From: Agelas oroides
Lineage: Eukaryota > Porifera > Demospongiae > Agelasida > Agelasidae
Length of the DNA: 64,000 bases
Assembly (NCBI GenBank): GCA_949130485.1
Contig: OX422184.1
Span: 9,898,996-9,962,995 of the forward strand
Direction of reading: 5' to 3'
In this document: piece by piece, positions 1-64,000 of the stretch
Numbering within the stretch: position 1 is the stretch's first letter
How the letters are laid out: each line of letters opens with the position of its first letter
The notes under the pieces: model-generated
The model's database searches: none
What the model saw: the letters and a program-made list of their open reading frames with translations, nothing else
Told to the model about the DNA's origin: nothing
Program-made: the position numbers and the translations under genes

Positions 1-644
1 GAACGTAGACGTGGAAGAGAATGCTAAAACCATGATTTTTAGTTTGTTCATGGGTTGGTGACGATATGAGCTAACCGAATATCAAACTATGCACCAAAAT
101 GCCAATATCGGAGATACATGCATGTTGGCCACCCAAGTATGTGAATGGCCTTCTTGATTTTAGTGTTGATCGTGAAAGTAGAGGAGATACATGCATGTTC
201 GCCACCCAAGTATGTGTATGGCGTGCTTGATTTCAGTGTTGATCGTGAATGTAGAGGTTGAAGGGAATGCTAAAACCAAGATTTTTAGTTTGTTCATGGA
301 TTGGATTGGTGACGGTATGAGCAAATAAAGCTAATCGAATATCAAACTATGCACAAAAATGGCAATATCGGAGGTACATGCATGTTGTCCATTCAAGTAT
401 GTGTATGGCCTTCTAGATTTGAGCGTTGATCGTGAACGTAGAGGTTGAACGCAAATCTTGGTTTTAGAATTCCCTTCCACCTCTACGTTCACGATTAACA
501 CTCAAATCTAGCAGGCCATACACATACTTGGGTGGCTAACATGCATGTACCTCCGATATTGGCATTTTCGTGCATAGTGTGATATTTGGTTAGCTTTATT
601 TGGCTTATACCGTCAACAATCGAACAAACTCAAATCTTGGTTTT

Positions 645-756
645 AGCATTGTAAATTACTAGTTGAGTGCGTTTAGCATTATGAGTTAGGCTTATAAAGA
701 GCCTGAGAACATGGCAGTATGTTTCAGTGCCAGGAAATAGCAAAAAAAAAAAGACA
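645..756. other. Non-satellite insert in the array
   Basis: About 110 bp with no similarity to the monomer, ending in an A-rich run of about eleven A. It splits a minus-oriented monomer. No coding potential is evident. Confidence 0.6.
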
Positions 757-2029
757 CTCAAATCAAGCAGGCCATACAAAAACTTGGATGGCCAACATGG
801 TGCATTGTTATATTCGGTTAGCTGTCTCCAATCCATGAACTAAAAATCTTGGTTTTAGCATTGCCTTCAACCTCTACATTCACGATCAACGCTCAAATCT
901 AGAAGGCCATACACATACTTGAGTGGACATGCATGTACCTCCGATATTGCCATTTTTGTGCATAGTTTGATATTCGATTAGCTTTATTTGCTCATACCGT
1001 CACCAATCCAATCCATGAACAAACTAAAAATCTTGGTTTTAGAATTCCCTTCAACCTCTACATTCACAATCAACACTCAAATCAAGCACGCCATACACAT
1101 ACTTGGATGGCGAACATGCATGTACCTCCGATATTGGCATTTTGGTGCACAGTTTGATATTCGGTTAGTTTTATTGGGCTCATACCGTCAGCAATCGAAG
1201 ATTTTGAGTTCATGGATTGGATTGGTGACGGTATGAGCAAATAAAGCTAATCGAATATCAAACTATGCACCAAAATGGCAGTATCGGAGGTACATGCACC
1301 CAAGTATGTGTATGGCCTTCTAGATTTGAGTGTTGATCGTGATCGTAGAGGTTGAAGTGAATGCAAAAATCTTTTTTTTGTTGATGGATTGGTGACGGCT
1401 AAACCGAGCATAACAATGCACCATGTTGGCCACCCAAGTTTGTGTATGGCCTGCTTGATTTGAGTGTTGATCATGAACGTAGAGGGTGGAAGGGAATGCT
1501 AAAACCAACATTTTGAGTTCTTCATGGATTGGTGATGGTATAAGCCTAATAAAGCGAACCAAATATCAAAGTATGCACCAAAATGCCAATGTCGGAGGTA
1601 CATGCACGTTGGCCACCCAAGTATTTGTATGGACTGCTTCATTTGAGTGTTGATCATGAATGTAGAGGTGGAAGGGAATGCTAAAACCAAGATTTTGAGT
1701 TTGTTCATGGATTGGTGACGATATCAGCCAACTAACGCTAACTGAATATCAAACTATGCACCAAAATGCCAATACCGGAGGTACATGCATGTTGGCCACC
1801 CAAGTTTGTGTATGGCCTGCTTGATTTGAGTGTTGATCATGAACGTAGAGGGTTACATTCATGATCAACACTCAAATGAAGCAGTCCATACAAATACTTG
1901 GGTGGCCAACATGAATGTACCTCTGACATTGGCATTTTGGTGCATACTTTGATATTTGGTTCGCTTTATTTGGCTTATACCATCACCAATCCATGAAGAA
2001 CTCAAAATGTTGGTTTTAGCATTCCCTTC

Positions 2030-5000
2030 CAGAGGTGGAAGGGAATGCTAAAACCAAGATTTTGAGTTTGTTCATGGATTGGTGACGATATGAGCCAAAT
2101 AAAGCTAACAGAATACCAAAGTATGCACCAAAATTCCAATATAGGAGGTACATGCATGTTGTCCACCCAAGTATGTGTATGGCCTGCTTGATTTGAGTGT
2201 TGATTGTGAACGTAGAGGTTGAAGGGAATCCTAAAACCAAGATTTTTAGTTTGTTTATGGATTGGATTGGTGACGGTATGAGGAAATAAAGCTAATCGAA
2301 TATCAAACTATGCACCAAGATGGCAGTATCGGAGGTACATGCATGTTGTCCACTCAAGTATGTGTATGGCCTTCTAGATTTGAGTGTTGATTGTCATGGA
2401 TTGGTGACGGTAAAAGCCAAATAAAGCTAACCAAATATCAAACTATGCACCAAAATGCCAATATCGGAGGTACATGTATGTTGGCCACCCAAGTATTTGT
2501 ATGGACTGCTTGATTTGAGTGTTGTTCATGAACGGAGAGGTGGAAAGGAATGCTAAAACCAAGATTTTGAGTTTGTTCATGGATTGGTGACGATATGAGG
2601 CAAATAAAGCTAACAGAATACCAAAGTATGCACCAAAATTCCAATATCGGAGGTACATGCACGTTGGCCACCGAAGTATGTATATGGCCTGCTTGATTTG
2701 AGTGTTGATCATGAACGTAGAGGTGGAAGGGAATGTTAAAACCAAAACCAAGATTTTGAGTTTGTTCATGGATTGCTGACGGTATGAGCCAACTAAAGCT
2801 AACTGAATATCAAACTATGCACCAAAATGCCAATATGGAGGTACATGCATGTTGGCCACACAAGTATGTGTATGGCCTGCTTGATTTGAGTGTTGATCAT
2901 GGACGTAGAGGTTGAAGGGAATGCTAAAACCAAGATTTTTAGTTTGTTGATGGATTGGATTGGTGACGGTATAAGCCAAATAAAGCTAACCGAATATCAA
3001 ACTATGCACAAAAATGGCAGTATCGGAGGTGCATGCATGTTGTCCACCCAAGTATGTGTATGGCCTGCTTGATTTGAGTGTTGATCGTGAACGTAGAGGT
3101 TGAAGGGAATGCTAAAACCAAGATTTTTAGTTTGTTCATGGATTCGATTGGTGACGGTATGAGGAAATAAAGCTAATCGAATATCAAACTATGCACCAAG
3201 ATGGCAGTATCGGAGGTACATGCATGTTAGCCACACAAGTATGTGTATGGCCTGGTTGATTTGAGTGTTGATCGTGGACGTACAGGTTGAAGGGAATGCT
3301 AAAACCAAGATTTTTATTTGTTGATGGATTGGATTGGTGACGGTATAAGCCAAATAAAGCTAACCGAATATCAAACTATGCACAAAAATGGCAGTATCGG
3401 AGGTACATGCATGTTGTCCTCCCAAGTATGTGTAAGGCCTGCTTGATTTGAGTGTTGATCGTGAAGATAGAGTGTGGAAGGGAATGCTAAAACCAAGATT
3501 TTGAGTTGTTCATGGATTGGTGACGGTATAAGCCAAATAAAGCTAACCGAATATCAAACTTTGCACCAAAATGCCAATATCAGAGGTACATGCATTTTGG
3601 CCACCCAAGTATGTGTATGGCCTGCTTGATTTCAGTGTTGATCATGAACGTAGAGGTGGAAGAGAATGCTAAAACCAAAACCAAGACTTTGAGTTTGTTC
3701 ATCGATTGGTGACGGATGAGCAAATAAATCTAATCCAATATCAAACTATGCACCAACATGGCAGTATCGGAGGTACATGCATATTGTCCATCCAAGTATG
3801 TGTATGACCTTCTAGATTTGAGTGTTGATCGTGATCATAGAGGTTGAAGGGAATGCAAAAATTTTTTTTTTGTTCATGGATTGATGATGGCTAAACCGAG
3901 TATAACAATGCACCATGTTGGCCACCCAAGTTTGTGTATGGCCTGCTTGATTTGAGTGTTGATCGTGAACGTAGAGGTTGAAGGGATTGCTAAAACCAAC
4001 ATTTTTTGTTTGTTCATGGATTGGATTGGTGACGGTATGAGGAAATAAAGCTAATCGAATATCAAACTATGCACCAAGATGGCAGTATCGGAGGTACATG
4101 CATGTTGCCCACCCAAGTATTTGTATGGACTGCTTCATTTGAGTGTTGATCATGAATGTAGAGGTGGAAGGGAATGCTAAAACCAAGATTTTGAGTTTGT
4201 TCATGGATTGGTGACGATATGAGCCAACTAAAGCTAACTGAATATCAAACTATGCACCAAAATGCCAATATCGGAGGTACATGCATGTTGGCCACCCAAG
4301 TTTGTGTATGGCCTGCTTGATTTGAGTTGAGTGTTGATCATTGATCGTGGACGTAGAGGTTGAAGGGAATGCTTAAACCAAGATTTTTAGTCTGTTGACG
4401 GATTGGATTGGTGACGGAATAAGCCAAATAAAGCTAACCGAATATCAAACTATGCACGAAATGGCAGTATAGGAGGTACATGCATGTTGTCCACCCAAGT
4501 ATGTGTATGGCCTGCTTGATTTGAGTGTTGATTGTGAACGTACAGGTTGAAGGGAATCCAAATATCAAACTATGCACCAAAATGCCAATATTGGAGGTAC
4601 ATGCATGTTGGCCACTCAAGTATTTGTATGGACTGCTTGATTTGAGTGTTGAGTGTTGATCATGAACGTAGAGGTGGAAGGGAATGTTAAAACCAAAACC
4701 AAGATTTTGAGTTTGTTCATGGATTCCTGACGGTATGAGCCAACTAAAGCTAACTGAATATCAAACTATGCACCAAAATGCCAATATGGAGGTACATGCA
4801 TGTTGGCCACACAAGTATGTGTATGGCCTGCTTGATTTGAGTGTTGATTGTGAACGTAGAGGTTGAAGGGAATGCTAAAACAAAGATTTTTAGTTTGTTC
4901 ATGGATTGGATTGGTGACGGTATGAGGAAATAAAGCTAATCGAATATCAAACTATGCACAAAAATGGCAGTATCGGAGGTACATGCATGTTGTCCACTCA

Positions 5001-7507
5001 AGTATGTGTATGGCCTTCTAGATTTGAGTATTGATCTTGAACGTGAAATGCTAAAACCTAGCCAATTAAAGCTAACCGAATATCAAACTATGCACCACAT
5101 GCCAATATCGGTGCTACATGCATGTTTCCACCCAAGTATTTGTATGGACTGCTTGATTTGAGTGTTGATCATGAACGTAGAGGTGGAAAGGAATGCTAAA
5201 ACGAAGATTGTGAGTTTGTTGATGGATTGGTGACGATATGAGCCAAACCAAACTATGCACCAAAATTCCAATATCGCAGGTACATGCATGTTGGCCACCC
5301 AAGTATGTGTGTGGCCTGGTTGATTTGAGTGTTGATCATGAACGTAGAGGTAGAAGGGAATGTTAAAACCAAAACCAAGATTTTGAGTTTGTTCATGGAT
5401 TGCTGACGGTATGAGCCAACTAAAGCTAACTGAATATCACACTATGCACCAAAATGCCAATATGGAGGTACATGCATGTTGGCCACACAAGTATATGTAT
5501 GGCCTGGTTGATTTGAGTGTTGATCGTGGACGTACAGGTTGAAGGGAATGCTAAAACCAACATTTTTTGTTTGTTCATGGATTGGATTGGTGACGGTATG
5601 AGGAAATAAAGCTAATCGAATATCAAACTATGCACCAAGATGGCAGTATCGGAGGTGCATGCATGTTGGCCACCCAAGTATTTGTATGGACTGCTTCATT
5701 TGAGTGTTGATCATGAATGTAGAGGCGGAAAGGAATGCTAAAACCAACCAAGATTTTGAGTTTGTTCATGGATTGGTGACAATATGAGCCAAATAAAGCT
5801 AACAGAATACCAAAGTATGCACCAAAATTCCAATATCGGAGGTACAGGCATGTTGGCCACCCAAGTATGTATATGGCCTGCTTGATTTGAGTGTTGATCA
5901 TTGATCGTGGATGTAGAGGTTGAAGGGAATGCTAAAACCAAGATTTTTAGTTTGTTGATGGATTGGATTGGTGACGGTATAAGCCAAATAAAGCTAACCG
6001 AATATCAAACTATGCACGAAAATGGCAGTATAGGAGGTACATGCATGTTGTCCACCCAAGTATGTGTATGGCCTGCTTGATTTGAGTGTTGATTGTGAAC
6101 GTAGAGGTTGAGGGAATCCTAAAACCAAGATTTTTAGTTTGTTTATGGATTGGATTGGTGACGGTATGAGGAAATAAAGCTAATCGAATATCAAACTATG
6201 CACCAAGATGGCAGTATCGGAGGTACATGCATTTTGTCCACTCAACTATGTGTATGGCCTTCTAGATTTGAGTCTTGATCGTCATGGATTGGTGACGGTA
6301 CAAGCCAAATAAAGCTAACCAAATATCAAACTATGCACCAAAATGCCAATATCGGAGGTACATGCATGTTGGCCACCCACATATTTGTATGGACTGCTTG
6401 ATTTGAGTGTTGATCATGAACGTAGAGGTGGAAAGGAATGCTAAAACCAAGATTTTGAGTTTGTTCATGGATTGCTGACGGTATGAGCCAACTAAAGCTA
6501 ACTGAATATCAAACTATGCACCAAAATGCCAATATGGAGGTACATGCATTTTGGCCACACAAGTATGTGTATGGCCTGCTTGATTTGAGTGTTGATTGTG
6601 AACGTAGAGGTTGAAGGGAATGCTAAAACCAAGATTTTTAGTTTGTTCATGGATTGGATTGGTGACGGTATGAGGAAATAAAGCTAATCGAATATCAAAC
6701 TATGCACCAAAGATGGCAGTATCGGAGGTACATGCATGTTGTCCACTCAAGTATGTGTATGGCCTTCTAGATTTGAGTGTTGATCTTGAACGTAAAATGC
6801 TAAAACCTAGCCAATTAAAGCTAACCGAATATCAAACTATGCACCACATGCCAATATCTGTGGTACATGCATGTTGTCCACCCAAGTATTTGTATGGACT
6901 GCTTGATTTGAGTGTTGATCATGAAAGTAGAGGTGGAAAGGAATGCTAAAACCAAGATTTTGAGTTTGTTCATGGATTGGTGACGATATGAGCCAAAGAA
7001 AGCTAACAGAATACCAAACTATGCACCAAAATTCCAATATTGGAGGTACATGCATGTTGGCCACCCAAGTATGTGTATGGCCTGGTTGATTTGAGTGTTG
7101 ATCATGAACGTAGAGGTAGATGGGAATGTTAAAACCAAAACCAAGATTTTGAGTTTGTTCATGGATTGCTGACGGTATGAGCCAACTAAAGCTAACTGAA
7201 TATCAAACTATGTACCAAAATGTCAATATGGAGGTACATGTATGTTGGCCACACAAGTATGTGTATGGCCTGGTTGATTTGAGTGTTGATCGTGGACGTA
7301 CAGGATGAAGGGAATGCTAAAACCAAGATTTTTAGTTTGTTGATGGATTGGATTGGTGACGGTATAAGCCAAATAAAGCTAACCGAATATCAAACTATGC
7401 ACACAAATGGCAGTATCGGAGGTACATGCATGTTGTCCTCCCAAGTATGTGTATGGCCTGCTTGATTTGAGTGTTGATCGTGAACATAGAGGGTGGAAGG
7501 GAATGGT
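2030..7507 (+). repeat. Longest head-to-tail block of the satellite with higher-order structure
   Basis: About thirty monomers in one orientation. A distinctive subtype, with CAATATGGAGG in place of the usual CAATATCGGAGG and GGCCACACAAG in place of GGCCACCCAAG, recurs at 2831, 4782, 5457, 6530 and 7223. Another landmark, CTAAAACCTAGCCAATTAA, occurs near 5050 and 6799. The repeated order of subtypes indicates higher-order repeats and segmental duplication within the block, about 1.75 kb apart for the second landmark. Confidence 0.8.
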
Positions 7508-9664
7508 TTTGGTTTTAGCATTCTCTTCCACCTCTACGTTCATGATCAACACTCAAATCAAGCAGGCCATACACATACTTGGGTGGCAAACATGCATGTA
7601 CCTCTGATATTGGCATTTTGGTGCAAAGTTTGATATTCGGTTAGCTTTATTTGGCTTATACCGTCACCAATCCACGATCACGATCAACACTCAAATCTAG
7701 AAGGTCATACACATACTTGGATGGACAACATGCATGTACCTCCGATACTGCCATGTTGGTGCATAGTTTGATATTGGATTAGCTTTATTTACTCATCCGT
7801 CACCAATCCAATCCATGAATAAACTAAAAATCTTGGTTTTAGCATTCCCAACCAAGATTTTGAGTTGTTCATAGAGGTTGAAGGGAATGCAAAAATCTTT
7901 TTTTTGTTCATGGATTGATGATGGCTAAACCGAGTATAACAATGCACCATGTTGGCCACCCAAGTTTGTGTATGGCCTGCTTGATTTGAGTGTTGATCAT
8001 GAACGTAGAGGTAGAAGGGAATGTTAAAACCAAAACCAAGATTTTGAGTTTGTTCATGGATTGCTGACAGTATGAGCCAACTAAAGCTAACTGAATATCA
8101 ACTATGCACAAAAATGGCAGTATCGGAGGTACATGCATGTTGTCCACCCAAGTATGTGTATGGCCTGCTTGATTTAAGTGTTGATCGTGAACGTAGAGGT
8201 TGAAGGGAATGCTAAAACCAAGATTTTTTGTTTGTTCATGGATTGGATTGGTGACGGTATGAGGAAATAAAGCTAATCGAATATCAAACTATGCACCAAG
8301 ATGGCAGTATCGGAGGTACATGCATGTTGTCCACTCAAGGATGTGTATGGCCTTCTAGATTTGAGTGTTGATCGTGAACGTAAAATGCTAAAACCTAGAT
8401 TTTTAGTTCATGGTTTGGTGACGGCTAACCGAATATAACAATGCACCATTTTGGCCACCCAAGTTTGTGTATGGCCTGCTTGATTTGAGTTTTGATCGTG
8501 AACATGAACGTAGAGGTGGAAGAGAATGCTAAAACAAAGATTTTCAGTTTGTTCATGGATTGGTTGCGATATGAGCCAAATAAAGCTAACCGAATATCAA
8601 ACTATGCACCAAAATGCTAATCAAGATTTTGAGTTTGTTCATGGATTGGTGACAATATGAGCCAAATAAAGCTAACCGAATATCAAACTATGCACCAAAA
8701 TGCCAAGATCGGAGGTACATGCATGTTCGCCACCCAAGTATGTGAATGGTCTGCTTGATTTGAGTGTTGATCGTGAACGTAGAGGTGGAAGGGAATGCTT
8801 TTGGTTTTAACATTCCCTTCCACCTCTACGTTGATGATCAACACTGAAATCAAGTATGCCATACACGTATTTGGGTGGCCAACATGCATGTACCTCCGAT
8901 ATTGGCATTTTGGTGCATAGTTTGATATTCGGTTAGCTTTATTTGGCTCATTTCGTCACCAATCCATGAACAAACTAAAAATCTTGGTTTTAGCATCGCC
9001 TTCCACCTCTACGTTCACGATCAACACTCAAATCAAGCAGGCCATACACATACTTGGGTGGCCAACAAGCATGTACCTCCGATATTGGCATTTTGGTTGA
9101 GTTTGTTCATGGATTGGTGACGATTTGAGCCGAATAAAGCTAACTGAATATCAAACTATGCACCAAATGCCAATATCGGAGGTACATGCATGTAGGCTAC
9201 CCAAGTATGTTAATGGCCTTCTTGACTTTAGTGTTGATCATGAACGTAGAGGTGAAAGGGAATGCTAAAATCAATCAAAGATTTTGAGTTTGTTCATGGA
9301 TAGGTGATATGAGCCAAATAAAGCTAACCGAATATCAAACTATACACCAAAATGCCAATATTGGAGGTACATGCATGTTGGCCACCCAAGTATGTGTGTG
9401 GCCTGCTTGATTTGAGTGTTGATCGTGAACGTAAAGGTTGAAGGGAATGCTAAAACCAAGATTTTTACTTTGTTCATCGATTTGATTGGTGACGGTATGA
9501 GCAAACAAAGCTAATCAAATATGAAAGTATGCACCAAAATGGCAGTATCGGAGGTACATGCATGTTGTCCACCCAAGTATGTGTATGGCCTTCTAGATTT
9601 GAGTGTTGATCGTGAAAGTAGAGGTTGAAGGGAATGCTAAAACCAAGATTTTTAGTTTGTTCAT

Positions 9665-11260
9665 TGATCGTGAACGTAGAGGTGAAAGGGATTGCTAAAA
9701 TCAAACAACTCAAAATCTTGGTTTTAGCATCCCTTCCACCCTCTACGTTCACGATCAACACTCAAATCATGCAGGCCATACACAAACTTGGGTGGCCAAC
9801 ATGGTGCATTGTTATATTCGGTTTAGCCGTCACCAATCCACACTAAAATCAAGAAGGCCATTCACATACTTGGGTGGCCAACATGCATGTACCTCCGATA
9901 TTGGCATTTTGGTGCATAGTTTGATATTTGGTTAGCTTTATTTGCCTTATACCGTCACCAATCCATGAAGAAAAAGATTTTGAGTTTCTTCATGGATTGG
10001 CGACGATATGAGCCGAATAAAGCTAACCGAATATCAAACTATGCAGCAAAATGCCTATATCGGAGGTACATGCATGTTGGCCACCCAAGTATGTGAATGG
10101 CCTTCTTGATTTTAGTGTTGATCGTGAACGTAGAGGTGAAAGGGATTGCTAAAATCAAACAACTCAAAATCTTGGTTTTAGCATCCCTTCCACCCTCTAC
10201 GTTCACGATCAACACTCAAATCAAGCAGGCCATACACAAACTTGGGTGGCCAACATGGTGCATTGTTATATTCGGTTTAGCCGTCACCAATCCATGAACA
10301 AACTAAAAATCTTGGTTTTAGCATTCCCTTGAACCTCTACTTTCACGATCAACACTCAAATCTAGAAGGCCATACACATACTTGGGTGGACAACATGCAT
10401 GTACCTCCGATATAGGCATTTTGCTGCATAGTTTGATATTCGGTTAGCTTTATTCGGCTCATATCGTCGCCAATCCATGAACAAACTCAAAATCTTTTTC
10501 TTCATGGATTGGTGACGGTATAAGGCAAATAAAGCTTACCAAATATCAAACTATGCACCAAAATGCCAATATCGGAGGTACATGCATGTTGGCCACCCAC
10601 ATATTTGTATGGACTGCTTGATTTGAGTGTTGATCATGAGCGTAGAGGGTGGAAGGGATGCTAAAACCAAGATTTTGAGTTGTTTGATTTTAGCAATCCC
10701 TTTCACCTCTACGTTCACGATCAACACTAAAATCAAGAAGGCCATTCACATACTTGGGTGGCCAACATGCATGTACCTCCGATATAGGCATTTTGCTGCA
10801 TAGTTTGATATTCGGTTAGCTTTATTCGGCTCATATCGTCGCCAATCCATGAACAAACTCAAAATCTTTTTCTTCATGGATTGGTGACGGTATAAGGCAA
10901 ATAAAGCTAACCAAATATCAAACTATGCACCAAAATGGCAGTATCGGAGGTACATGCATTTTGTCCACCCAAGTATGTGTATGGCCTTCTAGATTTGAGT
11001 GTTGATCGTGAAAGTAGAGGTTGAAGGGAATGCTAAAACCAAGATTTTTAGTTTGTTCATGGATTGGTGATGGCTACACCGAATATAACAATGCACCATG
11101 TTGGCCACCCAAGTTTGTGTATGGCCTGCTGGATTTGAGTGTTGATCGTGAACGTAGAGGGTGGAAGGGATACTAAAACCAAGATTTTGAGTTGTTTGAT
11201 TTTAGCAATCCGTTTCACCTCTACGTTCACGATCAACACTAAAATCAAGAAGGCCATTCA
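9665..11260. repeat. Nested palindromic higher-order repeat; one switch junction copied four times
   Basis: The same inversion junction is found four times. Two copies are in plus orientation near 9690-9735 and 10142-10187 (TTGCTAAAATCAAACAACTC then the opposite arm). Two are reverse-complemented near 10640-10700 and 11163-11212. The junction itself has therefore been duplicated and inverted along with its flanks, rather than arising four times independently. Confidence 0.8.
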
Positions 11261-12685
11261 CATACTTGGGTGGCCAACATGCATGTACCTCCGATATTGG
11301 CATTTTGGTGCATAGTTTGATATTTGGTTAGCTTTATTTGCCTTATACCGTCACCAATCCATGAAGAAAAAGATTTTGAGTTTGTTCATGGATTGGCGAC
11401 GATATGAGCCGAATAAAGCTAACCGAATATCAAACTATGCAGCAAAATGCCTATATCGGAGGTACATGCATGTTGGCCAGCCAAGTATGTGTATGGCCTA
11501 CTTGATTTCAGTGTTGATCATCAACGTAGAGGTGGAAGGGAATGTTAAAACTAAACCAAGATTTTGAATTTGTTCGTGGTTTTAGCATTCCCTTCTACCT
11601 CTATGTTCATGATTGACACTGAAATGAAGCAGGCCATACACATACTTGAGTGGTCAACCTGCATGTACCTCCAATATAGGCATTTCGGTGCATAGTTTGA
11701 TATTCGGTTAGCTTTATTTGGCTCATATCGTCACCAATCCATGAACAAACTAAAAATCTTGGTTTTAGCATCGCGTTCCACCTCTACGTTCATGATCAAC
11801 ACTCAAATCAAGCAGGCCATACACATACTTGGGAGGCCAACATGCATGTACCTCCGATAGTGGCATTTTGGTTGAGTTTGTTCATGGATTGGTGACGATA
11901 TGAGCCAAATAAAGCTAACCGAATATCAAACTATGCACCAAAATGCCAATATCGGAGGTACATGCATGTTGGCCACCCAAGTATGTGTATGGCCTGCTTG
12001 ATTTGAGTGTTGATCGTGAACGTAGAGGTTGAAGGGAATGCTAAAACTAAGATTTTTACTTTGTTCATCGATTGGATTGGTGACGATATGAGCAAATAAA
12101 GGTAATCAAATATCAAACTATGCACCAAAATGGCAGTATCGGAGGTAGATGCATGTTGTCCACACAAGTATGTGTATGGCCTTCTAGATTGAGTGTTGAT
12201 CGTGAACGTAGCGGTTGAAGGGAATGCTAAAACCATGGATTGCTGACGGTATGAGCCAACTAAAGCTAACTGAATATCAATGATTTGAGTGTTGATCGTG
12301 AATGTAGAGGGTGGAAGGGAATGCTAAAACCAAGATTTTGAGTTTGTTCATGGATTGGTGACGGTATAAGACAATTAAAGCTAACCAAATATCAAACTAT
12401 GCACCAAAATGGCAGTATCGCCACCCAACTTTGTGTATGGGCTACTTGGTTTGAGTGTTGATCATGAACGTAGAGGTGGAAGGGAATGTTAAAACCAAAA
12501 CCAAAGATTTTGAGTTTGTTCATTCCCTTCAACCGCTACGTTCACGATCAGCACTCAAATCTAGAAGGCAGTACACATACTTGGGTGGACAACATGCATG
12601 TACCTCCGAACATGGTGCATTGTTATATTCGGTTTAGCCGTCACCAATCCATGAGCAAACTAAAAATCTTGGTTTTAGCATCTCT

Positions 12686-12943
12686 ACCCACTTGCTCACT
12701 TTGTACGGGAAAGTGTAAGTTAGTAAACGAAGATATTTGACCTTCACCTTCACAGGTATTGAAGTAGCACAGCCCACTGGGATTTCTAGAACCCATCAGA
12801 TTCATTTCTCTTTGCAGTTCTAACTTGTGTAGGCTAATAGACAGATCATCAACTTACACACTGTGTACATGTGATATGGGCTAGCTTACACATACCAGTT
12901 GTATTAGTTTAAACAGGCCTGCACGTGCTTCACAGCACATGAA
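12686..12943. other. Non-satellite insert in the array
   Basis: About 258 bp of unique sequence inside a minus-oriented block; satellite resumes at about 12944. I recognise no gene or terminal repeat in it. Confidence 0.6.
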
Positions 12944-13363
12944 CAAACTAAAAATCTTGATTTGGTTTTAGCATTCCCTTTCACCTCTACGTTCACGATC
13001 AACACTTAAATCAAGCAGGCCATACACATACTTGGGTGGCCAACATGCATGTACCTCCGATATTGGCATTTTGGTGCATAGTTTGATATTCGGTTAGCTT
13101 GATTTGGCTCATATTGTCACAAATCCATGAACAAACTCAAGATCTTGATTTGGTTATACACTCAAATCTAGAAGGCTATACACATACTTGGGTGGACAAC
13201 ATGCATGTACTTCCGACACTGGCATTTTGGTGCACAGTTTGATATTCGGTTAGCTTTATTTGGCTCATACAGTCACCAATCCATGAACAAACTCAAAATC
13301 TTGGTTTTAGCATTCCCTTCCACCTCTACGTTCATGATTAACACTCAAATCAAGCAGGCGATA

Positions 13364-13553
13364 CACAAGAAAAATTCAAGGTGTACAAACTGTCTTCCGT
13401 GTCGCCTGAATAAGTGTGTGAACACATCTAGTTCAAGCACAGATGATATAGATAATATACCAGAAACTCTGGGTGACTTTGAAAGCCCTGAAAGTGTATC
13501 TGAAATCTCTGATGGTGAAAGCGTCCTGCTCGATCCAACCAATCAACAGTTTC
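13364..13553 (+). other. Insert with coding character: Cys cluster plus acidic Ser-rich stretch
   Basis: This 190-bp insert interrupts a monomer. In the plus frame it reads RCTNCLPCRLNKC, followed by a serine and acid rich stretch including DDIDNIPETLGDFESPES. The C-x2-C-x2-C-x4-C spacing resembles part of a zinc-binding cluster such as CXXC or a transposon finger. The composition differs sharply from translated satellite. It looks like a captured exon or transposon scrap; no start, stop or splice sites are assigned. Confidence 0.4.
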
Positions 13554-14522
13554 CACATACTTCGGTGGCCAACATGCATGTACCTCCGATATTGGCATTT
13601 TGGTGCATAGTTTGATAGTCGGTTAGCTTTATTTGGCTCATATCGTCACCAATCCATGAACAAACTCAAAATCTTGGTTTTAGCATGTGACGATTTGAGC
13701 CAAATAAATCTAACCGAATATCAAACTATGCACCAAAATGCCAATATCGGAGGTACATGCATGTTGGCCACCCAAGTATGTGAATGGCCTGCTTGATTTT
13801 AGTGTTGATTGTGAACGTAGAGGTGAAAGGGAATGCTAAAATCTAACAAAAACCAAGATTTTTAGTTTGTTCATGGATTGGTGATGATATGACCCAAATA
13901 AAGCTAACCGAATATCATGAGCAAACTAAAAATCTTTGGTTTTAGCATTCCCTTGCTAACCGAGTATCAAACTATGCACCAAAAGCCCCTTCCACCTCTA
14001 CGTTCACGTCCAACACTCAAATCAAGCAGGCCATACACATACTTGGGTGGCCAACATGCATGTACCTCCGATATTGGCATTTTGGTGCATAGTTTGGATT
14101 GGTGACGGTATCAGCCAAATAAAACTAACAGAATATTGGCATTTTGGTTCATAGTTTGATATTTGGTTAGCTTTACTTGGCTTATACCGTCACCAATCCA
14201 TGAATAAACTCAAAATCTTGGTTTTAGCATACACTCAAATCAAGCAGGCTATACACAAACTTGAGTGGCCAACATGCATGTACCTCCAATATTGGCATTT
14301 TGGTGTCTCATACCGTCACCAATCCATGAACAAACACAAAATCTTGGTGTTAGCGTTCCCTTCCGCCTCTACGTTCATGATCAACACTCAAATCAAGCAG
14401 GCCATACACATACTTGGGTGGCCAACATGCATGTACCTCCGATATTGGCATTTTGGTGATATTCGGTTAGCTTTATTTGGCTCATTCATCACCAATCCAT
14501 GAACAAACTCAAAATGTTGGTT

Positions 14523-14897
14523 ACGAGCCAAACTGGATATCAGGCTGTTTTGTTCTCCATGTATTGAGAATGCGCCAGCTAAGACGAGTCAAGGTTGGGT
14601 AGTGTAAAAGGGGTAATTTTTCCACTCTAGTCCAGCCTTCACTTCAATTGTGTTTGATGAACTAAAAGGTCTGCTGAGGATAAGGGGATATGGATCTAGT
14701 AATTCTGATGGTCTGTATATATAAAATACCCCATGAACACGATGTACGCAATATGTTGTTCAAAATAGTGAGTTACTAGTGTCTGCATTACAAAATGTAC
14801 TTCTTGGCTAGAAGTGACCACGCATGTATGCAAATATTGCTAGTACCTAACACTTGCTGGTATGGGATCCTACCGAAACTCTGATTTCTGATTTTAG
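14523..14897. other. Unique spacer right of the satellite
   Basis: About 375 bp between the last satellite monomer and the first CACTA exon. I see no gene, TIR or strong repeat, and could not locate the 5' end of the CACTA element here. Confidence 0.5.
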
Positions 14898-15077
14898 GGC
14901 AATCACCCCAAGGCCCAACAATTAAGAGAAGAAAACGTTACCATCGTCATCCAAATCAACCTATTCTGCGACAGATAGTGTGGAGTGCTAGGTGTCACCA
15001 GACAAGAGATAAAATTCTAAGTAAGATTTTATTGCTGGGACATTTGCAGAAATTACAGACATTGTGTATACTGTGTT

Positions 15078-15185
15078 ACATGAACCTGGCTATGATCACG
15101 GCTGATCATACATGAAACTAGCTATGATCGTACATGAAACTAGCTATGATCACGGCTGATCATACATGAACCTGGCTATGAAACA
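15078..15185. repeat. Short palindromic tandem repeat in a CACTA intron
   Basis: Four imperfect copies of a unit containing ACATGAAMCTRGCTATGATC, two of them followed by ACGGCTGATCAT. It lies just before the acceptor of the acidic exon. Confidence 0.7.
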
Positions 15186-15229
15186 TTCTTAAAGAAATAT
15201 CTCCAGACATAAACAACCGTGACCCTTCT

Positions 15230-15650
15230 GACTCTCGTGGACATGACTCAGAAAACATTCACGACCCTTCTGACTCTTGTGGACATGACTCAGAATCTGA
15301 CGAAAACATTCACGACCCTTCTGACTCTTGTGGACATGACTCAGAACCTGACGAAAATATTCACGACCCTTCTGACTCTTGTGGACATGACTCAGACCCT
15401 GAGGAATACATCCACAACCCTTCTGACTCTTACGGACATGACTCAGATCCCGACTCAAACCCCGACTCACACCCCGACTCAAACCCCGACTCAGACCCCG
15501 ACTCAAACCCCGACTCAGACCCCGACTCAAACCCCGACTCAGACCCCGACTCAGACCCCGACTCAGACCCCGACTCAAACCCCGACTCAGACCCCGACTC
15601 AAACCCTGACTCTGACCCCAACCCAGACACTGACCCAGACCAATCCAGAA
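15230..15650 (+). repeat. Coding minisatellite (51-60 bp units, then 12-bp units)
   Basis: Proximal units begin CACGACCCTTCTGACTC and the distal array is a 12-bp unit, GACTCAAACCCC or GACTCAGACCCC. All units are multiples of three, so the acidic frame is kept; frames on both strands stay open as a by-product. The true frame is the one that splices on both sides. Confidence 0.85.
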
Positions 15651-16090
15651 ACAATCATGACCTTTCTGACTCCAACTCAGAGCCCCATGTGATAAGCAGA
15701 GGCAATGCAGGTACATGTCAAAATAATCAGGCAAACAAGGTTGCATGATTGGCTGTATGTATGCATTATAACTTTTTTCCATATATGGCAAAAACGTATA
15801 CAGGCTCCACTGCTGGACTACAAAGCCCTCTTATCACATGGGGCTCTGATGGTGCACCCCTAAGCACAGAGGAGAGTTTGTATGCAACATATCTGTATGC
15901 TATCAATAATAAGCTCTCGTATCAGGCAACAGTTCAGTTACTGGATTTGATGAGGGTACACTTTCCATCTCCTAACTTTTACCCACAAAGCTTCCACACC
16001 CTAAAAAAGCATGGGATGGTCACCGCCATTAGCAATGCATTTAATAGCCGCAACTGGGGTTACATTGTGGTGACAGTGTCACTCAAGGTT

Positions 16091-17168
16091 TTCCAGTCAT
16101 GGGGTCATAAAGGTTTTTCATGATTGTTGTAAGGGTGACACAGCAGTACAGAGTCCAAAAAAATAGAATTTTTATGACAAGGTCACAGGGTCATGATCAC
16201 TGATGATTTTGAGGTGCAGAGGGTCACAAGAGTCACAGCCAAATTTAGGCGATTGTAATTGTGTTTTTGGCTGTTAATAAGGGGCTAATTGGAGTGACCC
16301 CCCCCCCCCCCCCCTTCTATTATGACAGCATTTGACTATCCTGGCATCATTTAAAAAAATTATATTTCAAGGCTAACCACACCCCAAGTGGAAACAAAAT
16401 GGTGACTTCAACGAAAGTGACCTATAGTCACACAGGATTTCACAATGGAGCTGGATTGTGCACCTAGATCTGATTCCCTGTTTACAGTCACACACACACA
16501 CACACGACCTGATCAACTGGATTTGGTTCCTTGTTCCACAATTGCTCTATTGTAGCTAGGCTTCTACACTAGATCCTTAATAATTTGTAAATAAACAGAA
16601 CAAGCTGGTTTTTCCACTTGCATGGGTGGCAAATAATTTCGCCTCGTGTATTCACCGTTCTCAGCCTTAGCGCTTCAACCGTAGATACTTCAATGACAGC
16701 TGCTTCCACTGGGAGAGAAAGGAGGAAATAGCAGGCATGTGCAAGCACTCATATGGCTTGTTTCAACATTCATTCAATCATTCGCATATTCAATCATTAC
16801 TAAATTTTTTCTTTCCACTTGGGGTGCAATTTTTAATTGATGATTTTCTTCACATTAATACAGAAAAATGGCAACAGCTTCAATATCCTTTCACTAGGAA
16901 AGTTGTTCAGGATAGATTGCAGAGATTCACAGGCGTGGAAGTAGATCATAAGTTGACAAATCTCATTAGAAGCTCATGAAGGTTGTATAGAAAATAAAAG
17001 TGTTAAAATTTTCTTTCAGAAAATGAAATGGATTAGTATTAATCAGGATGTAGTTGGATGAAAAAATGATAAAATCTGCCCATACAATTCGAAGGAGAAG
17101 TTGGAGCAGATGGTGGAGTCCCACTGTGTTGGAAAAGTTGAACGCCATCTGAACACAAGATTAATCCT
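16091..17168. other. Decayed CACTA interior and simple repeats
   Basis: No convincing exon is visible. The stretch contains a run of 17 C at 16298-16314 and an (AC)n tract at about 16489-16505. It sits between the N-terminal and central CACTA coding regions, so it is probably intron or eroded coding sequence. Confidence 0.5.
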
Positions 17169-17186
17169 GTGTTCTCAGGAACTGCA

Positions 17187-18090
17187 ATGAATGTCATTCT
17201 TACTCCTGTCCTGGACAAGATTCGTGACTTGAGTATTTCTGGTATGCCAGTTCTTACACCAACTGGTCTGAAGACAGTTCGAGCACTCTTGCTAATGGCC
17301 GTGTTTGACCTACTTGCAAGAGCAGTTGCAACAAACTTCGTTCAGTTCAACGGCTATTACAGTTGCACATACTGCCTTGATGCAGGAGAACACACATCAC
17401 ACCGTCATGTGTTCCCCCTGAAGCAGACCATGAACCTCGCACAACATCCTCAATTGAACAGTGTGCAAGGGAAGCCATAGAAAGTGGCAATCCAGTGTAT
17501 GGGGTAAAGGGTAACTCAGTCCTCTCACCCTACATCAGCATTATTGACAAACTTACTCCACAACTCTACCCTGCCAAGATATGCACTGCTAATCTGCACA
17601 GCCTCATACACGTCTCCAGATTTGTACATAGTTGGGGACCATTGTGGTGTTACAGCTGCTTTGGTTTTGAAAGTATGAATGGCCACCCTTGATCTCTGTG
17701 CCACTTGAGCTTGTTGATATTGTACCTGCTAAAGATTGGATCAACTCTGCTTCTTTTGTGAACTCTATACAGCCCCTGCCTACTCTTCCAGTTTGTGAAC
17801 GAATTAGACACAATTCCACCCTTTACACAGCTGCCAAAGAGGGAAATCATAGAGCAAGAGATGGATCCATTTGTGTGTTTACGAACCACTTAACATTGCA
17901 TTTTGGATCAATTTCTCAGTTCTGCTTTTGCAATGGATTGTTAGTAGCTGTTATCAGAGAGTTTGAGCAACTTGACCAAACTATCTTTGATAACATCAGC
18001 CATCCTACCCACACAGAACTCAGTATCTCCTTATGTAATCCTATTACTGACTTTGTTTTTTGTGTCAAAAAAACTATCCCTGTATTTTAG
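17187..18090 (+). pseudogene. CACTA (En/Spm)-like transposase, central and C-terminal parts
   Basis: The first segment (17187-17415) includes MNVILTPVLDKIRD, then ARAVATNFVQFNGYYSCTYC, the usual order of a conserved block and a CxxC finger in CACTA transposases. The frame breaks within the C-run at about 17412-17416. It continues one frame over with GVKGNSVLS and NLHSLIHVSRFVHSWGPLW, then GFESMNG, which are hallmark CACTA motifs. A stop follows at about 17691, and a C-terminal segment continues to 18090. The neighbouring upstream exons are on the same strand. It is inactive as written because of the frameshift and stops. Confidence 0.8.
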
Positions 18091-18109
18091 TCATGTATAT
18101 AAGACTAGT

Positions 18110-18495
18110 TTACAATCTTGTAAGTTATGGATCCAATTTTAAGAGCTTATAACAGTTTCGCAATTTGAGGGACCATATTCTTACATTCAGTCTGAGCTTT
18201 TAATCTTATAAGCTGTGGTATCTGAATCTTACATCTCTTCTTGCAAGATTGAGCTTTTAATCTTATAAGACCATCCTTAAAATCTTACAAGATCACTTTA
18301 CAGTTTCGCAATTTGAGGGACCATATTCTTACATTCAGTCTTGTAATATTTAATCTTATAAGACCATACTTTACAGTTTCGCAATTTGAGGGACCATATT
18401 CTTACATTCAGTCTAGTCTTGTAAGATCATACATACACATCTTAGCTTCTTACCCCAGTCTTGGGATCTTACATACTTCTTATAAGAAATGAGCA
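18110..18495. repeat. Subterminal repeats of the CACTA-like element
   Basis: More than ten variants of TCTTRTAAGA in both orientations are packed into this stretch. A longer unit containing CAGTTTCGCAATTTGAGGGA occurs at about 18153, 18300 and 18373. CACTA elements carry clustered subterminal motifs bound by their accessory protein, and the position just after the transposase C-terminus fits. No clear CACTA terminus was found. Confidence 0.6.
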
Positions 18496-18519
18496 TCTTC
18501 TGCAAGTTGTTTCAGATAC

Positions 18520-18942
18520 TTGCAAAGAGAAGTCTTGCCACTCCCTGTGGGCATGCAGACTGATATCCAAAGCAGGACAGGTTCTATCCATTCTGTTAGT
18601 CCCAACAAAATCAGCAGTAGCGGACCGACCAGTCTTTTGAAAAGATGTGGGTACTTTACTTACCTACCAACTGCTTTAAGGTTATCTTCAGAACAGTATC
18701 CGGTGAAGCCACCAATTTTGATGAAACGAACCGGACTGACTCTCGGGGGCTTTATTCAGCCGAGTAGTGCACGCAACATTCTTGAGCACCCATCTAATAT
18801 GGAAAAAGGCCTCAAAGGTTTCTTTAGTTTGTCCCAGAACCAATTCCTGTTTGATGAGCTGGAGAAAGTGAATCGAGATTTCTCTGCGTCTATAGGAGAT
18901 GTAGAGGTGACTGAGGTCTGGGCACAAGACTACAAACTGTAG
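18520..18942 (+). pseudogene. DUF3987-like fragment
   Basis: The clearest part runs from about 18725 and reads RTGLTLGGFIQPSSARNIL, then DELEKVNRDF. This resembles the DUF3987 domain seen in mobile-element-like proteins of sponges and cnidarians. Just upstream the matching frame (VSGEATNF) is shifted by one base near 18718, so this is broken. The rest of the domain is absent. The assignment rests on motif memory and needs a profile search. Confidence 0.45.
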
Positions 18943-19617
18943 ACACTTGTGCGTCAAAACAGCCAAAATATAGAAGCTTAGGTGCAAATGAAGATCTTTT
19001 ATTTTTAAGTATACATGAGATAAGCCTGCACAAAGTTGATTTCACCCACTTGCCTGACTTACATAATCAGATGTAATCAGTATTCAGCATGCAACCACAG
19101 TGTTTACACAACCGGCACTCAGTGGCTTCACTGCTGGCTCTGAGGAAGTTTAGAGATCGCGGTAACAAAGCAGGGGCAGTCCATGGATTGTGTTATTTTC
19201 CAGGTGCATCCAATCAGGTTCAACCTACTAACTAGAATTTCATGCCTGCTTAGCCTAAGAGTAATTTCCATGCCACAAAAGTGCAAAAATTGACACTATA
19301 TGTTTGTCATGTGAATGTGAGAAATACAAGACCAACATGCACACTTAGCTAATTCCATGTTCTATTTAGAGTAGCCTGTTTCCAATCAATGAGGGTGTAT
19401 GGAAAGGGAAAGCTAATTTAGACTTGTGGGCATTGGGTTCCCCCCCTGATGATTATTATCCGCCAGTTATATATAGGTATTATGATTACGCATATAATGT
19501 GATTCACTTACAGGTGTATCAATTTCAAAAGGTGGCGGTGCCAGCTGATGCTGATAAAAAAATCCATTTTATTTACAAAGTGTGAAAATTTGATGAAGTT
19601 TGGAGTATCCATACCAA
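18943..19617. other. Intergenic, nothing recognised
   Basis: I see no open frame, terminal repeat or tandem structure that I can support here. Confidence 0.5.
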
Positions 19618-19942
19618 CAAGGGTGTAGCTAGGATTTATTGAGTGAGGAGGTAATACCTTACCGCGCGCAAAGTGTGCGGCGAAAATTTTGCTAATTAAT
19701 TATTCATAGCTTAAATATGTACAAAATATCTAAGTTACCTTTTCTTCCAAGAAAGTCAAATTATGCTGCTGGTCTTTTCCCAGCCAGGAGGTCTCTATTT
19801 ATAGTGTGGGTGAGTTCTGTCATATTGATGTAATTTCCTTTGCACATGCGCTACATATTTATAGGACATCGCCAATGCGTGCGCGCGTTGAAAAGGTGAG
19901 GAGGCAACTGCCTCCTCTGCCTCATTGCTAGCTACGCCCCTG
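19618..19942. mobile_element. hAT-type MITE, 325 bp
   Basis: Terminal inverted repeats CAAGGGTGTAGCTAG and CTAGCTACGCCCCTG bound the element. The flanks are CATACCAA (19610-19617) and CATACAAC (19943-19950), an imperfect 8-bp target site duplication typical of hAT elements. There is no coding capacity. Confidence 0.7.
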
Positions 19943-20434
19943 CATACAACAGTATGAAAAAGCTTGCACTATGGATGACATCCATCTACTGAAATGCCAC
20001 CACGGCGCTCTCCAAGAACCTTGAACAAGCATACAACTAGCAGTTAGATATGCTGCTACCTAAGAGAGTGATCATAATCTCTTGATTTGTTGCTTAATTA
20101 AACCCTAACTTTTTTTCACGTGAGACTAGTTTTAGCCTATGCATGCCTTTAATGCACCGTATATCCATTTCTGTCCAAACTCTGACTCCAAAACTGAACC
20201 CAAGTCCACTTCCAGCCTTAGCAAGCAGACTTGTGACCTTAATCTCCCTGAATTTCGAGCTGTGGTATAGTATTGGCTACCAACTTGCCTTTCTAGTTCT
20301 ATTGTCTGACCTGTTCTGTAGTAGCTGGTATCTTGTGATATTTCTTCAACTTTTAATTTGAGATTGTCTCGAACGTTGTTTACTCCATGAACGTACTCAG
20401 GGGTACCAAGATGAACAATCAGTTTACAGCTCCA

Positions 20435-20990
20435 TCAGAAGTGTAAGAGACTAACTACCCTTTCTAATGCAATATTTTCTGATTCCCGTCCAATTTTACT
20501 ACTGCTAATTCTTCTCTTTTGCATATACCCTGCAGCGGAAGCACTTGGTAGCTGGAGTGCATCAACGTCAATGGATGGTGCTAAGTGGCGAAGAACTGGT
20601 CTAATAATGTTCTGGATCTTGCTGGGAGGTATGCGTTGGGCAAGCAGAGCATAATATAATTCATGAATCGCTTGAGTGTATTTTCCAGCTACTTTGGTAG
20701 CTACAATTGGTATACTCTCTGTATCTGATTCTCCTAGAAGTTCCTGTATTTTGTCATACAACTCATCATTTTTGTGCTCTAGGACATTGACATAGGCTTG
20801 TAGGCTTTTAATCTGCTGGTCACAATTTCGGGTTAGGAGACGTAACCCGAAATTGTGCTCAGCTCCTGGTTTCTTGCTTGCTCATGGCATAATAATGCAA
20901 TTGTTTCTGTTAGTACAGCTTTCAGTTGCTCAGACTCTTTAGAAGCTTTTTGTCCGAGTTTTTGAATTTGATCGTTTGACCTTTGTTCAC
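20435..20990 (-). pseudogene. Coiled-coil transposon-like protein fragment
   Basis: Read on the minus strand, the N-terminal part is a coiled coil (QRSNDQIQKLGQKASKESEQ, later QQIKSLQAYVNVLEHKNDEL). It is followed by AIHELYYALLAQRIPPSKI and a segment rich in Pro and Leu. I recall similar proteins among repetitive uncharacterised genes of sponges and cnidarians, but I cannot name the family. The frame shifts across a perfect hairpin at 20821-20857. No start codon is assigned. Confidence 0.5.
20821..20857. repeat. Perfect 15-bp hairpin in a coding region
   Basis: CACAATTTCGGGTTA and its exact reverse complement are separated by seven bases. It lies at the frame break of the coiled-coil fragment, suggesting a templated inverted duplication disrupted the gene. 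Confidence 0.9.
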
Positions 20991-21147
20991 GTCGGACTAC
21001 ATTACGTTTGCTGTAATGACTCTCTTTAGGATCTGGAACATGTTGCTTGTTTACAAGCTGTTTTGGAATTTGGGTATCTTATCCACCCTCGCGGGTGTGA
21101 CATTCAGACAAACCCGGCCGGGAACAAGAAGCAAGTTGGCCTTTTCA

Positions 21148-21340
21148 GCAAGGCGTGGCCCTGAGGGGCCGCCATTTTGTTCTTTTGCTGCGGACAGTGC
21201 TTGCTGTCATTGAGAGGCTTCATTGGCTCTCTCAGCCCACGCACCGCATGCCACCCCTGGGAGGCACGCATTTTGCTGCCTTGCATCAGACATTGCTTGC
21301 CATCATTGAGAGGCCTTTTTGCTCTCTCTGCCACGGCAAG
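21148..21340. repeat. Direct repeat, two units of about 96 bp
   Basis: The block starting CATTTTG at 21173 recurs at 21269 with shared TGCTTGCTGTCATTGAGAGG-like sequence. It precedes the DIRS-like coding region and may be part of its terminal or leader sequence. Confidence 0.7.
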
Positions 21341-21481
21341 CAATGCTCTTGCAGCAAGAGCTGAAGTGCCTATTAGTGATCTAGCATGCAAAGTCCTCAG
21401 AAAACCAGCAAATATCATATGTATTTATACACATTACAAAAAAAGTGCACTGAGTGTCCTTTTCTGTGATTCACAGGGGGG

Positions 21482-21858
21482 ATGTTGGGCATAATGCCCA
21501 GTGAAGAGGAGCTGGCAGGTGTGGCAGTTCAGCCAACGGGAAGTGTAACCCCTCCGGTAAGCAGTACTCAGACACTAGGCCTGGGGGAGGCAGGCGGGTC
21601 ATCGGGAGACCAAGTAGCAAAAGTCGGCCCATTAGTCCCAACGGGGGCAGGCCTCCCAGCCCTACCGAAAAAGTTGATTCTGAAAATCAGAGCTAACGAA
21701 TACATAGATTTCACCGATCTCCCTCCAGCAAAGGGAAAAATGCGTGCAATTCCTCAAGGACTAGAGGGTCAAGTGATCGTGGTACAGGCCGAACATCTCC
21801 AAACAAAGAAGTTAATTCCCGATCTGTCTACGTGGATGCAATGCTTCGCAGAGCCTTG
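21482..21858 (+). pseudogene. DIRS-like retrotransposon, Gag-like N-terminal protein
   Basis: The frame ends with TDLPPAKGKMRAIPQGLEGQ and then DLSTWMQCFA. I associate this pattern with the first protein of DIRS/Ngaro-type elements in marine invertebrates. It terminates early right after MQCFA, where related proteins continue. The RT of the same element follows on the same strand about 300 bp later, in line with an internal deletion. Confidence 0.6.
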
Positions 21859-22152
21859 ACCATACAATGGATAACTGCCCATTGCAGCGTTCCTTGCCCC
21901 GTAAGCGCCCCTGGCCATTACCAGAGCCTAGAGGCACCTGCTAGTTCTCATCCGGTATACACAGTTATTGCCATTGACATATTTTGTACCAGCTGGTAAA
22001 AAAAATCCATTTTGGCTGTCTTTTAGTCTCGCGTAGGCACACCTAGCTTGGTGGTGCAGGGAGGGCCTTGCATAAGCGATAAAGGCTGTGTCTGCATGCA
22101 TCTCTTGGGAAAACTGACAGCACAGCTGCTTGTGGTTACCCAGCTGATTAAT

Positions 22153-23013
22153 ACCTCGTACACATCAGCCCCTTTGGGGTCATCCCAAAAAATAACAAAC
22201 CTGGCAAATGGCGGTTAATCCTCGATCTCTCCTCTCCAGAGGGCCACAGTGTAAACGATGGAATTTCCAAAGATCTTTGCAATTTGAGCTATGTTTCAAT
22301 TGATGACGCAATGGCAGGCATTCTTCAAGTGGGTCGTGGGGCCCTGATGGCAAAAATGGACATCAAACAAGCATATAGAAATATCCCAATATTCCCACAG
22401 GATAGACTTCTCTTGGGGGTGATGTGGAACAGAGATGTGTATGTTGATGAAGTTTTACCGTTTGGATTGCGGTCTGCCCCAATACTGTTCTCTGCAGTCG
22501 CAGATGTACTGCAACCAAGGTTGTTGCTGGCCCGTCATCCTTCTCTGGCTCTAAAGGCAGGCCAGCCTTCCCACAGACCTCAGACATGATGGCCTTTTTT
22601 TTTTGCACATTCTTCATTGTACGGAGCCCCTATTGTTAAAAGATCATCTAGGTAGTGTATGAGCGAAGAGACTCCTTCTTTTGCCATGATCCATCAAATT
22701 CCTGCAACGAAGACCTTGATCAAGTTGTGCACTGTGATTCTGGACACACTCACTGGCAGCAGGTTGAAGTCTCTGTTGTTGGTCTGGAGAGGGAAAAAGG
22801 CAGGGAAAAAGAGGGAGCTACTGTCCCTAATTGGGGTGTTGGGGCATGCAGCTAAGGCAGTGTGCTCTGGGAGAGCATTTGTCCGCAGACTCATTGACCT
22901 CTCAGCATCAGCGAACCAGTTAGACCATTTTATCCGCTTGAATGTGGACCCCCAGGTCGGACATCGAATGGTGGTACCAGTTTGTGGAGGCCGGGAATGG
23001 CGTCTCCATGATG
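22153..23013 (+). pseudogene. DIRS-like retrotransposon reverse transcriptase / RNase H region, internally inverted
   Basis: Plus-strand frame from 22153 reads SPFGVIPKNNKPGKWRLILD, then MAKMDIKQAYRNIPIFPQD and LPFGLRSAPILFSAVADVLQ, the fingers and palm of a DIRS-type RT. At about 22515 the sequence inverts. The minus strand of 22515-22700 encodes WIMAKEGVSSLIHYLDDLL, carrying the YLDD catalytic box, and then GLPLEPEKDDGPATTLV. The plus strand resumes with KKAGKKRELLSLIGVLGHAA and FVRRLIDLSASANQLDHFIR. In another frame RSDIEWWYQFVEAGNGVSMM follows, up to about 23013, where the LINE begins. It cannot be functional. Confidence 0.85.
22515..22700 (-). other. 186-bp inversion inside the DIRS RT
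   Basis: The YLDD-containing segment is on the minus strand while both flanks are on the plus strand. The breakpoints carry short inverted repeats: the complement of 22513-22530 reads CCAGCAACAACCTTGGTT, and 22701-22717 reads CCTGCAACGAAGACCTT. Confidence 0.85.
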
Positions 23014-23024
23014 GCTACTGTCAA

Positions 23025-23435
23025 CATACTCTTCACAGAGTCCATGGTATCAGGGAGAGATTGAGATTCCTTGATACCAAACATTACCAGGTTCTCACGC
23101 CGGTCAGGAAGAGCGCTAGAGAGCCTGGGCCTGGTAGGAGGTTTGAAAGAAGAACCTGGGGGAGGAGATACGTCGTTGCCAGAGGCAGTGGCATTGGAAT
23201 AAGAAGGAAGGCCAGCAAGACAAGACTCAACGTTGCCCATTTTAGAAGAAAAATTAGAGATCTCTATGCTTAGAGAATCAAGTTTACACTCAATGGCCTC
23301 CAGGACAGAGCTATTACGCTGAACCAATTCAGTGCAGGGGTCAGCAACAAGAGGAGGAAGCAATACCAGATCAACAGCTTCACAAACGATCTCTGGTAGC
23401 TTGTCGATTTGATGTAACTGTGACATGAGGATGCA
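23025..23435 (-). pseudogene. LINE ORF1 N-terminal part (5' inverted segment)
   Basis: On the minus strand a protein starting at 23426 (MSQLHQIDKLPEIVCEAVDL) contains a short coiled coil and a Pro/Ser-rich linker. It ends with RRENLVMFGIKESQSLPDTM and SMLTVA near 23027. The natural continuation, MEFLTGRPTPVKDMFHIGRF, lies on the plus strand from about 23441. Head inversion like this is the expected product of twin priming during LINE insertion. Confidence 0.8.
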
Positions 23436-23737
23436 AACGGTTGGAGTTTTTGACTGGAAGGCCTACTCCAGTGAAGGATATGTTTCACATTGGTAGATTT
23501 AAGAAGCCTGGAGGTGATGAGCCCACCACCTCACATCCTAGACCCATTCTGCTGAAGCTGGCTTCACCCTGGGATCGTCGTCTTGTTCTTGCGAATCGCT
23601 CTAATCTAAAACACTACAGTGTGAAAGGTATTTTTGTTCGTGAAGATCTGTCTCCTGAGGCTCGCCAACAGCGTAGAGAAAATTTGGCCGCCCGTCGTAG
23701 ATGTTTGTCTGATTCAGGAACATTGGCTTCTTCATGA
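23436..23737 (+). pseudogene. LINE ORF1 C-terminal part
   Basis: This reads FLTGRPTPVKDMFHIGRFKK, then PRPILLKLASPWDRRLVLAN and VREDLSPEARQQRRENLAAR. It resembles the RNA-binding part of LINE ORF1 proteins: a basic segment after an IGRF motif. It is the continuation of the inverted upstream piece. Confidence 0.7.
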
Positions 23738-24095
23738 GCAGCTCAGTCTTCTCAATGTTAACAATGACTTCCTTTCATCTGGGGTGAGTGGAATGGATAG
23801 CTCTGACCTCCTTCTCGGCCGGCCTTTTGGTGGCTGTGCCATCCTCTTCAGAAGATCTCTTCTCCCTTTTGTTTCTTGTCTTGACTCCGTCTCCAAACGG
23901 TTTTGTTCAGTTTTGTTGCGTGATCAGTGTGGCACCACAACCCTCCTGATCTGTGTTTACCTCCCCCACAATGATGGTTCCTCTGCATCTCATAATGAAT
24001 ATCTAATTACCCTGGGTGAGCTCGAGGGTTTTATTGTCATACTTCTGATCACATTCTTATTGTTTTTAACGTTGATTTTTGTCGCACTAGCATGA
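23690..24095 (+). pseudogene. LINE AP-endonuclease domain (partial)
   Basis: The frame contains VCLIQEHWLLHEQL (the QE.W motif of APE endonucleases), GRPFGGCAILFRRSL and TTLLICVYLPHND. It loses the frame before the catalytic GDFN and SDH motifs, around 24,030-24,120, so the endonuclease is inactive. Confidence 0.8.
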
Positions 24096-24372
24096 CCTTA
24101 CAACATCTCCGTAACTTTATGACTGCTCTCTTCAAGTTGATCTCTCTGTAACCCCTCCCTCCTCTGTTCCTACTCAATCCACAAAAACACGTATTGCCTG
24201 GCATGCAGCTGATTCTGACCTCATTAGGTCCTATTGTGATTTAGTTTCTTATTATCTTCCGTCACTTCCTAATTCTATTTGTGACTGTTGTGATCCTCAG
24301 TGTACAGTACACACTCCTGTTCTAGATTGGTTTTGTGAACAACTATCATTGTGCCTTCATCATTGTGCAGTG

Positions 24373-26261
24373 TCAACCATGCCCACAGTGCGTCACTCTT
24401 CCTCTGTTCCAGGTTGGAATACTGCTGCCCGTTTGTACAAGGAGAAGGTTAACTTTTGGCATGCTGTTTGGAAGCAGGCTGGATCTCCTTCCTCTGGTGT
24501 TCTTCATCAGATCAAAAAGTCCTCCAGATCGCGATATAAGTAGGAAGTGAGACGCCTGAGGCGCCGTAAAGAGTTCATTAGGCGTGAGAAAATGGCTGCT
24601 GCTCTTGCCTCCTCCAACTCCAAAAGCTTTTGGCACCAAGTTCACCGTGTTAATAAGTCAAATAAGCCTACTCCTGCCTCTTCTGTTGACGGTGTCTCTG
24701 GTTCTAATCACATTTCTCAGCTGTTTTCCTCCAAGCTTGAAAGACTCTTGAATTCTCAGCCATCCACTGGGTGTGATTCACTTCACCCCTCTCTTCTATC
24801 CTCTCTGCTGACAACCTCAAATCTGTTTCTATCTTGGAAGAGCGCGTAGTTGATGCCTTTTCCCATCTTAAACGTGGCAAATCTGACGGTTCTACACTTA
24901 TGTCAGACCACCTTATCCATGCTCTACCAGCCATCTGCTCATCATTAGCTTCTTTGTTCACTGCCATTCTTAGACATGGTTATATGCCTAAGCCAATTAG
25001 GGACTGTACCATTGTACCCATACCTAAAGGTAATAAAGATCCCAGTTCATCTGACAACTATCGTCCCATTGCCCTTGCTCCAACTCTGAGGAAAGCTCTT
25101 GAGTGGTGCATTCTTCTTTCTTATCCCGATCATTTTCTAACCTCGGGTCTTCAGTTTGGCTTTAAGCAGAAAATGTCAACTTCTCTTTGCACTGGCACTA
25201 TCAAGAATATTGCATCTTGTTACTTGCACGAAAATTCTGCTGTCTTTGCCTGCTTCCTTGATGCCTCTAAAGCATTTGATCTTGTGAATCACAAGATACT
25301 CTTTGAAAGATTATTTGACTGGAAGCTCCCCGCTTATCTTATTCGCTTCTTTTTATCATGGTACAAGGAGCAGCGCATGTGTGTAAGATGGGGGAACTCT
25401 TTCTCTGATAGTTTTCCTGTCTCAAATGGTGTCAGACAAGGTGGTGTACTTTCTCTGATTCTTTTTACCATCTACATTGATGACCTCTTAGGTGACCTAA
25501 GCAAGCTTGGTGTTGGGTGTCACTGGGACTCTCTTTTTGCAGGTGCTGTATGCTATGCAGATGATTTGGTTCTTCTGGCACCCTCTCCATCAGCCCTAAG
25601 GATCATGCTGAACTGTTGTGAGAATTTTGCTACCATTCGCGGCCTTAAGTTTAATCCATCTAAGACACAGTTGATACGTTTCTCCTCTTTCCCCTCTTCC
25701 TCTTGTTCTGCTTGCTTCTATTTTTGTGGTCAGCAACTTCCTTTTCTTGACACTGTCTCACATCTTGGTCATCTTCTTCATCACAATCTCAGTGATGTCC
25801 AAGATATTAACTTCAAATTGCGTGACATGGTCAGGAAGGCTAATTGTCTATTTGCAACCTTTCCAAGAGTTAGTCCGTATATTTTGACTCGTTTATTTCA
25901 GTCCTACTGCCTTTCTCTTTATGGCTGTTGTCTATGGTCACTCTCATCCCCTGCTCTACAAAATATTGAAGTTGCCTTTAATAAGATTCTTCGCAGAATT
26001 TGGAGTCTCTCCCCTCGTAGTCATTCTCGTATTGTTCATTTAGTTGCTAATCTTCACAGCCTCTTCAATGTCATCTATCGCCGTTCTAAATCTCTCCTTT
26101 TTGCTGCCACCCAGTGCCCTTCTCTAGTTGTTCGTACTGTCTTTCGTGATTCCTCTCTCTACTGTTTCTCTTTCCATGGGTATAATACCATGTTTGGCAG
26201 TCGTCACATCAAGCATTATTACGCTGAAGATATCATTTGTGCTGCAGTGATCAGTTGCTGA
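24373..26261 (+). pseudogene. LINE reverse transcriptase
   Basis: The linker region runs from about 24373 with an in-frame TAG at 24541 and another stop at about 24847; the RT frame continues to 26261. RT motifs in order are IVPIPKGNKDPSSSDNYRPI, FACFLDASKAFDLVNHKILF, GVRQGGVLS and CYADDLVLLAPS (YADD active site). The C-terminal part resembles the thumb region of CR1/L2-type enzymes. The RT domain itself is unbroken over about 470 residues, but upstream stops and the 5' inversion make the copy inactive. Confidence 0.9.
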
Positions 26262-26404
26262 CTCCAACTCTGATTCTGAACAGATTATCCGTACCATTTC
26301 CTGTGACTAGTAGCTAAATAATGTTATTTATGTATTTTTTTACTACTCCTAATATGGTGTGTTGTATATATAATAATAATAATAATAATAATATCAACTA
26401 GGTT

Positions 26405-26662
26405 TCGTTTTTCGATGTTGCAGTACATCATATTCCAGGGGTTAGCAACCAAGTGGCAGACGCTGTTTCCAGGGACAAGTCATCTTTGTTCGACATCTCC
26501 CACAGGCAAATCCAGCACCCACTCCCATCCCCCCCCCCCCCCCCCCCCACTGCTGGATCTTCTGATTATACAGAAACCAGATTGGACATCAAGGGCCTGG
26601 ACGACCTTGTGGAACACTATTTGCAACATGGTTCGGTTAGAGCAGGTACTGAGAGGGGTTAA
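26405..26662 (+). pseudogene. DIRS-like element resumes: RNase H end and recombinase start
   Basis: The frame gives FDVAVHHIPGVSNQVADAVS, the conserved HIPG..N..AD-SR end of the DIRS RNase H domain. A run of about 20 C (near 26529-26549) then shifts the frame. In the next frame PDWTSRAWTTLW resembles the start of the tyrosine recombinase domain. It ends at about 26690. Confidence 0.75.
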
Positions 26663-26699
26663 GTTTCATGTTTCAATATCGTAAGCTTCTCACAAGGCC

Positions 26700-27150
26700 A
26701 CGGTTGTGTCAGGCATCCGGGGTGCTTTATCTAGATCAGCCACATCTGCTGTTACATTATAATTGCGGACTAGAAATCAGCAGAAACAGTCAAGGCTATA
26801 AGTAGCTACTGGGAAAATCAGCACTGTTTCAAAGTGCTGTTAGGTTACAATAGCCATGCATTGAATGGCTTTAAACAAGTACAAATAGCTTACCTAGCAG
26901 TGTTCTGCTCCTTGAATAAATTAGTATCTACACAAATCAGGCCAACAGCTACGCCCAGGGCTTGCTAAGCAACACTTAACAACACTGAAGTGTTATTGAA
27001 AGCTGTTCAGTGATACAACCTCTAAGTTATTTGAAGGCAGTACTTCTGCTGTAAGTGAAAACTGGAGGCTGTTTGCAAGAAAGTTCGCGTTTGGGAACCG
27101 TTGTCAAAATTCACGGTCCTTCACCCTATAGTACCGCCCCTTTCTGTCTT
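26700..27150. repeat. Intergenic; contains an interspersed repeat copy (27020-27112)
   Basis: The block with GTGAAAACTGGAGGCTGTTT recurs in the same orientation at about 54787-54890 with roughly similar flanks. No gene is seen in the rest. Confidence 0.6.
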
Positions 27151-27179
27151 TTCAGAGTAGTGATGTACTATTCAATAGG

Positions 27180-28130
27180 CAGGGATTTACCCCGCAGTTT
27201 TTTTTGGCTATGTAAATAGACATACACGCACATATACACAGGATATCATGGTCTTTCCTCATGTGGTATCTTACAACATCAGCTTGATATTGGGAAAAAT
27301 AATTATAAAAGCGTGGTTCAACAGTTGGCATACAGGTGGATTCTCGTAAATCCCACACTGACTTGAGGCATTCAAAATGCTCATCAAATTCGCTGAGGCT
27401 GGCACTGTCGACGAGACCAGCATAGAAAGTATTGCCAACACGCTTTCCAAAAATATCAGCTATGAACTCGGAGGTGACAGATGCTGCAAATCCATACTCT
27501 TTCAGCTTCTCTTGCACATTTCTTTTGAAATGAATGAAACATCTCAGAGATGTAAAAACTGGAATGTCACCGTTCATGCTTGGACCTGTTCTAATCCACC
27601 AGAGGGTTGATTTCACTGCTTTCAACTACTTTGCAAGTACCCTTGTTTGGATGCAGACGAGAACTCAGGAAGATCTTGTCGTTTGGAAGTGATGGGGACA
27701 AAGCACTAGTAGAAGCATTTACCCACAACTTTCCAAATGCTATTCAGTTGCAGCATCAAGTGGGGATATGTCAGTGGGGTGACATAAAAGTCTCCAAGGT
27801 TGTAGGTAGTATCAGCTGTAAGTACACCAAAGCGGTGATTGTCAGGAAGCGAACCATGTCATCCAACTGCCACTCAGAGGACAGAATGCACATTGGTTGG
27901 GGAGCAGCTTTGACATCTTGGACAAAAATCTGTGACGTACCTTGTGCTAGTTTGCATTCAAGCATGATACTGTATAAAGGATTGTTATCCTTTACCTGCT
28001 GATGCTGACGGGCATATTTCACTTGTCGGCGATCACGTGGAAGACTTGCTGCTCCATGGGCTTTAAGTTCTCCACCTTGCTCTTTGGTTAGAATATGAAT
28101 GGCTCGAAATTTCTCCAGTCCCCAGTCCAA
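27180..28130 (-). pseudogene. MULE-like transposase pseudogene with internal inversion
   Basis: Minus-strand order: from 28130 the part with GAASLPRDRRQVKYARQ and CILSSEWQLDDMVRFL, then in another frame ADTTYNLGDFYVTPLTYPHL (up to about 27751). After 27545 come RCFIHFKRNVQEKL, SEFIADIFGKRVGNTFYAGL and NYFSQYQADVVRYHMRKD. These are motifs of a MULE-type transposase family common in sponges and cnidarians. The segment expected between them, MLGPVLIHQRVDFTAFNYFA and FGSDGDKALVEAFTHNFPNA, is present but on the plus strand (27546-27750), itself with a one-base shift. The C-terminal half after MRKD is lost. Confidence 0.85.
27546..27750 (+). other. 205-bp inversion inside the MULE-like gene
   Basis: Coding sense switches from minus to plus and back. 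One breakpoint lies in the palindrome CATCTCAGAGATG (27540-27552); the other is at CAGTTGCAGCATC (27745-27757). Confidence 0.85.
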
Positions 28131-28216
28131 ATCTCACATTTCTCCAGTGCAAATCTCATATTTCTCCAGTGCAAATCTCACATTTCTCCAGTGCAAATCT
28201 CACATTTCTCCAGTGT
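28108..28216 (+). repeat. 22-bp minisatellite, copy 1 (about 4 units)
   Basis: The unit is AAATCTCACATTTCTCCAGT plus GC. It begins at the end of the MULE-like pseudogene and is followed by the block AAAATCCCGCCTTCCATATC that is shared with copy 2. Confidence 0.95.
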
Positions 28217-28249
28217 AAAATCCCGCCTTCCATATCCCCGCGCGTTGAT

Positions 28250-28272
28250 CTAATGCGCATGCTCATGAACTT
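28250..28272 (+). promoter_or_regulatory. Conserved CCAAT/NRF1-like block, copy 1
   Basis: CTAATGCGCATGCTCATGAA here matches CCAATGCGCATGCTCACGGA at 29121. The core ATGCGCATGC resembles an NRF1 site. It lies 35 bp after the minisatellite. Confidence 0.55.
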
Positions 28273-28998
28273 CATTTCGAGCAAGTGGCTGGAATTAGTG
28301 CTTGCAGAGATAGAGTTCTTGCAATAGAAGTGCTAGCGTTGGTTGTGTCGAGATGCAGAGTTGTGCACATGCAAGCTGACACGTCCGGCCGATCTGAAGA
28401 CAAATAAAGTGAGTGCTTCACCGAGGTAAATTACTGTGGCTGTATGAAATGTTTTGCAGTCTCAATTTCATGAATTTCGTTCACCAAATCATGAACAGAC
28501 AGCTTAATAGCTTGTCTAGATGTTTGCTGCAAACTCTTTCAGTACTTACAGTAGTATGATGCTCACATGCACAGTCCACGGCTGCATGGATTCAGTCGTG
28601 ACTGAGTTTATGGGAAGCTTCTGGAGCCTCTGATTCTGCTGCATGGCCTTCCTTCCTGCCTCCTTAAAATTGTTAGAGCCAGTGGAGCTAGTAAAATCCA
28701 GTTCATTATGCCTTGCAGCATAAGCATGAGCACCATGCCAGTGTGGCTAGAGTTTAGATGTAGTCATAATCAAACCGCTAAGGCAGCTATATGTTGAAGC
28801 AATGAGACTGAAAAAACGTTACAATCACAATTGCCAGTGACTGATTTACCTCAGTGAAACCTTTACCTTGCTTTCATCGTCTTCAGATCCAGACATGTCA
28901 CCTTATGCACAACTCTACAACTCAACATGCCAGCACTAGCACTATACTGCAACATGCAACTCTATCTCTGCAAGCAGTAGCTCCAGACATTTGCCTGT
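28268..28998. repeat. Inverted duplication of a gene 5' region (arms 28268-28430 and 28835-28998)
   Basis: The left arm in plus and the right arm in minus orientation share GCTTGCAGAGATAGAGTT, AGAGTTGTGCA, GATCTGAAGAC and TTCACYGAGGTAAAT in order. They differ at many positions, so the duplication is old. The right arm contains a plausible first exon on the minus strand; in the left arm its ATG has become ACG. Confidence 0.75.
28867..28896 (-). CDS. Possible first coding exon of a minus-strand gene
   Basis: ATG at 28896 begins MSGSEDDESK, followed exactly by a GTAAAG donor (28866-28861). Its layout parallels the first exon of the plus-strand kinase gene, which also encodes a short Ser/acidic peptide ending at a GTAAAG donor. 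The remaining exons cannot be identified; the nearby MULE-like pseudogene lies downstream on the same strand. Confidence 0.35.
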
Positions 28999-29030
28999 TG
29001 GGGTCATTCTCACTTCAAATTTCCAAATCC

Positions 29031-29088
29031 ATTTCTCCAGCGCAAATTTTACATTTCTCCAGTGCAAATCTCACATTTCTCCAGTGCA
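29031..29088 (+). repeat. 22-bp minisatellite, copy 2 (about 2.5 units)
   Basis: Same unit and orientation as copy 1, between the minus-strand first exon at 28.9 kb and the kinase gene. It is followed by the same AAAATCCCGCCTTCCATATC block. Confidence 0.9.
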
Positions 29089-29120
29089 AAATCCCGCCTT
29101 CCATATCCCGCGTTTACAGT

Positions 29121-29143
29121 CCAATGCGCATGCTCACGGACTT
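29121..29143 (+). promoter_or_regulatory. Conserved CCAAT/NRF1-like block upstream of the kinase gene
   Basis: CCAATGCGCATGCTCACGGA followed by CTT, about 110 bp before the kinase start codon. It combines a CCAAT box with an ATGCGCATGC palindrome. Related blocks follow the other two minisatellite copies. Confidence 0.55.
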
Positions 29144-29254
29144 GCTGCATGTGTGGTGTGTATGATCAAGTCCTTCGTCAACCTGAAGACTGCTGTATAA
29201 AGCGCTTGCGGTGGTGCTCGCTGTAACGTAGCTCTAGTCTTGCAGCGGTCGTGC

Positions 29255-32200
29255 ATGTCTGAACACAGAATGTCAAGCTCCGAAGAAGAAAACGAGGCGA
29301 AGAGATCGCCAAGCAAGGACCAAGGTAAAGTATCTACAATATCTGTCACATATTGCGACGAATTCCTGGTGCATAATTTGCGTACATGTGCTTTTAGTGC
29401 TGGCAATGTATCAAGAGATGGCAAGGAAACAGAGGGCAAAACTACAGCTGAAGAAGGGTAAAAGCAAACCGCCAAAAGCAGACGCAAAACCTCTTTCTGC
29501 TGATGACTCTCTCGACCAATTGGTGGTTGGTTTTTGTAGCTGCATCATGGAAATTCACAATCGGGTGGGGTAGGTAGTCTCGTGCCCAGCCCATATGGTG
29601 TGGTGAACAGGACCAGTAGGATGAGATTGTTAATTATTAAACGAGGACTTTCTTATTAGAATAAAATTTTGCCTCTCTGCTCAGGCATCTAAACATTTGA
29701 GTGGGTGTGGTGCCAATTTCTTTGACGTTGCTAGGTTACACTAGTCACAAAAGCGCACGCCAGCCAAAGAAATTTCGACATTGTTCACCACACCATTTTT
29801 CCTTGTGAGAGGGTGGGATCTGGGAATGAGACTTGGGGGGGGGAGGGAAGACTTGAACTGGCAAAAATCATGTGGTGTATTATAAAAGCAGGATGCATAC
29901 TTACTGCCAAATCACAAGTAGCTGTGTCCAACTGCATGTGCCAAACCTAAGCTAAATTATAAGGATTGTTTTACAAAATTGAAATGGGATAGCATTTGAC
30001 TGAAGTGTGCAGTGATTCATTGAAGAAAGAGGGATGTATGATTTGCCTTTTTCTTTGACATGTAGGTGACTGTTGGAAGGATGGTGTACTCCAACAAGAA
30101 GGGTAGAGGCGTTGTGGACAAAGAGTTTGGAGCAAGAAAAATATTCATCCACAAGCATGCTTCGTATGATCGCTTTTTACAGCGAGTAAAGAAGGAAGTC
30201 TTTAAAGATGGGCCAGAGAGTGCTAGTTATTATATTGCAGATGGGTGTGGGGTTGCAATCACAGGTGGGGAGAACATCACTGTTGAGGATGCAGGTGGGA
30301 AGGAACAAACACTTCAGTGGACGCTGGACACCTTTCTGAAAATGTCTAACATTCGGTATCAGTCAAGAGCCCAATTCTTCTGTGTGCAAAAGACTTCAGC
30401 AGGTTTGCATTAACATGGCTTTATTTGGTCTTGTGTGGTTTTCTTGAAACAAGCACTTTCCTGTGAAGGTTCTGACATTTTTACATTCACTTGCTTTTAG
30501 TTGATGAGTACAGTGATATGGAGGGCGAGGCAGGAATGCAAGTGGATGATGCTCAGAAAGACAAGGAGATCGCTAAGGTGTCCACAAAGAACAAGAAAGC
30601 AGAGAAGGAGAAGAAGAGAGAGGCAACTGTTGAGATCACAACCACTAAGAAGGAGGCTTCTGAAAAGGGCAAAGTAAGTGGGTTTTTTTGGACCAATAAG
30701 GTAACAGCTCAGGGAGCAAACCTTATCAACTTTTGACCTCCAATGATGCGTATTTATATAGTAATGCATGGGCATGGACATTGATATTGCTTTCCCCTGA
30801 TGATGACCGATGCCATTTAGTTTAAATGTCGGAGTAACTTTTCCGATCTAAATTTGGTGAAAAGAACTTCCTTTTCCATTTGTGTATAGGAGCTGGTTGA
30901 GGAGCCAGCTGCTCAGTCACTTGCGCCCACCCATGAAGAAGTCATAGAGATAGATGGGTTAGTATGTCACGAAAGCATGGAAACTGAGACTGGGAGTTAC
31001 AGTGAAGGCAGGAAAGAAGACAAAATAGGATTTGCAGGTGAGTCTGTCATATAGAGAGAAAATTCAATGGGGTTTCTATCCGCTTGAGAGTACTAGTTAT
31101 GTAGGCGTTGTGGTCCTTGTAAATACCCATTATAGGTATTGTACTGCTTCACCAATTCAGATGAGTTTCAGCCACTCTTTCTGAAAGTGAAGCGGAGTGC
31201 CTATTGTGAGCGCTACTCCTTTATGACAGGGCTGACACAAGAGACCGTGCTGGGGTTCCACGTAGATGACCCGGAAATTGTGCATGATGTGCAGGATGAC
31301 ATGGTGAGAGATCCCTCGCCAGGAGGGCCGCATCACGCATTGTGTGCGTTGCTTATATTGGTGGTAGACTTGTTGCTGGCAGATCAGGTGATGTGTGAAT
31401 GATGTTACATGTGTGAATGAGGTTGGCTATACTGTCATCACCTGCATCAAAGGTATTACACCATTTGCGCTGTCTTTGGATCTTGAAGCAGTGTCATTTA
31501 CAAAGCTTCAGGCACTCAGAAGTGCAAAGATCCGCCCTGAAAATCCATGTCATTTTGGGTTTCACCTCTGGGGGATCCGTGAGGGAGGTAGGTAATGTTG
31601 TTTTTCAGTAAATTTTGATTCTGTCTCGTCATTACACAACCAGTGGAACGTAGCCAAGTCAAGGCAATGTTGATGTTAATGCATCAATTCTCACTATTAT
31701 AGATGAAACCAAAATTCTGGTAGCTGATTTGGATGTACAAACTGGTCACGTGCTTTTGAAGCAACCTGATCATGGTAAGTGCATATTCATGTAGTAGTAT
31801 GCAGTTCCAGTCTTCCTGCATGAAGTAACAAATCATGTGTTTGTTTTATACATAGATGCGCAGTTCTCCCTTTGGACAGCTGGTTTTGCCAGAGATGGTG
31901 TTGGTGTGCTGGCTTGCATTGCTTTGAACGGGTTTCATGCCACATCACAGTATCAGTGGTTACGGAATGATTATGAAATGGAAGACGAGACCTATGCAGT
32001 TCTGTACACCTCTACCTGTGGCGAATACAAGTGCAGAGTGACGGTGGATGAAGATAATCAGGCTACTGCATGCATTTCACAGGATTCTAACAGTTATTCC
32101 CTAATCCAAACACATACTGCATCTGATTGGCTAATTCAAAAACTAAATGTATAATGACTTGTTCTACAGGAGAGCAGAGTGTTCAGAGAGTGAGGATCAT

Positions 32201-34250
32201 TGATAGCGTTCAAGCACAGACTGTCAAACAACAAGGTTGGCAACACAGTGTATCTTTCCACAGTTACAGTCAGTTATACTGCAAATTTCTTGCGGTTATT
32301 TTTGTAGATCAAAGTTGCCCCAAGGACCTCACTGAACTAATGGAGCTTTGTGCTGACCAAGCAGAAGGTATATCTCTTGTATTTTGTGATATGATACATT
32401 TAAATCTGCATCTCTTCGCTAGATGTTCACAAAATTAAACTCTTGAATGTCATTGGACAAGGAAGTTTTGGAACCGTTTACAAAGCATTTTGGAGGGGGA
32501 CAATTGTGGCTGCAAAAGTGATCCCCATGCCTGCTACCACTCATGAGAGAGCTCAAAGAGAGATTGATATGTGCAGGTATGTAGTTAAGCAATGTATAGC
32601 ATCCACATGAAATCATTAAATAATGTAAGGCACCTCATTTCTTTTTACTTCACTCTGCAGGACCATGCAGCACCCAAACATTCTGACAGTATTGGGGGCT
32701 GTAGTTACAGAAACATCCATTACAGTCCTGACAAATCTCGTCAGGGGTTTCAACCTACATACCCTTATTTTTGACCATGGATGTGATAGGGTAGGCAAGT
32801 AACAGTAATTGAATGGTTGGCTGCCAAGTTTTTTTTGGGGGTAATTGTAGCCCATTGCGTGGGCAGATCAAAGGCGCCGGCAGGGTAATATATGTCACAT
32901 TGCCCTGTGGTGAGGGCAGTATATAGATATTGCCCTGTGGTTTGTAATCATTGTTGTACAGTAATTGCATTCAAAATAGGTGCCTATTTAAACCAGAAGT
33001 GCATATGATGAAATGCGCCATAACTATACTGTTACTTGCATAAATGTGACATAATGTCTACTTTATTTATTTACAGATGCCTTTTGCCACAAAAGTAAGA
33101 CTAGCTGTGCAGGTTTTACAGGCCATGATATATCTGCACAGCTCTCAGCCACCTATGGTCCATTTGGACATAAAGCTAGCCAACATTCTGGTACGTAATG
33201 TTCATTGTGATGACATATACCGTAATTTTGGCCACACTGTGTATATATGCAATGATCATGAGATTGGCGGACAGTGGGTGGAACCTTGGAGAGTGTGTAA
33301 TTTTTTTATACGAGTACCACAAGTATTAGTTAAATCACCCTCACGAGGGATGTTGCTGGTTTATAAGCCCGACACCCAAGGGTGCATAGCGCCTGAGGGG
33401 GATAGCTTATAAACCGTGACATCCCGAGTGGGAGGGTGATTTAACAGATTTATAGTTCGTTTTGGGGGATGACTAAACTGCATGTTTGTTGTGTTCTACA
33501 TGTACCTTTTCTTGGCAGATATAGTCACAGTTCACACCTGATATAGCTGAATCAGCTCTTCCATTGGCATGTTGACCATTTATAAGTCTTCTATAATCTT
33601 AGCAACCACCTAGCAACAGGCTATAATTAATGTTTTAGGGGTTCAAGCAAAGGGGAGTTATGTGTGTAGACCTAAATGTTATCCATTTAGCCTTTTTCTT
33701 GATTGAGGAATAAAGATTCATCATCCTATACGTGTATATTAACATATACCTTTAGCAAAAGCCTCTTTAGTCATCAAATGGGAGGAATTTTCTGCATTAG
33801 TTGCTGAGAGTTGCCATACTCAATTCCCAGCTGGTTATTACTCCCTATTCCATCATTTAGGTTGAAGATGCAACTATGCATGCCTATCTTGCTGATTTTG
33901 GGTTAGCAAAGATGTTAACCAGCACTGGAAGTGTGGGAAGCAAGAGTGGCCAATCGGGAACACCAGGGTTCCAGTCACCAGAACAGCTAAAGGCTGGCAA
34001 AATAGATGTTCTTTCAGACGTCTATTCATTTGGCTGTGTTCTTATTGAGTTGTTTGGAGAGAAGCAAGTGTGGGGGGGACTTAGCCACTTCCAGATAATG
34101 TACAAGGTTGGTGTTGAACTCCAAACCCCAGAACATCATCACCTTCCTCCAAATATCCAGAAGATATGTGCTTCGTGCCTTGCAGAACATGACCATCGCT
34201 CCACGGCAAAGCAGGTGCTAAAAGCATTGCTGCAGTCTTTCGGGGTGTGA
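29255..34250 (+). CDS. TKL-like protein kinase with Ig-like domain, 15 exons
   Basis: Exons: 29255-29324, 29398-29522, 30066-30402, 30501-30673, 30890-31037, 31161-31303, 31422-31587, 31703-31774, 31856-32092, 32170-32235, 32308-32367, 32423-32576, 32661-32790, 33077-33190, 33861-34250. All phases match and give about 794 residues. The start is the first ATG of a short acidic exon. Residues about 66-177 form an unfamiliar domain (GRGVVDKEFGARKIFIHKHA), then a Lys/Glu-rich linker. An Ig-like fold follows at about 415-485 (YQWLRNDYE, GEYKCRV). The kinase spans about 533-790: GQGSFGTVY loop, VAAK lysine, REID glutamate, HLDIKLAN catalytic loop, DFG, SPE and SDVYSFGCVL. The HRD arginine is leucine (a non-RD kinase); all other catalytic residues are present. 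No signal peptide or membrane segment is evident. The exon 9 donor and exon 6 end are the least certain. Confidence 0.85.
33331..33443. repeat. Small foldback repeat in the last kinase intron
   Basis: Arms of about 38-40 bp begin TAAATCACCCTC and end GAGGGTGATTTA, both adjoining TTATAAGC/GCTTATAA. The core contains CACCCAAGGGTGC. It is probably a tiny MITE inside intron 14. Confidence 0.8.
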
Positions 34251-34509
34251 GAGTTTTCGCATAGTCTGAAAAGTGGACAATTGCCCTGGAAGTGCTCTCT
34301 CCTCGGATCCATCATCGTCAGTTTTCAGCTTAACTATATTAGTCACATAGTTATTTTTTCATCTAATCCTTCAGCAGCATTTTTCAGCTTACATTGTTAG
34401 AGTCACATGGTTTCAAAAATTGAGTACTTGTAAAAAGTTCTCATTTGATCATTTTTCAGACAGAAATTTTCTATTAATTCATGACCATGCAGTTTAAACA
34501 TACAATGAC

Positions 34510-37500
34510 TCAAACATCTTCCAAAGCATCTATTAATGATACATAGAATATGACTGCCTCCCTCACACTGTGGGGCATGTGGAGACCATGCTCCTCCATT
34601 AGTAGCTCTACTAACTCCAAGAATTCTAAGGAAGCAGGAGGGCTAGGAGGAGAGGTGAACTGTTCAACATACATCATGTCTGTTGGATCCACATGACAGC
34701 TGTGATTGACAGCACCTGTCACAAGACACCAGATAGAGTGGAGGATGGAAACTGGCATGCACAATATACTTCATATGCCAAGGAAAACATTTAATTTAAG
34801 AACTTTGCCACATGCAGGATAATGCAGTATCTTTCTAGTAATAAGTTTAGTACCATTTACCTCTGTTGAGTTCATGGTGCACTTGCACAGCAATGCTACC
34901 ATAATTGCTCTGTACACACTCCTTTGCTCTATTTACCTACCCCCTTCACCTCATGGTACTAGTTTTGCACTCTCAATACAGATTTTCAATCACTCAGGGT
35001 GAAGTTGTATAAGTAATCAGCACATACCTCCAAGTTCAGGCATGAAGAATAACTCATCAGGTATGCCTGGAACAGAAACACTGTAGTGGTTAGGCCTTAT
35101 CTTGTGGGTGTTCCATTCTCTAACACAAAGACAAACTGACACTTTGATTCATAAGTTGTTAGGAAGACAGGAATAAATGTTGAGGTGAATAAATTTGAGG
35201 CAAATTTCATTCACGTATATAGCGACAGTCATGTAGTGTCTACTCAACTGCTGTTATCATCATGGAAGTACGACTAAGCTTAATCTTGAGGTCAAAGTAT
35301 GCAGTTATGCTTACGTATGAACAGGATTTGTATCGTCAAACAATGCTTCATACTTCAATCCCTGTTGCAATCAAGATAGTAATGTAAAGCTTGGTGGAAG
35401 GGAAGCAGCATTGTCATCACTCATTATGACACACAGTGCTGTACCAACAGCAACATTCCAACAAAATGTAGAAATGTAGCACAGTTGCATGCATAAATTT
35501 TAATCACCTCAAAGAAATTCAGCCACCAATCTGTATTCCACCTGCGAAATTGGCTCCACCATGCTTCAATTCTCTAAATAAAATAGTCCTATATGGCAAT
35601 ACGATTATCAACACAACAAATATAAGTAATTACACATACCTGGTTAGATACAGATTTTCCATATCGAAAGCTTTTGTCTTGGAGGGGACCACTTCTTCGG
35701 AGAAAAGGCTGTATGTATGCAAGTCTGCTGTTTTCTGTCCCCAGATCACAGCGTAGCAATTTTGGGGCACCTATAATGTATATTATGTTATCTTCAGTCC
35801 AATGTAATTATTATTATGGTAGACTTTACCTTTCAAGTGCTTAACTGCCCTTAGGTAGTAACCAGCCACAACTCTGGGGTCATTGTTAGATGTCCCAACT
35901 TCCAACCATACGATCCTTCTTGAGTAGCTATATGTAAAAGATTACTAACTCATCACAAGACATTTTCGTGTAATGACTGTAATCAATATTATACACTACG
36001 CTTACCCATCTATACATCCATGTATAGCAAATCCATATGGTTTCAACTTATCATATCCATCACAATGCCACACTTCATTTGGTCCCTGATAAAGTAATGT
36101 TACAACATGGTAGTAGAAACTTTAGCTAATATTTGCACTGGAAAGCTTACTTTTACATGATACAATCGTCTTTTCAGTTTCCTTTTCCTTCTCATTGCAA
36201 CATCATCTGGGTCAACACACGAAAGCACAACCCTAACAGTGTCCCTGCAGTTCATTGGCGAAATATCAGGCATATGTGACTATTACTAAATATAGCTAGT
36301 ATAGTTAGTATAGTATCACACGTGATCGATTCATAGAAAATTTTAGCTATTTTCTGCACGTGAAATAGGGTAAATCAACAATCAGATTGCTCAAAGGCCA
36401 TCTAGAGTAAGTTAGCAATTATCGGACGACAGGTATATTCGGACACTCAAACGCGGAGGGAAAACTGCGTAAACATTCGGCGATACCACAAGACTGTAGC
36501 TGAGGTACGTGGTACCTTGTGTACCAAAAATGACGCCCGCGCATTGTTTCCTGTTGGCGCTAGAAGCGATAAAATGGCCGTCCGAAAAACATCAATATTC
36601 GGAAAAGTGTATGTATTTTCAGACACTGTTGTTTGTGCCTTCTCTGAAGCTGCTTTTGGAGAGATTTTAGCATCGATACGATGCCCCAAGACCTCCCCAA
36701 TTCGCAATATATTTTGGTAGCGGTAGCTACTTTGAACACTCAGGGGCGCAGCTGAACATGGACCAGTCCGATTCGATCGATATCGGACGGTGAAATTTGT
36801 CATTTCTTGCTGTGTTGTCTCCAAACAAGTTGAAGTCTCCACCATATTAGCATCAGTAGAATCTACAGGCTCTTGGCTACATGCTGGTACTTGTCCGGAG
36901 TTTGTGCGTTAAGTAGTTCTCGAGATATAAATATATTTCATGTTTCTTTCCATAAACTACGCTGGTTGATTTATGTGCAGCATAAATAGGTGAGTTCAAA
37001 CGATATCGTGCAATATCTCGAGAACTACTCAACGCACAAACACCGGACAAATACCAGCATGTAGCCAAGAGCCTGTAGATTCTACTGATGCTAATATGGT
37101 GGAGACTTCTACTTGTTTGGAGACAACACTACAAGAAATGACAAATTTCACCGTCCGATATCGATCGAATCGGACTGGTCCATGTTCAGCTGCGCCCCTG
37201 AGTGTTCAAAGCAGCTACCGCTACCAAAATATATTGCGAATTGGGGAGGTCTTGGGGCATCGTATCGATGCTAAAATCTCTCCAAAAGCAGCTTCAGAGA
37301 AGGCACAAACAACAGTGTCTGAAAATACATACACTTTTCCGAATATTGATGTTTTTCGGACGGCCATTTTATCGCTTCTAGCGCCAACAGGAAACAATGC
37401 GCGGGCGTCATTTTTTGGTACACAAGGTACCACATACCTCAGCTACAGTCTTGTGGTATCGCCGAATGTTTACGCAGTTTTCCCTCCGCGTTTGAGTGTC

Positions 37501-38161
37501 CGAATATACCTGTCGTCCGATGATTGCTAACTTACTCTACTGCAGCAAAACTAATACAAGTTTGACTGTTTAACAATGTGCATATATAGTAGTACACTAA
37601 TTCTGTGAATTGCAGCTGTTTAGTTGTGAACTACAGCACAGATTTTAGCACAAACATGATCGTGTAAATAGCAGAGTTTACTGTGAATTTTTGATATTAA
37701 ACAAAAGTAAACTGTGCTACTAACTTATACTGATTAGAAGGAAGTCCTACACAATGTTGACTGTCCTTCCCACAGGCATTCCATACTTTTGTTTTAGTCT
37801 GTGACACATTGCCCTACAACCAAGGAGTACTCCCGATCCATGAAGCTCCTTCTACAACAAACCAAAACATCAAGGTCTTCATCTAGAAACGGTATAAACT
37901 GCTACAAAAAATATAGCTGCAACCTACCCGGATTAGTTCTTCCACTAATTGTAAGTGACGAACACTGTATCTATCGACTCGTCTCTTTAGTCCGAGTTTG
38001 CAAAGAACCCTCTTTAGTTGTCGCAACGACAGTGTTATTCCATGCACTAAAAGTATAAAGCACAATATCATACGGTACGTGTACCCTTCTAGAAAGTAGT
38101 AATGTATCAATTGGTCTCGCTGTATCCCACGCAGCTGCGCTGGCGACGACGGTGGCAGCAT
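34510..38161 (-). CDS. Integrase-core (DDE) protein, 10 exons, possibly domesticated
   Basis: Minus-strand exons: 37928-38161, about 37767-37852, 36151-36244, 36006-36085, 35830-35927, 35640-35770, 35508-35573, 35315-35361, 35028-35119, 34510-34715, about 377 residues. The N-terminus carries a helix-turn-helix-like region (YTYRMILCFILLVHGITLSL). The integrase fold has VWHCDGYDKLKPYG, IDGYSRRIVWLEVGTSNNDP, LRCDLGTENSRLAY and NQRIEAWWSQF. This gives a triad of D147, D206 and E244, with 37 residues between the last two, near the classic D35E. A C-terminal piece has EWNTHKIRPN. Phases agree at every junction and donors are GT, except exon 2, whose donor is not canonical. The family is widespread in sponges and cnidarians. 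The foldback element at 36405 sits in intron 2. It could be a functional host gene or a recently silenced transposon gene. Confidence 0.8.
36405..37537. mobile_element. 1133-bp foldback element with 524-bp arms
   Basis: Left arm 36405-36928 and right arm 37013-37537 are near-identical reverse complements, separated by an 84-bp spacer. The ends are GAGTAAGTTAGCAAT and its complement, flanked by TA on both sides (36403-36404, 37538-37539), a Tc1/mariner-like target duplication. The arms differ by only a few changes, for example a run of five versus six A (T on the other strand) near 36530/37410. Each arm contains one open frame of about 130 codons (SSYRYQNILRIGEVLGHRID); I do not recognise it and doubt it is a gene. 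Confidence 0.9.
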
Positions 38162-38204
38162 TCTCAGAACTTGATACAGGCACTTGATGGTACAGTACAA
38201 CTAT

Positions 38205-38235
38205 AAGTCCGCGTGCATGCGCTGATGCCCATTGG
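38205..38235 (-). promoter_or_regulatory. Conserved CCAAT/GCATGC block upstream of the integrase-core gene
   Basis: On the minus strand this reads CCAATGGGCATC, then AGCGCATGCACGCGGACTT. It parallels the block after minisatellite copies 1 and 2 and lies about 45-75 bp before the start codon at 38161. Confidence 0.5.
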
Positions 38236-38240
38236 ATAGA

Positions 38241-38374
38241 TTTGCACTGGAGAAATGTGAGATTTGCACTGGAGAAATGTGAGATTTGCACTGGAGAAAT
38301 GTGAGATTCGCACTGGAGAAATATGAGATTTGCACTGGAGAAATGTGAGATTTGGACTGGGGACTGGAGAAATT
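38241..38374 (-). repeat. 22-bp minisatellite, copy 3 (5 exact-length units)
   Basis: Five consecutive 22-bp units run from 38241 to 38350, followed by a partial unit with TTTGGACTGG and GGACTGGAGAAATTTCG. The outer flank matches the outer flank of copy 1. It lies directly upstream of the integrase-core gene, in the same orientation relative to that gene as copy 2 is to the kinase. Confidence 0.95.
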
Positions 38375-38439
38375 TCGATGAGTGAAATTCGAAGCGGGAA
38401 TGGCCCCAACGGGCCACCGTAAACATGTATTGAACCATG

Positions 38440-39195
38440 CTGTATTTGTGTCGCTTCCCAGTCTCATCTGCAAAATTGAGTGTACAAATTCAACTACAAT
38501 GCATTTGTGGGTGAAACCTTAATTAGCATGCAGTCGAAACTTCTATTGATGACATAGGTGAGAAATTTGTGTGGCATACAAGTCCATTTTTGGCCATCAT
38601 GGGATTTGTATGCCATTCCAAATAGGTACACAAAATGGGAAAACTTTTGGTCCTAGTTTTAATTTTAATGTCCCACCACATTAAAACTGCCTCATGTAGC
38701 ACAAGCAAAGATCTAGGCACTCTCTAAAGTTTGCATGTGTGTAAGGTGCTGCGCCCATGGGCACTCTTTTGCAAGACTACGGTAGTTGCATACTCTCCGT
38801 GCGGAAACTGGTGGAAATACTAAGCAAAATGTTAAGCTCACTAAAATTAACCACACCAACTCCCAACTGAAAGACGTTCATTCAGGTTTGCCCCAAATAC
38901 ATAGTCATAGTCCAAATGAAGTAATTCCTACTGCTTCAACACTTTCAAATAGGTGTGTTGAGGTATAGTTGATAAGCCACAGGTTACCTAGACAACACCA
39001 CAGTTCAGATAGAGACTGAAACTTGTCTGATGCTTTAGACCCTGCCTGTGCACACCCTTTAGTTTTTTAAGCAACCAGTTCTATTTTATACCAGCTCCAT
39101 ATACACAGGAAGTGCAGTAGCACATGACAAACTATAAAGCAGACAGTTCCTACAACACCATGTTTATCAATGTTGAAATAGACAAGAAACCTTAC
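38440..39195. other. Intergenic, nothing recognised
   Basis: No supported exon, TIR or tandem repeat is seen between minisatellite copy 3 and the next gene fragment. Confidence 0.5.
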
Positions 39196-39662
39196 CTTGA
39201 ATATCAATGATTGTGCGCCGAAAAAGGTGATATGTGCTGTGCACATAATATCGCCTAGTCAGGAGGTAGCTTGTTGATCGTGTCACCACCTTTGGTCTGC
39301 CTGACAAGATCCGCATAGTACCACTAGGCAGAATCCGAAAGTAGGTTGGCTTTGTTCCATTTGGCTTCCAAGACCCTAAGTCGTCAGCTTTCAGATCCGC
39401 AAAGCGTACATCATCTACATCGATGATAAAAGATGCATTCTTTGTAACACCCATCGGTTGTACGTGACACACTTTGTCTTGATCTAGCTCTGGGTCCATC
39501 AAAATCCGTACCACCTGCTCTGCAGGGTACCCAGATATCACATTAGAAAACACTGGAAGCTCAGGATCATCATTGTAGAAGGTCGTTGTACTCAACTGCT
39601 GCTCTTCATGTTCACTATCACAGGCATGGAATAGAAACGGTTATTGTACTAGATGCAAATAA

Positions 39663-39733
39663 TAGTTACATTCCCCAGACGGAAAAGCATGAGCCCGAAG
39701 GGCGAATGCTGTTCTGTCTGGGGAATGTAACTA
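39663..39733. repeat. Near-perfect hairpin, 71 bp
   Basis: Arms TAGTTACATTCCCCAGAC and GTCTGGGGAATGTAACTA enclose a smaller stem AGCAT/ATGCT around GAGCCCGAAGGGCGA. It lies in the intron between exons at 39.6 and 40.5 kb. Confidence 0.9.
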
Positions 39734-39988
39734 ATTTGTTGGATGGTACCCGTAGCAACCCACTGCCATACCCATTATCACCTCCACCCCTTCCACTTCG
39801 TGTTATTCAAGTTCAAAGATTTGGTTGCTAAGCAACATCCAACAAGATCAGATAAATGTGATTTATGTAGCTATATATGACTTGAAGCCCTAAACTATCT
39901 GCATATTACCATGGAAACCACAATTAACTTGCTATACAAGTGCTGAAATACATGTGTTCTGTCGCTGAACAGAAATTACGCTAACATA

Positions 39989-40388
39989 AGCCGGTCATTA
40001 TTTACCGGAACGGAACAGGTTTGAATATGTGTGCTACCACACATGACTGCCAAATGTCGCATTGTGCAGTGAAATGCATAGTTACCGGCTGTCAAGAATC
40101 CTGGTAATAGGAAGCATTTATGCATCTGCTGGGAAAACAAAAGGTAAGTAGCATGCATGCTCAGACTACTTCCCTACGTAAAACCTGCTACAGTATAATT
40201 CGTCAGCGCTTACATTTACACTTCAACTAGTGTATGAACCTTCACTTACCATCAAAAACAAGTATCACGCCCAGAAACTAGAGTAATTAAACGCACAAGG
40301 TTGGATTGCATGCCAGTCGTGCACTGGCTCCGTTCCGTAAAATAATGTGACGAAACTGTTTCGTTCCGTTCCGTAGAATAATGACGGC
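39989..40388. mobile_element. hAT-type MITE, 400 bp
   Basis: Inverted ends GCCGGTCATTATTTACCGG at the left and a complementary TACGGAACGGAAC/GCCGTCATTATT set at the right, flanked by an exact 8-bp duplication CTAACATA (39981-39988 and 40389-40396). It is non-coding and sits in an intron of the MULE-like fragment. Confidence 0.8.
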
Positions 40389-41034
40389 CTAACATAACAC
40401 TGTACAGAAATCCCGACTCAAAATGCAGAGATTCACTCAGCTCCCTTTCCCAGGAGAAGGGGGAAGCATAACTACACACATACACAAATAATCATACAAA
40501 GACCGTACAAGCGTCCTTACCGCTTCTTGCAAACAGCGGGAGAGTCAGATGGGATATCGCTATCATCACCACTGAAAGAAAGGCCATTTGAGAATGAGTG
40601 GACGTCTCAGATCTATTCATCATGAAATGACAAACCTGGACTCCGATGAGGAAGAAGGCGGACACTTAGTAGGAGTAAAAACCTTGGTCGTAGATCTGCT
40701 TGGAGCGGCCTGCTCATCATCACTTTCTGACGAAATGATATTTATTGGCCTCGTCCATCGTTTCAGGCACGTTCATCACCTCAGCCACGTTCAACACTTC
40801 ACCTCATCCGCCAGACTGTTGGAACCAACGTGGCACGCAGGGCTACATAAGCGCGTGATGCTATTTATGTCATTAAAACGTACCCCACTTATGGAAAATT
40901 CTATTATTAGTAACATCGGCCACTCCCGTTTTACCGCCATGCACGCGACCTTCGTACCAAGCTACTTAGTCTCGTTCCTAAACCACTGAGACCGCTGACT
41001 CTGAGTGGGGTCTGTGCACGACTACCCAACAGTC

Positions 41035-41240
41035 GAGTCCATAATCGAGTCCATAGTCCAGTCCATAGTCCAGTCCACGGTCCAGTCCAGAGTCCAGAGT
41101 CCAGGTTTTGTACCTACCCGTGTCCATTTGGATATAGAAGTTGACCATTCAAACAGCAGTGTTCATTTGAATATACAAGTTCACCATTCAAATGACTGCA
41201 TTTACATTTGGATAGTGAAGTTGACCATTCAAATGAGGCA
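41035..41240. repeat. Two adjoining tandem repeats
   Basis: 41035-41105 is a degenerate array of GAGTCCATAGTCCAGTCC-like units. 41120-41240 holds three to four units of about 45 bp containing CATTTGGATATAGAAGTTGACCA-like sequence in shorter variants, each ending ACCATTCAAA. No gene is seen around it. Confidence 0.7.
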
Positions 41241-41309
41241 ATTGCTTGCTTCCATGATGGACCATCCAAATGTAATTTCAGTATCCAAATCTGAAAGGAA
41301 GGTTTAGGC

Positions 41310-42229
41310 ACTAATCACCCCCCATAAAGGCTTTCTCAGCACAGCATTAACAGGACAAATGCTACCTGGTTACAGATTTTGAATTTGGGTTTCTAATTTC
41401 AGAATTCGGCCTCCGGAAACTTATGATTTCAGGATTTCAGTTTACAACTTGCCGCCGCCTCCAACTTCAGCGCAAGTCGTGGCCCGTCGGGTGAGTGTAC
41501 TATCCGGCCAAGTGGCTTTCAGTCTATTCATGTCACGCGATTTCAAACAAAGGCTGACATATGGAGAAATAAGTGATCATTTGCTACATTTTCACCCATT
41601 AAGGTCTGACTCTCACTAGCTTCGTTCCCAGGCCAGAAAAGGAGAAAGAGCCAGGTTTCAGTCGTTCGCACATGCGCTTAATCGCCATGGAATTCCACCG
41701 CTTCCGCATACTATTCGACGCCAATATTGATACTAGGCGTTACACTGTCCATAGATTTATCATAGCAGCATATGGCCTTCAAAGAAACTCACTCGATTGT
41801 ACTCATCCAGCGGCCAATCTGAAGCTTAAAAGTGAAAGTGGGAGTTCCCGTGGAGTCGATTGATGACAAGAAGAGGCTACCTACCGATAAAAACATCGCA
41901 AGAGGTAACTTGGGCTTCCATTGCACTTCCATCTGCCGTTTCTGCTAGAGATCTGCATTGATAAACAGTGCCAGAGGTTGTGTTTCATGTGATCTCCAGA
42001 CATGTCTGGAGCCACTTTGATAGTTACATATATGTAACAGCTTTTCGCAGACCTGTTCATAAAATGTGAACTGATCCTCGCACAGGTCACACACACAGCA
42101 GTGATTCGTTTTCACCCCTTTTTGGACATTGTGCAAGCTAGCTTTTTATTCATTCATTTTAATATTCATACTAAGTTACCGAACCTTCATCGTATCATTC
42201 TACCAGCGCAAGTAACAAAAAAAAACAGC
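41310..42229. other. Intergenic, nothing recognised
   Basis: Only short frames without recognisable motifs occur between the tandem repeats and the integrase-like fragment. Confidence 0.45.
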
Positions 42230-42572
42230 ATGGCTACCCAGTCACTAGATGATCTTGAGGACTTCACCTATTTTCAGAATACTTACTCCGAAATGAGAAT
42301 GGAACTGTTTAGATACCCACTTTGTCTAGTTTCGTCAAAATATTAGACTATTTTCAGAATACTCTCCACTTTATCACGGATGCCGACCAGCAATTGAAGT
42401 TAGCATGGATAAAGTGAAGGAATTAAGGATGCTGGGGTTTACATGGACCAAAATAGCCAAGTTACTCGATATCAGTAGACGAACTTTGTATCGTCGTTTG
42501 GATGCGTCAGGTTTGATGGGATATAGTGATGTTAGTGACCAGGATCTAATTCTTTCCAGCCACAGCGTTTAG
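42230..42572 (+). pseudogene. Integrase-family N-terminal fragment with helix-turn-helix
   Basis: An ATG at 42230 opens MATQSLDDLEDFTYFQNTYS and stops at 42345. Directly after, an ATG at 42405 opens KELRMLGFTWTKIAKLLDIS, then RRTLYRRLDASGL and a stop at 42570. The second part is a helix-turn-helix typical of the start of integrase-core proteins in sponges, cnidarians and fish, with a different sequence from the gene at 34.5-38.2 kb. TTTTCAGAATACT is duplicated at the break. No integrase core follows. Confidence 0.55.
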
Positions 42573-43579
42573 TTGTAGAATACATAAATGCATTCCTACG
42601 AGCTTGCTGGTAGCCAGGGTTAACTTTCTGCAGTGCTTTCCCTAATTTGTCCTTAGGCAACTTTCACTCCTTCTGATGCCAAAAGACCACACACAGTTTT
42701 GCGTCCATATGTTGGCCCCACCTAATTGACATACCATCATACACTGTCTAGATAGCTTTGCGCGTCAGGCATGGAGGCAAGTGGACAATACCACAATTGG
42801 GTGGTTGATCGGCAATCATTGTGAAAAAAAAACCCTTCCATCCAACTCATTGCTTCAACTGCCTTCGGTAGTGGATCCTTTGCAGTGTGTCAAGCGATGT
42901 TAGTCACACCATTAAGTCGACCTTGGGACCTTTTCTTGAATTTTCTGTATTTTCCACCATTTATTTGATCTCTCACAGGTGGTATTGAAATTATCCCCCA
43001 CGGTCAAAATGACCTAAAATGATGTGGACGACCAAGAGGTTCGTCAATGACTCATGGCTCTCGCAGCTTTTATGCACGAAAAAGGTTTGAGCAGTAATTT
43101 TTTCAAGCTCACAGCAGTAAATGTTTGTGGCTAGAAAAATGACTTTTTTGAAAAAAAATGACCCAAAAGTTGTCAAATAGGGGACGTTCTTATCTGAAAT
43201 AAAAAAAAAAAACAACCAAATATCTGTTGCACCCTGATGGCTAGAGGCTAGAAAAACAGCCCAAAATGAGAGGGACTCTTTCCTGATATTTTCGGATTCT
43301 TTTCTACCAATTATTTGCTTTATCTCTCTCTCACAGCTGCACACACACCCATACAGCCATTGACATCCAGCAGGGAAGCTCGAAGTGTATCGAGTCTTTT
43401 CCAGCCCCAAGTACCTGAGTAAGAATATATGCTAACCCTTCACATTGTGTTCCAGTGAATCCCTACTTTAAAATGTTTGCTGTCAACCAGCCTCAGGTAC
43501 TACAAGCAGCAGTCCCTATCACCAAACGCCAACATATGCAGACCCATCCTGTCTTGGTAACTTCACAAGTCAACTCATG
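42573..43579. other. Intergenic, nothing recognised
   Basis: Contains A-rich tracts near 43130-43215. The longest frame (minus, about 140 codons) is low complexity with no motif. Confidence 0.45.
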
Positions 43580-43768
43580 TAGCTGGTGAAACTTTATAAA
43601 TCATTAATTAGGCCACACATGGAGTATGCTTGTCCAGTCTGGGACCCACACCTTAAGAAGCACATCCAAGCTCGTGAAAACGTGCAGAAGTTTGCTCTGA
43701 GGGTCTGCTCTAAATCATGGAGCTCTGACTATGCTACAATTCTTGATACTCTTAGCATACATATGTGA
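43580..43768 (+). pseudogene. LINE reverse transcriptase C-terminal fragment
   Basis: The frame reads LYKSLIRPHMEYACPVWDPH, then VQKFALRVCSKSWSSDYATI, the conserved thumb region of CR1/jockey-type LINEs. It is only about 60 codons, with no other part of the element nearby. Its sequence is unlike the corresponding part of the LINE at 23-26 kb. Confidence 0.85.
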
Positions 43769-45010
43769 ACGCATCAAGTAAAATCAGGTATTGTAGACAC
43801 TTGATCAAAAATTGTGTTTTTGATGCAGTTGAGTACTGGCAATGCGTGAACTATCTCTTGTCCAAATTTGGTGACGAACAGTACATGATTCATAATAGAA
43901 TTAATTAAACTATATGACATTTTCAACACTGCGACAATGGGATGCACAGGTGGTACTGAATGCCTCAGTCACACACCTGGCAGCCACTCAGTATGTGCTG
44001 TCAGAACTCCATTAGGGGTTGACCGGAAAATTCTATCAGGAAAGAACCCATACTGAGTGGTTTTCTCACTCTAAATGCTCAGAACATCTTGCCTCATGCT
44101 GGAAATAAAGGAATTTAGATGCTATGAGGCGAAAACAGAGGAATGTGAAAAGGCCAGCAGTCGCCAAGGCTGTTTCTCCTACAGACAGCCTGGATATGAG
44201 GCTATGTAAACACGTGAACCAGCAGTTTCCCCGTAACAGTTGTCATACCTCCACTATTCTTGTAGTGCATCATCTTGTGAACAAACTGGCATGGCTAGAG
44301 GGACATGATTATATTGAACAGCAACTTTAAGAGTTTAGTGGTGAGGAATAGGAGCGTTATGCATTATTCTACAAATTTCTTGTCCATTACACCCGATAGC
44401 GGCCAAATGCGCCCGCACTTCGCTTCCGCTATTTATCGTGATCGCTACGCCTTTTTGGACTTGGAGTTAGTTATTATGTGTAACAGGAAGTCAATCGAAG
44501 CATAATTAGCTACTGTGTCCTATAGGGACTTCCCATATGAAAACATTATGACACGTTTGCTGTAATCAGCTACTTGTAACTTTACAAGCCTACAACAAAA
44601 AAATCTTGTACATTGTTATTATGGGGAAACAGTCTCAGATTTGACACTTTTTACTTTATTGAAGTTTAGCAATCATATATTCTGCTATAATACACTCTTT
44701 ATCATGACCATCATCCTTTTCTCTTTCATTTGGTATCTTTCATGCAGGGTTACCTTACAGAAAACCCAGTGTAATATCGTCCATAAGTACCGCGAGTCAA
44801 CTCGGTTCTGTATACTATGAGCACTAGGGACTTTCCAAATATGTGACCATATTTTATGATGCAATGAGTAAAACCCTTTAATACGGTGTGGAGCTTGCAT
44901 ATCGAAGACAGCTGCTTCTTTTGATGCCTGGCATAACATATTTTTCAAGGATTTGGCGGGTGTAATTTGGCAAATGGCGAGCGCGCTACAAGCAGTAAAC
45001 GGATGTCGTA
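43769..45010. other. Intergenic, nothing recognised
   Basis: Several short frames on both strands; none carries a motif I can name. Confidence 0.45.
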
Positions 45011-46805
45011 CTTCTTACAGCAAAACGGAGTGACTGTGGATCGAAGCTTTACGCCGTTAGCGGTATATTAGACAGCTTGAGTACAGACGAGTCAAGATAC
45101 ACTACGTTTTACAGAAAGCGTGTGCTGCTGCCAAATGTCTACTTGAGCTATTACAGTATGTGATGAGCACTATGCCTGAGTCACCTCTATTGTGTATGGT
45201 CTCATTCCCAAACCAAACCAATTTGCCTGTGGTCGAGTTGAGAAAGTGTCGGGACACTTTCAATACGAAACAGGAACCTAATTGTAAAGCATATTGGCAT
45301 TATGTCGCACCAGTTAGATTGCTTGCGATTTTACATTGAAGCATCCACCACCCATATGTCAACTGGCCCCTTTTCAATGGAACTGCATGGTGCATACAAA
45401 AAATTGCCTGGGAACGAGACCATAAAAATGTTATATACATCATGTACAATTACAGATAGTCGATACTGCGCAAGTCCATGGCATGCTCTCATCTGTGCAC
45501 ATGCAAATTAGTCCACGACAACCTTTTCTCTCCCACAGCTATTACCTTTATTCAGTTGCACATCCTGATAAGAAAGGGTGCCCTCATTGATCTGTCCAAA
45601 GATAAGGAGGCAAGTATTGATGCAAGTGGACTCTCGCCTTTTCAAGCAGCAGTGGAAAGAGTTATTCAGAAGGTTTTCACTCACTATACTATTCCTCTTA
45701 GCATCTTGGACCCAATCAGAATGACATTTCGCTCCAAATTATGGCGAATGGGGAAATGTTTGAGTACTATTGGGGGTGGAATACAGAGAGAGCAGAAATT
45801 AAGAGTGGAAGGAAGGGCCAAACTCAGTGTGGAGCTTGCATGTTCTAAGGAAGTGTGCAGACAGCTAACCAAACGTAAGCTCCTAGTAGAGAGACAGCTT
45901 GACAAAGAAGTTTCAAAGAGAAGTAAGCTGGAAAGCAATGTCAAAGTTTTACAAACAAGGGTTATGACATTGCAGAAAGTGAATGATAGGAATGCGAGCG
46001 CTCTCGGGAAGCTTCGGAGTGGGCTCAGAGAAAATACTCGTGGTGAATCAAAAAAGCCATGGAATTCATACGGTCAAAAACATAGGGGTATCAAAAAAAC
46101 CCGTCTTGCATCTGACATCAAAGTATCTCTTTCGTCATGCAGTGAGCATTTCATTCCAGTATCTGTTGAAATACAGAACAAAGATACCGGTGAAAGGGAA
46201 CATCTTGATATTGCTAGTGGTCACTACTCTCACAGCTGTTCAACATCTGTGTATCAGATGAAGCTTACCATGAAATTTCACAATTGACACATGATCTTCC
46301 ACGAATGTATGAACTAAAATCAGCTTCAAAAGAGATCAATTCAAGGACAATAATTTCCCCAACTCCAGGACATATTCTTGGTGTTCAACAGCGTCTAAGA
46401 GATCGTTTAGTTCTTCAACTACATCATCGACTCAACGACAGTCAATTTTTGTCTCGCTGATAGTTCATCATAATGTTTGGACATTTCCAGACACTGTCAA
46501 AAAAGGGTGCTAGACAACAACATTTTGGCTGTGTAAGAGCTCCTATCTTTCCATCAATTCCAATAGATCATGTCATGATTGACACTTTGCCAGAATTTAT
46601 TTGCATATATGGAAGCATCTCTAAGTTTAACCAGCAGGGGCTGGAAAAGTTGAATGACATAACACATTATCTCAGAGGAACCAACCACAGAAAAACCGAA
46701 GCCCTTACTCAACTGTTGCAGAAAAGGAAGAGAATTGAGGACTTAGAAACTGAGGGTTATCGTCGACAGAAACGAACCAGCACATGCAGCAGGATAAGCT
46801 GGTCA
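45010..46805 (+). pseudogene. Coiled-coil transposon-like gene, internally deleted
   Basis: The main frame (about 45530-46210) holds a basic coiled coil (VCRQLTKRKLLVERQLDKEV, RSKLESNVKVLQTRVMTLQK), then KKPWNSYGQKHRGIKKTRL and EHFIPVSVEIQNKDTGE. The frame shifts and continues with SDEAYHEISQLTHDLPRMY and SPTPGHILGVQQRLRDRL. After about 46470 the C-terminal part SISKFNQQGLEKLNDITHYL and NHRKTEALTQLLQKRKRIED follows. I recognise the order from a large repetitive protein family of cnidarians and sponges without an agreed name. The central catalytic-looking region of a few hundred residues is missing. Confidence 0.6.
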
Positions 46806-46977
46806 TAACAAAAGAACATAGAGAACACATTATGCCTTTAAGAATATGCATTCAGTGTTTTTGTAATGTGCATCTGTTATGACTTACTCCTCCCCTTTCT
46901 GGCAGATGAACAGGCTACTGCTAATTAATAATAGTAACAGTTAGGAATCTGAATACCTATGCATGATTGTACCTAGT

Positions 46978-47035
46978 CTCGGAACCAGACCCTCGCACGC
47001 GGAGGAGGAGGAGGGTCTGGTAAACTTGCATACAT
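46978..47035 (+). repeat. Left TIR of the helicase-bearing transposon
   Basis: Matches the right end in reverse complement, with one extra AGG in its GAGGAGGAGG run. Contains an internal stem of CCAGACCCTC and GAGGGTCTGG. Confidence 0.85.
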
Positions 47036-47147
47036 AGAAATTTGAACTCCGCGGAATTTCGGCGGAATGATTCTGATTGGTTGATTACTCCGTAACTACA
47101 TTTCTGCCAGTTTTTCGCACGCAAACACGTGTTCCTGTACAAACAAG

Positions 47148-47763
47148 ATGGCAAATTGGAGTGACAGAGAGATTGAAGCAGCGATCGAAGCGACCTTCAC
47201 TAAGTTTGGATATCCGGCAGCGAGCCCTGAACAGATGGAAGCAGTAAAGGAGTTTGTGAAAGGGACTTCAAAGAGTGCTTCGATGTATACCAGTATTTTC
47301 GAATGCAACTCAAGCAAGATCTCTACTATCCTCCAACAGCTCCACATCTCTCTAAGTACAGATTGGTGGACATGTTTACAAGTGTGACCGATGAATCAGT
47401 GAAGACAAATATAATCAGGAACTTCACCTTACCCAGTGGTCACTGCCGTGTTGTGATTGGCACAATTGCTTTTGGGTTGGGGCTAGACTCGCCTAATGTG
47501 CGCGAAGTCATACATTGGGGCCCATCGTCTGATATTGAATCATACGTGCAGGAGAGTGGCCGTGTTGGACGAGATGGCCTGCCAGCAGTTGCAGTTTTGT
47601 ACTACGACAAGTTAGATCTTACAAAGATCAAATGTGTCTCAGATGACATGAAGAACTACTGTGAAAACACTGTTGAATGCAGAAAACGTTTGTTGTTTCG
47701 TGATTTTGATCAAGGTCTAGATGTGGTAATGATTCCTAACTGTAAATGCTGTGATATCTGCTA
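47148..47763 (+). pseudogene. RecQ-like superfamily 2 helicase, core deleted
   Basis: It starts with MANWSDREIEAAIEATFTKF and SPEQMEAVKEFVKG, the usual approach to the Walker A motif of RecQ-type helicases. Right after, about 47277, it jumps to the second RecA-like domain (CFDVYQYFRMQLK, HCRVVIGTIAFGLGLDSPNV, SYVQESGRVGRDGLPAVAVL), in a different frame. Walker A and the DExH box are absent, so it is inactive. It ends with a Cys-rich KCCDIC. It was probably mobilised with the transposase encoded on the opposite strand. Confidence 0.85.
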
Positions 47764-47948
47764 GTAATAATTATTAAATGTTTGTAACTGAATTCCAAAT
47801 TAAGTGCTAATTGATGGAACATTGCTGACTTACTATACATAATAGCCATAAACAGCTTCTTCGTTAACAGTGTGTATCTCAATGAAATCCTTTTATGTTC
47901 AAACCAGCTTTCAAAAGCGTTCCGATCAATACTTCCAAAGCGATTTGT

Positions 47949-50900
47949 CTAAGTTTGCAAACATTTTGCTGCTCTTGACACGCTGTTCTCAGTAATGTTT
48001 GCACCCAGACCACACATAGACATTTTAAGGGATCTATTCATGTGTTCCATGTGAAAGTCACAGGCAACATTTTCCCCCTTTCCTCCCTTTGAATTGACAA
48101 ACCTGGACCACATCAATTGAAATGCTATGTTTGGTGCAAGACCATGGCATTGCAGGTGAAGGTTGAGAGCTTCTAGTGTGTATTTGGTTCTACCAGATGC
48201 TCGAAAATGAAGAAGCAAGTACTGCCAGATTCTGTACACCCTTTCTCCATCTCCTTCTTTCACTGCATCATTGAACTCAAATACAAACATTGCCATTGAC
48301 AACACTGCGCAAGCATACTCATATACACTGTCTTCACTGGTGTCGACTGAGAAATCCTGGTGGTGTGGGCACGCAAGAGATGAACTGACGAACTTCTGGA
48401 GCAGATCACCAATGCAAGTAGATAGCACGAGCCATTTCTCAGCTTGTGGAAGTTTGACAACATCTTGCAGACTTTGATTATGTGGGCTGTCAGATATGTC
48501 TTGCATTCCAAAGAACCGTAGAGTAGCTGCAATGATGTGGCCAACTCCAACTGTCTCAAATAAATCTTCCGTCGCATTCATGTCATTGCGTACATCCTTC
48601 ACTACATTCCTTCGGTTGATGAGGTTGCGTAACTGGAACAAGGTGCCTCCTTCTTGACTGGAAGAGTAATATTATAAGTGGTAAATCACCACATTCATTG
48701 TGGTACAGCTTTACACAAATGTGCAAATTTGTTATCTGATGTGCAAATTTGGATGCACGGTGCTGAGTACATTTTGTATGTTCCGGCTCCTTTCAACAGT
48801 CAGCTAATCACCCCCAAACAGGACGGGGTGCACCTGTTGTTGAACGACAATGGCCTCGTCCTCTGTGTCATCTATGTTGACAATCTCATGGGTTGTGTGC
48901 TGGACCAATGGAACATAGTTGTGCACAACCTTCAAAATGTCCAGCATGTCAGCATTGTTGTGTTCACTCTTGAACAGCACACCCAGCGGAACCTGTGGTT
49001 AAACACATCATGTGTATTAAGGTATACTGTGGCAGGCCCAGAAGGAATACATGCAAAATTAGCTAGCAGAATAGTCCTGTGTAATAAAACATGACTTTAC
49101 AGTGGTTGTTCTCCACCTATTCTGTTGATATGTGATGGTACACAATCTGCAAACTTCTGGAAGAATGGAATGTGCTCGCAGATCACACGGGCAAAGAGCA
49201 CACAATAGTTCTCAAGGAGCTTTCTCTGGTCATCTCTTGAGGGCAGGATATCATCAAGCGACAGGCAAAGGAGCTCACCATAGGAGGGCTGTGTGTCAGA
49301 TTTGGCTGTTTCTGGGGTCATGACTCAACTCTTCACTCCATAGATGTGAAAATTATTCATCATTTGAGCCTGCTTGTTTTGTCACATGTACCGTGGTTTC
49401 ACCTGTTTGATGAGAGAACACAGATCACAGTTAAAATTTTGTGTAATTTTGACTGTGCCTGTATATCTGTCATACCTTTTTATCAATATTGTCTCCAACA
49501 ATTTTGAAAGCAGCAGTAGGGGTGTGCTGAATACTCTTCTCTCTACTCTCTTGAGAGACGACTCCATTGGTGGCTCTCTTGCATCTTCTGTCTCCTCTGA
49601 TAAATCTCCATCTAACTCCATCATCTGATGTTCTGCATCTTCATCCAATTCATCCGTTGCTATGGAAAGATCCAACAGTTCATCTGTTAGCTGCTGCATT
49701 TCAGGGTCTTCTGCTGGTTTGGGTAGTAACTGTTGCTGAACAGGAGCCATTCCTTCTCTGCCCTGTGGTATGAAATGAACGTTAGTGCATGTTGGGTAAC
49801 AAAATGGGTGAACAAGTCTTAATCAGTGTATCATTTCACCTCAACAGTCATCTTCTGGGTGAGTTCATCCTGCCAGATCCGTAGCCTGTAGTCATGATTT
49901 TTGCCAAGTCTGTCCATTGCATTAAGGGTAGCCTGGTGTGACAGGCAAACCCCTATAGCATTGAGGCGATTATACACCTATTGCAAAAAAATTACATGTG
50001 TATATAGTGTTAGTAATGTAATGTGAAGTTCATTAACTGGCAACCCAGTGTACACTTACTCATAACAGCAGGAAATTACTAGTACATAATTTAGTATACA
50101 GGCTGTGAATGTGCAGACTAACCATTTTGGAAGCATGACCAGCATGAAGCAGAACAGAGATGACACACTGTGCTGCACACATGAACCTGTTCCTTTGTCG
50201 AAGGAGGATGCATGCAGCAAATGCAACAGACCTCTGCGAAACTTTCTTTGGATGTTGTTTTCTGAAGCGATTGACAGATGCATTCAGAACTGCGCAAAAA
50301 ACTGGAGCCTTGCTTCCCAGCTCATCCAACATTTTCTTCCAGCTAAATTCTTTCAATTTGCCAGGAGATGTGTTTCGAAGAACAGATGTGCGGCCATCTG
50401 TGGTGGTGCATAAATCCTGACATTCCTTGCGAACCAGGGCTGCAACAGCTGCAACAAGGGCGGTCTTTAGCTTAGGTATCTTTACAGCATTGCGAGCAAA
50501 TGCTGAATAGCTGCCCTTGGGAAGATACATTGTCACTTTCTTCATTGCTGACGAAACCTTGTATACTTTCTTTTCACTTGTATCGTCACTCTCACTCATT
50601 TCTACCTGTACAAAATATATTATTGTTATTGTTTTATGTAACTAACACACAAAAGGACAGGGACTAGTAGCTATTTTTATATGCGTATATGCAGTCGAGT
50701 TCCTGCTATGCATACTTACCACGTTGACTACTGGGGAAGCCGCTTGATTGACTGACGGATCGGGTCCAAACTCGAGACTTCTTCTCGTATGCGATTTCTC
50801 TTCACGGACTACCAACGGTCTTTTCTGCACAGGTGGACGTCCACGGGGTGTACTAGTGGAGCTAGGCGAACCGATATTGGCTGCATCCCGTTGCCTTTTT

Positions 50901-51256
50901 CGCTGTGCCACCGGTTCCGAGACAAGCTCTTGCGACATCTGTCCCGCAGTTGGACGTTGTAGTGTCGTTGTGCGAGACCTGAGATAGCATAGAAACCGTC
51001 CTCGGAGAAGTTCGACAGTTGATTGGGCCTTGGTCAACTTTTCCAGTTCCTGAAAACACTGTCTGCACACAGGGCCAGGTACAAGCTGCGTTCTGAGCTG
51101 TCCAACTTCGCTGCATAAGCCGTCCAAAGCAGCAGTCGCGCTCTTCGATGCCCCAACATTCTGCCTGTTCTTTCCATCGTCAATACGGCAGCAACAAAGT
51201 TGACAGGGTCTCCCCATGGCAGCAGCCATTGCTGCAACAGAAACTGTCGGGCACAT
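47949..51256 (-). pseudogene. DUF6589-like transposon protein, multi-exon, with stops
   Basis: Minus-strand exons include 50720-51256 (CQLCCCRIDD ... VCRQCFQELEKL, a zinc-binding start), 50123-50605, 49840-49977 (VYNRLNAIGVCLSHQA), 49403-49762, about 49101-49400, about 48690-48992 and 47949-48641. The last contains RTKYTLEALNLHLQ and GGKGENVACDFHMEHMNRSL, typical of DUF6589 proteins. Defects: TGA codons near 49383 and 49344 within VKPRYM...NNFHIYGVKS, and TAG at 48804-48806 inside FGGD-LTVERSR where related proteins have Gln. Phases between the first four exons match. Confidence 0.75.
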
Positions 51257-51343
51257 GCACTTTTGGGTTTTCTCGCACCCACTTATATATTAATCAACGC
51301 CCTCAATTATCGCTTAGGAGAGGCCATATCCCATAAAGGATAT

Positions 51344-51397
51344 ATGTATGCAAGTTTACCAGACCTCCTCCTCCGCGTGCGAGGGTCTGGTTCCGAG
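51344..51397 (-). repeat. Right TIR of the helicase-bearing transposon
   Basis: Reverse complement of the left TIR; ends GGTCTGGTTCCGAG. The internal CCAGAC/GTCTGG stem is preserved. Confidence 0.85.
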
Positions 51398-52825
51398 CAG
51401 AGACAAAATGAACCTTACCTGGTGTGTGTTATTGTTACCTGTGTTTCCATGCAAAATATTTCACCAAAGTGGAGAATTATAAAAAAATTTCACATCTTCT
51501 GACTGCTGAAGATACATCCCTGCAGTTGTCAGTATTCCCCCATATACTGTATAGAAAAGACTTCTTACTTCTATAGTAACATGATGTGGGTTGACATTTT
51601 CTCAGGTTGCGGTAGATGATTTTGTAAATGGTAGCGCAAAGTTGTTGCTGGAATATTAACGAACATGTTTACAGCGTAAATAACTGATGTCTAAGTGACG
51701 ATCCAAGTTTTAGTAGGCAAAGCCTGTAAATAGTTTTGTTGTCTATAGCACTTCTCACAAGTGTAATGTCTTGCTTATTTTTTGCTGACAAGCAAAAAAT
51801 GACATTCTGTTGATTCTTGATTTCCGTCAACTATGTAGCTACATGGGAATGAATCTCACTTTGAATGATAAACAAATGTATGTACTGTACATTCTGTAAC
51901 AATGTTACAAATACTTAGCACTTTGAAATGATAAACTAATGTAACAGTAAAAAAGCTTTTTAGCTATTGTTACAGGTAGAGGACCACTAGATGATAGAAC
52001 TGGCTTTGTTTCAGGGCACACCACTGATAAAGACATAAGTTTCTAGCTACAGGCTTTTTATTACTTGCAGTATGGTAAAGTGGGCTGCAATAGTTTAGGC
52101 TATCTTGCTGTGGTGTGGTACAGTCAGCCTTACAGCAACACATACAATGTGGCACGTGTAAAAGATGGGTGAGGTTTCTCGCTAGTTATAGTCACGAGAG
52201 TAGCTGCGCTCGGCTGATCCGACCACTGGCCTAGGCCTGTTTGGCTGTAGATTTCTTGTGCCTCGGGAGATTGAGGCCTAGAACGCAAGAATGCTGGCCG
52301 GTGGCTCCCCCCGGGACAAATTAAGATGTCGTCAATAGGGGGTGTATCCTTATTTAATGGAATGGCCCATTCTGAATACTGGGTAATTCTGAAAATTTCA
52401 CCGCTACTTCAGCTTTATAAACAGCTGCCCTCCAGTATTGCACACACAGGTAGGTCTAGTAGGTAGCTTTTACCACAGCCATTCTTGTTGGTGCAGATGA
52501 AGTTTACACAGCGTACTGCTACAAAACGTCAGGACAGTCAAAAAAAATTTGCCTAGACCACATACCTCTAGAAACCTGGCAATATTTCTGTAACTTTGCA
52601 GCATTCTGATACCCAAACAACTGAGCAATGTTAACGATAGAGCAATGAACCTATATACAATAACAATTTGGCAAAAAAAAAACAAAACACTTCAGCGATC
52701 TGCAGTGTACTATTCATAATTACCCAAATCACGTAATTTCTGCATTAGGTGATAAAATGTTTTTCCGTGGACAGGTCCGTAAACACAAAGCGATCAAAAT
52801 TATGCTGCTCAATGTCTGAAGGCTA
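51398..52825. other. Intergenic, nothing recognised
   Basis: No supported gene or element boundary is seen. Short frames lack motifs. Confidence 0.45.
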
Positions 52826-53081
52826 CACTGTAAAAAAGGAAAGGCTGTTCTGACTCAATCTGGTTACCTCAGTTTTATTTCAATTGTCTGCATTGTTAAA
52901 CACAGTGGAGTCCCACTGCCTGCTTTAGATTCCAACAGATTAACAACTTAATTTGACTTTCCAGAACATTATTAAATGTCATGGGAGAATACTTTGCTAA
53001 TGAAATTGTCCAATCGTGTGGAAAAGGGTATGAAACTGAGGTAACCAAAATGGGTTAAAACTACCCACTTTTTTTACAGTG
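52826..53081 (+). mobile_element. TA-flanked MITE, copy 1 (256 bp)
   Basis: Ends CACTGTAAAAAAGG and TTTTTTTACAGTG with TA on both sides. The interior (GGTTACCTCAGTTT, AGAATACTTTGCTAATGAAA) matches copy 2 in the opposite orientation. TA duplication and short A/T-rich TIRs suggest a Tc1/mariner-related MITE. Confidence 0.85.
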
Positions 53082-53184
53082 TAAAGAACGCTCCTGTGTA
53101 AAAAAAGTTCGATATCTGAGAATAGGGCTTGCTAACGCAAGGCTATTTTGTAAGTATATTCAGAATTACCCCGACTTACCTCAA

Positions 53185-53300
53185 TACCGTTCCAGGTACA
53201 CTACCGTTCCAGTTACACTACCGTTCCAGTTACACAACCGTTCCAGTTACACTACTGTTCCAGTTACCCAACCGTTCCAGTTACACTACCGTTCCACAAC
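53185..53300 (+). repeat. Minisatellite, 17-bp unit
   Basis: Seven units of TACCGTTCCAGTTACAC with small variants. It lies 100 bp right of MITE copy 1. Confidence 0.9.
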
Positions 53301-53615
53301 AGCAAAAGTAAGGGAGGCCGGTAGGCCGGGGGAGGAGAGGAGGGAGAAGTGGCAGAAATGGGGGAGCTCATGGTTGTGGTGCCAACGTATGTTTACTCAT
53401 TGAAACAGTAAATACATAGCATAAATGTTTACAGGATTAGTCTTTATAATAATGTAACGTAAACATCATAGTAAATAGTATAATTGTACATAAAAGGTCC
53501 TAGTCCTTGCAAATTTACTTATATAATTATAACTTTACTCGATCTTGCTGATCTTTTTATGGTGACTTAGTGTGTTATTATAAAAGTGGGTTAAAAACAC
53601 TGCTATCTCTTTCAT

Positions 53616-53830
53616 CCACTAACAGGTGTTGCTGGTTGTATCTTCTTTTGCATGCTTGGCAATTCTTGCAAATACTGGACAGAGACTGACTTGAGAAACT
53701 AGAAGTTTCATAGTGGTCTGTGTAGCTTCTAAAGAGGCAATTTTCTCAGTCAGGTCTTTGTTTTTCTCCCTGAGTTTATCAATTTCCTTGTCAAGCTTTG
53801 TCAAATTGCCTTGCCTCTCCTTTTAAACCC
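53616..53830 (-). CDS. Possible terminal exon, coiled coil
   Basis: The minus frame reads TKLDKEIDKLREKNKDLTEK, then IASLEATQTTMKLLVSQVSL, and ends KEDTTSNTC plus a stop. It has a clear heptad-like coiled coil. Upstream on the same strand, short coding-like pieces occur at 54353-54465 and near 54127-54187 (RKWERCGDRWDYMQKD, reminiscent of a Myb/trihelix domain). I could not connect them in phase, and no product is assigned. Confidence 0.35.
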
Positions 53831-54352
53831 TCAGCTCTGCATTTGCTCGTGAGGTTCCAGTGAGCATAACAGAAATGTTTTAATCTGGCCGGGGTAACTT
53901 GAACGTGGGGTCATACATAAACCTTGCACAGTAACAATTGTAGTAAGGCCAAGCCGCAACTAGTACTCCATCGATTGCATGGAGGTATGTTTCGCAAATC
54001 TTTTCTTGATGCTATTGAAAGGTCAGAGAAAAAGTGTTGGCCCAATTCATAATGATATATATTGACAATAGCTTATGGCATGGACATAGATGCATTACTT
54101 ACGCTTTCAGATGATTGATGATTGCAATGGGGGTCCTTCTGCATGTAATCCCACCTATCCCCACACCTCTCCCATTTCCTCCCCAGTTTGTCTGACATAT
54201 ATAAAGGTAAAGATATAATTATACCACTCTATATCTATATAAAGCTAGTGGCAATAGTGTCACAAACTGCCTGATGAGCAAGATAATCTCTGCATGAGAC
54301 TGTCCTAACTGCACTTTAAAAGTGCACTTTGTAAATACACTAACCGACTTAC

Positions 54353-54465
54353 CCATCACTTATCCTGGCAATCTTTGAGGCTGCGATAATTTTGGCAAAT
54401 GAACATGACACAAACTTTGCATCCAACATGTCATTAACACCTTTTTGCTCCTTTAGCATGAAGGA
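54353..54465 (-). CDS. Possible internal exon of unknown protein
   Basis: Bounded on the minus strand by TGTAG acceptor and GTAAGT donor; encodes KEQKGVNDMLDAKFVSCSFA and KIIAASKIARISDG. Open throughout, in the right orientation to belong with the coiled-coil exon at 53.6 kb, but phases do not match a directly adjoining exon. Confidence 0.3.
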
Positions 54466-54786
54466 CTACACACTGCAGGTAGCATAAAAGTAAACAACAC
54501 ATGTTTTTGCTGTAAAGAACAAATAAAATAGTCTACACAGTAAGTTACACTATGCTGTTTTTGGGCCACTCCAATATTTCTGGCCACCACCCACATTATT
54601 TCTTTAACCCTTGATATGCAAAAGTAGTTACTAATTATGTTTTACTAAAGCAGAAGTTATTCAATATTAGCGTTATTAATCTGAAGACCAAAGTGGCAAG
54701 TGCCGCCATACATTGCAACTTCTAGTGACTGGAAACAGTATGGATTATCTCACTTGATACAGCCTTGACATATTGAGCCAATTTTC

Positions 54787-54890
54787 AAGTTATTCGAAGG
54801 TAACACTTCATCATAAGTGAAAACTGGAGGCTGTTTGCTTCCTCAGTTCGAGAGAAAGCTTCGTGTTTGGCAGCCATTGTCAATACGCAG
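54787..54890 (+). repeat. Interspersed repeat, second copy
   Basis: Shares AAGTTATT, GTGAAAACTGGAGGCTGTTT and the following TTCGTGTTTGG-like stretch with 27020-27112. Confidence 0.65.
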
Positions 54891-55720
54891 GCTTAAGCTT
54901 CTGACAAAAAATATATATATATTATTCAGCACATGCGCAGTAGCACAACACTCCTAACTTGCTTAATGACTACATGTACAACCACATTGCCAACTGACAG
55001 CCATTCAATGCCAGGCTGCTAGTTAATCAAATAGGATGTAATAGTGGCTCTGCAATCTACTATATTAGTTACTATTACAGTTTGAATAGCACATGCAAAT
55101 TGCGTAAAAAGTTTTAGTTGCAAAATCAGGTTGACTCACATATACCAGCCATTTCTCCAGCCAGGGCAGCTAACGTGGCTACACATCCATGGACTAAGCT
55201 CTACACCGAAATCATGAGCTAAATTTCTGGTGTTTATGAGTGCCGTTTATGCATGGCCCGCTACCTGAAGCGACCCAGTATACCACCGTCCATGTTAAAT
55301 TTGTACCGCCTGTGAGCGGCCTGCCGTCGTCGGTAGAAGCACAAACCAGTGCCACGCATGCTTCAACTTCAGTCAGCGTCTTCGCTCCGGCTCCCTGACG
55401 CTGCAGTCTGACAGTAGCCCTCCACTGGCCTCACATGCAGTCATGCTTTAGCCTCGTTATCAGGCCCTCGCCCAGCTTCTCGAAACGAACTGCTCGCAAG
55501 TTGCAGCTGGCAAAACACGGGGATGTATCAACACGCATGCGCGTTGCAGTTACTACATGGCGCTTCGATGACCGCACAGTGATCGCTCACCGCAAAGGGC
55601 AGATCGGTGAGCGCAGGCTACGATCGGTGACACCACTGAGCGTTTTTTTTTTGGACGTACTTTCGACTTAGTCTCTGGACGGCAATGCATCTGGGCATGC
55701 GCCGTGCCACACCCTCTGTA
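54891..55720. other. Intergenic, nothing recognised
   Basis: GC-richer toward 55300-55600, with GCATGCGC motifs near 55535 and 55696. No gene could be supported. Confidence 0.45.
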
Positions 55721-55978
55721 CACTGAAAGAAAAAGTGGGCAGTTTTAACCCATTTTGGTTACCTCAGTTTCATACCATTTTCCACATGATTGGACAATTT
55801 CATTAGCAAAGTATTCTCCCATGACATTTGCTAATGTTCTGGAAAGCCTAATCAAGTTCTTAATCTGTTTGGAATCTAAAGCAGGCAGTGGGACATCACT
55901 GTGTTTAACAATGCAGACAAGTGAGAGGAAACTGAGATAACCAAACTGAGTCAAAACAACCTTTCCTTTTTTACAGTG
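55721..55978 (-). mobile_element. TA-flanked MITE, copy 2 (258 bp, inverted)
   Basis: Reverse complement of copy 1 at 52826, with TA on both sides. Together the two copies bracket 2.6 kb as inverted repeats. The frame of about 108 codons on the minus strand here is a by-product of the repeat. Confidence 0.85.
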
Positions 55979-56192
55979 TATACTTAGACCTTTGTGAAGG
56001 GCGTGTTGAACTAGCCTCGTCCCCGGAGCGGGCAAAACGGAGAAGCGCCTGGTACACACTGTTTTGCGCATGCGTTTAATCTCTCCAAGCCAGCCGTTGG
56101 ACGAAGGTGCTCATGCCTTCTGTCAGGAGCAATCATACTCCTGCTAACAAGCTAACAAGCAAACAAACTATCAAGTAAAAAACAAGAGTAGG

Positions 56193-56702
56193 ATGGATCT
56201 TACGAAGTTCAATGTCAGCTGTGAGATGACCACAGACGAATTTCTGAGAAGACTGGGGCGAGCAGCATGTCTAGAAGAAGTACAGTCTCTGCGCGGCTCA
56301 TTGTTTGCTGTGGCGATGGTGCTCAGTCAAGCCAACAAGAAGAAGGAGATGAGGAGTGGAGAGAGGGAAGTGAGTGCCTTGGGGGGAGCTAGCGTCAAGG
56401 GTGAGCAACAGGGGAAGGTGGATGAGGGTGGGTGTGATTCTGGTATGGTTTCTGAGATGGAGGATGAAGGTGAAGGTGTGGGGGTTGGCAGGGAGAGTGT
56501 GGGGATGGCTGCTGAGTCATGCTCAGGAAATGACTGCAGGCAGGGGACAGGGGAGAGAGCTCTGTTACCAGAAGAGGCTGCCTTCAGGTCTAGCTTGATA
56601 AGTGCTGTAAATGATTTAAAGAGTGATGTAAGAAGGATGCAGTCAGATATACAGGCCTGGAGGGGTTCACATGTAAGGTCTGACAGTCTAAACAGATTGT
56701 AA
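56193..56702 (+). CDS. LINE ORF1-like protein, 169 residues
   Basis: It starts MDLTKFNVSCEMTTDEFLRR after a short A-rich leader. The middle is acidic and Gly-rich (DEGEGVGVGRES) and the end has a weak coiled coil (LISAVNDLKSDVRRMQSDIQ). I do not recognise a zinc finger or RRM. Position directly before the endonuclease argues for ORF1 or the N-terminal part of a single long ORF. It ends at a stop at 56700. Confidence 0.5.
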   Translation: MDLTKFNVSCEMTTDEFLRRLGRAACLEEVQSLRGSLFAVAMVLSQANKKKEMRSGEREVSALGGASVKGEQQGKVDEGGCDSGMVSEMEDEGEGVGVGRESVGMAAESCSGNDCRQGTGERALLPEEAAFRSSLISAVNDLKSDVRRMQSDIQAWRGSHVRSDSLNRL

Positions 56703-56886
56703 GGCCACAGCCAGGTTTCACAGAGAAACAGAATATCTGTACCTCCTGCCAGAAGAGCTTCAATATATGGAATGCTACTGACAACCTAACATGCTCTCAA
56801 GCAATGACATCCCTAGCCCTTCCTCCCTACACATCATTAAGCGTACAAAGAGGAAGCAGTATTCTGGCACAACACTGGTAGAGATT

Positions 56887-57480
56887 GATGCAGAGTTTGA
56901 GTCTTGGGGAGGGTAGATGATAGGCTGAGTGAAAGTGCAGAAGGTGGGAGAGGCTGTGGTGGGATTGGGTTCTTGTGGAAAAAGGGTGTGGCGGCAGCTC
57001 TAATTGGTGGGATAGAGTCAGATAGGATTGGTGGCATAAGATTTGCTGTGGGAAAGGGGGAGGGCTCCATTATGTCAGTGATTGGTGTGTATATGCCTTG
57101 CCTGGATCAGGGTATTGATGTGTATAGGGAGCACCTTGTGATTTTGGAGCACTGAATAAGAGTCACTGGGCCCTGTTGTGATTGTGGGTGACTTCAATGG
57201 ACATCTGGGAAAGTTGGGAGGGTCTAGGGGGCTGGGGGATCCTAATGTGCAAGGTGTGTTACTACTTGACTTGCTGGACAGATGTGAGCTAAATGTAGTG
57301 TCCCTGGGTAGTCTTTCCTCTGGGGAGACCTACACATACAGGAGTGGGTCTACCACTACAACTGTGGACTATGTGCTGATAGACCTTGATGCCGTATCAT
57401 TGTTGAGATCATGTCAGACACTATCTGAGGCTGATCTGAATACGTCCGACCACCTACCCTTGGCTGTGGATAATATGTGC
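56887..57480 (+). pseudogene. LINE AP endonuclease domain
   Basis: Segments in order: GGIGFLWKKGVAAALIGGIE, MSVIGVYMPCLDQGIDVYRE, then after a frame break IVGDFNGHLGKLGG, YRSGSTTTTVDYVLIDLD and NTSDHLPLAV. The catalytic GDFN, DY and SDH motifs of APE-type LINE endonucleases are present. A frameshift at about 57155-57178 and upstream stops disable it. Confidence 0.85.
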
Positions 57481-57904
57481 GGTAGTGTAGGAAGGTTGGA
57501 GGGAGAGATTCGATTGCCAAGATTGACTGGGATGGAGCCAGGAGGAGTGGTAACTTACTGGGGTATATGGCAGAGGTGAAAGAGAGATTGGCACCCTTCT
57601 GCAAGTGGATGAAGAGATCAGGAGGCATGGTTGTTAACGGATGCAGCTAAGAAGACACTTCCTACTGTTGGAGGGAAGGGAAAGAAGAGGAGATGGTTTA
57701 GGGATGCTGTCTTGAAATCAGCTTGCACACAGAGTAAAGAGGCAAGAAGGTATGGAAGGATGCAGGCTGCCCAAGTGAGGGTGAGCTTTTTGATCGCCGG
57801 GTGGAGTCAAGGAGAGCTGTGCGAAGGAGGGTCAGGGAATGTGCCACAAGGGAGGAGAGGAGGAGGATACAGAAGTTGGGGTATCGGGTGGGGGAGCGCC
57901 AACA

Positions 57905-59905
57905 CTGCTACGCACATCGTAGCTCCCATTTGTTGAGGCAAGGCTCGCATAGTTGTGTAAATTGTGTCTTCTCCTAATGCGTGGGGATCGTTGAGGGAGA
58001 GGGGGGGGTGATGGCCACTTGTTCTGGATTATGCTGGGGGTGGGGCTGAATAGTTCGATGGATCCAGATAGGGATTCTTCATGCTGGGGGCTAGTGCTAT
58101 GGGAAGAGGTTAGACTGTTAGTGGGGCTAAGTGGAGGGGGAGGTGGCTGGTCCTGGGTGGAATCAGGGGTAGGGGCATGGACTGGGCTTGCGGTGGGTGT
58201 GGGGCTAAACAGTAAGGGGGAAGGGCTATGGTTAACAGATTCTATACTACTTATACGGGGCATGCACGGGGTTACCGAGAGTACCAGCCTAAATTGGCTG
58301 TTCGGTGTCTCTTGTATGCTGCTGATGCTGTCATCCTGCGTCTGGGGGGGCTCTGACAGTATCTCCGGGGACGTAATCGGTTCCTCGGTATAGATCTCCC
58401 TGGACCGAAGTGCGTATCTCAGGCGAGTAGTATAGTGCAGTAGTTTCAAAAATGACGTCATACTGCGGCGCTGCGGTATAGGCTTATTGATGAGGACAGT
58501 AGGAGGGGGTTGGCAAAACTTTATTCACTGCTTAGAGGCCCGACGTTTCGCTCATCTATGGAGAGCTTTTTCAAGGGTAAGTACAATGAAATGAAACAGC
58601 GCTTAAATATAGGTTTGCTTAGTAACAGCGTGTATGATAACTAGCAACGGCGTGTATCTAGTGATAGTGTGTTTGCCATGGCAACAGCATGCTATCGTAA
58701 ACTATGTAAGGCCTAAGGGATACAGCATGTGAAAGGCCTAAAGGGACTTCAAATACAAACAAAAAACAAAAAATAATAAGGGAGGTATACTCCAGGGAAC
58801 GAACCCTGGAGGGACAACAAAACGGGAGCAATGGCAGTAGGTGTAGGGAGGCTATGGGATGATATTTAGTCCGTAGGGTTCTATTGTTCTTAAGGCCTTG
58901 ATCCAAGCACTTTCTCTCTTTTTCAGACTTCTTTGATCTTCTGTGCTTTCAACTGGCTGGACTTGGACGTCAGAGGGGAATGTGGTGGTTCTGTTGGACA
59001 TGTCTATACAGGCGAGTTTGTACCCAGTTAGCTGGTCTTTTGGTGAACATTTCTCTCAAATGGTTTCTGAATCTATTGTGTAAGGGTTGTGTGGTCATTC
59101 CTGCATATTGGACTTTACATCTAGTGCATGTTATTACATAGATGACGTTCCTTGTTTTACAGCTGATGGTGTTTGTAATCTTGAGGTTGTGGTATGTACC
59201 TTTGGAGGTGCTCTTAATATAAGGTTTGGTATCGAGGGCTCTGCATGTCAAGCAGTTGTTACTGCACCTTTTGATTAGTGGGGGTGCATTCAGGGCAGGC
59301 AGGGGTTCACAAAGGAGAGTGAGGTCTCAGTCAATTTTATATACGATCTTTGAGTCCTCTAGTCTTGCTCGGGTAAGCTGTTTTCTGATGCTCTTATGGG
59401 TTCTAAAGGCTACCGTGGGTCTATTTGGGAAAAGTAGCGGGGATTTCTCGATGAGGTGCCAGTGTTTAACAAGCAATCTTCTGAGGCGGTGTGTTGGTAA
59501 ATGCGGTGAATATGTAATAGTGAAAGTTAGGCGTTCATCTCCAGCGTGTGGTTTGCTTGCTAGCGTTTTTAGTCTGTCAGGGTATTCGGTACATGGATCT
59601 AACAGCTTGGGTTACTTCTTCGGCTACTTGTTTAGTCTGGTCTTCCTGAAGCTCATTGTACGTATCTCTATCTGAAAGATGCTGTAAACCAGTTTCAATG
59701 TATTCCTATTACAACAGTGGATCCTTTGTCTGCCTTTTTGATGATAATGTCTTTCCTTTTTCTAAGTTTTCTGAGGGCTATTCGTTGGCGTTGGCTTAGA
59801 TTGTTTCTAGTCCTATGTGGTTTCAACTTGGTAGCTTCTATCTTGCAAGAGGGAGAGACTGTTTCGGAGTGGCACACCCAGCAGGTTCAGGCTACCTCAA
59901 CGAAG
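57905..59905 (-). mobile_element. Penelope-like element nested in LINE 2, RT deleted
   Basis: On the minus strand from about 59880: RTRNNLSQRQRIALRKLRKR then KDIIIKKADKGSTVV, the start of a Penelope RT. It goes on to LQHLSDRDTYNELQEDQT and directly to PHAGDERLTFTITYSPHLPT and RPTVAFRTHKSIRKQLTRAR, so the catalytic RT core is deleted. The GIY-YIG domain follows (58,970-59,250: SCKTRNVIYVITCTRCKVQY, AGMTTQPLHNRFRNHLREM). Then comes GCGAAACGTCGGGC near 58538-58551, a motif typical of Penelope terminal repeats and hammerhead-like sequences. A further Pro/Ser-rich frame (58461 to about 57905) may be the 5' part of a partial tandem copy. Confidence 0.8.
58870..59251 (-). pseudogene. GIY-YIG endonuclease domain of the Penelope-like element
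   Basis: Contains NVIYVITCTRCKVQYAGMTT (the IY..(10)..YAG variant of GIY-YIG), then LHNRFRNHL with the catalytic Arg. After a frame change come SAWIKALRTIEPYGLNIIP and a stop, the usual Penelope C-terminus. It cuts target DNA in active elements; here it has lost its RT partner. Confidence 0.8.
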
Positions 59906-59919
59906 GAAGAAGTCTTGTT

Positions 59920-61604
59920 CGAAGCTGATGAGGGATGGTAGGATTGTGAGTGACAAGGAAGAGATGTTGAAGATCTGGGTGCAGCATTTTGAGAGTCTGG
60001 CTACTTCTGGTGTGAGTGAGCGGGAGGAGTTGGGGAGTCTGGCAGAGAAGATGCAGGAATTGACTGAGCGATCCAAGGGGAATGAGGAGTATATATTGGA
60101 TGTTCCATTCACTGCTGAGGAGGTAGAGCGTGCCCTCTCAAGGCTGAAGAGGAGGAAGGCGGCAGGTCCAGAGGGGTTGATGGCGGAGCACCTGCAAGAG
60201 GCTGGGGGTGAAGTGCAGGTTTGGCTGGGAAATGTGTTGAATGCTATAGTGGAGTTAGAGGAGGTTCCCAGCACACTGATGTCGAGAATTATTCCTGTGT
60301 ACAAAGTCGCTACTCAGGAGGCCATAGCAAGGTATGTGAGAGGGGGCAGTGAAGTTCACATGTGCTTGTATGATTTAGAAAAAGCCTTTGATTCGATTGA
60401 GTACCCGGTGCTTTTCAACAGGCTGTTCAAGGTGGGGTTTAATGGAAATAAATGGGTGTTGAAGAGCTGGTATGAGGGAGCAGTTGGCCAAGTGAGACTG
60501 GATGGGGCTCTCTCAGGGGAATTTGAAGTTAAGAGAGGTGTGAAGCAGGGCTCTGTTCTGTCTCCTACCCTTTTCCTCCTAATCATGAACCCTTTGTTGC
60601 AACAGCTGGAAGCTTCAGGGTTAGGGCTTACTATCAATAGTTTCTAAGCGGGTGGCTTTGCACATGCAGACGACATCAGGACATTAGCCACCACTGTGGA
60701 GGTGAATGTCCAGAAGTGTGAGGTGATTGTTTTTGACCGCCATAGAGGAAGAGCTGGCATGGGAGGTGACTTGGAGGTGGAAGGTGCTGTGATTCCAAGT
60801 AGTTCAGAGGCAAGGTGTTTGGGGTTTTGGTGGAGGCGGGATTTGTTTACTACCAGGGTGGTTGAGGAAGGAATCAGCAAGGCAAGGAGAGCCTTTTTCA
60901 GTTTGGAAGTGTAGGCACTTTCCAAGGAGTTTTGAACCCAGCATCAAGCAAGTCGGTGATTGAGACATGCATCATGCCTGTGCTCTTGTACGGGTGTGAA
61001 AATTGGATCCTGAAGGAGCGACTGATCAGCCAACTAAATAGCTTCTTGGGTGAGCTGGCAAAGTGATGCCTTAGGTGGCCCAAGCATCATTCCAAAACTG
61101 CTGCACAAGTGGCACTGGATTTGGAGTCAATTAGATCGAGGCTGTTGTTCACCAAGTTGGGCTTCTTGAGGAGGAGCATGCTAAATGATGCAGGGGTTGG
61201 TGCAGAGATGATGAGAGTGATGTCAGACGATGTTGAATCACTATGTCTGGTAAAAGAGTGTCGGGTGCTGGAGGAAGGCTTTGGAACATCTTTTACAGAT
61301 GAACTACTGAGTGGAGCAGAGAGTGTGGATCTCAGGGATGTAAGGAAGGAAATAAGGAAGATAGACAGGGAAAAGATGCTGGGGGAGTGTGCCGAGAAAT
61401 CACAGCTTATTGTGGAGGTTGGGAAGGAGGTGGGGGTGGTCGAAGCTGTGGGATAGTGTGATGGACCTGGGGCCCAGGCATGTCAGGGGACTGCAGAATC
61501 TGAGCAGGATGTTGAGTGCACATGGGAGAGGGAATAGGCCATGCCCGCTCTGTGACGAGGAGCTCGAGGGTTTGCTGGCAGAACACATTATGGAGGAGCA
61601 CTGA
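59920..61604 (+). pseudogene. LINE 2 reverse transcriptase and C-terminal zinc knuckle
   Basis: The first part contains FTAEEVERALSRLKRRKAAG, PEGLMAEHL and RIIPVYK. Directly after, a deletion joins ATQEAIARYVRGG, then HMCLYDLEKAFDSIEYPVLF, GVKQGSVLSPTLFLLIMNPL and, after an in-frame TAA at 60645, GGFAHADDIRTLA (active-site ADD). The thumb region (VIETCIMPVLLYGCENWILK) follows in other frames. The tail ends CPLCDEELEGLLAEHIMEEH, a CCHH-type knuckle. Stops, a deletion and frameshifts make it inactive. Confidence 0.85.
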
Positions 61605-61870
61605 GAGAGACTGAACTTGGAAATGACATTTGAAATCATGATGAAGAGACTGAAACTGACTTGAACTTTGTGTGTGTATTTCATGACTTGTATGCACATT
61701 TGTGAAACTTTTGTACTGTATCTCACTTACGCTCCCTGTTGGGCGATCATACATGAACTTTTTAACTTTTTTTTGAACCAAGATGTGGGGACTCCGGACT
61801 ATTTTCCGATTCTTCTGTGTCATGTGACGTCAGAGTTCGGACTCAATATAGTAAACTTGTCAGGATAATA

Positions 61871-62840
61871 TAAAGGCATGTAATGAAAGTTCGGATTTTC
61901 AGCAAGCGATGCTACTCTGTGGTGGCTGTAAGCTACAGAGGATCCGCAAAAGCGGCACACCGATGCCATTTTCGCTAACTGGGCCACGTCAGGATGCTTA
62001 CTACTTAAATTTTGTCAGAGCACACACCCCTAAACAGTGTAAACGTTATAAACGTGAACAACGCCATTTTTAATTAACTGGAAGCGCATCAGTGTGTACC
62101 AGTCGCTCTTCCTCCGCGCCAGGCACCAGGCTAGTGTTGAACATGAGCAAGCAAAACGACTGCCAGAAGTTTGTTCCCCACTGTAAAAACATTTTCATGC
62201 TTTGCGTGTACAGTGAAAAAAAAAAGTTTTACAACGGATTGATGAACTAGTCCAGCCTAGTTACACACTACACAAAATCCGGCCACTAGCACCGCTCAGT
62301 CGCTACAGAGGGCATTCAGAACAAACTACGGAAGAAGACTGGGGTTGGAGTGCAATTCCTCAGGTGATTTTTAAACTATAACTACAATGTGCTTTCAGTG
62401 AACTGTGAACAAGATTGGCCATTGTTCAATTTCTGTTGTCTCCTAGAAATTATTTGCCAAAGACAATGAGGATCGTATATAAACTCTCAGGGAATGTTGT
62501 CCCAGAAATGAGCAGCAGTTAGAACTATCTTGCATTTACTTGATAAGAATCATCGGCACAGGAGCGCCTACCATTGAAGAAAAACCCTCCCAGACGCTCC
62601 ACCAAGACACGATAGCGAGCTGGAATCCAGTACGTTAACTGTTCGCCCATCCCCCTATTTAATATTATGATAACTCCACCCATTGAGCCCCACCCCCAAT
62701 TTGTTTAGTAATTTGAATATACACAGCACTATGAATGCCCATAGCACTATGTGCCAACCAAAAGCTGGGCTTCTCAAAGCAAACCTTAGGCGGGGAGTGG
62801 TTCCGCCCTTTCTGTAGTAGGCCACGGGTTGGGAGTTCAA
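61871..62840. other. Intergenic, nothing recognised
   Basis: No supported gene, TIR or tandem repeat. Confidence 0.45.
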
Positions 62841-62844
62841 AGGG

Positions 62845-63445
62845 ACCGAAACCCGTGGTCATCATGCAATGACCAGAAAGGGTACTCCCCTGAAGACTAG
62901 TGCTTTTTATATTGAGCATATCTCCCAAAAAACAGGCCAATGTTAAAAGATTTGGCCAAGAAAACGTCCAGTGATACAATTTACCCTGCAGCACGTTCAC
63001 AGGTAGCTGATCCAATAGTCACCTAATCATTCTCTCACTGTTTTGAGAATTGCTTTGGTTGCGAAATTTGCAGAACTAAGCTATCAGGAGTTGTCTGTTC
63101 CTAGCGTTGTAGGACTTCCCCCTTCACAACATTGTCTTCATCATCCATTCCAACTTCAAGTACTCTCCCTGGTATTGAGAAGATCAGGAAATCGGTTTCA
63201 GCCTTCAAAGGAAAGTCTAAGTATATCTGACGAAAAAATTTGTGAAATTAAGCTGAATACCAGGGAGCAAAGAGAATCAACCTTGTGGTTTCAAGCAAGA
63301 CACTATCGTATCACCTTCATCCATATTCGGTGCTCATGCTGTTAGCGACCGAAACCCGTGGTCATGCGAGGACCGGAAAAAGTACTCCCCTGAAGACCAG
63401 TGTTTTTTGAGCATACTCCCAAAAACAGTAACTGCCCCATCCATT
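62845..63445. repeat. Direct repeat pair, about 95 bp (62845-62945 and 63347-63445)
   Basis: Both contain GACCGAAACCCGTGGTCAT, AGTACTCCCCTGAAGAC-like sequence and a following TCCCAAAAACAG. They flank a 400-bp coding-like stretch as direct repeats, suggesting remnants of short terminal repeats or a duplicated segment. Confidence 0.7.
63180..63345 (+). pseudogene. Possible YqaJ-like nuclease exon fragment
   Basis: The frame contains ISDEKICEIKLNTREQRES, then TLWFQARHYRIT. This resembles the T-R-Q-S..W...R..R-T start of the YqaJ-type recombinase fold in animal mobile-element proteins. It is a single weak match, ending at HIRCSCC and a stop. Confidence 0.3.
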
Positions 63446-63705
63446 TGAGCCATAAATGCCCCACCCATATAAGCCATAAATGCCCCATCTCCCTTTTTGT
63501 TTTAACATCACACTTTATGTATGTGCGAAATTTTGAACATTGATGTGCCAGCGGTGTTGGTGCTCCCCCACTCGACACACAACCACTGTTATCGCCGTAT
63601 AAGTCATAATTTGCCAGGGACAATGATGGTGCACCATATAGTGAGGAATGATATTCCAGCTACTTGGAAACTTTCCCTATTCAGAGATCTGTACTTAACT
63701 GTCTA

Positions 63706-64000
63706 TTGAGCTCAAGTTGATACGCAAGGTTGAAGACTTCCCTGGAGGCAGACATTGAAAGTGACCTTGTAGGGAATCAAAGCTAAAATTGAGAATTGAG
63801 TCAGAGTCTTCGGTCGAGGGGTCGTGTGAGACAAATCACCCCCAGTGGCGGCGGGATCAGTCACTAAATGACTACTGGTGCGCTGAAGTGCTTGATCAAT
63901 GTCCATAATACACAGACCTATCTTTTCCTTAATCACGTCTGCTTGTTTAACTTTGTGGTTCAACTTGTCTTCGGCTACCATTTCGATCAGTTCATACGTG
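63706..64000 (-). pseudogene. BEL/Pao-like Gag N-terminal fragment at the window edge
   Basis: On the minus strand, entering from the right edge: ELIEMVAEDKLNHKVKQADV, then IKEKIGLCIMDIDQALQRTS, a helical segment like the start of BEL/Pao LTR-retrotransposon Gag. The Pro/Thr-rich linker follows, and the frame ends at a stop near 63709. The rest of the element would lie on this strand toward lower coordinates but is not found, so it is truncated. Confidence 0.45.

Follow-up and report, generated by a model that had tools for sequence, protein, structure and literature searches.

In-place inversion of short segments in decayed mobile elements, with event sizes clustering near one nucleosome repeat

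Background

Inverted changes about the size of a nucleosome or an Okazaki fragment have been recorded in yeast rad27 mutants and in cancers (PMC13334657; this paper and the three others below are cited from excerpts). The small inverted triplications of rad27/FEN1 have a median size of 160 bp and flanking direct duplications of about 148 bp, and more simple inversions arise without Rad27 (PMC13334657). They have been tied to Okazaki fragments and nucleosomes, with breakpoints at nucleosome dyads or Okazaki termini (PMC13334657). Human-chimpanzee microinversions, at 17-33 nt, are all described as flanked by inverted repeats (PMC8755829), and short-range template switching in great apes has a median of 12 nt and a maximum of 128 nt (PMC7954356). 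LINE inserts with an inverted 5' part are attributed to twin priming (Ostertag and Kazazian, cited through PMC12016303).

Results

Flipped segments in three mobile elements

The window analysed here is a 64,000-nucleotide stretch of the Agelas oroides genome, in which an earlier note had described a flipped internal coding segment in each of three unrelated elements. Comparison with other copies in the 259-Mb genome confirmed the flipped sense for the LINE (four copies), the MULE-like gene (four copies) and, at the protein level, the DIRS element. Decayed mobile elements of different families have repeatedly undergone in-place inversion of short internal segments.

The MULE-like gene fragment (27290..28104, minus strand) has four relatives and carries a plus-strand segment of 203 bp (27548..27750) that is inverted with respect to all four. 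Identity to these oppositely oriented copies is 94.6-96.6%, and the flanks are collinear on both sides. The label 'MULE-like' is itself tentative, as it draws on a MULE domain match in one reading-frame piece of one relative that falls below the curated cut-off (16.5 bits against 27.6, E 0.012). The four relatives sit approximately 49-58 kb from contig ends.

In the DIRS element, the forward part of the reverse transcriptase (22152..22511, plus strand; RVT_1, E 2.3e-07) is collinear with other DIRS copies and ends in ...LPFGLRSAPILFSAVADVLQ. An inverted segment of about 175-185 bp follows (~22512/22515-22696), placing the YLDD box on the minus strand, after which the end of the reverse transcriptase and the connection region run forward again (22740..23021, start approximate), as judged by comparison with DIRS copies. 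The related copy at C12:3.55 Mb reads through, in this order, the forward part of the window, the reverse complement of the flipped segment with its YLDD box, and the forward part beyond. By tblastx, 21 of 25 DIRS loci match the flipped segment in the opposite sense, or 17 of 21 places once four overlapping locus pairs are merged; this is protein-level evidence, and the longer DNA matches of this copy to its relatives have 66-69% identity. The left breakpoint lies at an imperfect palindrome (CAACC-AA-GGTTG), and a direct repeat with 10 of 11 positions matching flanks the flip. Since the DIRS and MULE-like elements both resume on either side of the flip, these are DNA-level rearrangements.

The LINE, which is inserted in the DIRS element, consists of a plus-strand block (23440..26400) with a reverse transcriptase and a weak endonuclease match, preceded by a minus-strand block of 392 bp from the ORF1 region (23022..23413) that is approximately 92-93% identical to four copies having the opposite sense. 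All four other copies examined have the two blocks collinear and without a gap; in element coordinates the blocks overlap by 4 bp where they meet. Comparison of LINE copies leaves a filler of 26 nt between the blocks (23414..23439), of which no second copy was found in the window or the seven loci searched, with up to five mismatches allowed. The inverted block is the 5' end of the insert and adjoins target DNA, of which about 300 bp of DIRS sequence is absent at the insertion site. No clear target-site duplication was seen by eye; such a duplication is usual in twin priming, not universal. As the earlier note had proposed, twin priming fits this flip, which is different in kind from the in-place flips. 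The same LINE copy has a 175-bp deletion at 23699..23701, where five other copies keep the long state, and a 187-bp deletion at 24123..24129, with a 7-bp repeat at the join, where eight other copies do so.

Further inversions, deletions and the satellite

The window and comparisons between other loci supplied additional inverted segments of 163, 155/179, 178, 180, 186, 190 and 191 bp. Within the window, the 180-bp in-place inversion at 45520..45699 is seen against C2:10645192-10645372, and the 186-bp inversion at 46069..46254 against the same C2:10.645-Mb locus, where its right flank no longer matches. The 178-bp inversion at 54241..54418 corresponds to C2:12031401-12031579, which has about 526 bp extra on one side. 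Smaller inversions are found at 48674..48758 (85 bp, relative to C9:5689824-5689908, where 165 and 90 bp of additional sequence adjoin it) and at 17682..17750 (69 bp, relative to C1:23.817 Mb, where the additions are 121 and 43 bp). The same C9 locus shows an inverted fragment of 55 bp (47211..47265) and a piece of 211 bp that is both inverted and displaced there (49725..49935). A 60-bp inverted piece at 17132..17191 has a flank on one side only at C1:23.816 Mb. At C2:8.174 Mb, the block 15608..15959 is inverted as fragments of 116 and 49 bp with 187 bp missing between them, and an inverted fragment of 66 bp (16558..16623) is the sole remnant of 955 bp of the window.

The most precise of these flips leave a segment reverse-complemented at its original place, hardly changed in length and without flanking duplication. 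In the MULE-like, 45520-45699 and C2:8.444 versus C2:11.03 Mb flips, breakpoint overlap is just 0-3 bp and nothing is lost. A flip on C17, at 99.5% identity, is the derived state, because the C16 order at its right-hand join recurs on C9, C1 and C5. Because the 191-bp flip is close to the 5' end of a LINE copy, it may have arisen by reverse transcription. Two candidates were dropped. A 151-bp 'inversion' scored far higher in direct alignment, and an 80-bp event at C13:3.896 Mb proved on alignment to be a fold-back duplication with a 5-nt loop, a clear template switch.

The deletions that could be polarised come from the LINE (175, 184 and 187 bp) and from a 1.7-kb element (178 bp). A segmental duplicate, aligned over 5,070 bases with 18 mismatches, differs by non-tandem indels of 199, 166 and 69 bp: the window has 199 bp (31328..31526) that are absent at C2:19.305 Mb, and the duplicate holds 166 bp more at C2:19.306 Mb (window 32060..32061), neither with a repeat at the join.

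The satellite at 1..14522, with a repeat of 183-187 bp, comprises 29 runs, some merely 30-37 bp long, with a short core between inverted arms at the switches. The 25 changes of orientation counted agree with the 'roughly 25' of the earlier note.

That note went on to suggest a genome-wide process of microinversion. The additional segments bear out the recurrence. A genome-wide reach stays hypothetical: no in-place flip was found among 40 scored candidate copies of the 1.7-kb element, nor among the scored copies of a 327-bp element, a length that leaves little room for one. A pre-specified test on two fresh regions (L089 and L090) yielded no clean flanked inversion among the matches listed and had no bearing either way, high-copy short elements having taken up the 39-40 places scored.

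Breakpoints

For 11 events (22 breakpoints), 12-bp zones around both breakpoints were examined, with 3000 intervals drawn at random from the window as the comparison. Between the two zones of an event the longest inverted repeat measured 3-5 bp; it reached 5 bp in 4 of 11 events, against 30% of random intervals with at least 5 bp. Of the 22 breakpoints, 5 have a palindrome of at least 6 bp, compared with 20% of random positions, which is no excess. In these events the short inverted repeats or palindromes previously reported at flip breakpoints are no commoner than chance, and neither hairpin-mediated repair nor template switching at inverted repeats was retained as a general cause of the in-place flips.

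Event sizes

Among 33 rearranged fragments and deletions of at least 49 bp, compiled by hand with a search floor of about 40 bp, 17 measure 155-210 bp, or about one nucleosome repeat. This clustering was the unexpected point. Within a frame of 86-300 bp, 17 of 22 events fall in that range and just two in 86-154 bp (p 7.5e-07 for a uniform density, 6.7e-05 for the least favourable falling density from 86 bp), both range and frame having been chosen after the events were seen. Widening the frame to 40-300 bp gives 17 of 31 (p 4.9e-05, or 0.0022 with a falling density from 40 bp). Fragments from one locus are non-independent; when one was taken per locus (20 loci), the median was 12 of 15 (p 1.9e-05). 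Events tallied later, some of which had surfaced earlier, give 9 of 13 by themselves (p 0.0014; 0.014 with a falling density). Inverted fragments lie in the range in 10 of 21 cases, one of them displaced rather than inverted, and inversions of at least 40 bp taken alone give p 0.038 against a falling density, or 0.068 without the displaced piece on C18. Off-size fragments measure 49-85, 116, 211, 245 and 1194 bp, and off-size deletions 69, 70, 118, 254 and 586 bp.

Deletion sizes in these counts are true length differences, and the 245-bp displaced piece on C18, which also gave an apparent deletion of about 243 bp, was entered a single time. The counts leave out indels of 370, 472 and 611 bp and 5.4 kb (insertion-like, with short repeats at the join), a 44-bp tandem-repeat change, a 26-bp piece, the 392-bp LINE block (twin priming), and events of 808, 827 and 1135 bp in repeat arrays or a long inverted repeat. 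Ambiguous indels of 205 and 211 bp (C1:11.61 Mb), 381, 382 and 623 bp were kept apart from the main counts, and some counted indels could be insertions of short elements. Copies were often fetched for containing an event, so the counts give no rate per base. We regard a size rule as suggested, not proved, by these data.

Discussion

Origin of the flips

The reading that we tentatively favour is recurrent breakage or replication error in nucleosome- or Okazaki-sized units of 155-210 bp, with the piece flipped or lost. Breaks or copying errors would fall at the borders of a unit of roughly one nucleosome repeat, giving rise to the in-place flips and to many deletions. Two breaks might fall in neighbouring linkers, with end joining restoring the piece turned round or losing it; or a lagging-strand error might replace one Okazaki fragment, of equal size, by its reverse complement, or skip it. 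Neither route would need inverted repeats at the breakpoints. A bolder statement, which we hold more loosely, is that inherited rearrangement in this genome may be quantised by chromatin, one-nucleosome or Okazaki units being lost or re-inserted inverted in a homology-free manner. A standing nucleosome array would give the roughly two-unit spacing of the flips at 45520-45699 and 46069-46254; such a spacing arises about 10% of the time by chance, and points only weakly to a lattice of breakpoints.

It is also possible that these are unrelated accidents, that is, LINE twin priming plus occasional two-break end-joining inversions in long-decaying neutral relics, the size cluster reflecting chance and the selection of examples. 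The window was picked for its flips, the size range was seen before testing, the inversions alone are weakly clustered once small ones are counted, the 1.7-kb element is free of flips in its scored copies, and the DIRS copy is old. The size counts in the 86-300 bp frame speak against such accidents, as do the C17 flip and the indels of the segmental duplicate, which are recent. Replication template switching, at short inverted repeats or by fold-back priming as in ape-type microinversions and fold-back hairpins, has the C13 duplication in its favour, together with the arms and core at the satellite switches and overlaps of 8-13 bp at the joins of a LINE shuffle on C18. We consider it unlikely for the flips, which are almost free of gain or loss where precise, lack inverted repeats above background in the 11 tested events, and exceed the ape sizes of 17-33 nt (PMC8755829) and median 12, maximum 128 nt (PMC7954356), at least as excerpted.

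Two further accounts seem very improbable, to a like degree. A systematic assembly fault had been raised as an explanation, and the assembly is a draft in 141 contigs; the flips, however, are short, spread over several contigs, different in age and family, and in several cases exact to a few bases, coding sense bears out the polarity of the DIRS, MULE-like and LINE flips, and the C17 flip is derived. The flipped pieces might instead be small mobile elements, re-inserted or turned over in place, as the approximately 190-bp high-copy element in the window and the direct repeats around the DIRS flip would allow. Against this, the flips in the MULE-like gene, the DIRS element and the LINE consist of coding sequence, 45520-45699 and 54241-54418 have one other copy each among the best 40 candidates scored, and no inverted repeats longer than 5 bp lie near the ends of the 11 events.

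Should the size rule that we tentatively favour apply across the whole genome, heritable rearrangements would come in units of one nucleosome (or one Okazaki fragment) that a single assembly suffices to reveal. Lagging-strand or linker breakage, so far known from mutants and tumours, could then be studied in a natural system. The rule would also supply a source of in-place inversions, a class of change that routine indel calling can mistake for divergence.

Comparison with known systems

The comparison with twin priming is restricted to 23022-23439. As twin priming is excerpted here (PMC12016303), the LINE insert shares with it an inverted 5' block joined to a forward block and the short overlap in element coordinates; its filler and the missing target DNA are unlike it, and no target-site duplication was clear by eye. 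The C13 fold-back hairpin belongs with great-ape template switching as excerpted (PMC7954356), whereas the precise flips have near-zero net length change and are longer than the maximum given there. With human-chimpanzee microinversions, as excerpted (PMC8755829), they have in common the replacement of a segment in place by its reverse complement, but here the segments are often 155-210 bp and without inverted-repeat flanks, events below about 40 bp being invisible to the search. Unlike the small inverted triplications in the excerpted text of PMC13334657, the flips lie in place, without flanking duplication or spacers, and are fixed in a genome rather than found in mutant cells; what the two share is inversion at about the scale of a nucleosome or Okazaki fragment, seen here in approximately half of the inverted fragments.

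Inverted segments in three neighbouring elements

Three elements within 5 kb, a DIRS element, a LINE and a MULE-like gene, had been described in the earlier note as each carrying an internal segment of flipped sense, and this is borne out by the opposite orientation of these segments in other copies across the 259 Mb genome (141 contigs) in which the window (C2:9898996-9962995) lies. As explanations, the note had put forward either microinversion acting genome-wide or a fault of the assembly. Querying with 22400-23500 shows that, in four other copies of the LINE, 23022-23413 and the block from 23440 are collinear and contiguous, with a 4-bp overlap. In the window, 23022-23413 and the forward block point towards each other across a gap of 26 nt. 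The inverted block forms the 5' end of the insert, adjoining DIRS sequence, as predicted by the twin priming proposed for this element. In the accessible text of one study, human L1 insertions have a 5' inversion in 18.4% of germline cases and 21.9% of somatic ones (PMC12016303). The insert nevertheless departs from textbook twin priming in three respects: the join contains a 26-nt filler, ~300 bp of the DIRS element is absent where the LINE inserted, and no target-site duplication is clearly visible. No second copy of the filler was found in the rest of the window or in the seven loci searched.

Within the MULE-like gene, 27290-27547, 27548-27750 and 27748-28104 are contiguous in four other loci with the middle block inverted, at identities of ~94%, 95-97% (middle) and 81-84%. 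Since all four loci lie ~49-58 kb from a contig end, they may represent one subtelomeric lineage instead of four independent witnesses. The gene (27290-28104) and its neighbourhood (~38411-40990) recur ~44-58 kb from the ends of contigs C5, C3, C21, C2 and C11, as a subtelomeric duplication would. The DIRS element was compared by translation, because at the DNA level its longer matches to relatives are 66-69% identical. A copy on C12 has the RT order ...APLIFTALAEALL-WIMRQRG...YIDDF...EPEKDEGPATT-ISFLGIELDT..., whereas in the window the first part reads forward, the YLDD part lies on the minus strand (~22515-22696), and the last part is forward again.

Further inversions and deletions

Whole-genome searches with window sequence, along with comparisons among fetched loci, returned additional flips. 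The segment at 45520-45699 (180 bp) has matching DNA on both sides. Those at 54241-54418 (178 bp), 48674-48758 (85 bp), 17682-17750 (69 bp) and 16558-16623 (66 bp) are also flanked on both sides, with extra or missing DNA alongside, and 46069-46254 (186 bp) is flanked on one side only. Outside the window, inverted segments distinguish C16 from C17 (191 bp), two C17 loci (190 bp), and C2:8.444 from C2:11.03 Mb (155/179 and 163 bp). The C17 flip is derived, as the C16 order at its right-hand join is found again on C9, C1 and C5; it shows 99.5% identity and sits near the 5' end of its LINE copy, with just 29 matching bases beyond. At C18:2584500-2588200, a LINE copy is shuffled into three pieces with little lost, those of ~1194 and 245 bp being inverted and that of 197 bp displaced, still forward; this is a miniature local shattering and re-joining. 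At C2:8.174 Mb, a 66-bp inverted piece is the sole counterpart of 955 bp of the window, and another block, also inverted, is split into pieces of 116 and 49 bp, the 187 bp that separated them being gone. The inversion process is therefore recurrent, which upholds that part of the microinversion process proposed earlier. A 1.7-kb element gave no in-place flip among its 40 scored candidates.

The satellite (1-14522) has 25 orientation changes among 29 runs, in agreement with the earlier estimate of roughly 25. Several of its inverted units span precisely one monomer, some switches have a ~12-bp core between inverted arms, and many junctions fall within phases 142-182 of the 183-bp unit.

LINE copies also show deletions of 175, 187, 184 and 254 bp, the long state being kept by several copies. 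Deletions of 70 bp (an older LINE copy), 178 bp (the 1.7-kb element) and 118 bp (another element) were each seen in one fetched copy, the window or fetched locus L089 having the long state, as do the other listed copies; one of 586 bp comes from the match table of a whole-genome search. An almost identical segmental copy of window 28100-38420 (97-100% from block to block) lies at C2:19.300-19.312 Mb. Over 30.4-35.7 kb, this pair differs by 18 mismatches in 5,070 aligned bases and by indels of 199, 166 and 69 bp plus a 44-bp tandem-repeat change. The long inverted repeat at 36404-37000 / 37014-37540 (arms ~530 bp, 98%, 13-bp spacer) belongs to a high-copy family, which supplies most of the best 40 of 1516 first-look candidates.

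Sizes and breakpoints

Pooling 21 inverted or displaced fragments with 12 deletions, in a list made by hand from tables, gives 33 events; 17 of these measure 155-210 bp, a range prompted by the first events. This range is the textbook nucleosome repeat. It holds 17 of the 22 events within 86-300 bp (binomial p = 7.5e-07 for a uniform density; 6.7e-05 for the least favourable density falling from 86 bp), and counting from 40 bp up with a falling density gives p = 0.0022. Drawing one fragment per locus (20 loci) yields a median of 12/15 (p = 1.9e-05). Within 86-300 bp, inversions alone place 10 of 13 in the 155-210 bp range, but from 40 bp up their p is just 0.038 (0.068 without the displaced C18 piece); deletions alone place 7 of 9. 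Events tallied after the size idea was formulated, some of them already among earlier results, give 9/13 within 86-300 bp (p = 0.0014; 0.014 with a falling density). A test fixed beforehand on two fresh 9.5-kb regions, one filled by a 327-bp element and the other by an element that itself contains inverted repeats, returned no clean flanked flip among the matches listed, which such high-copy elements swamped.

The inverted repeats and palindromes that the earlier note saw at breakpoints do not rise above background. Across 11 events, the longest inverted repeat linking the 12-bp zones around both breakpoints was 3-5 bp, background reaching 5 bp in 30%, and palindromes nearby showed no excess. 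Elsewhere in the window, 20821-20857 contains a perfect hairpin, cacaatttcgggtta/taacccgaaattgtg, whose loop is 7 nt long. Three flips are nearly lossless, with overlaps of 0-3 bp (MULE-like gene), 2 bp (45520-45699) and 1 bp (C2:8.444/11.03 pair). The joins are not uniform, as the DIRS flip is bounded by a direct repeat (10/11 match) and the C18 joins overlap by 8-13 bp. At C13:3895400-3897400 (~685-844 of the fetched locus), a copy of the 1.7-kb element carries an 80-bp fold-back duplication, perfect and with a loop of 5 nt, in place of ~40 bp; this is a plain fold-back template switch.

Mechanism and comparison with known systems

Short segments are both inverted in place and cleanly lost, and the cases tested have no breakpoint homology above chance. 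We infer that the unit of rearrangement may be set by chromatin. Two linker breaks could be followed by end joining, the piece being turned or lost; alternatively, a lagging-strand error might span one Okazaki fragment.

As far as the accessible texts go, inverted repeats flank ape microinversions, which measure 17-33 nt (PMC8755829), and template switches in apes reach 128 nt at most, with a median of 12 nt (PMC7954356). The titles and abstract openings listed from the open-licence literature, in one search 20 of 325, contained no description of in-place inversions of nucleosome size that have become fixed in a genome. The nearest case among them, going by the accessible part of PMC13334657, is that of yeast rad27 mutants; in their inverted triplications the inverted part has a median length of 160 bp, and breakpoints lie close to nucleosome dyads and Okazaki termini. 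Unlike these, as there described, the present flips lack the defining duplications. The same source reports that simple inversions are also commoner in rad27 mutants, and it finds an association between FEN1 mutations and events of this kind in cancer genomes.
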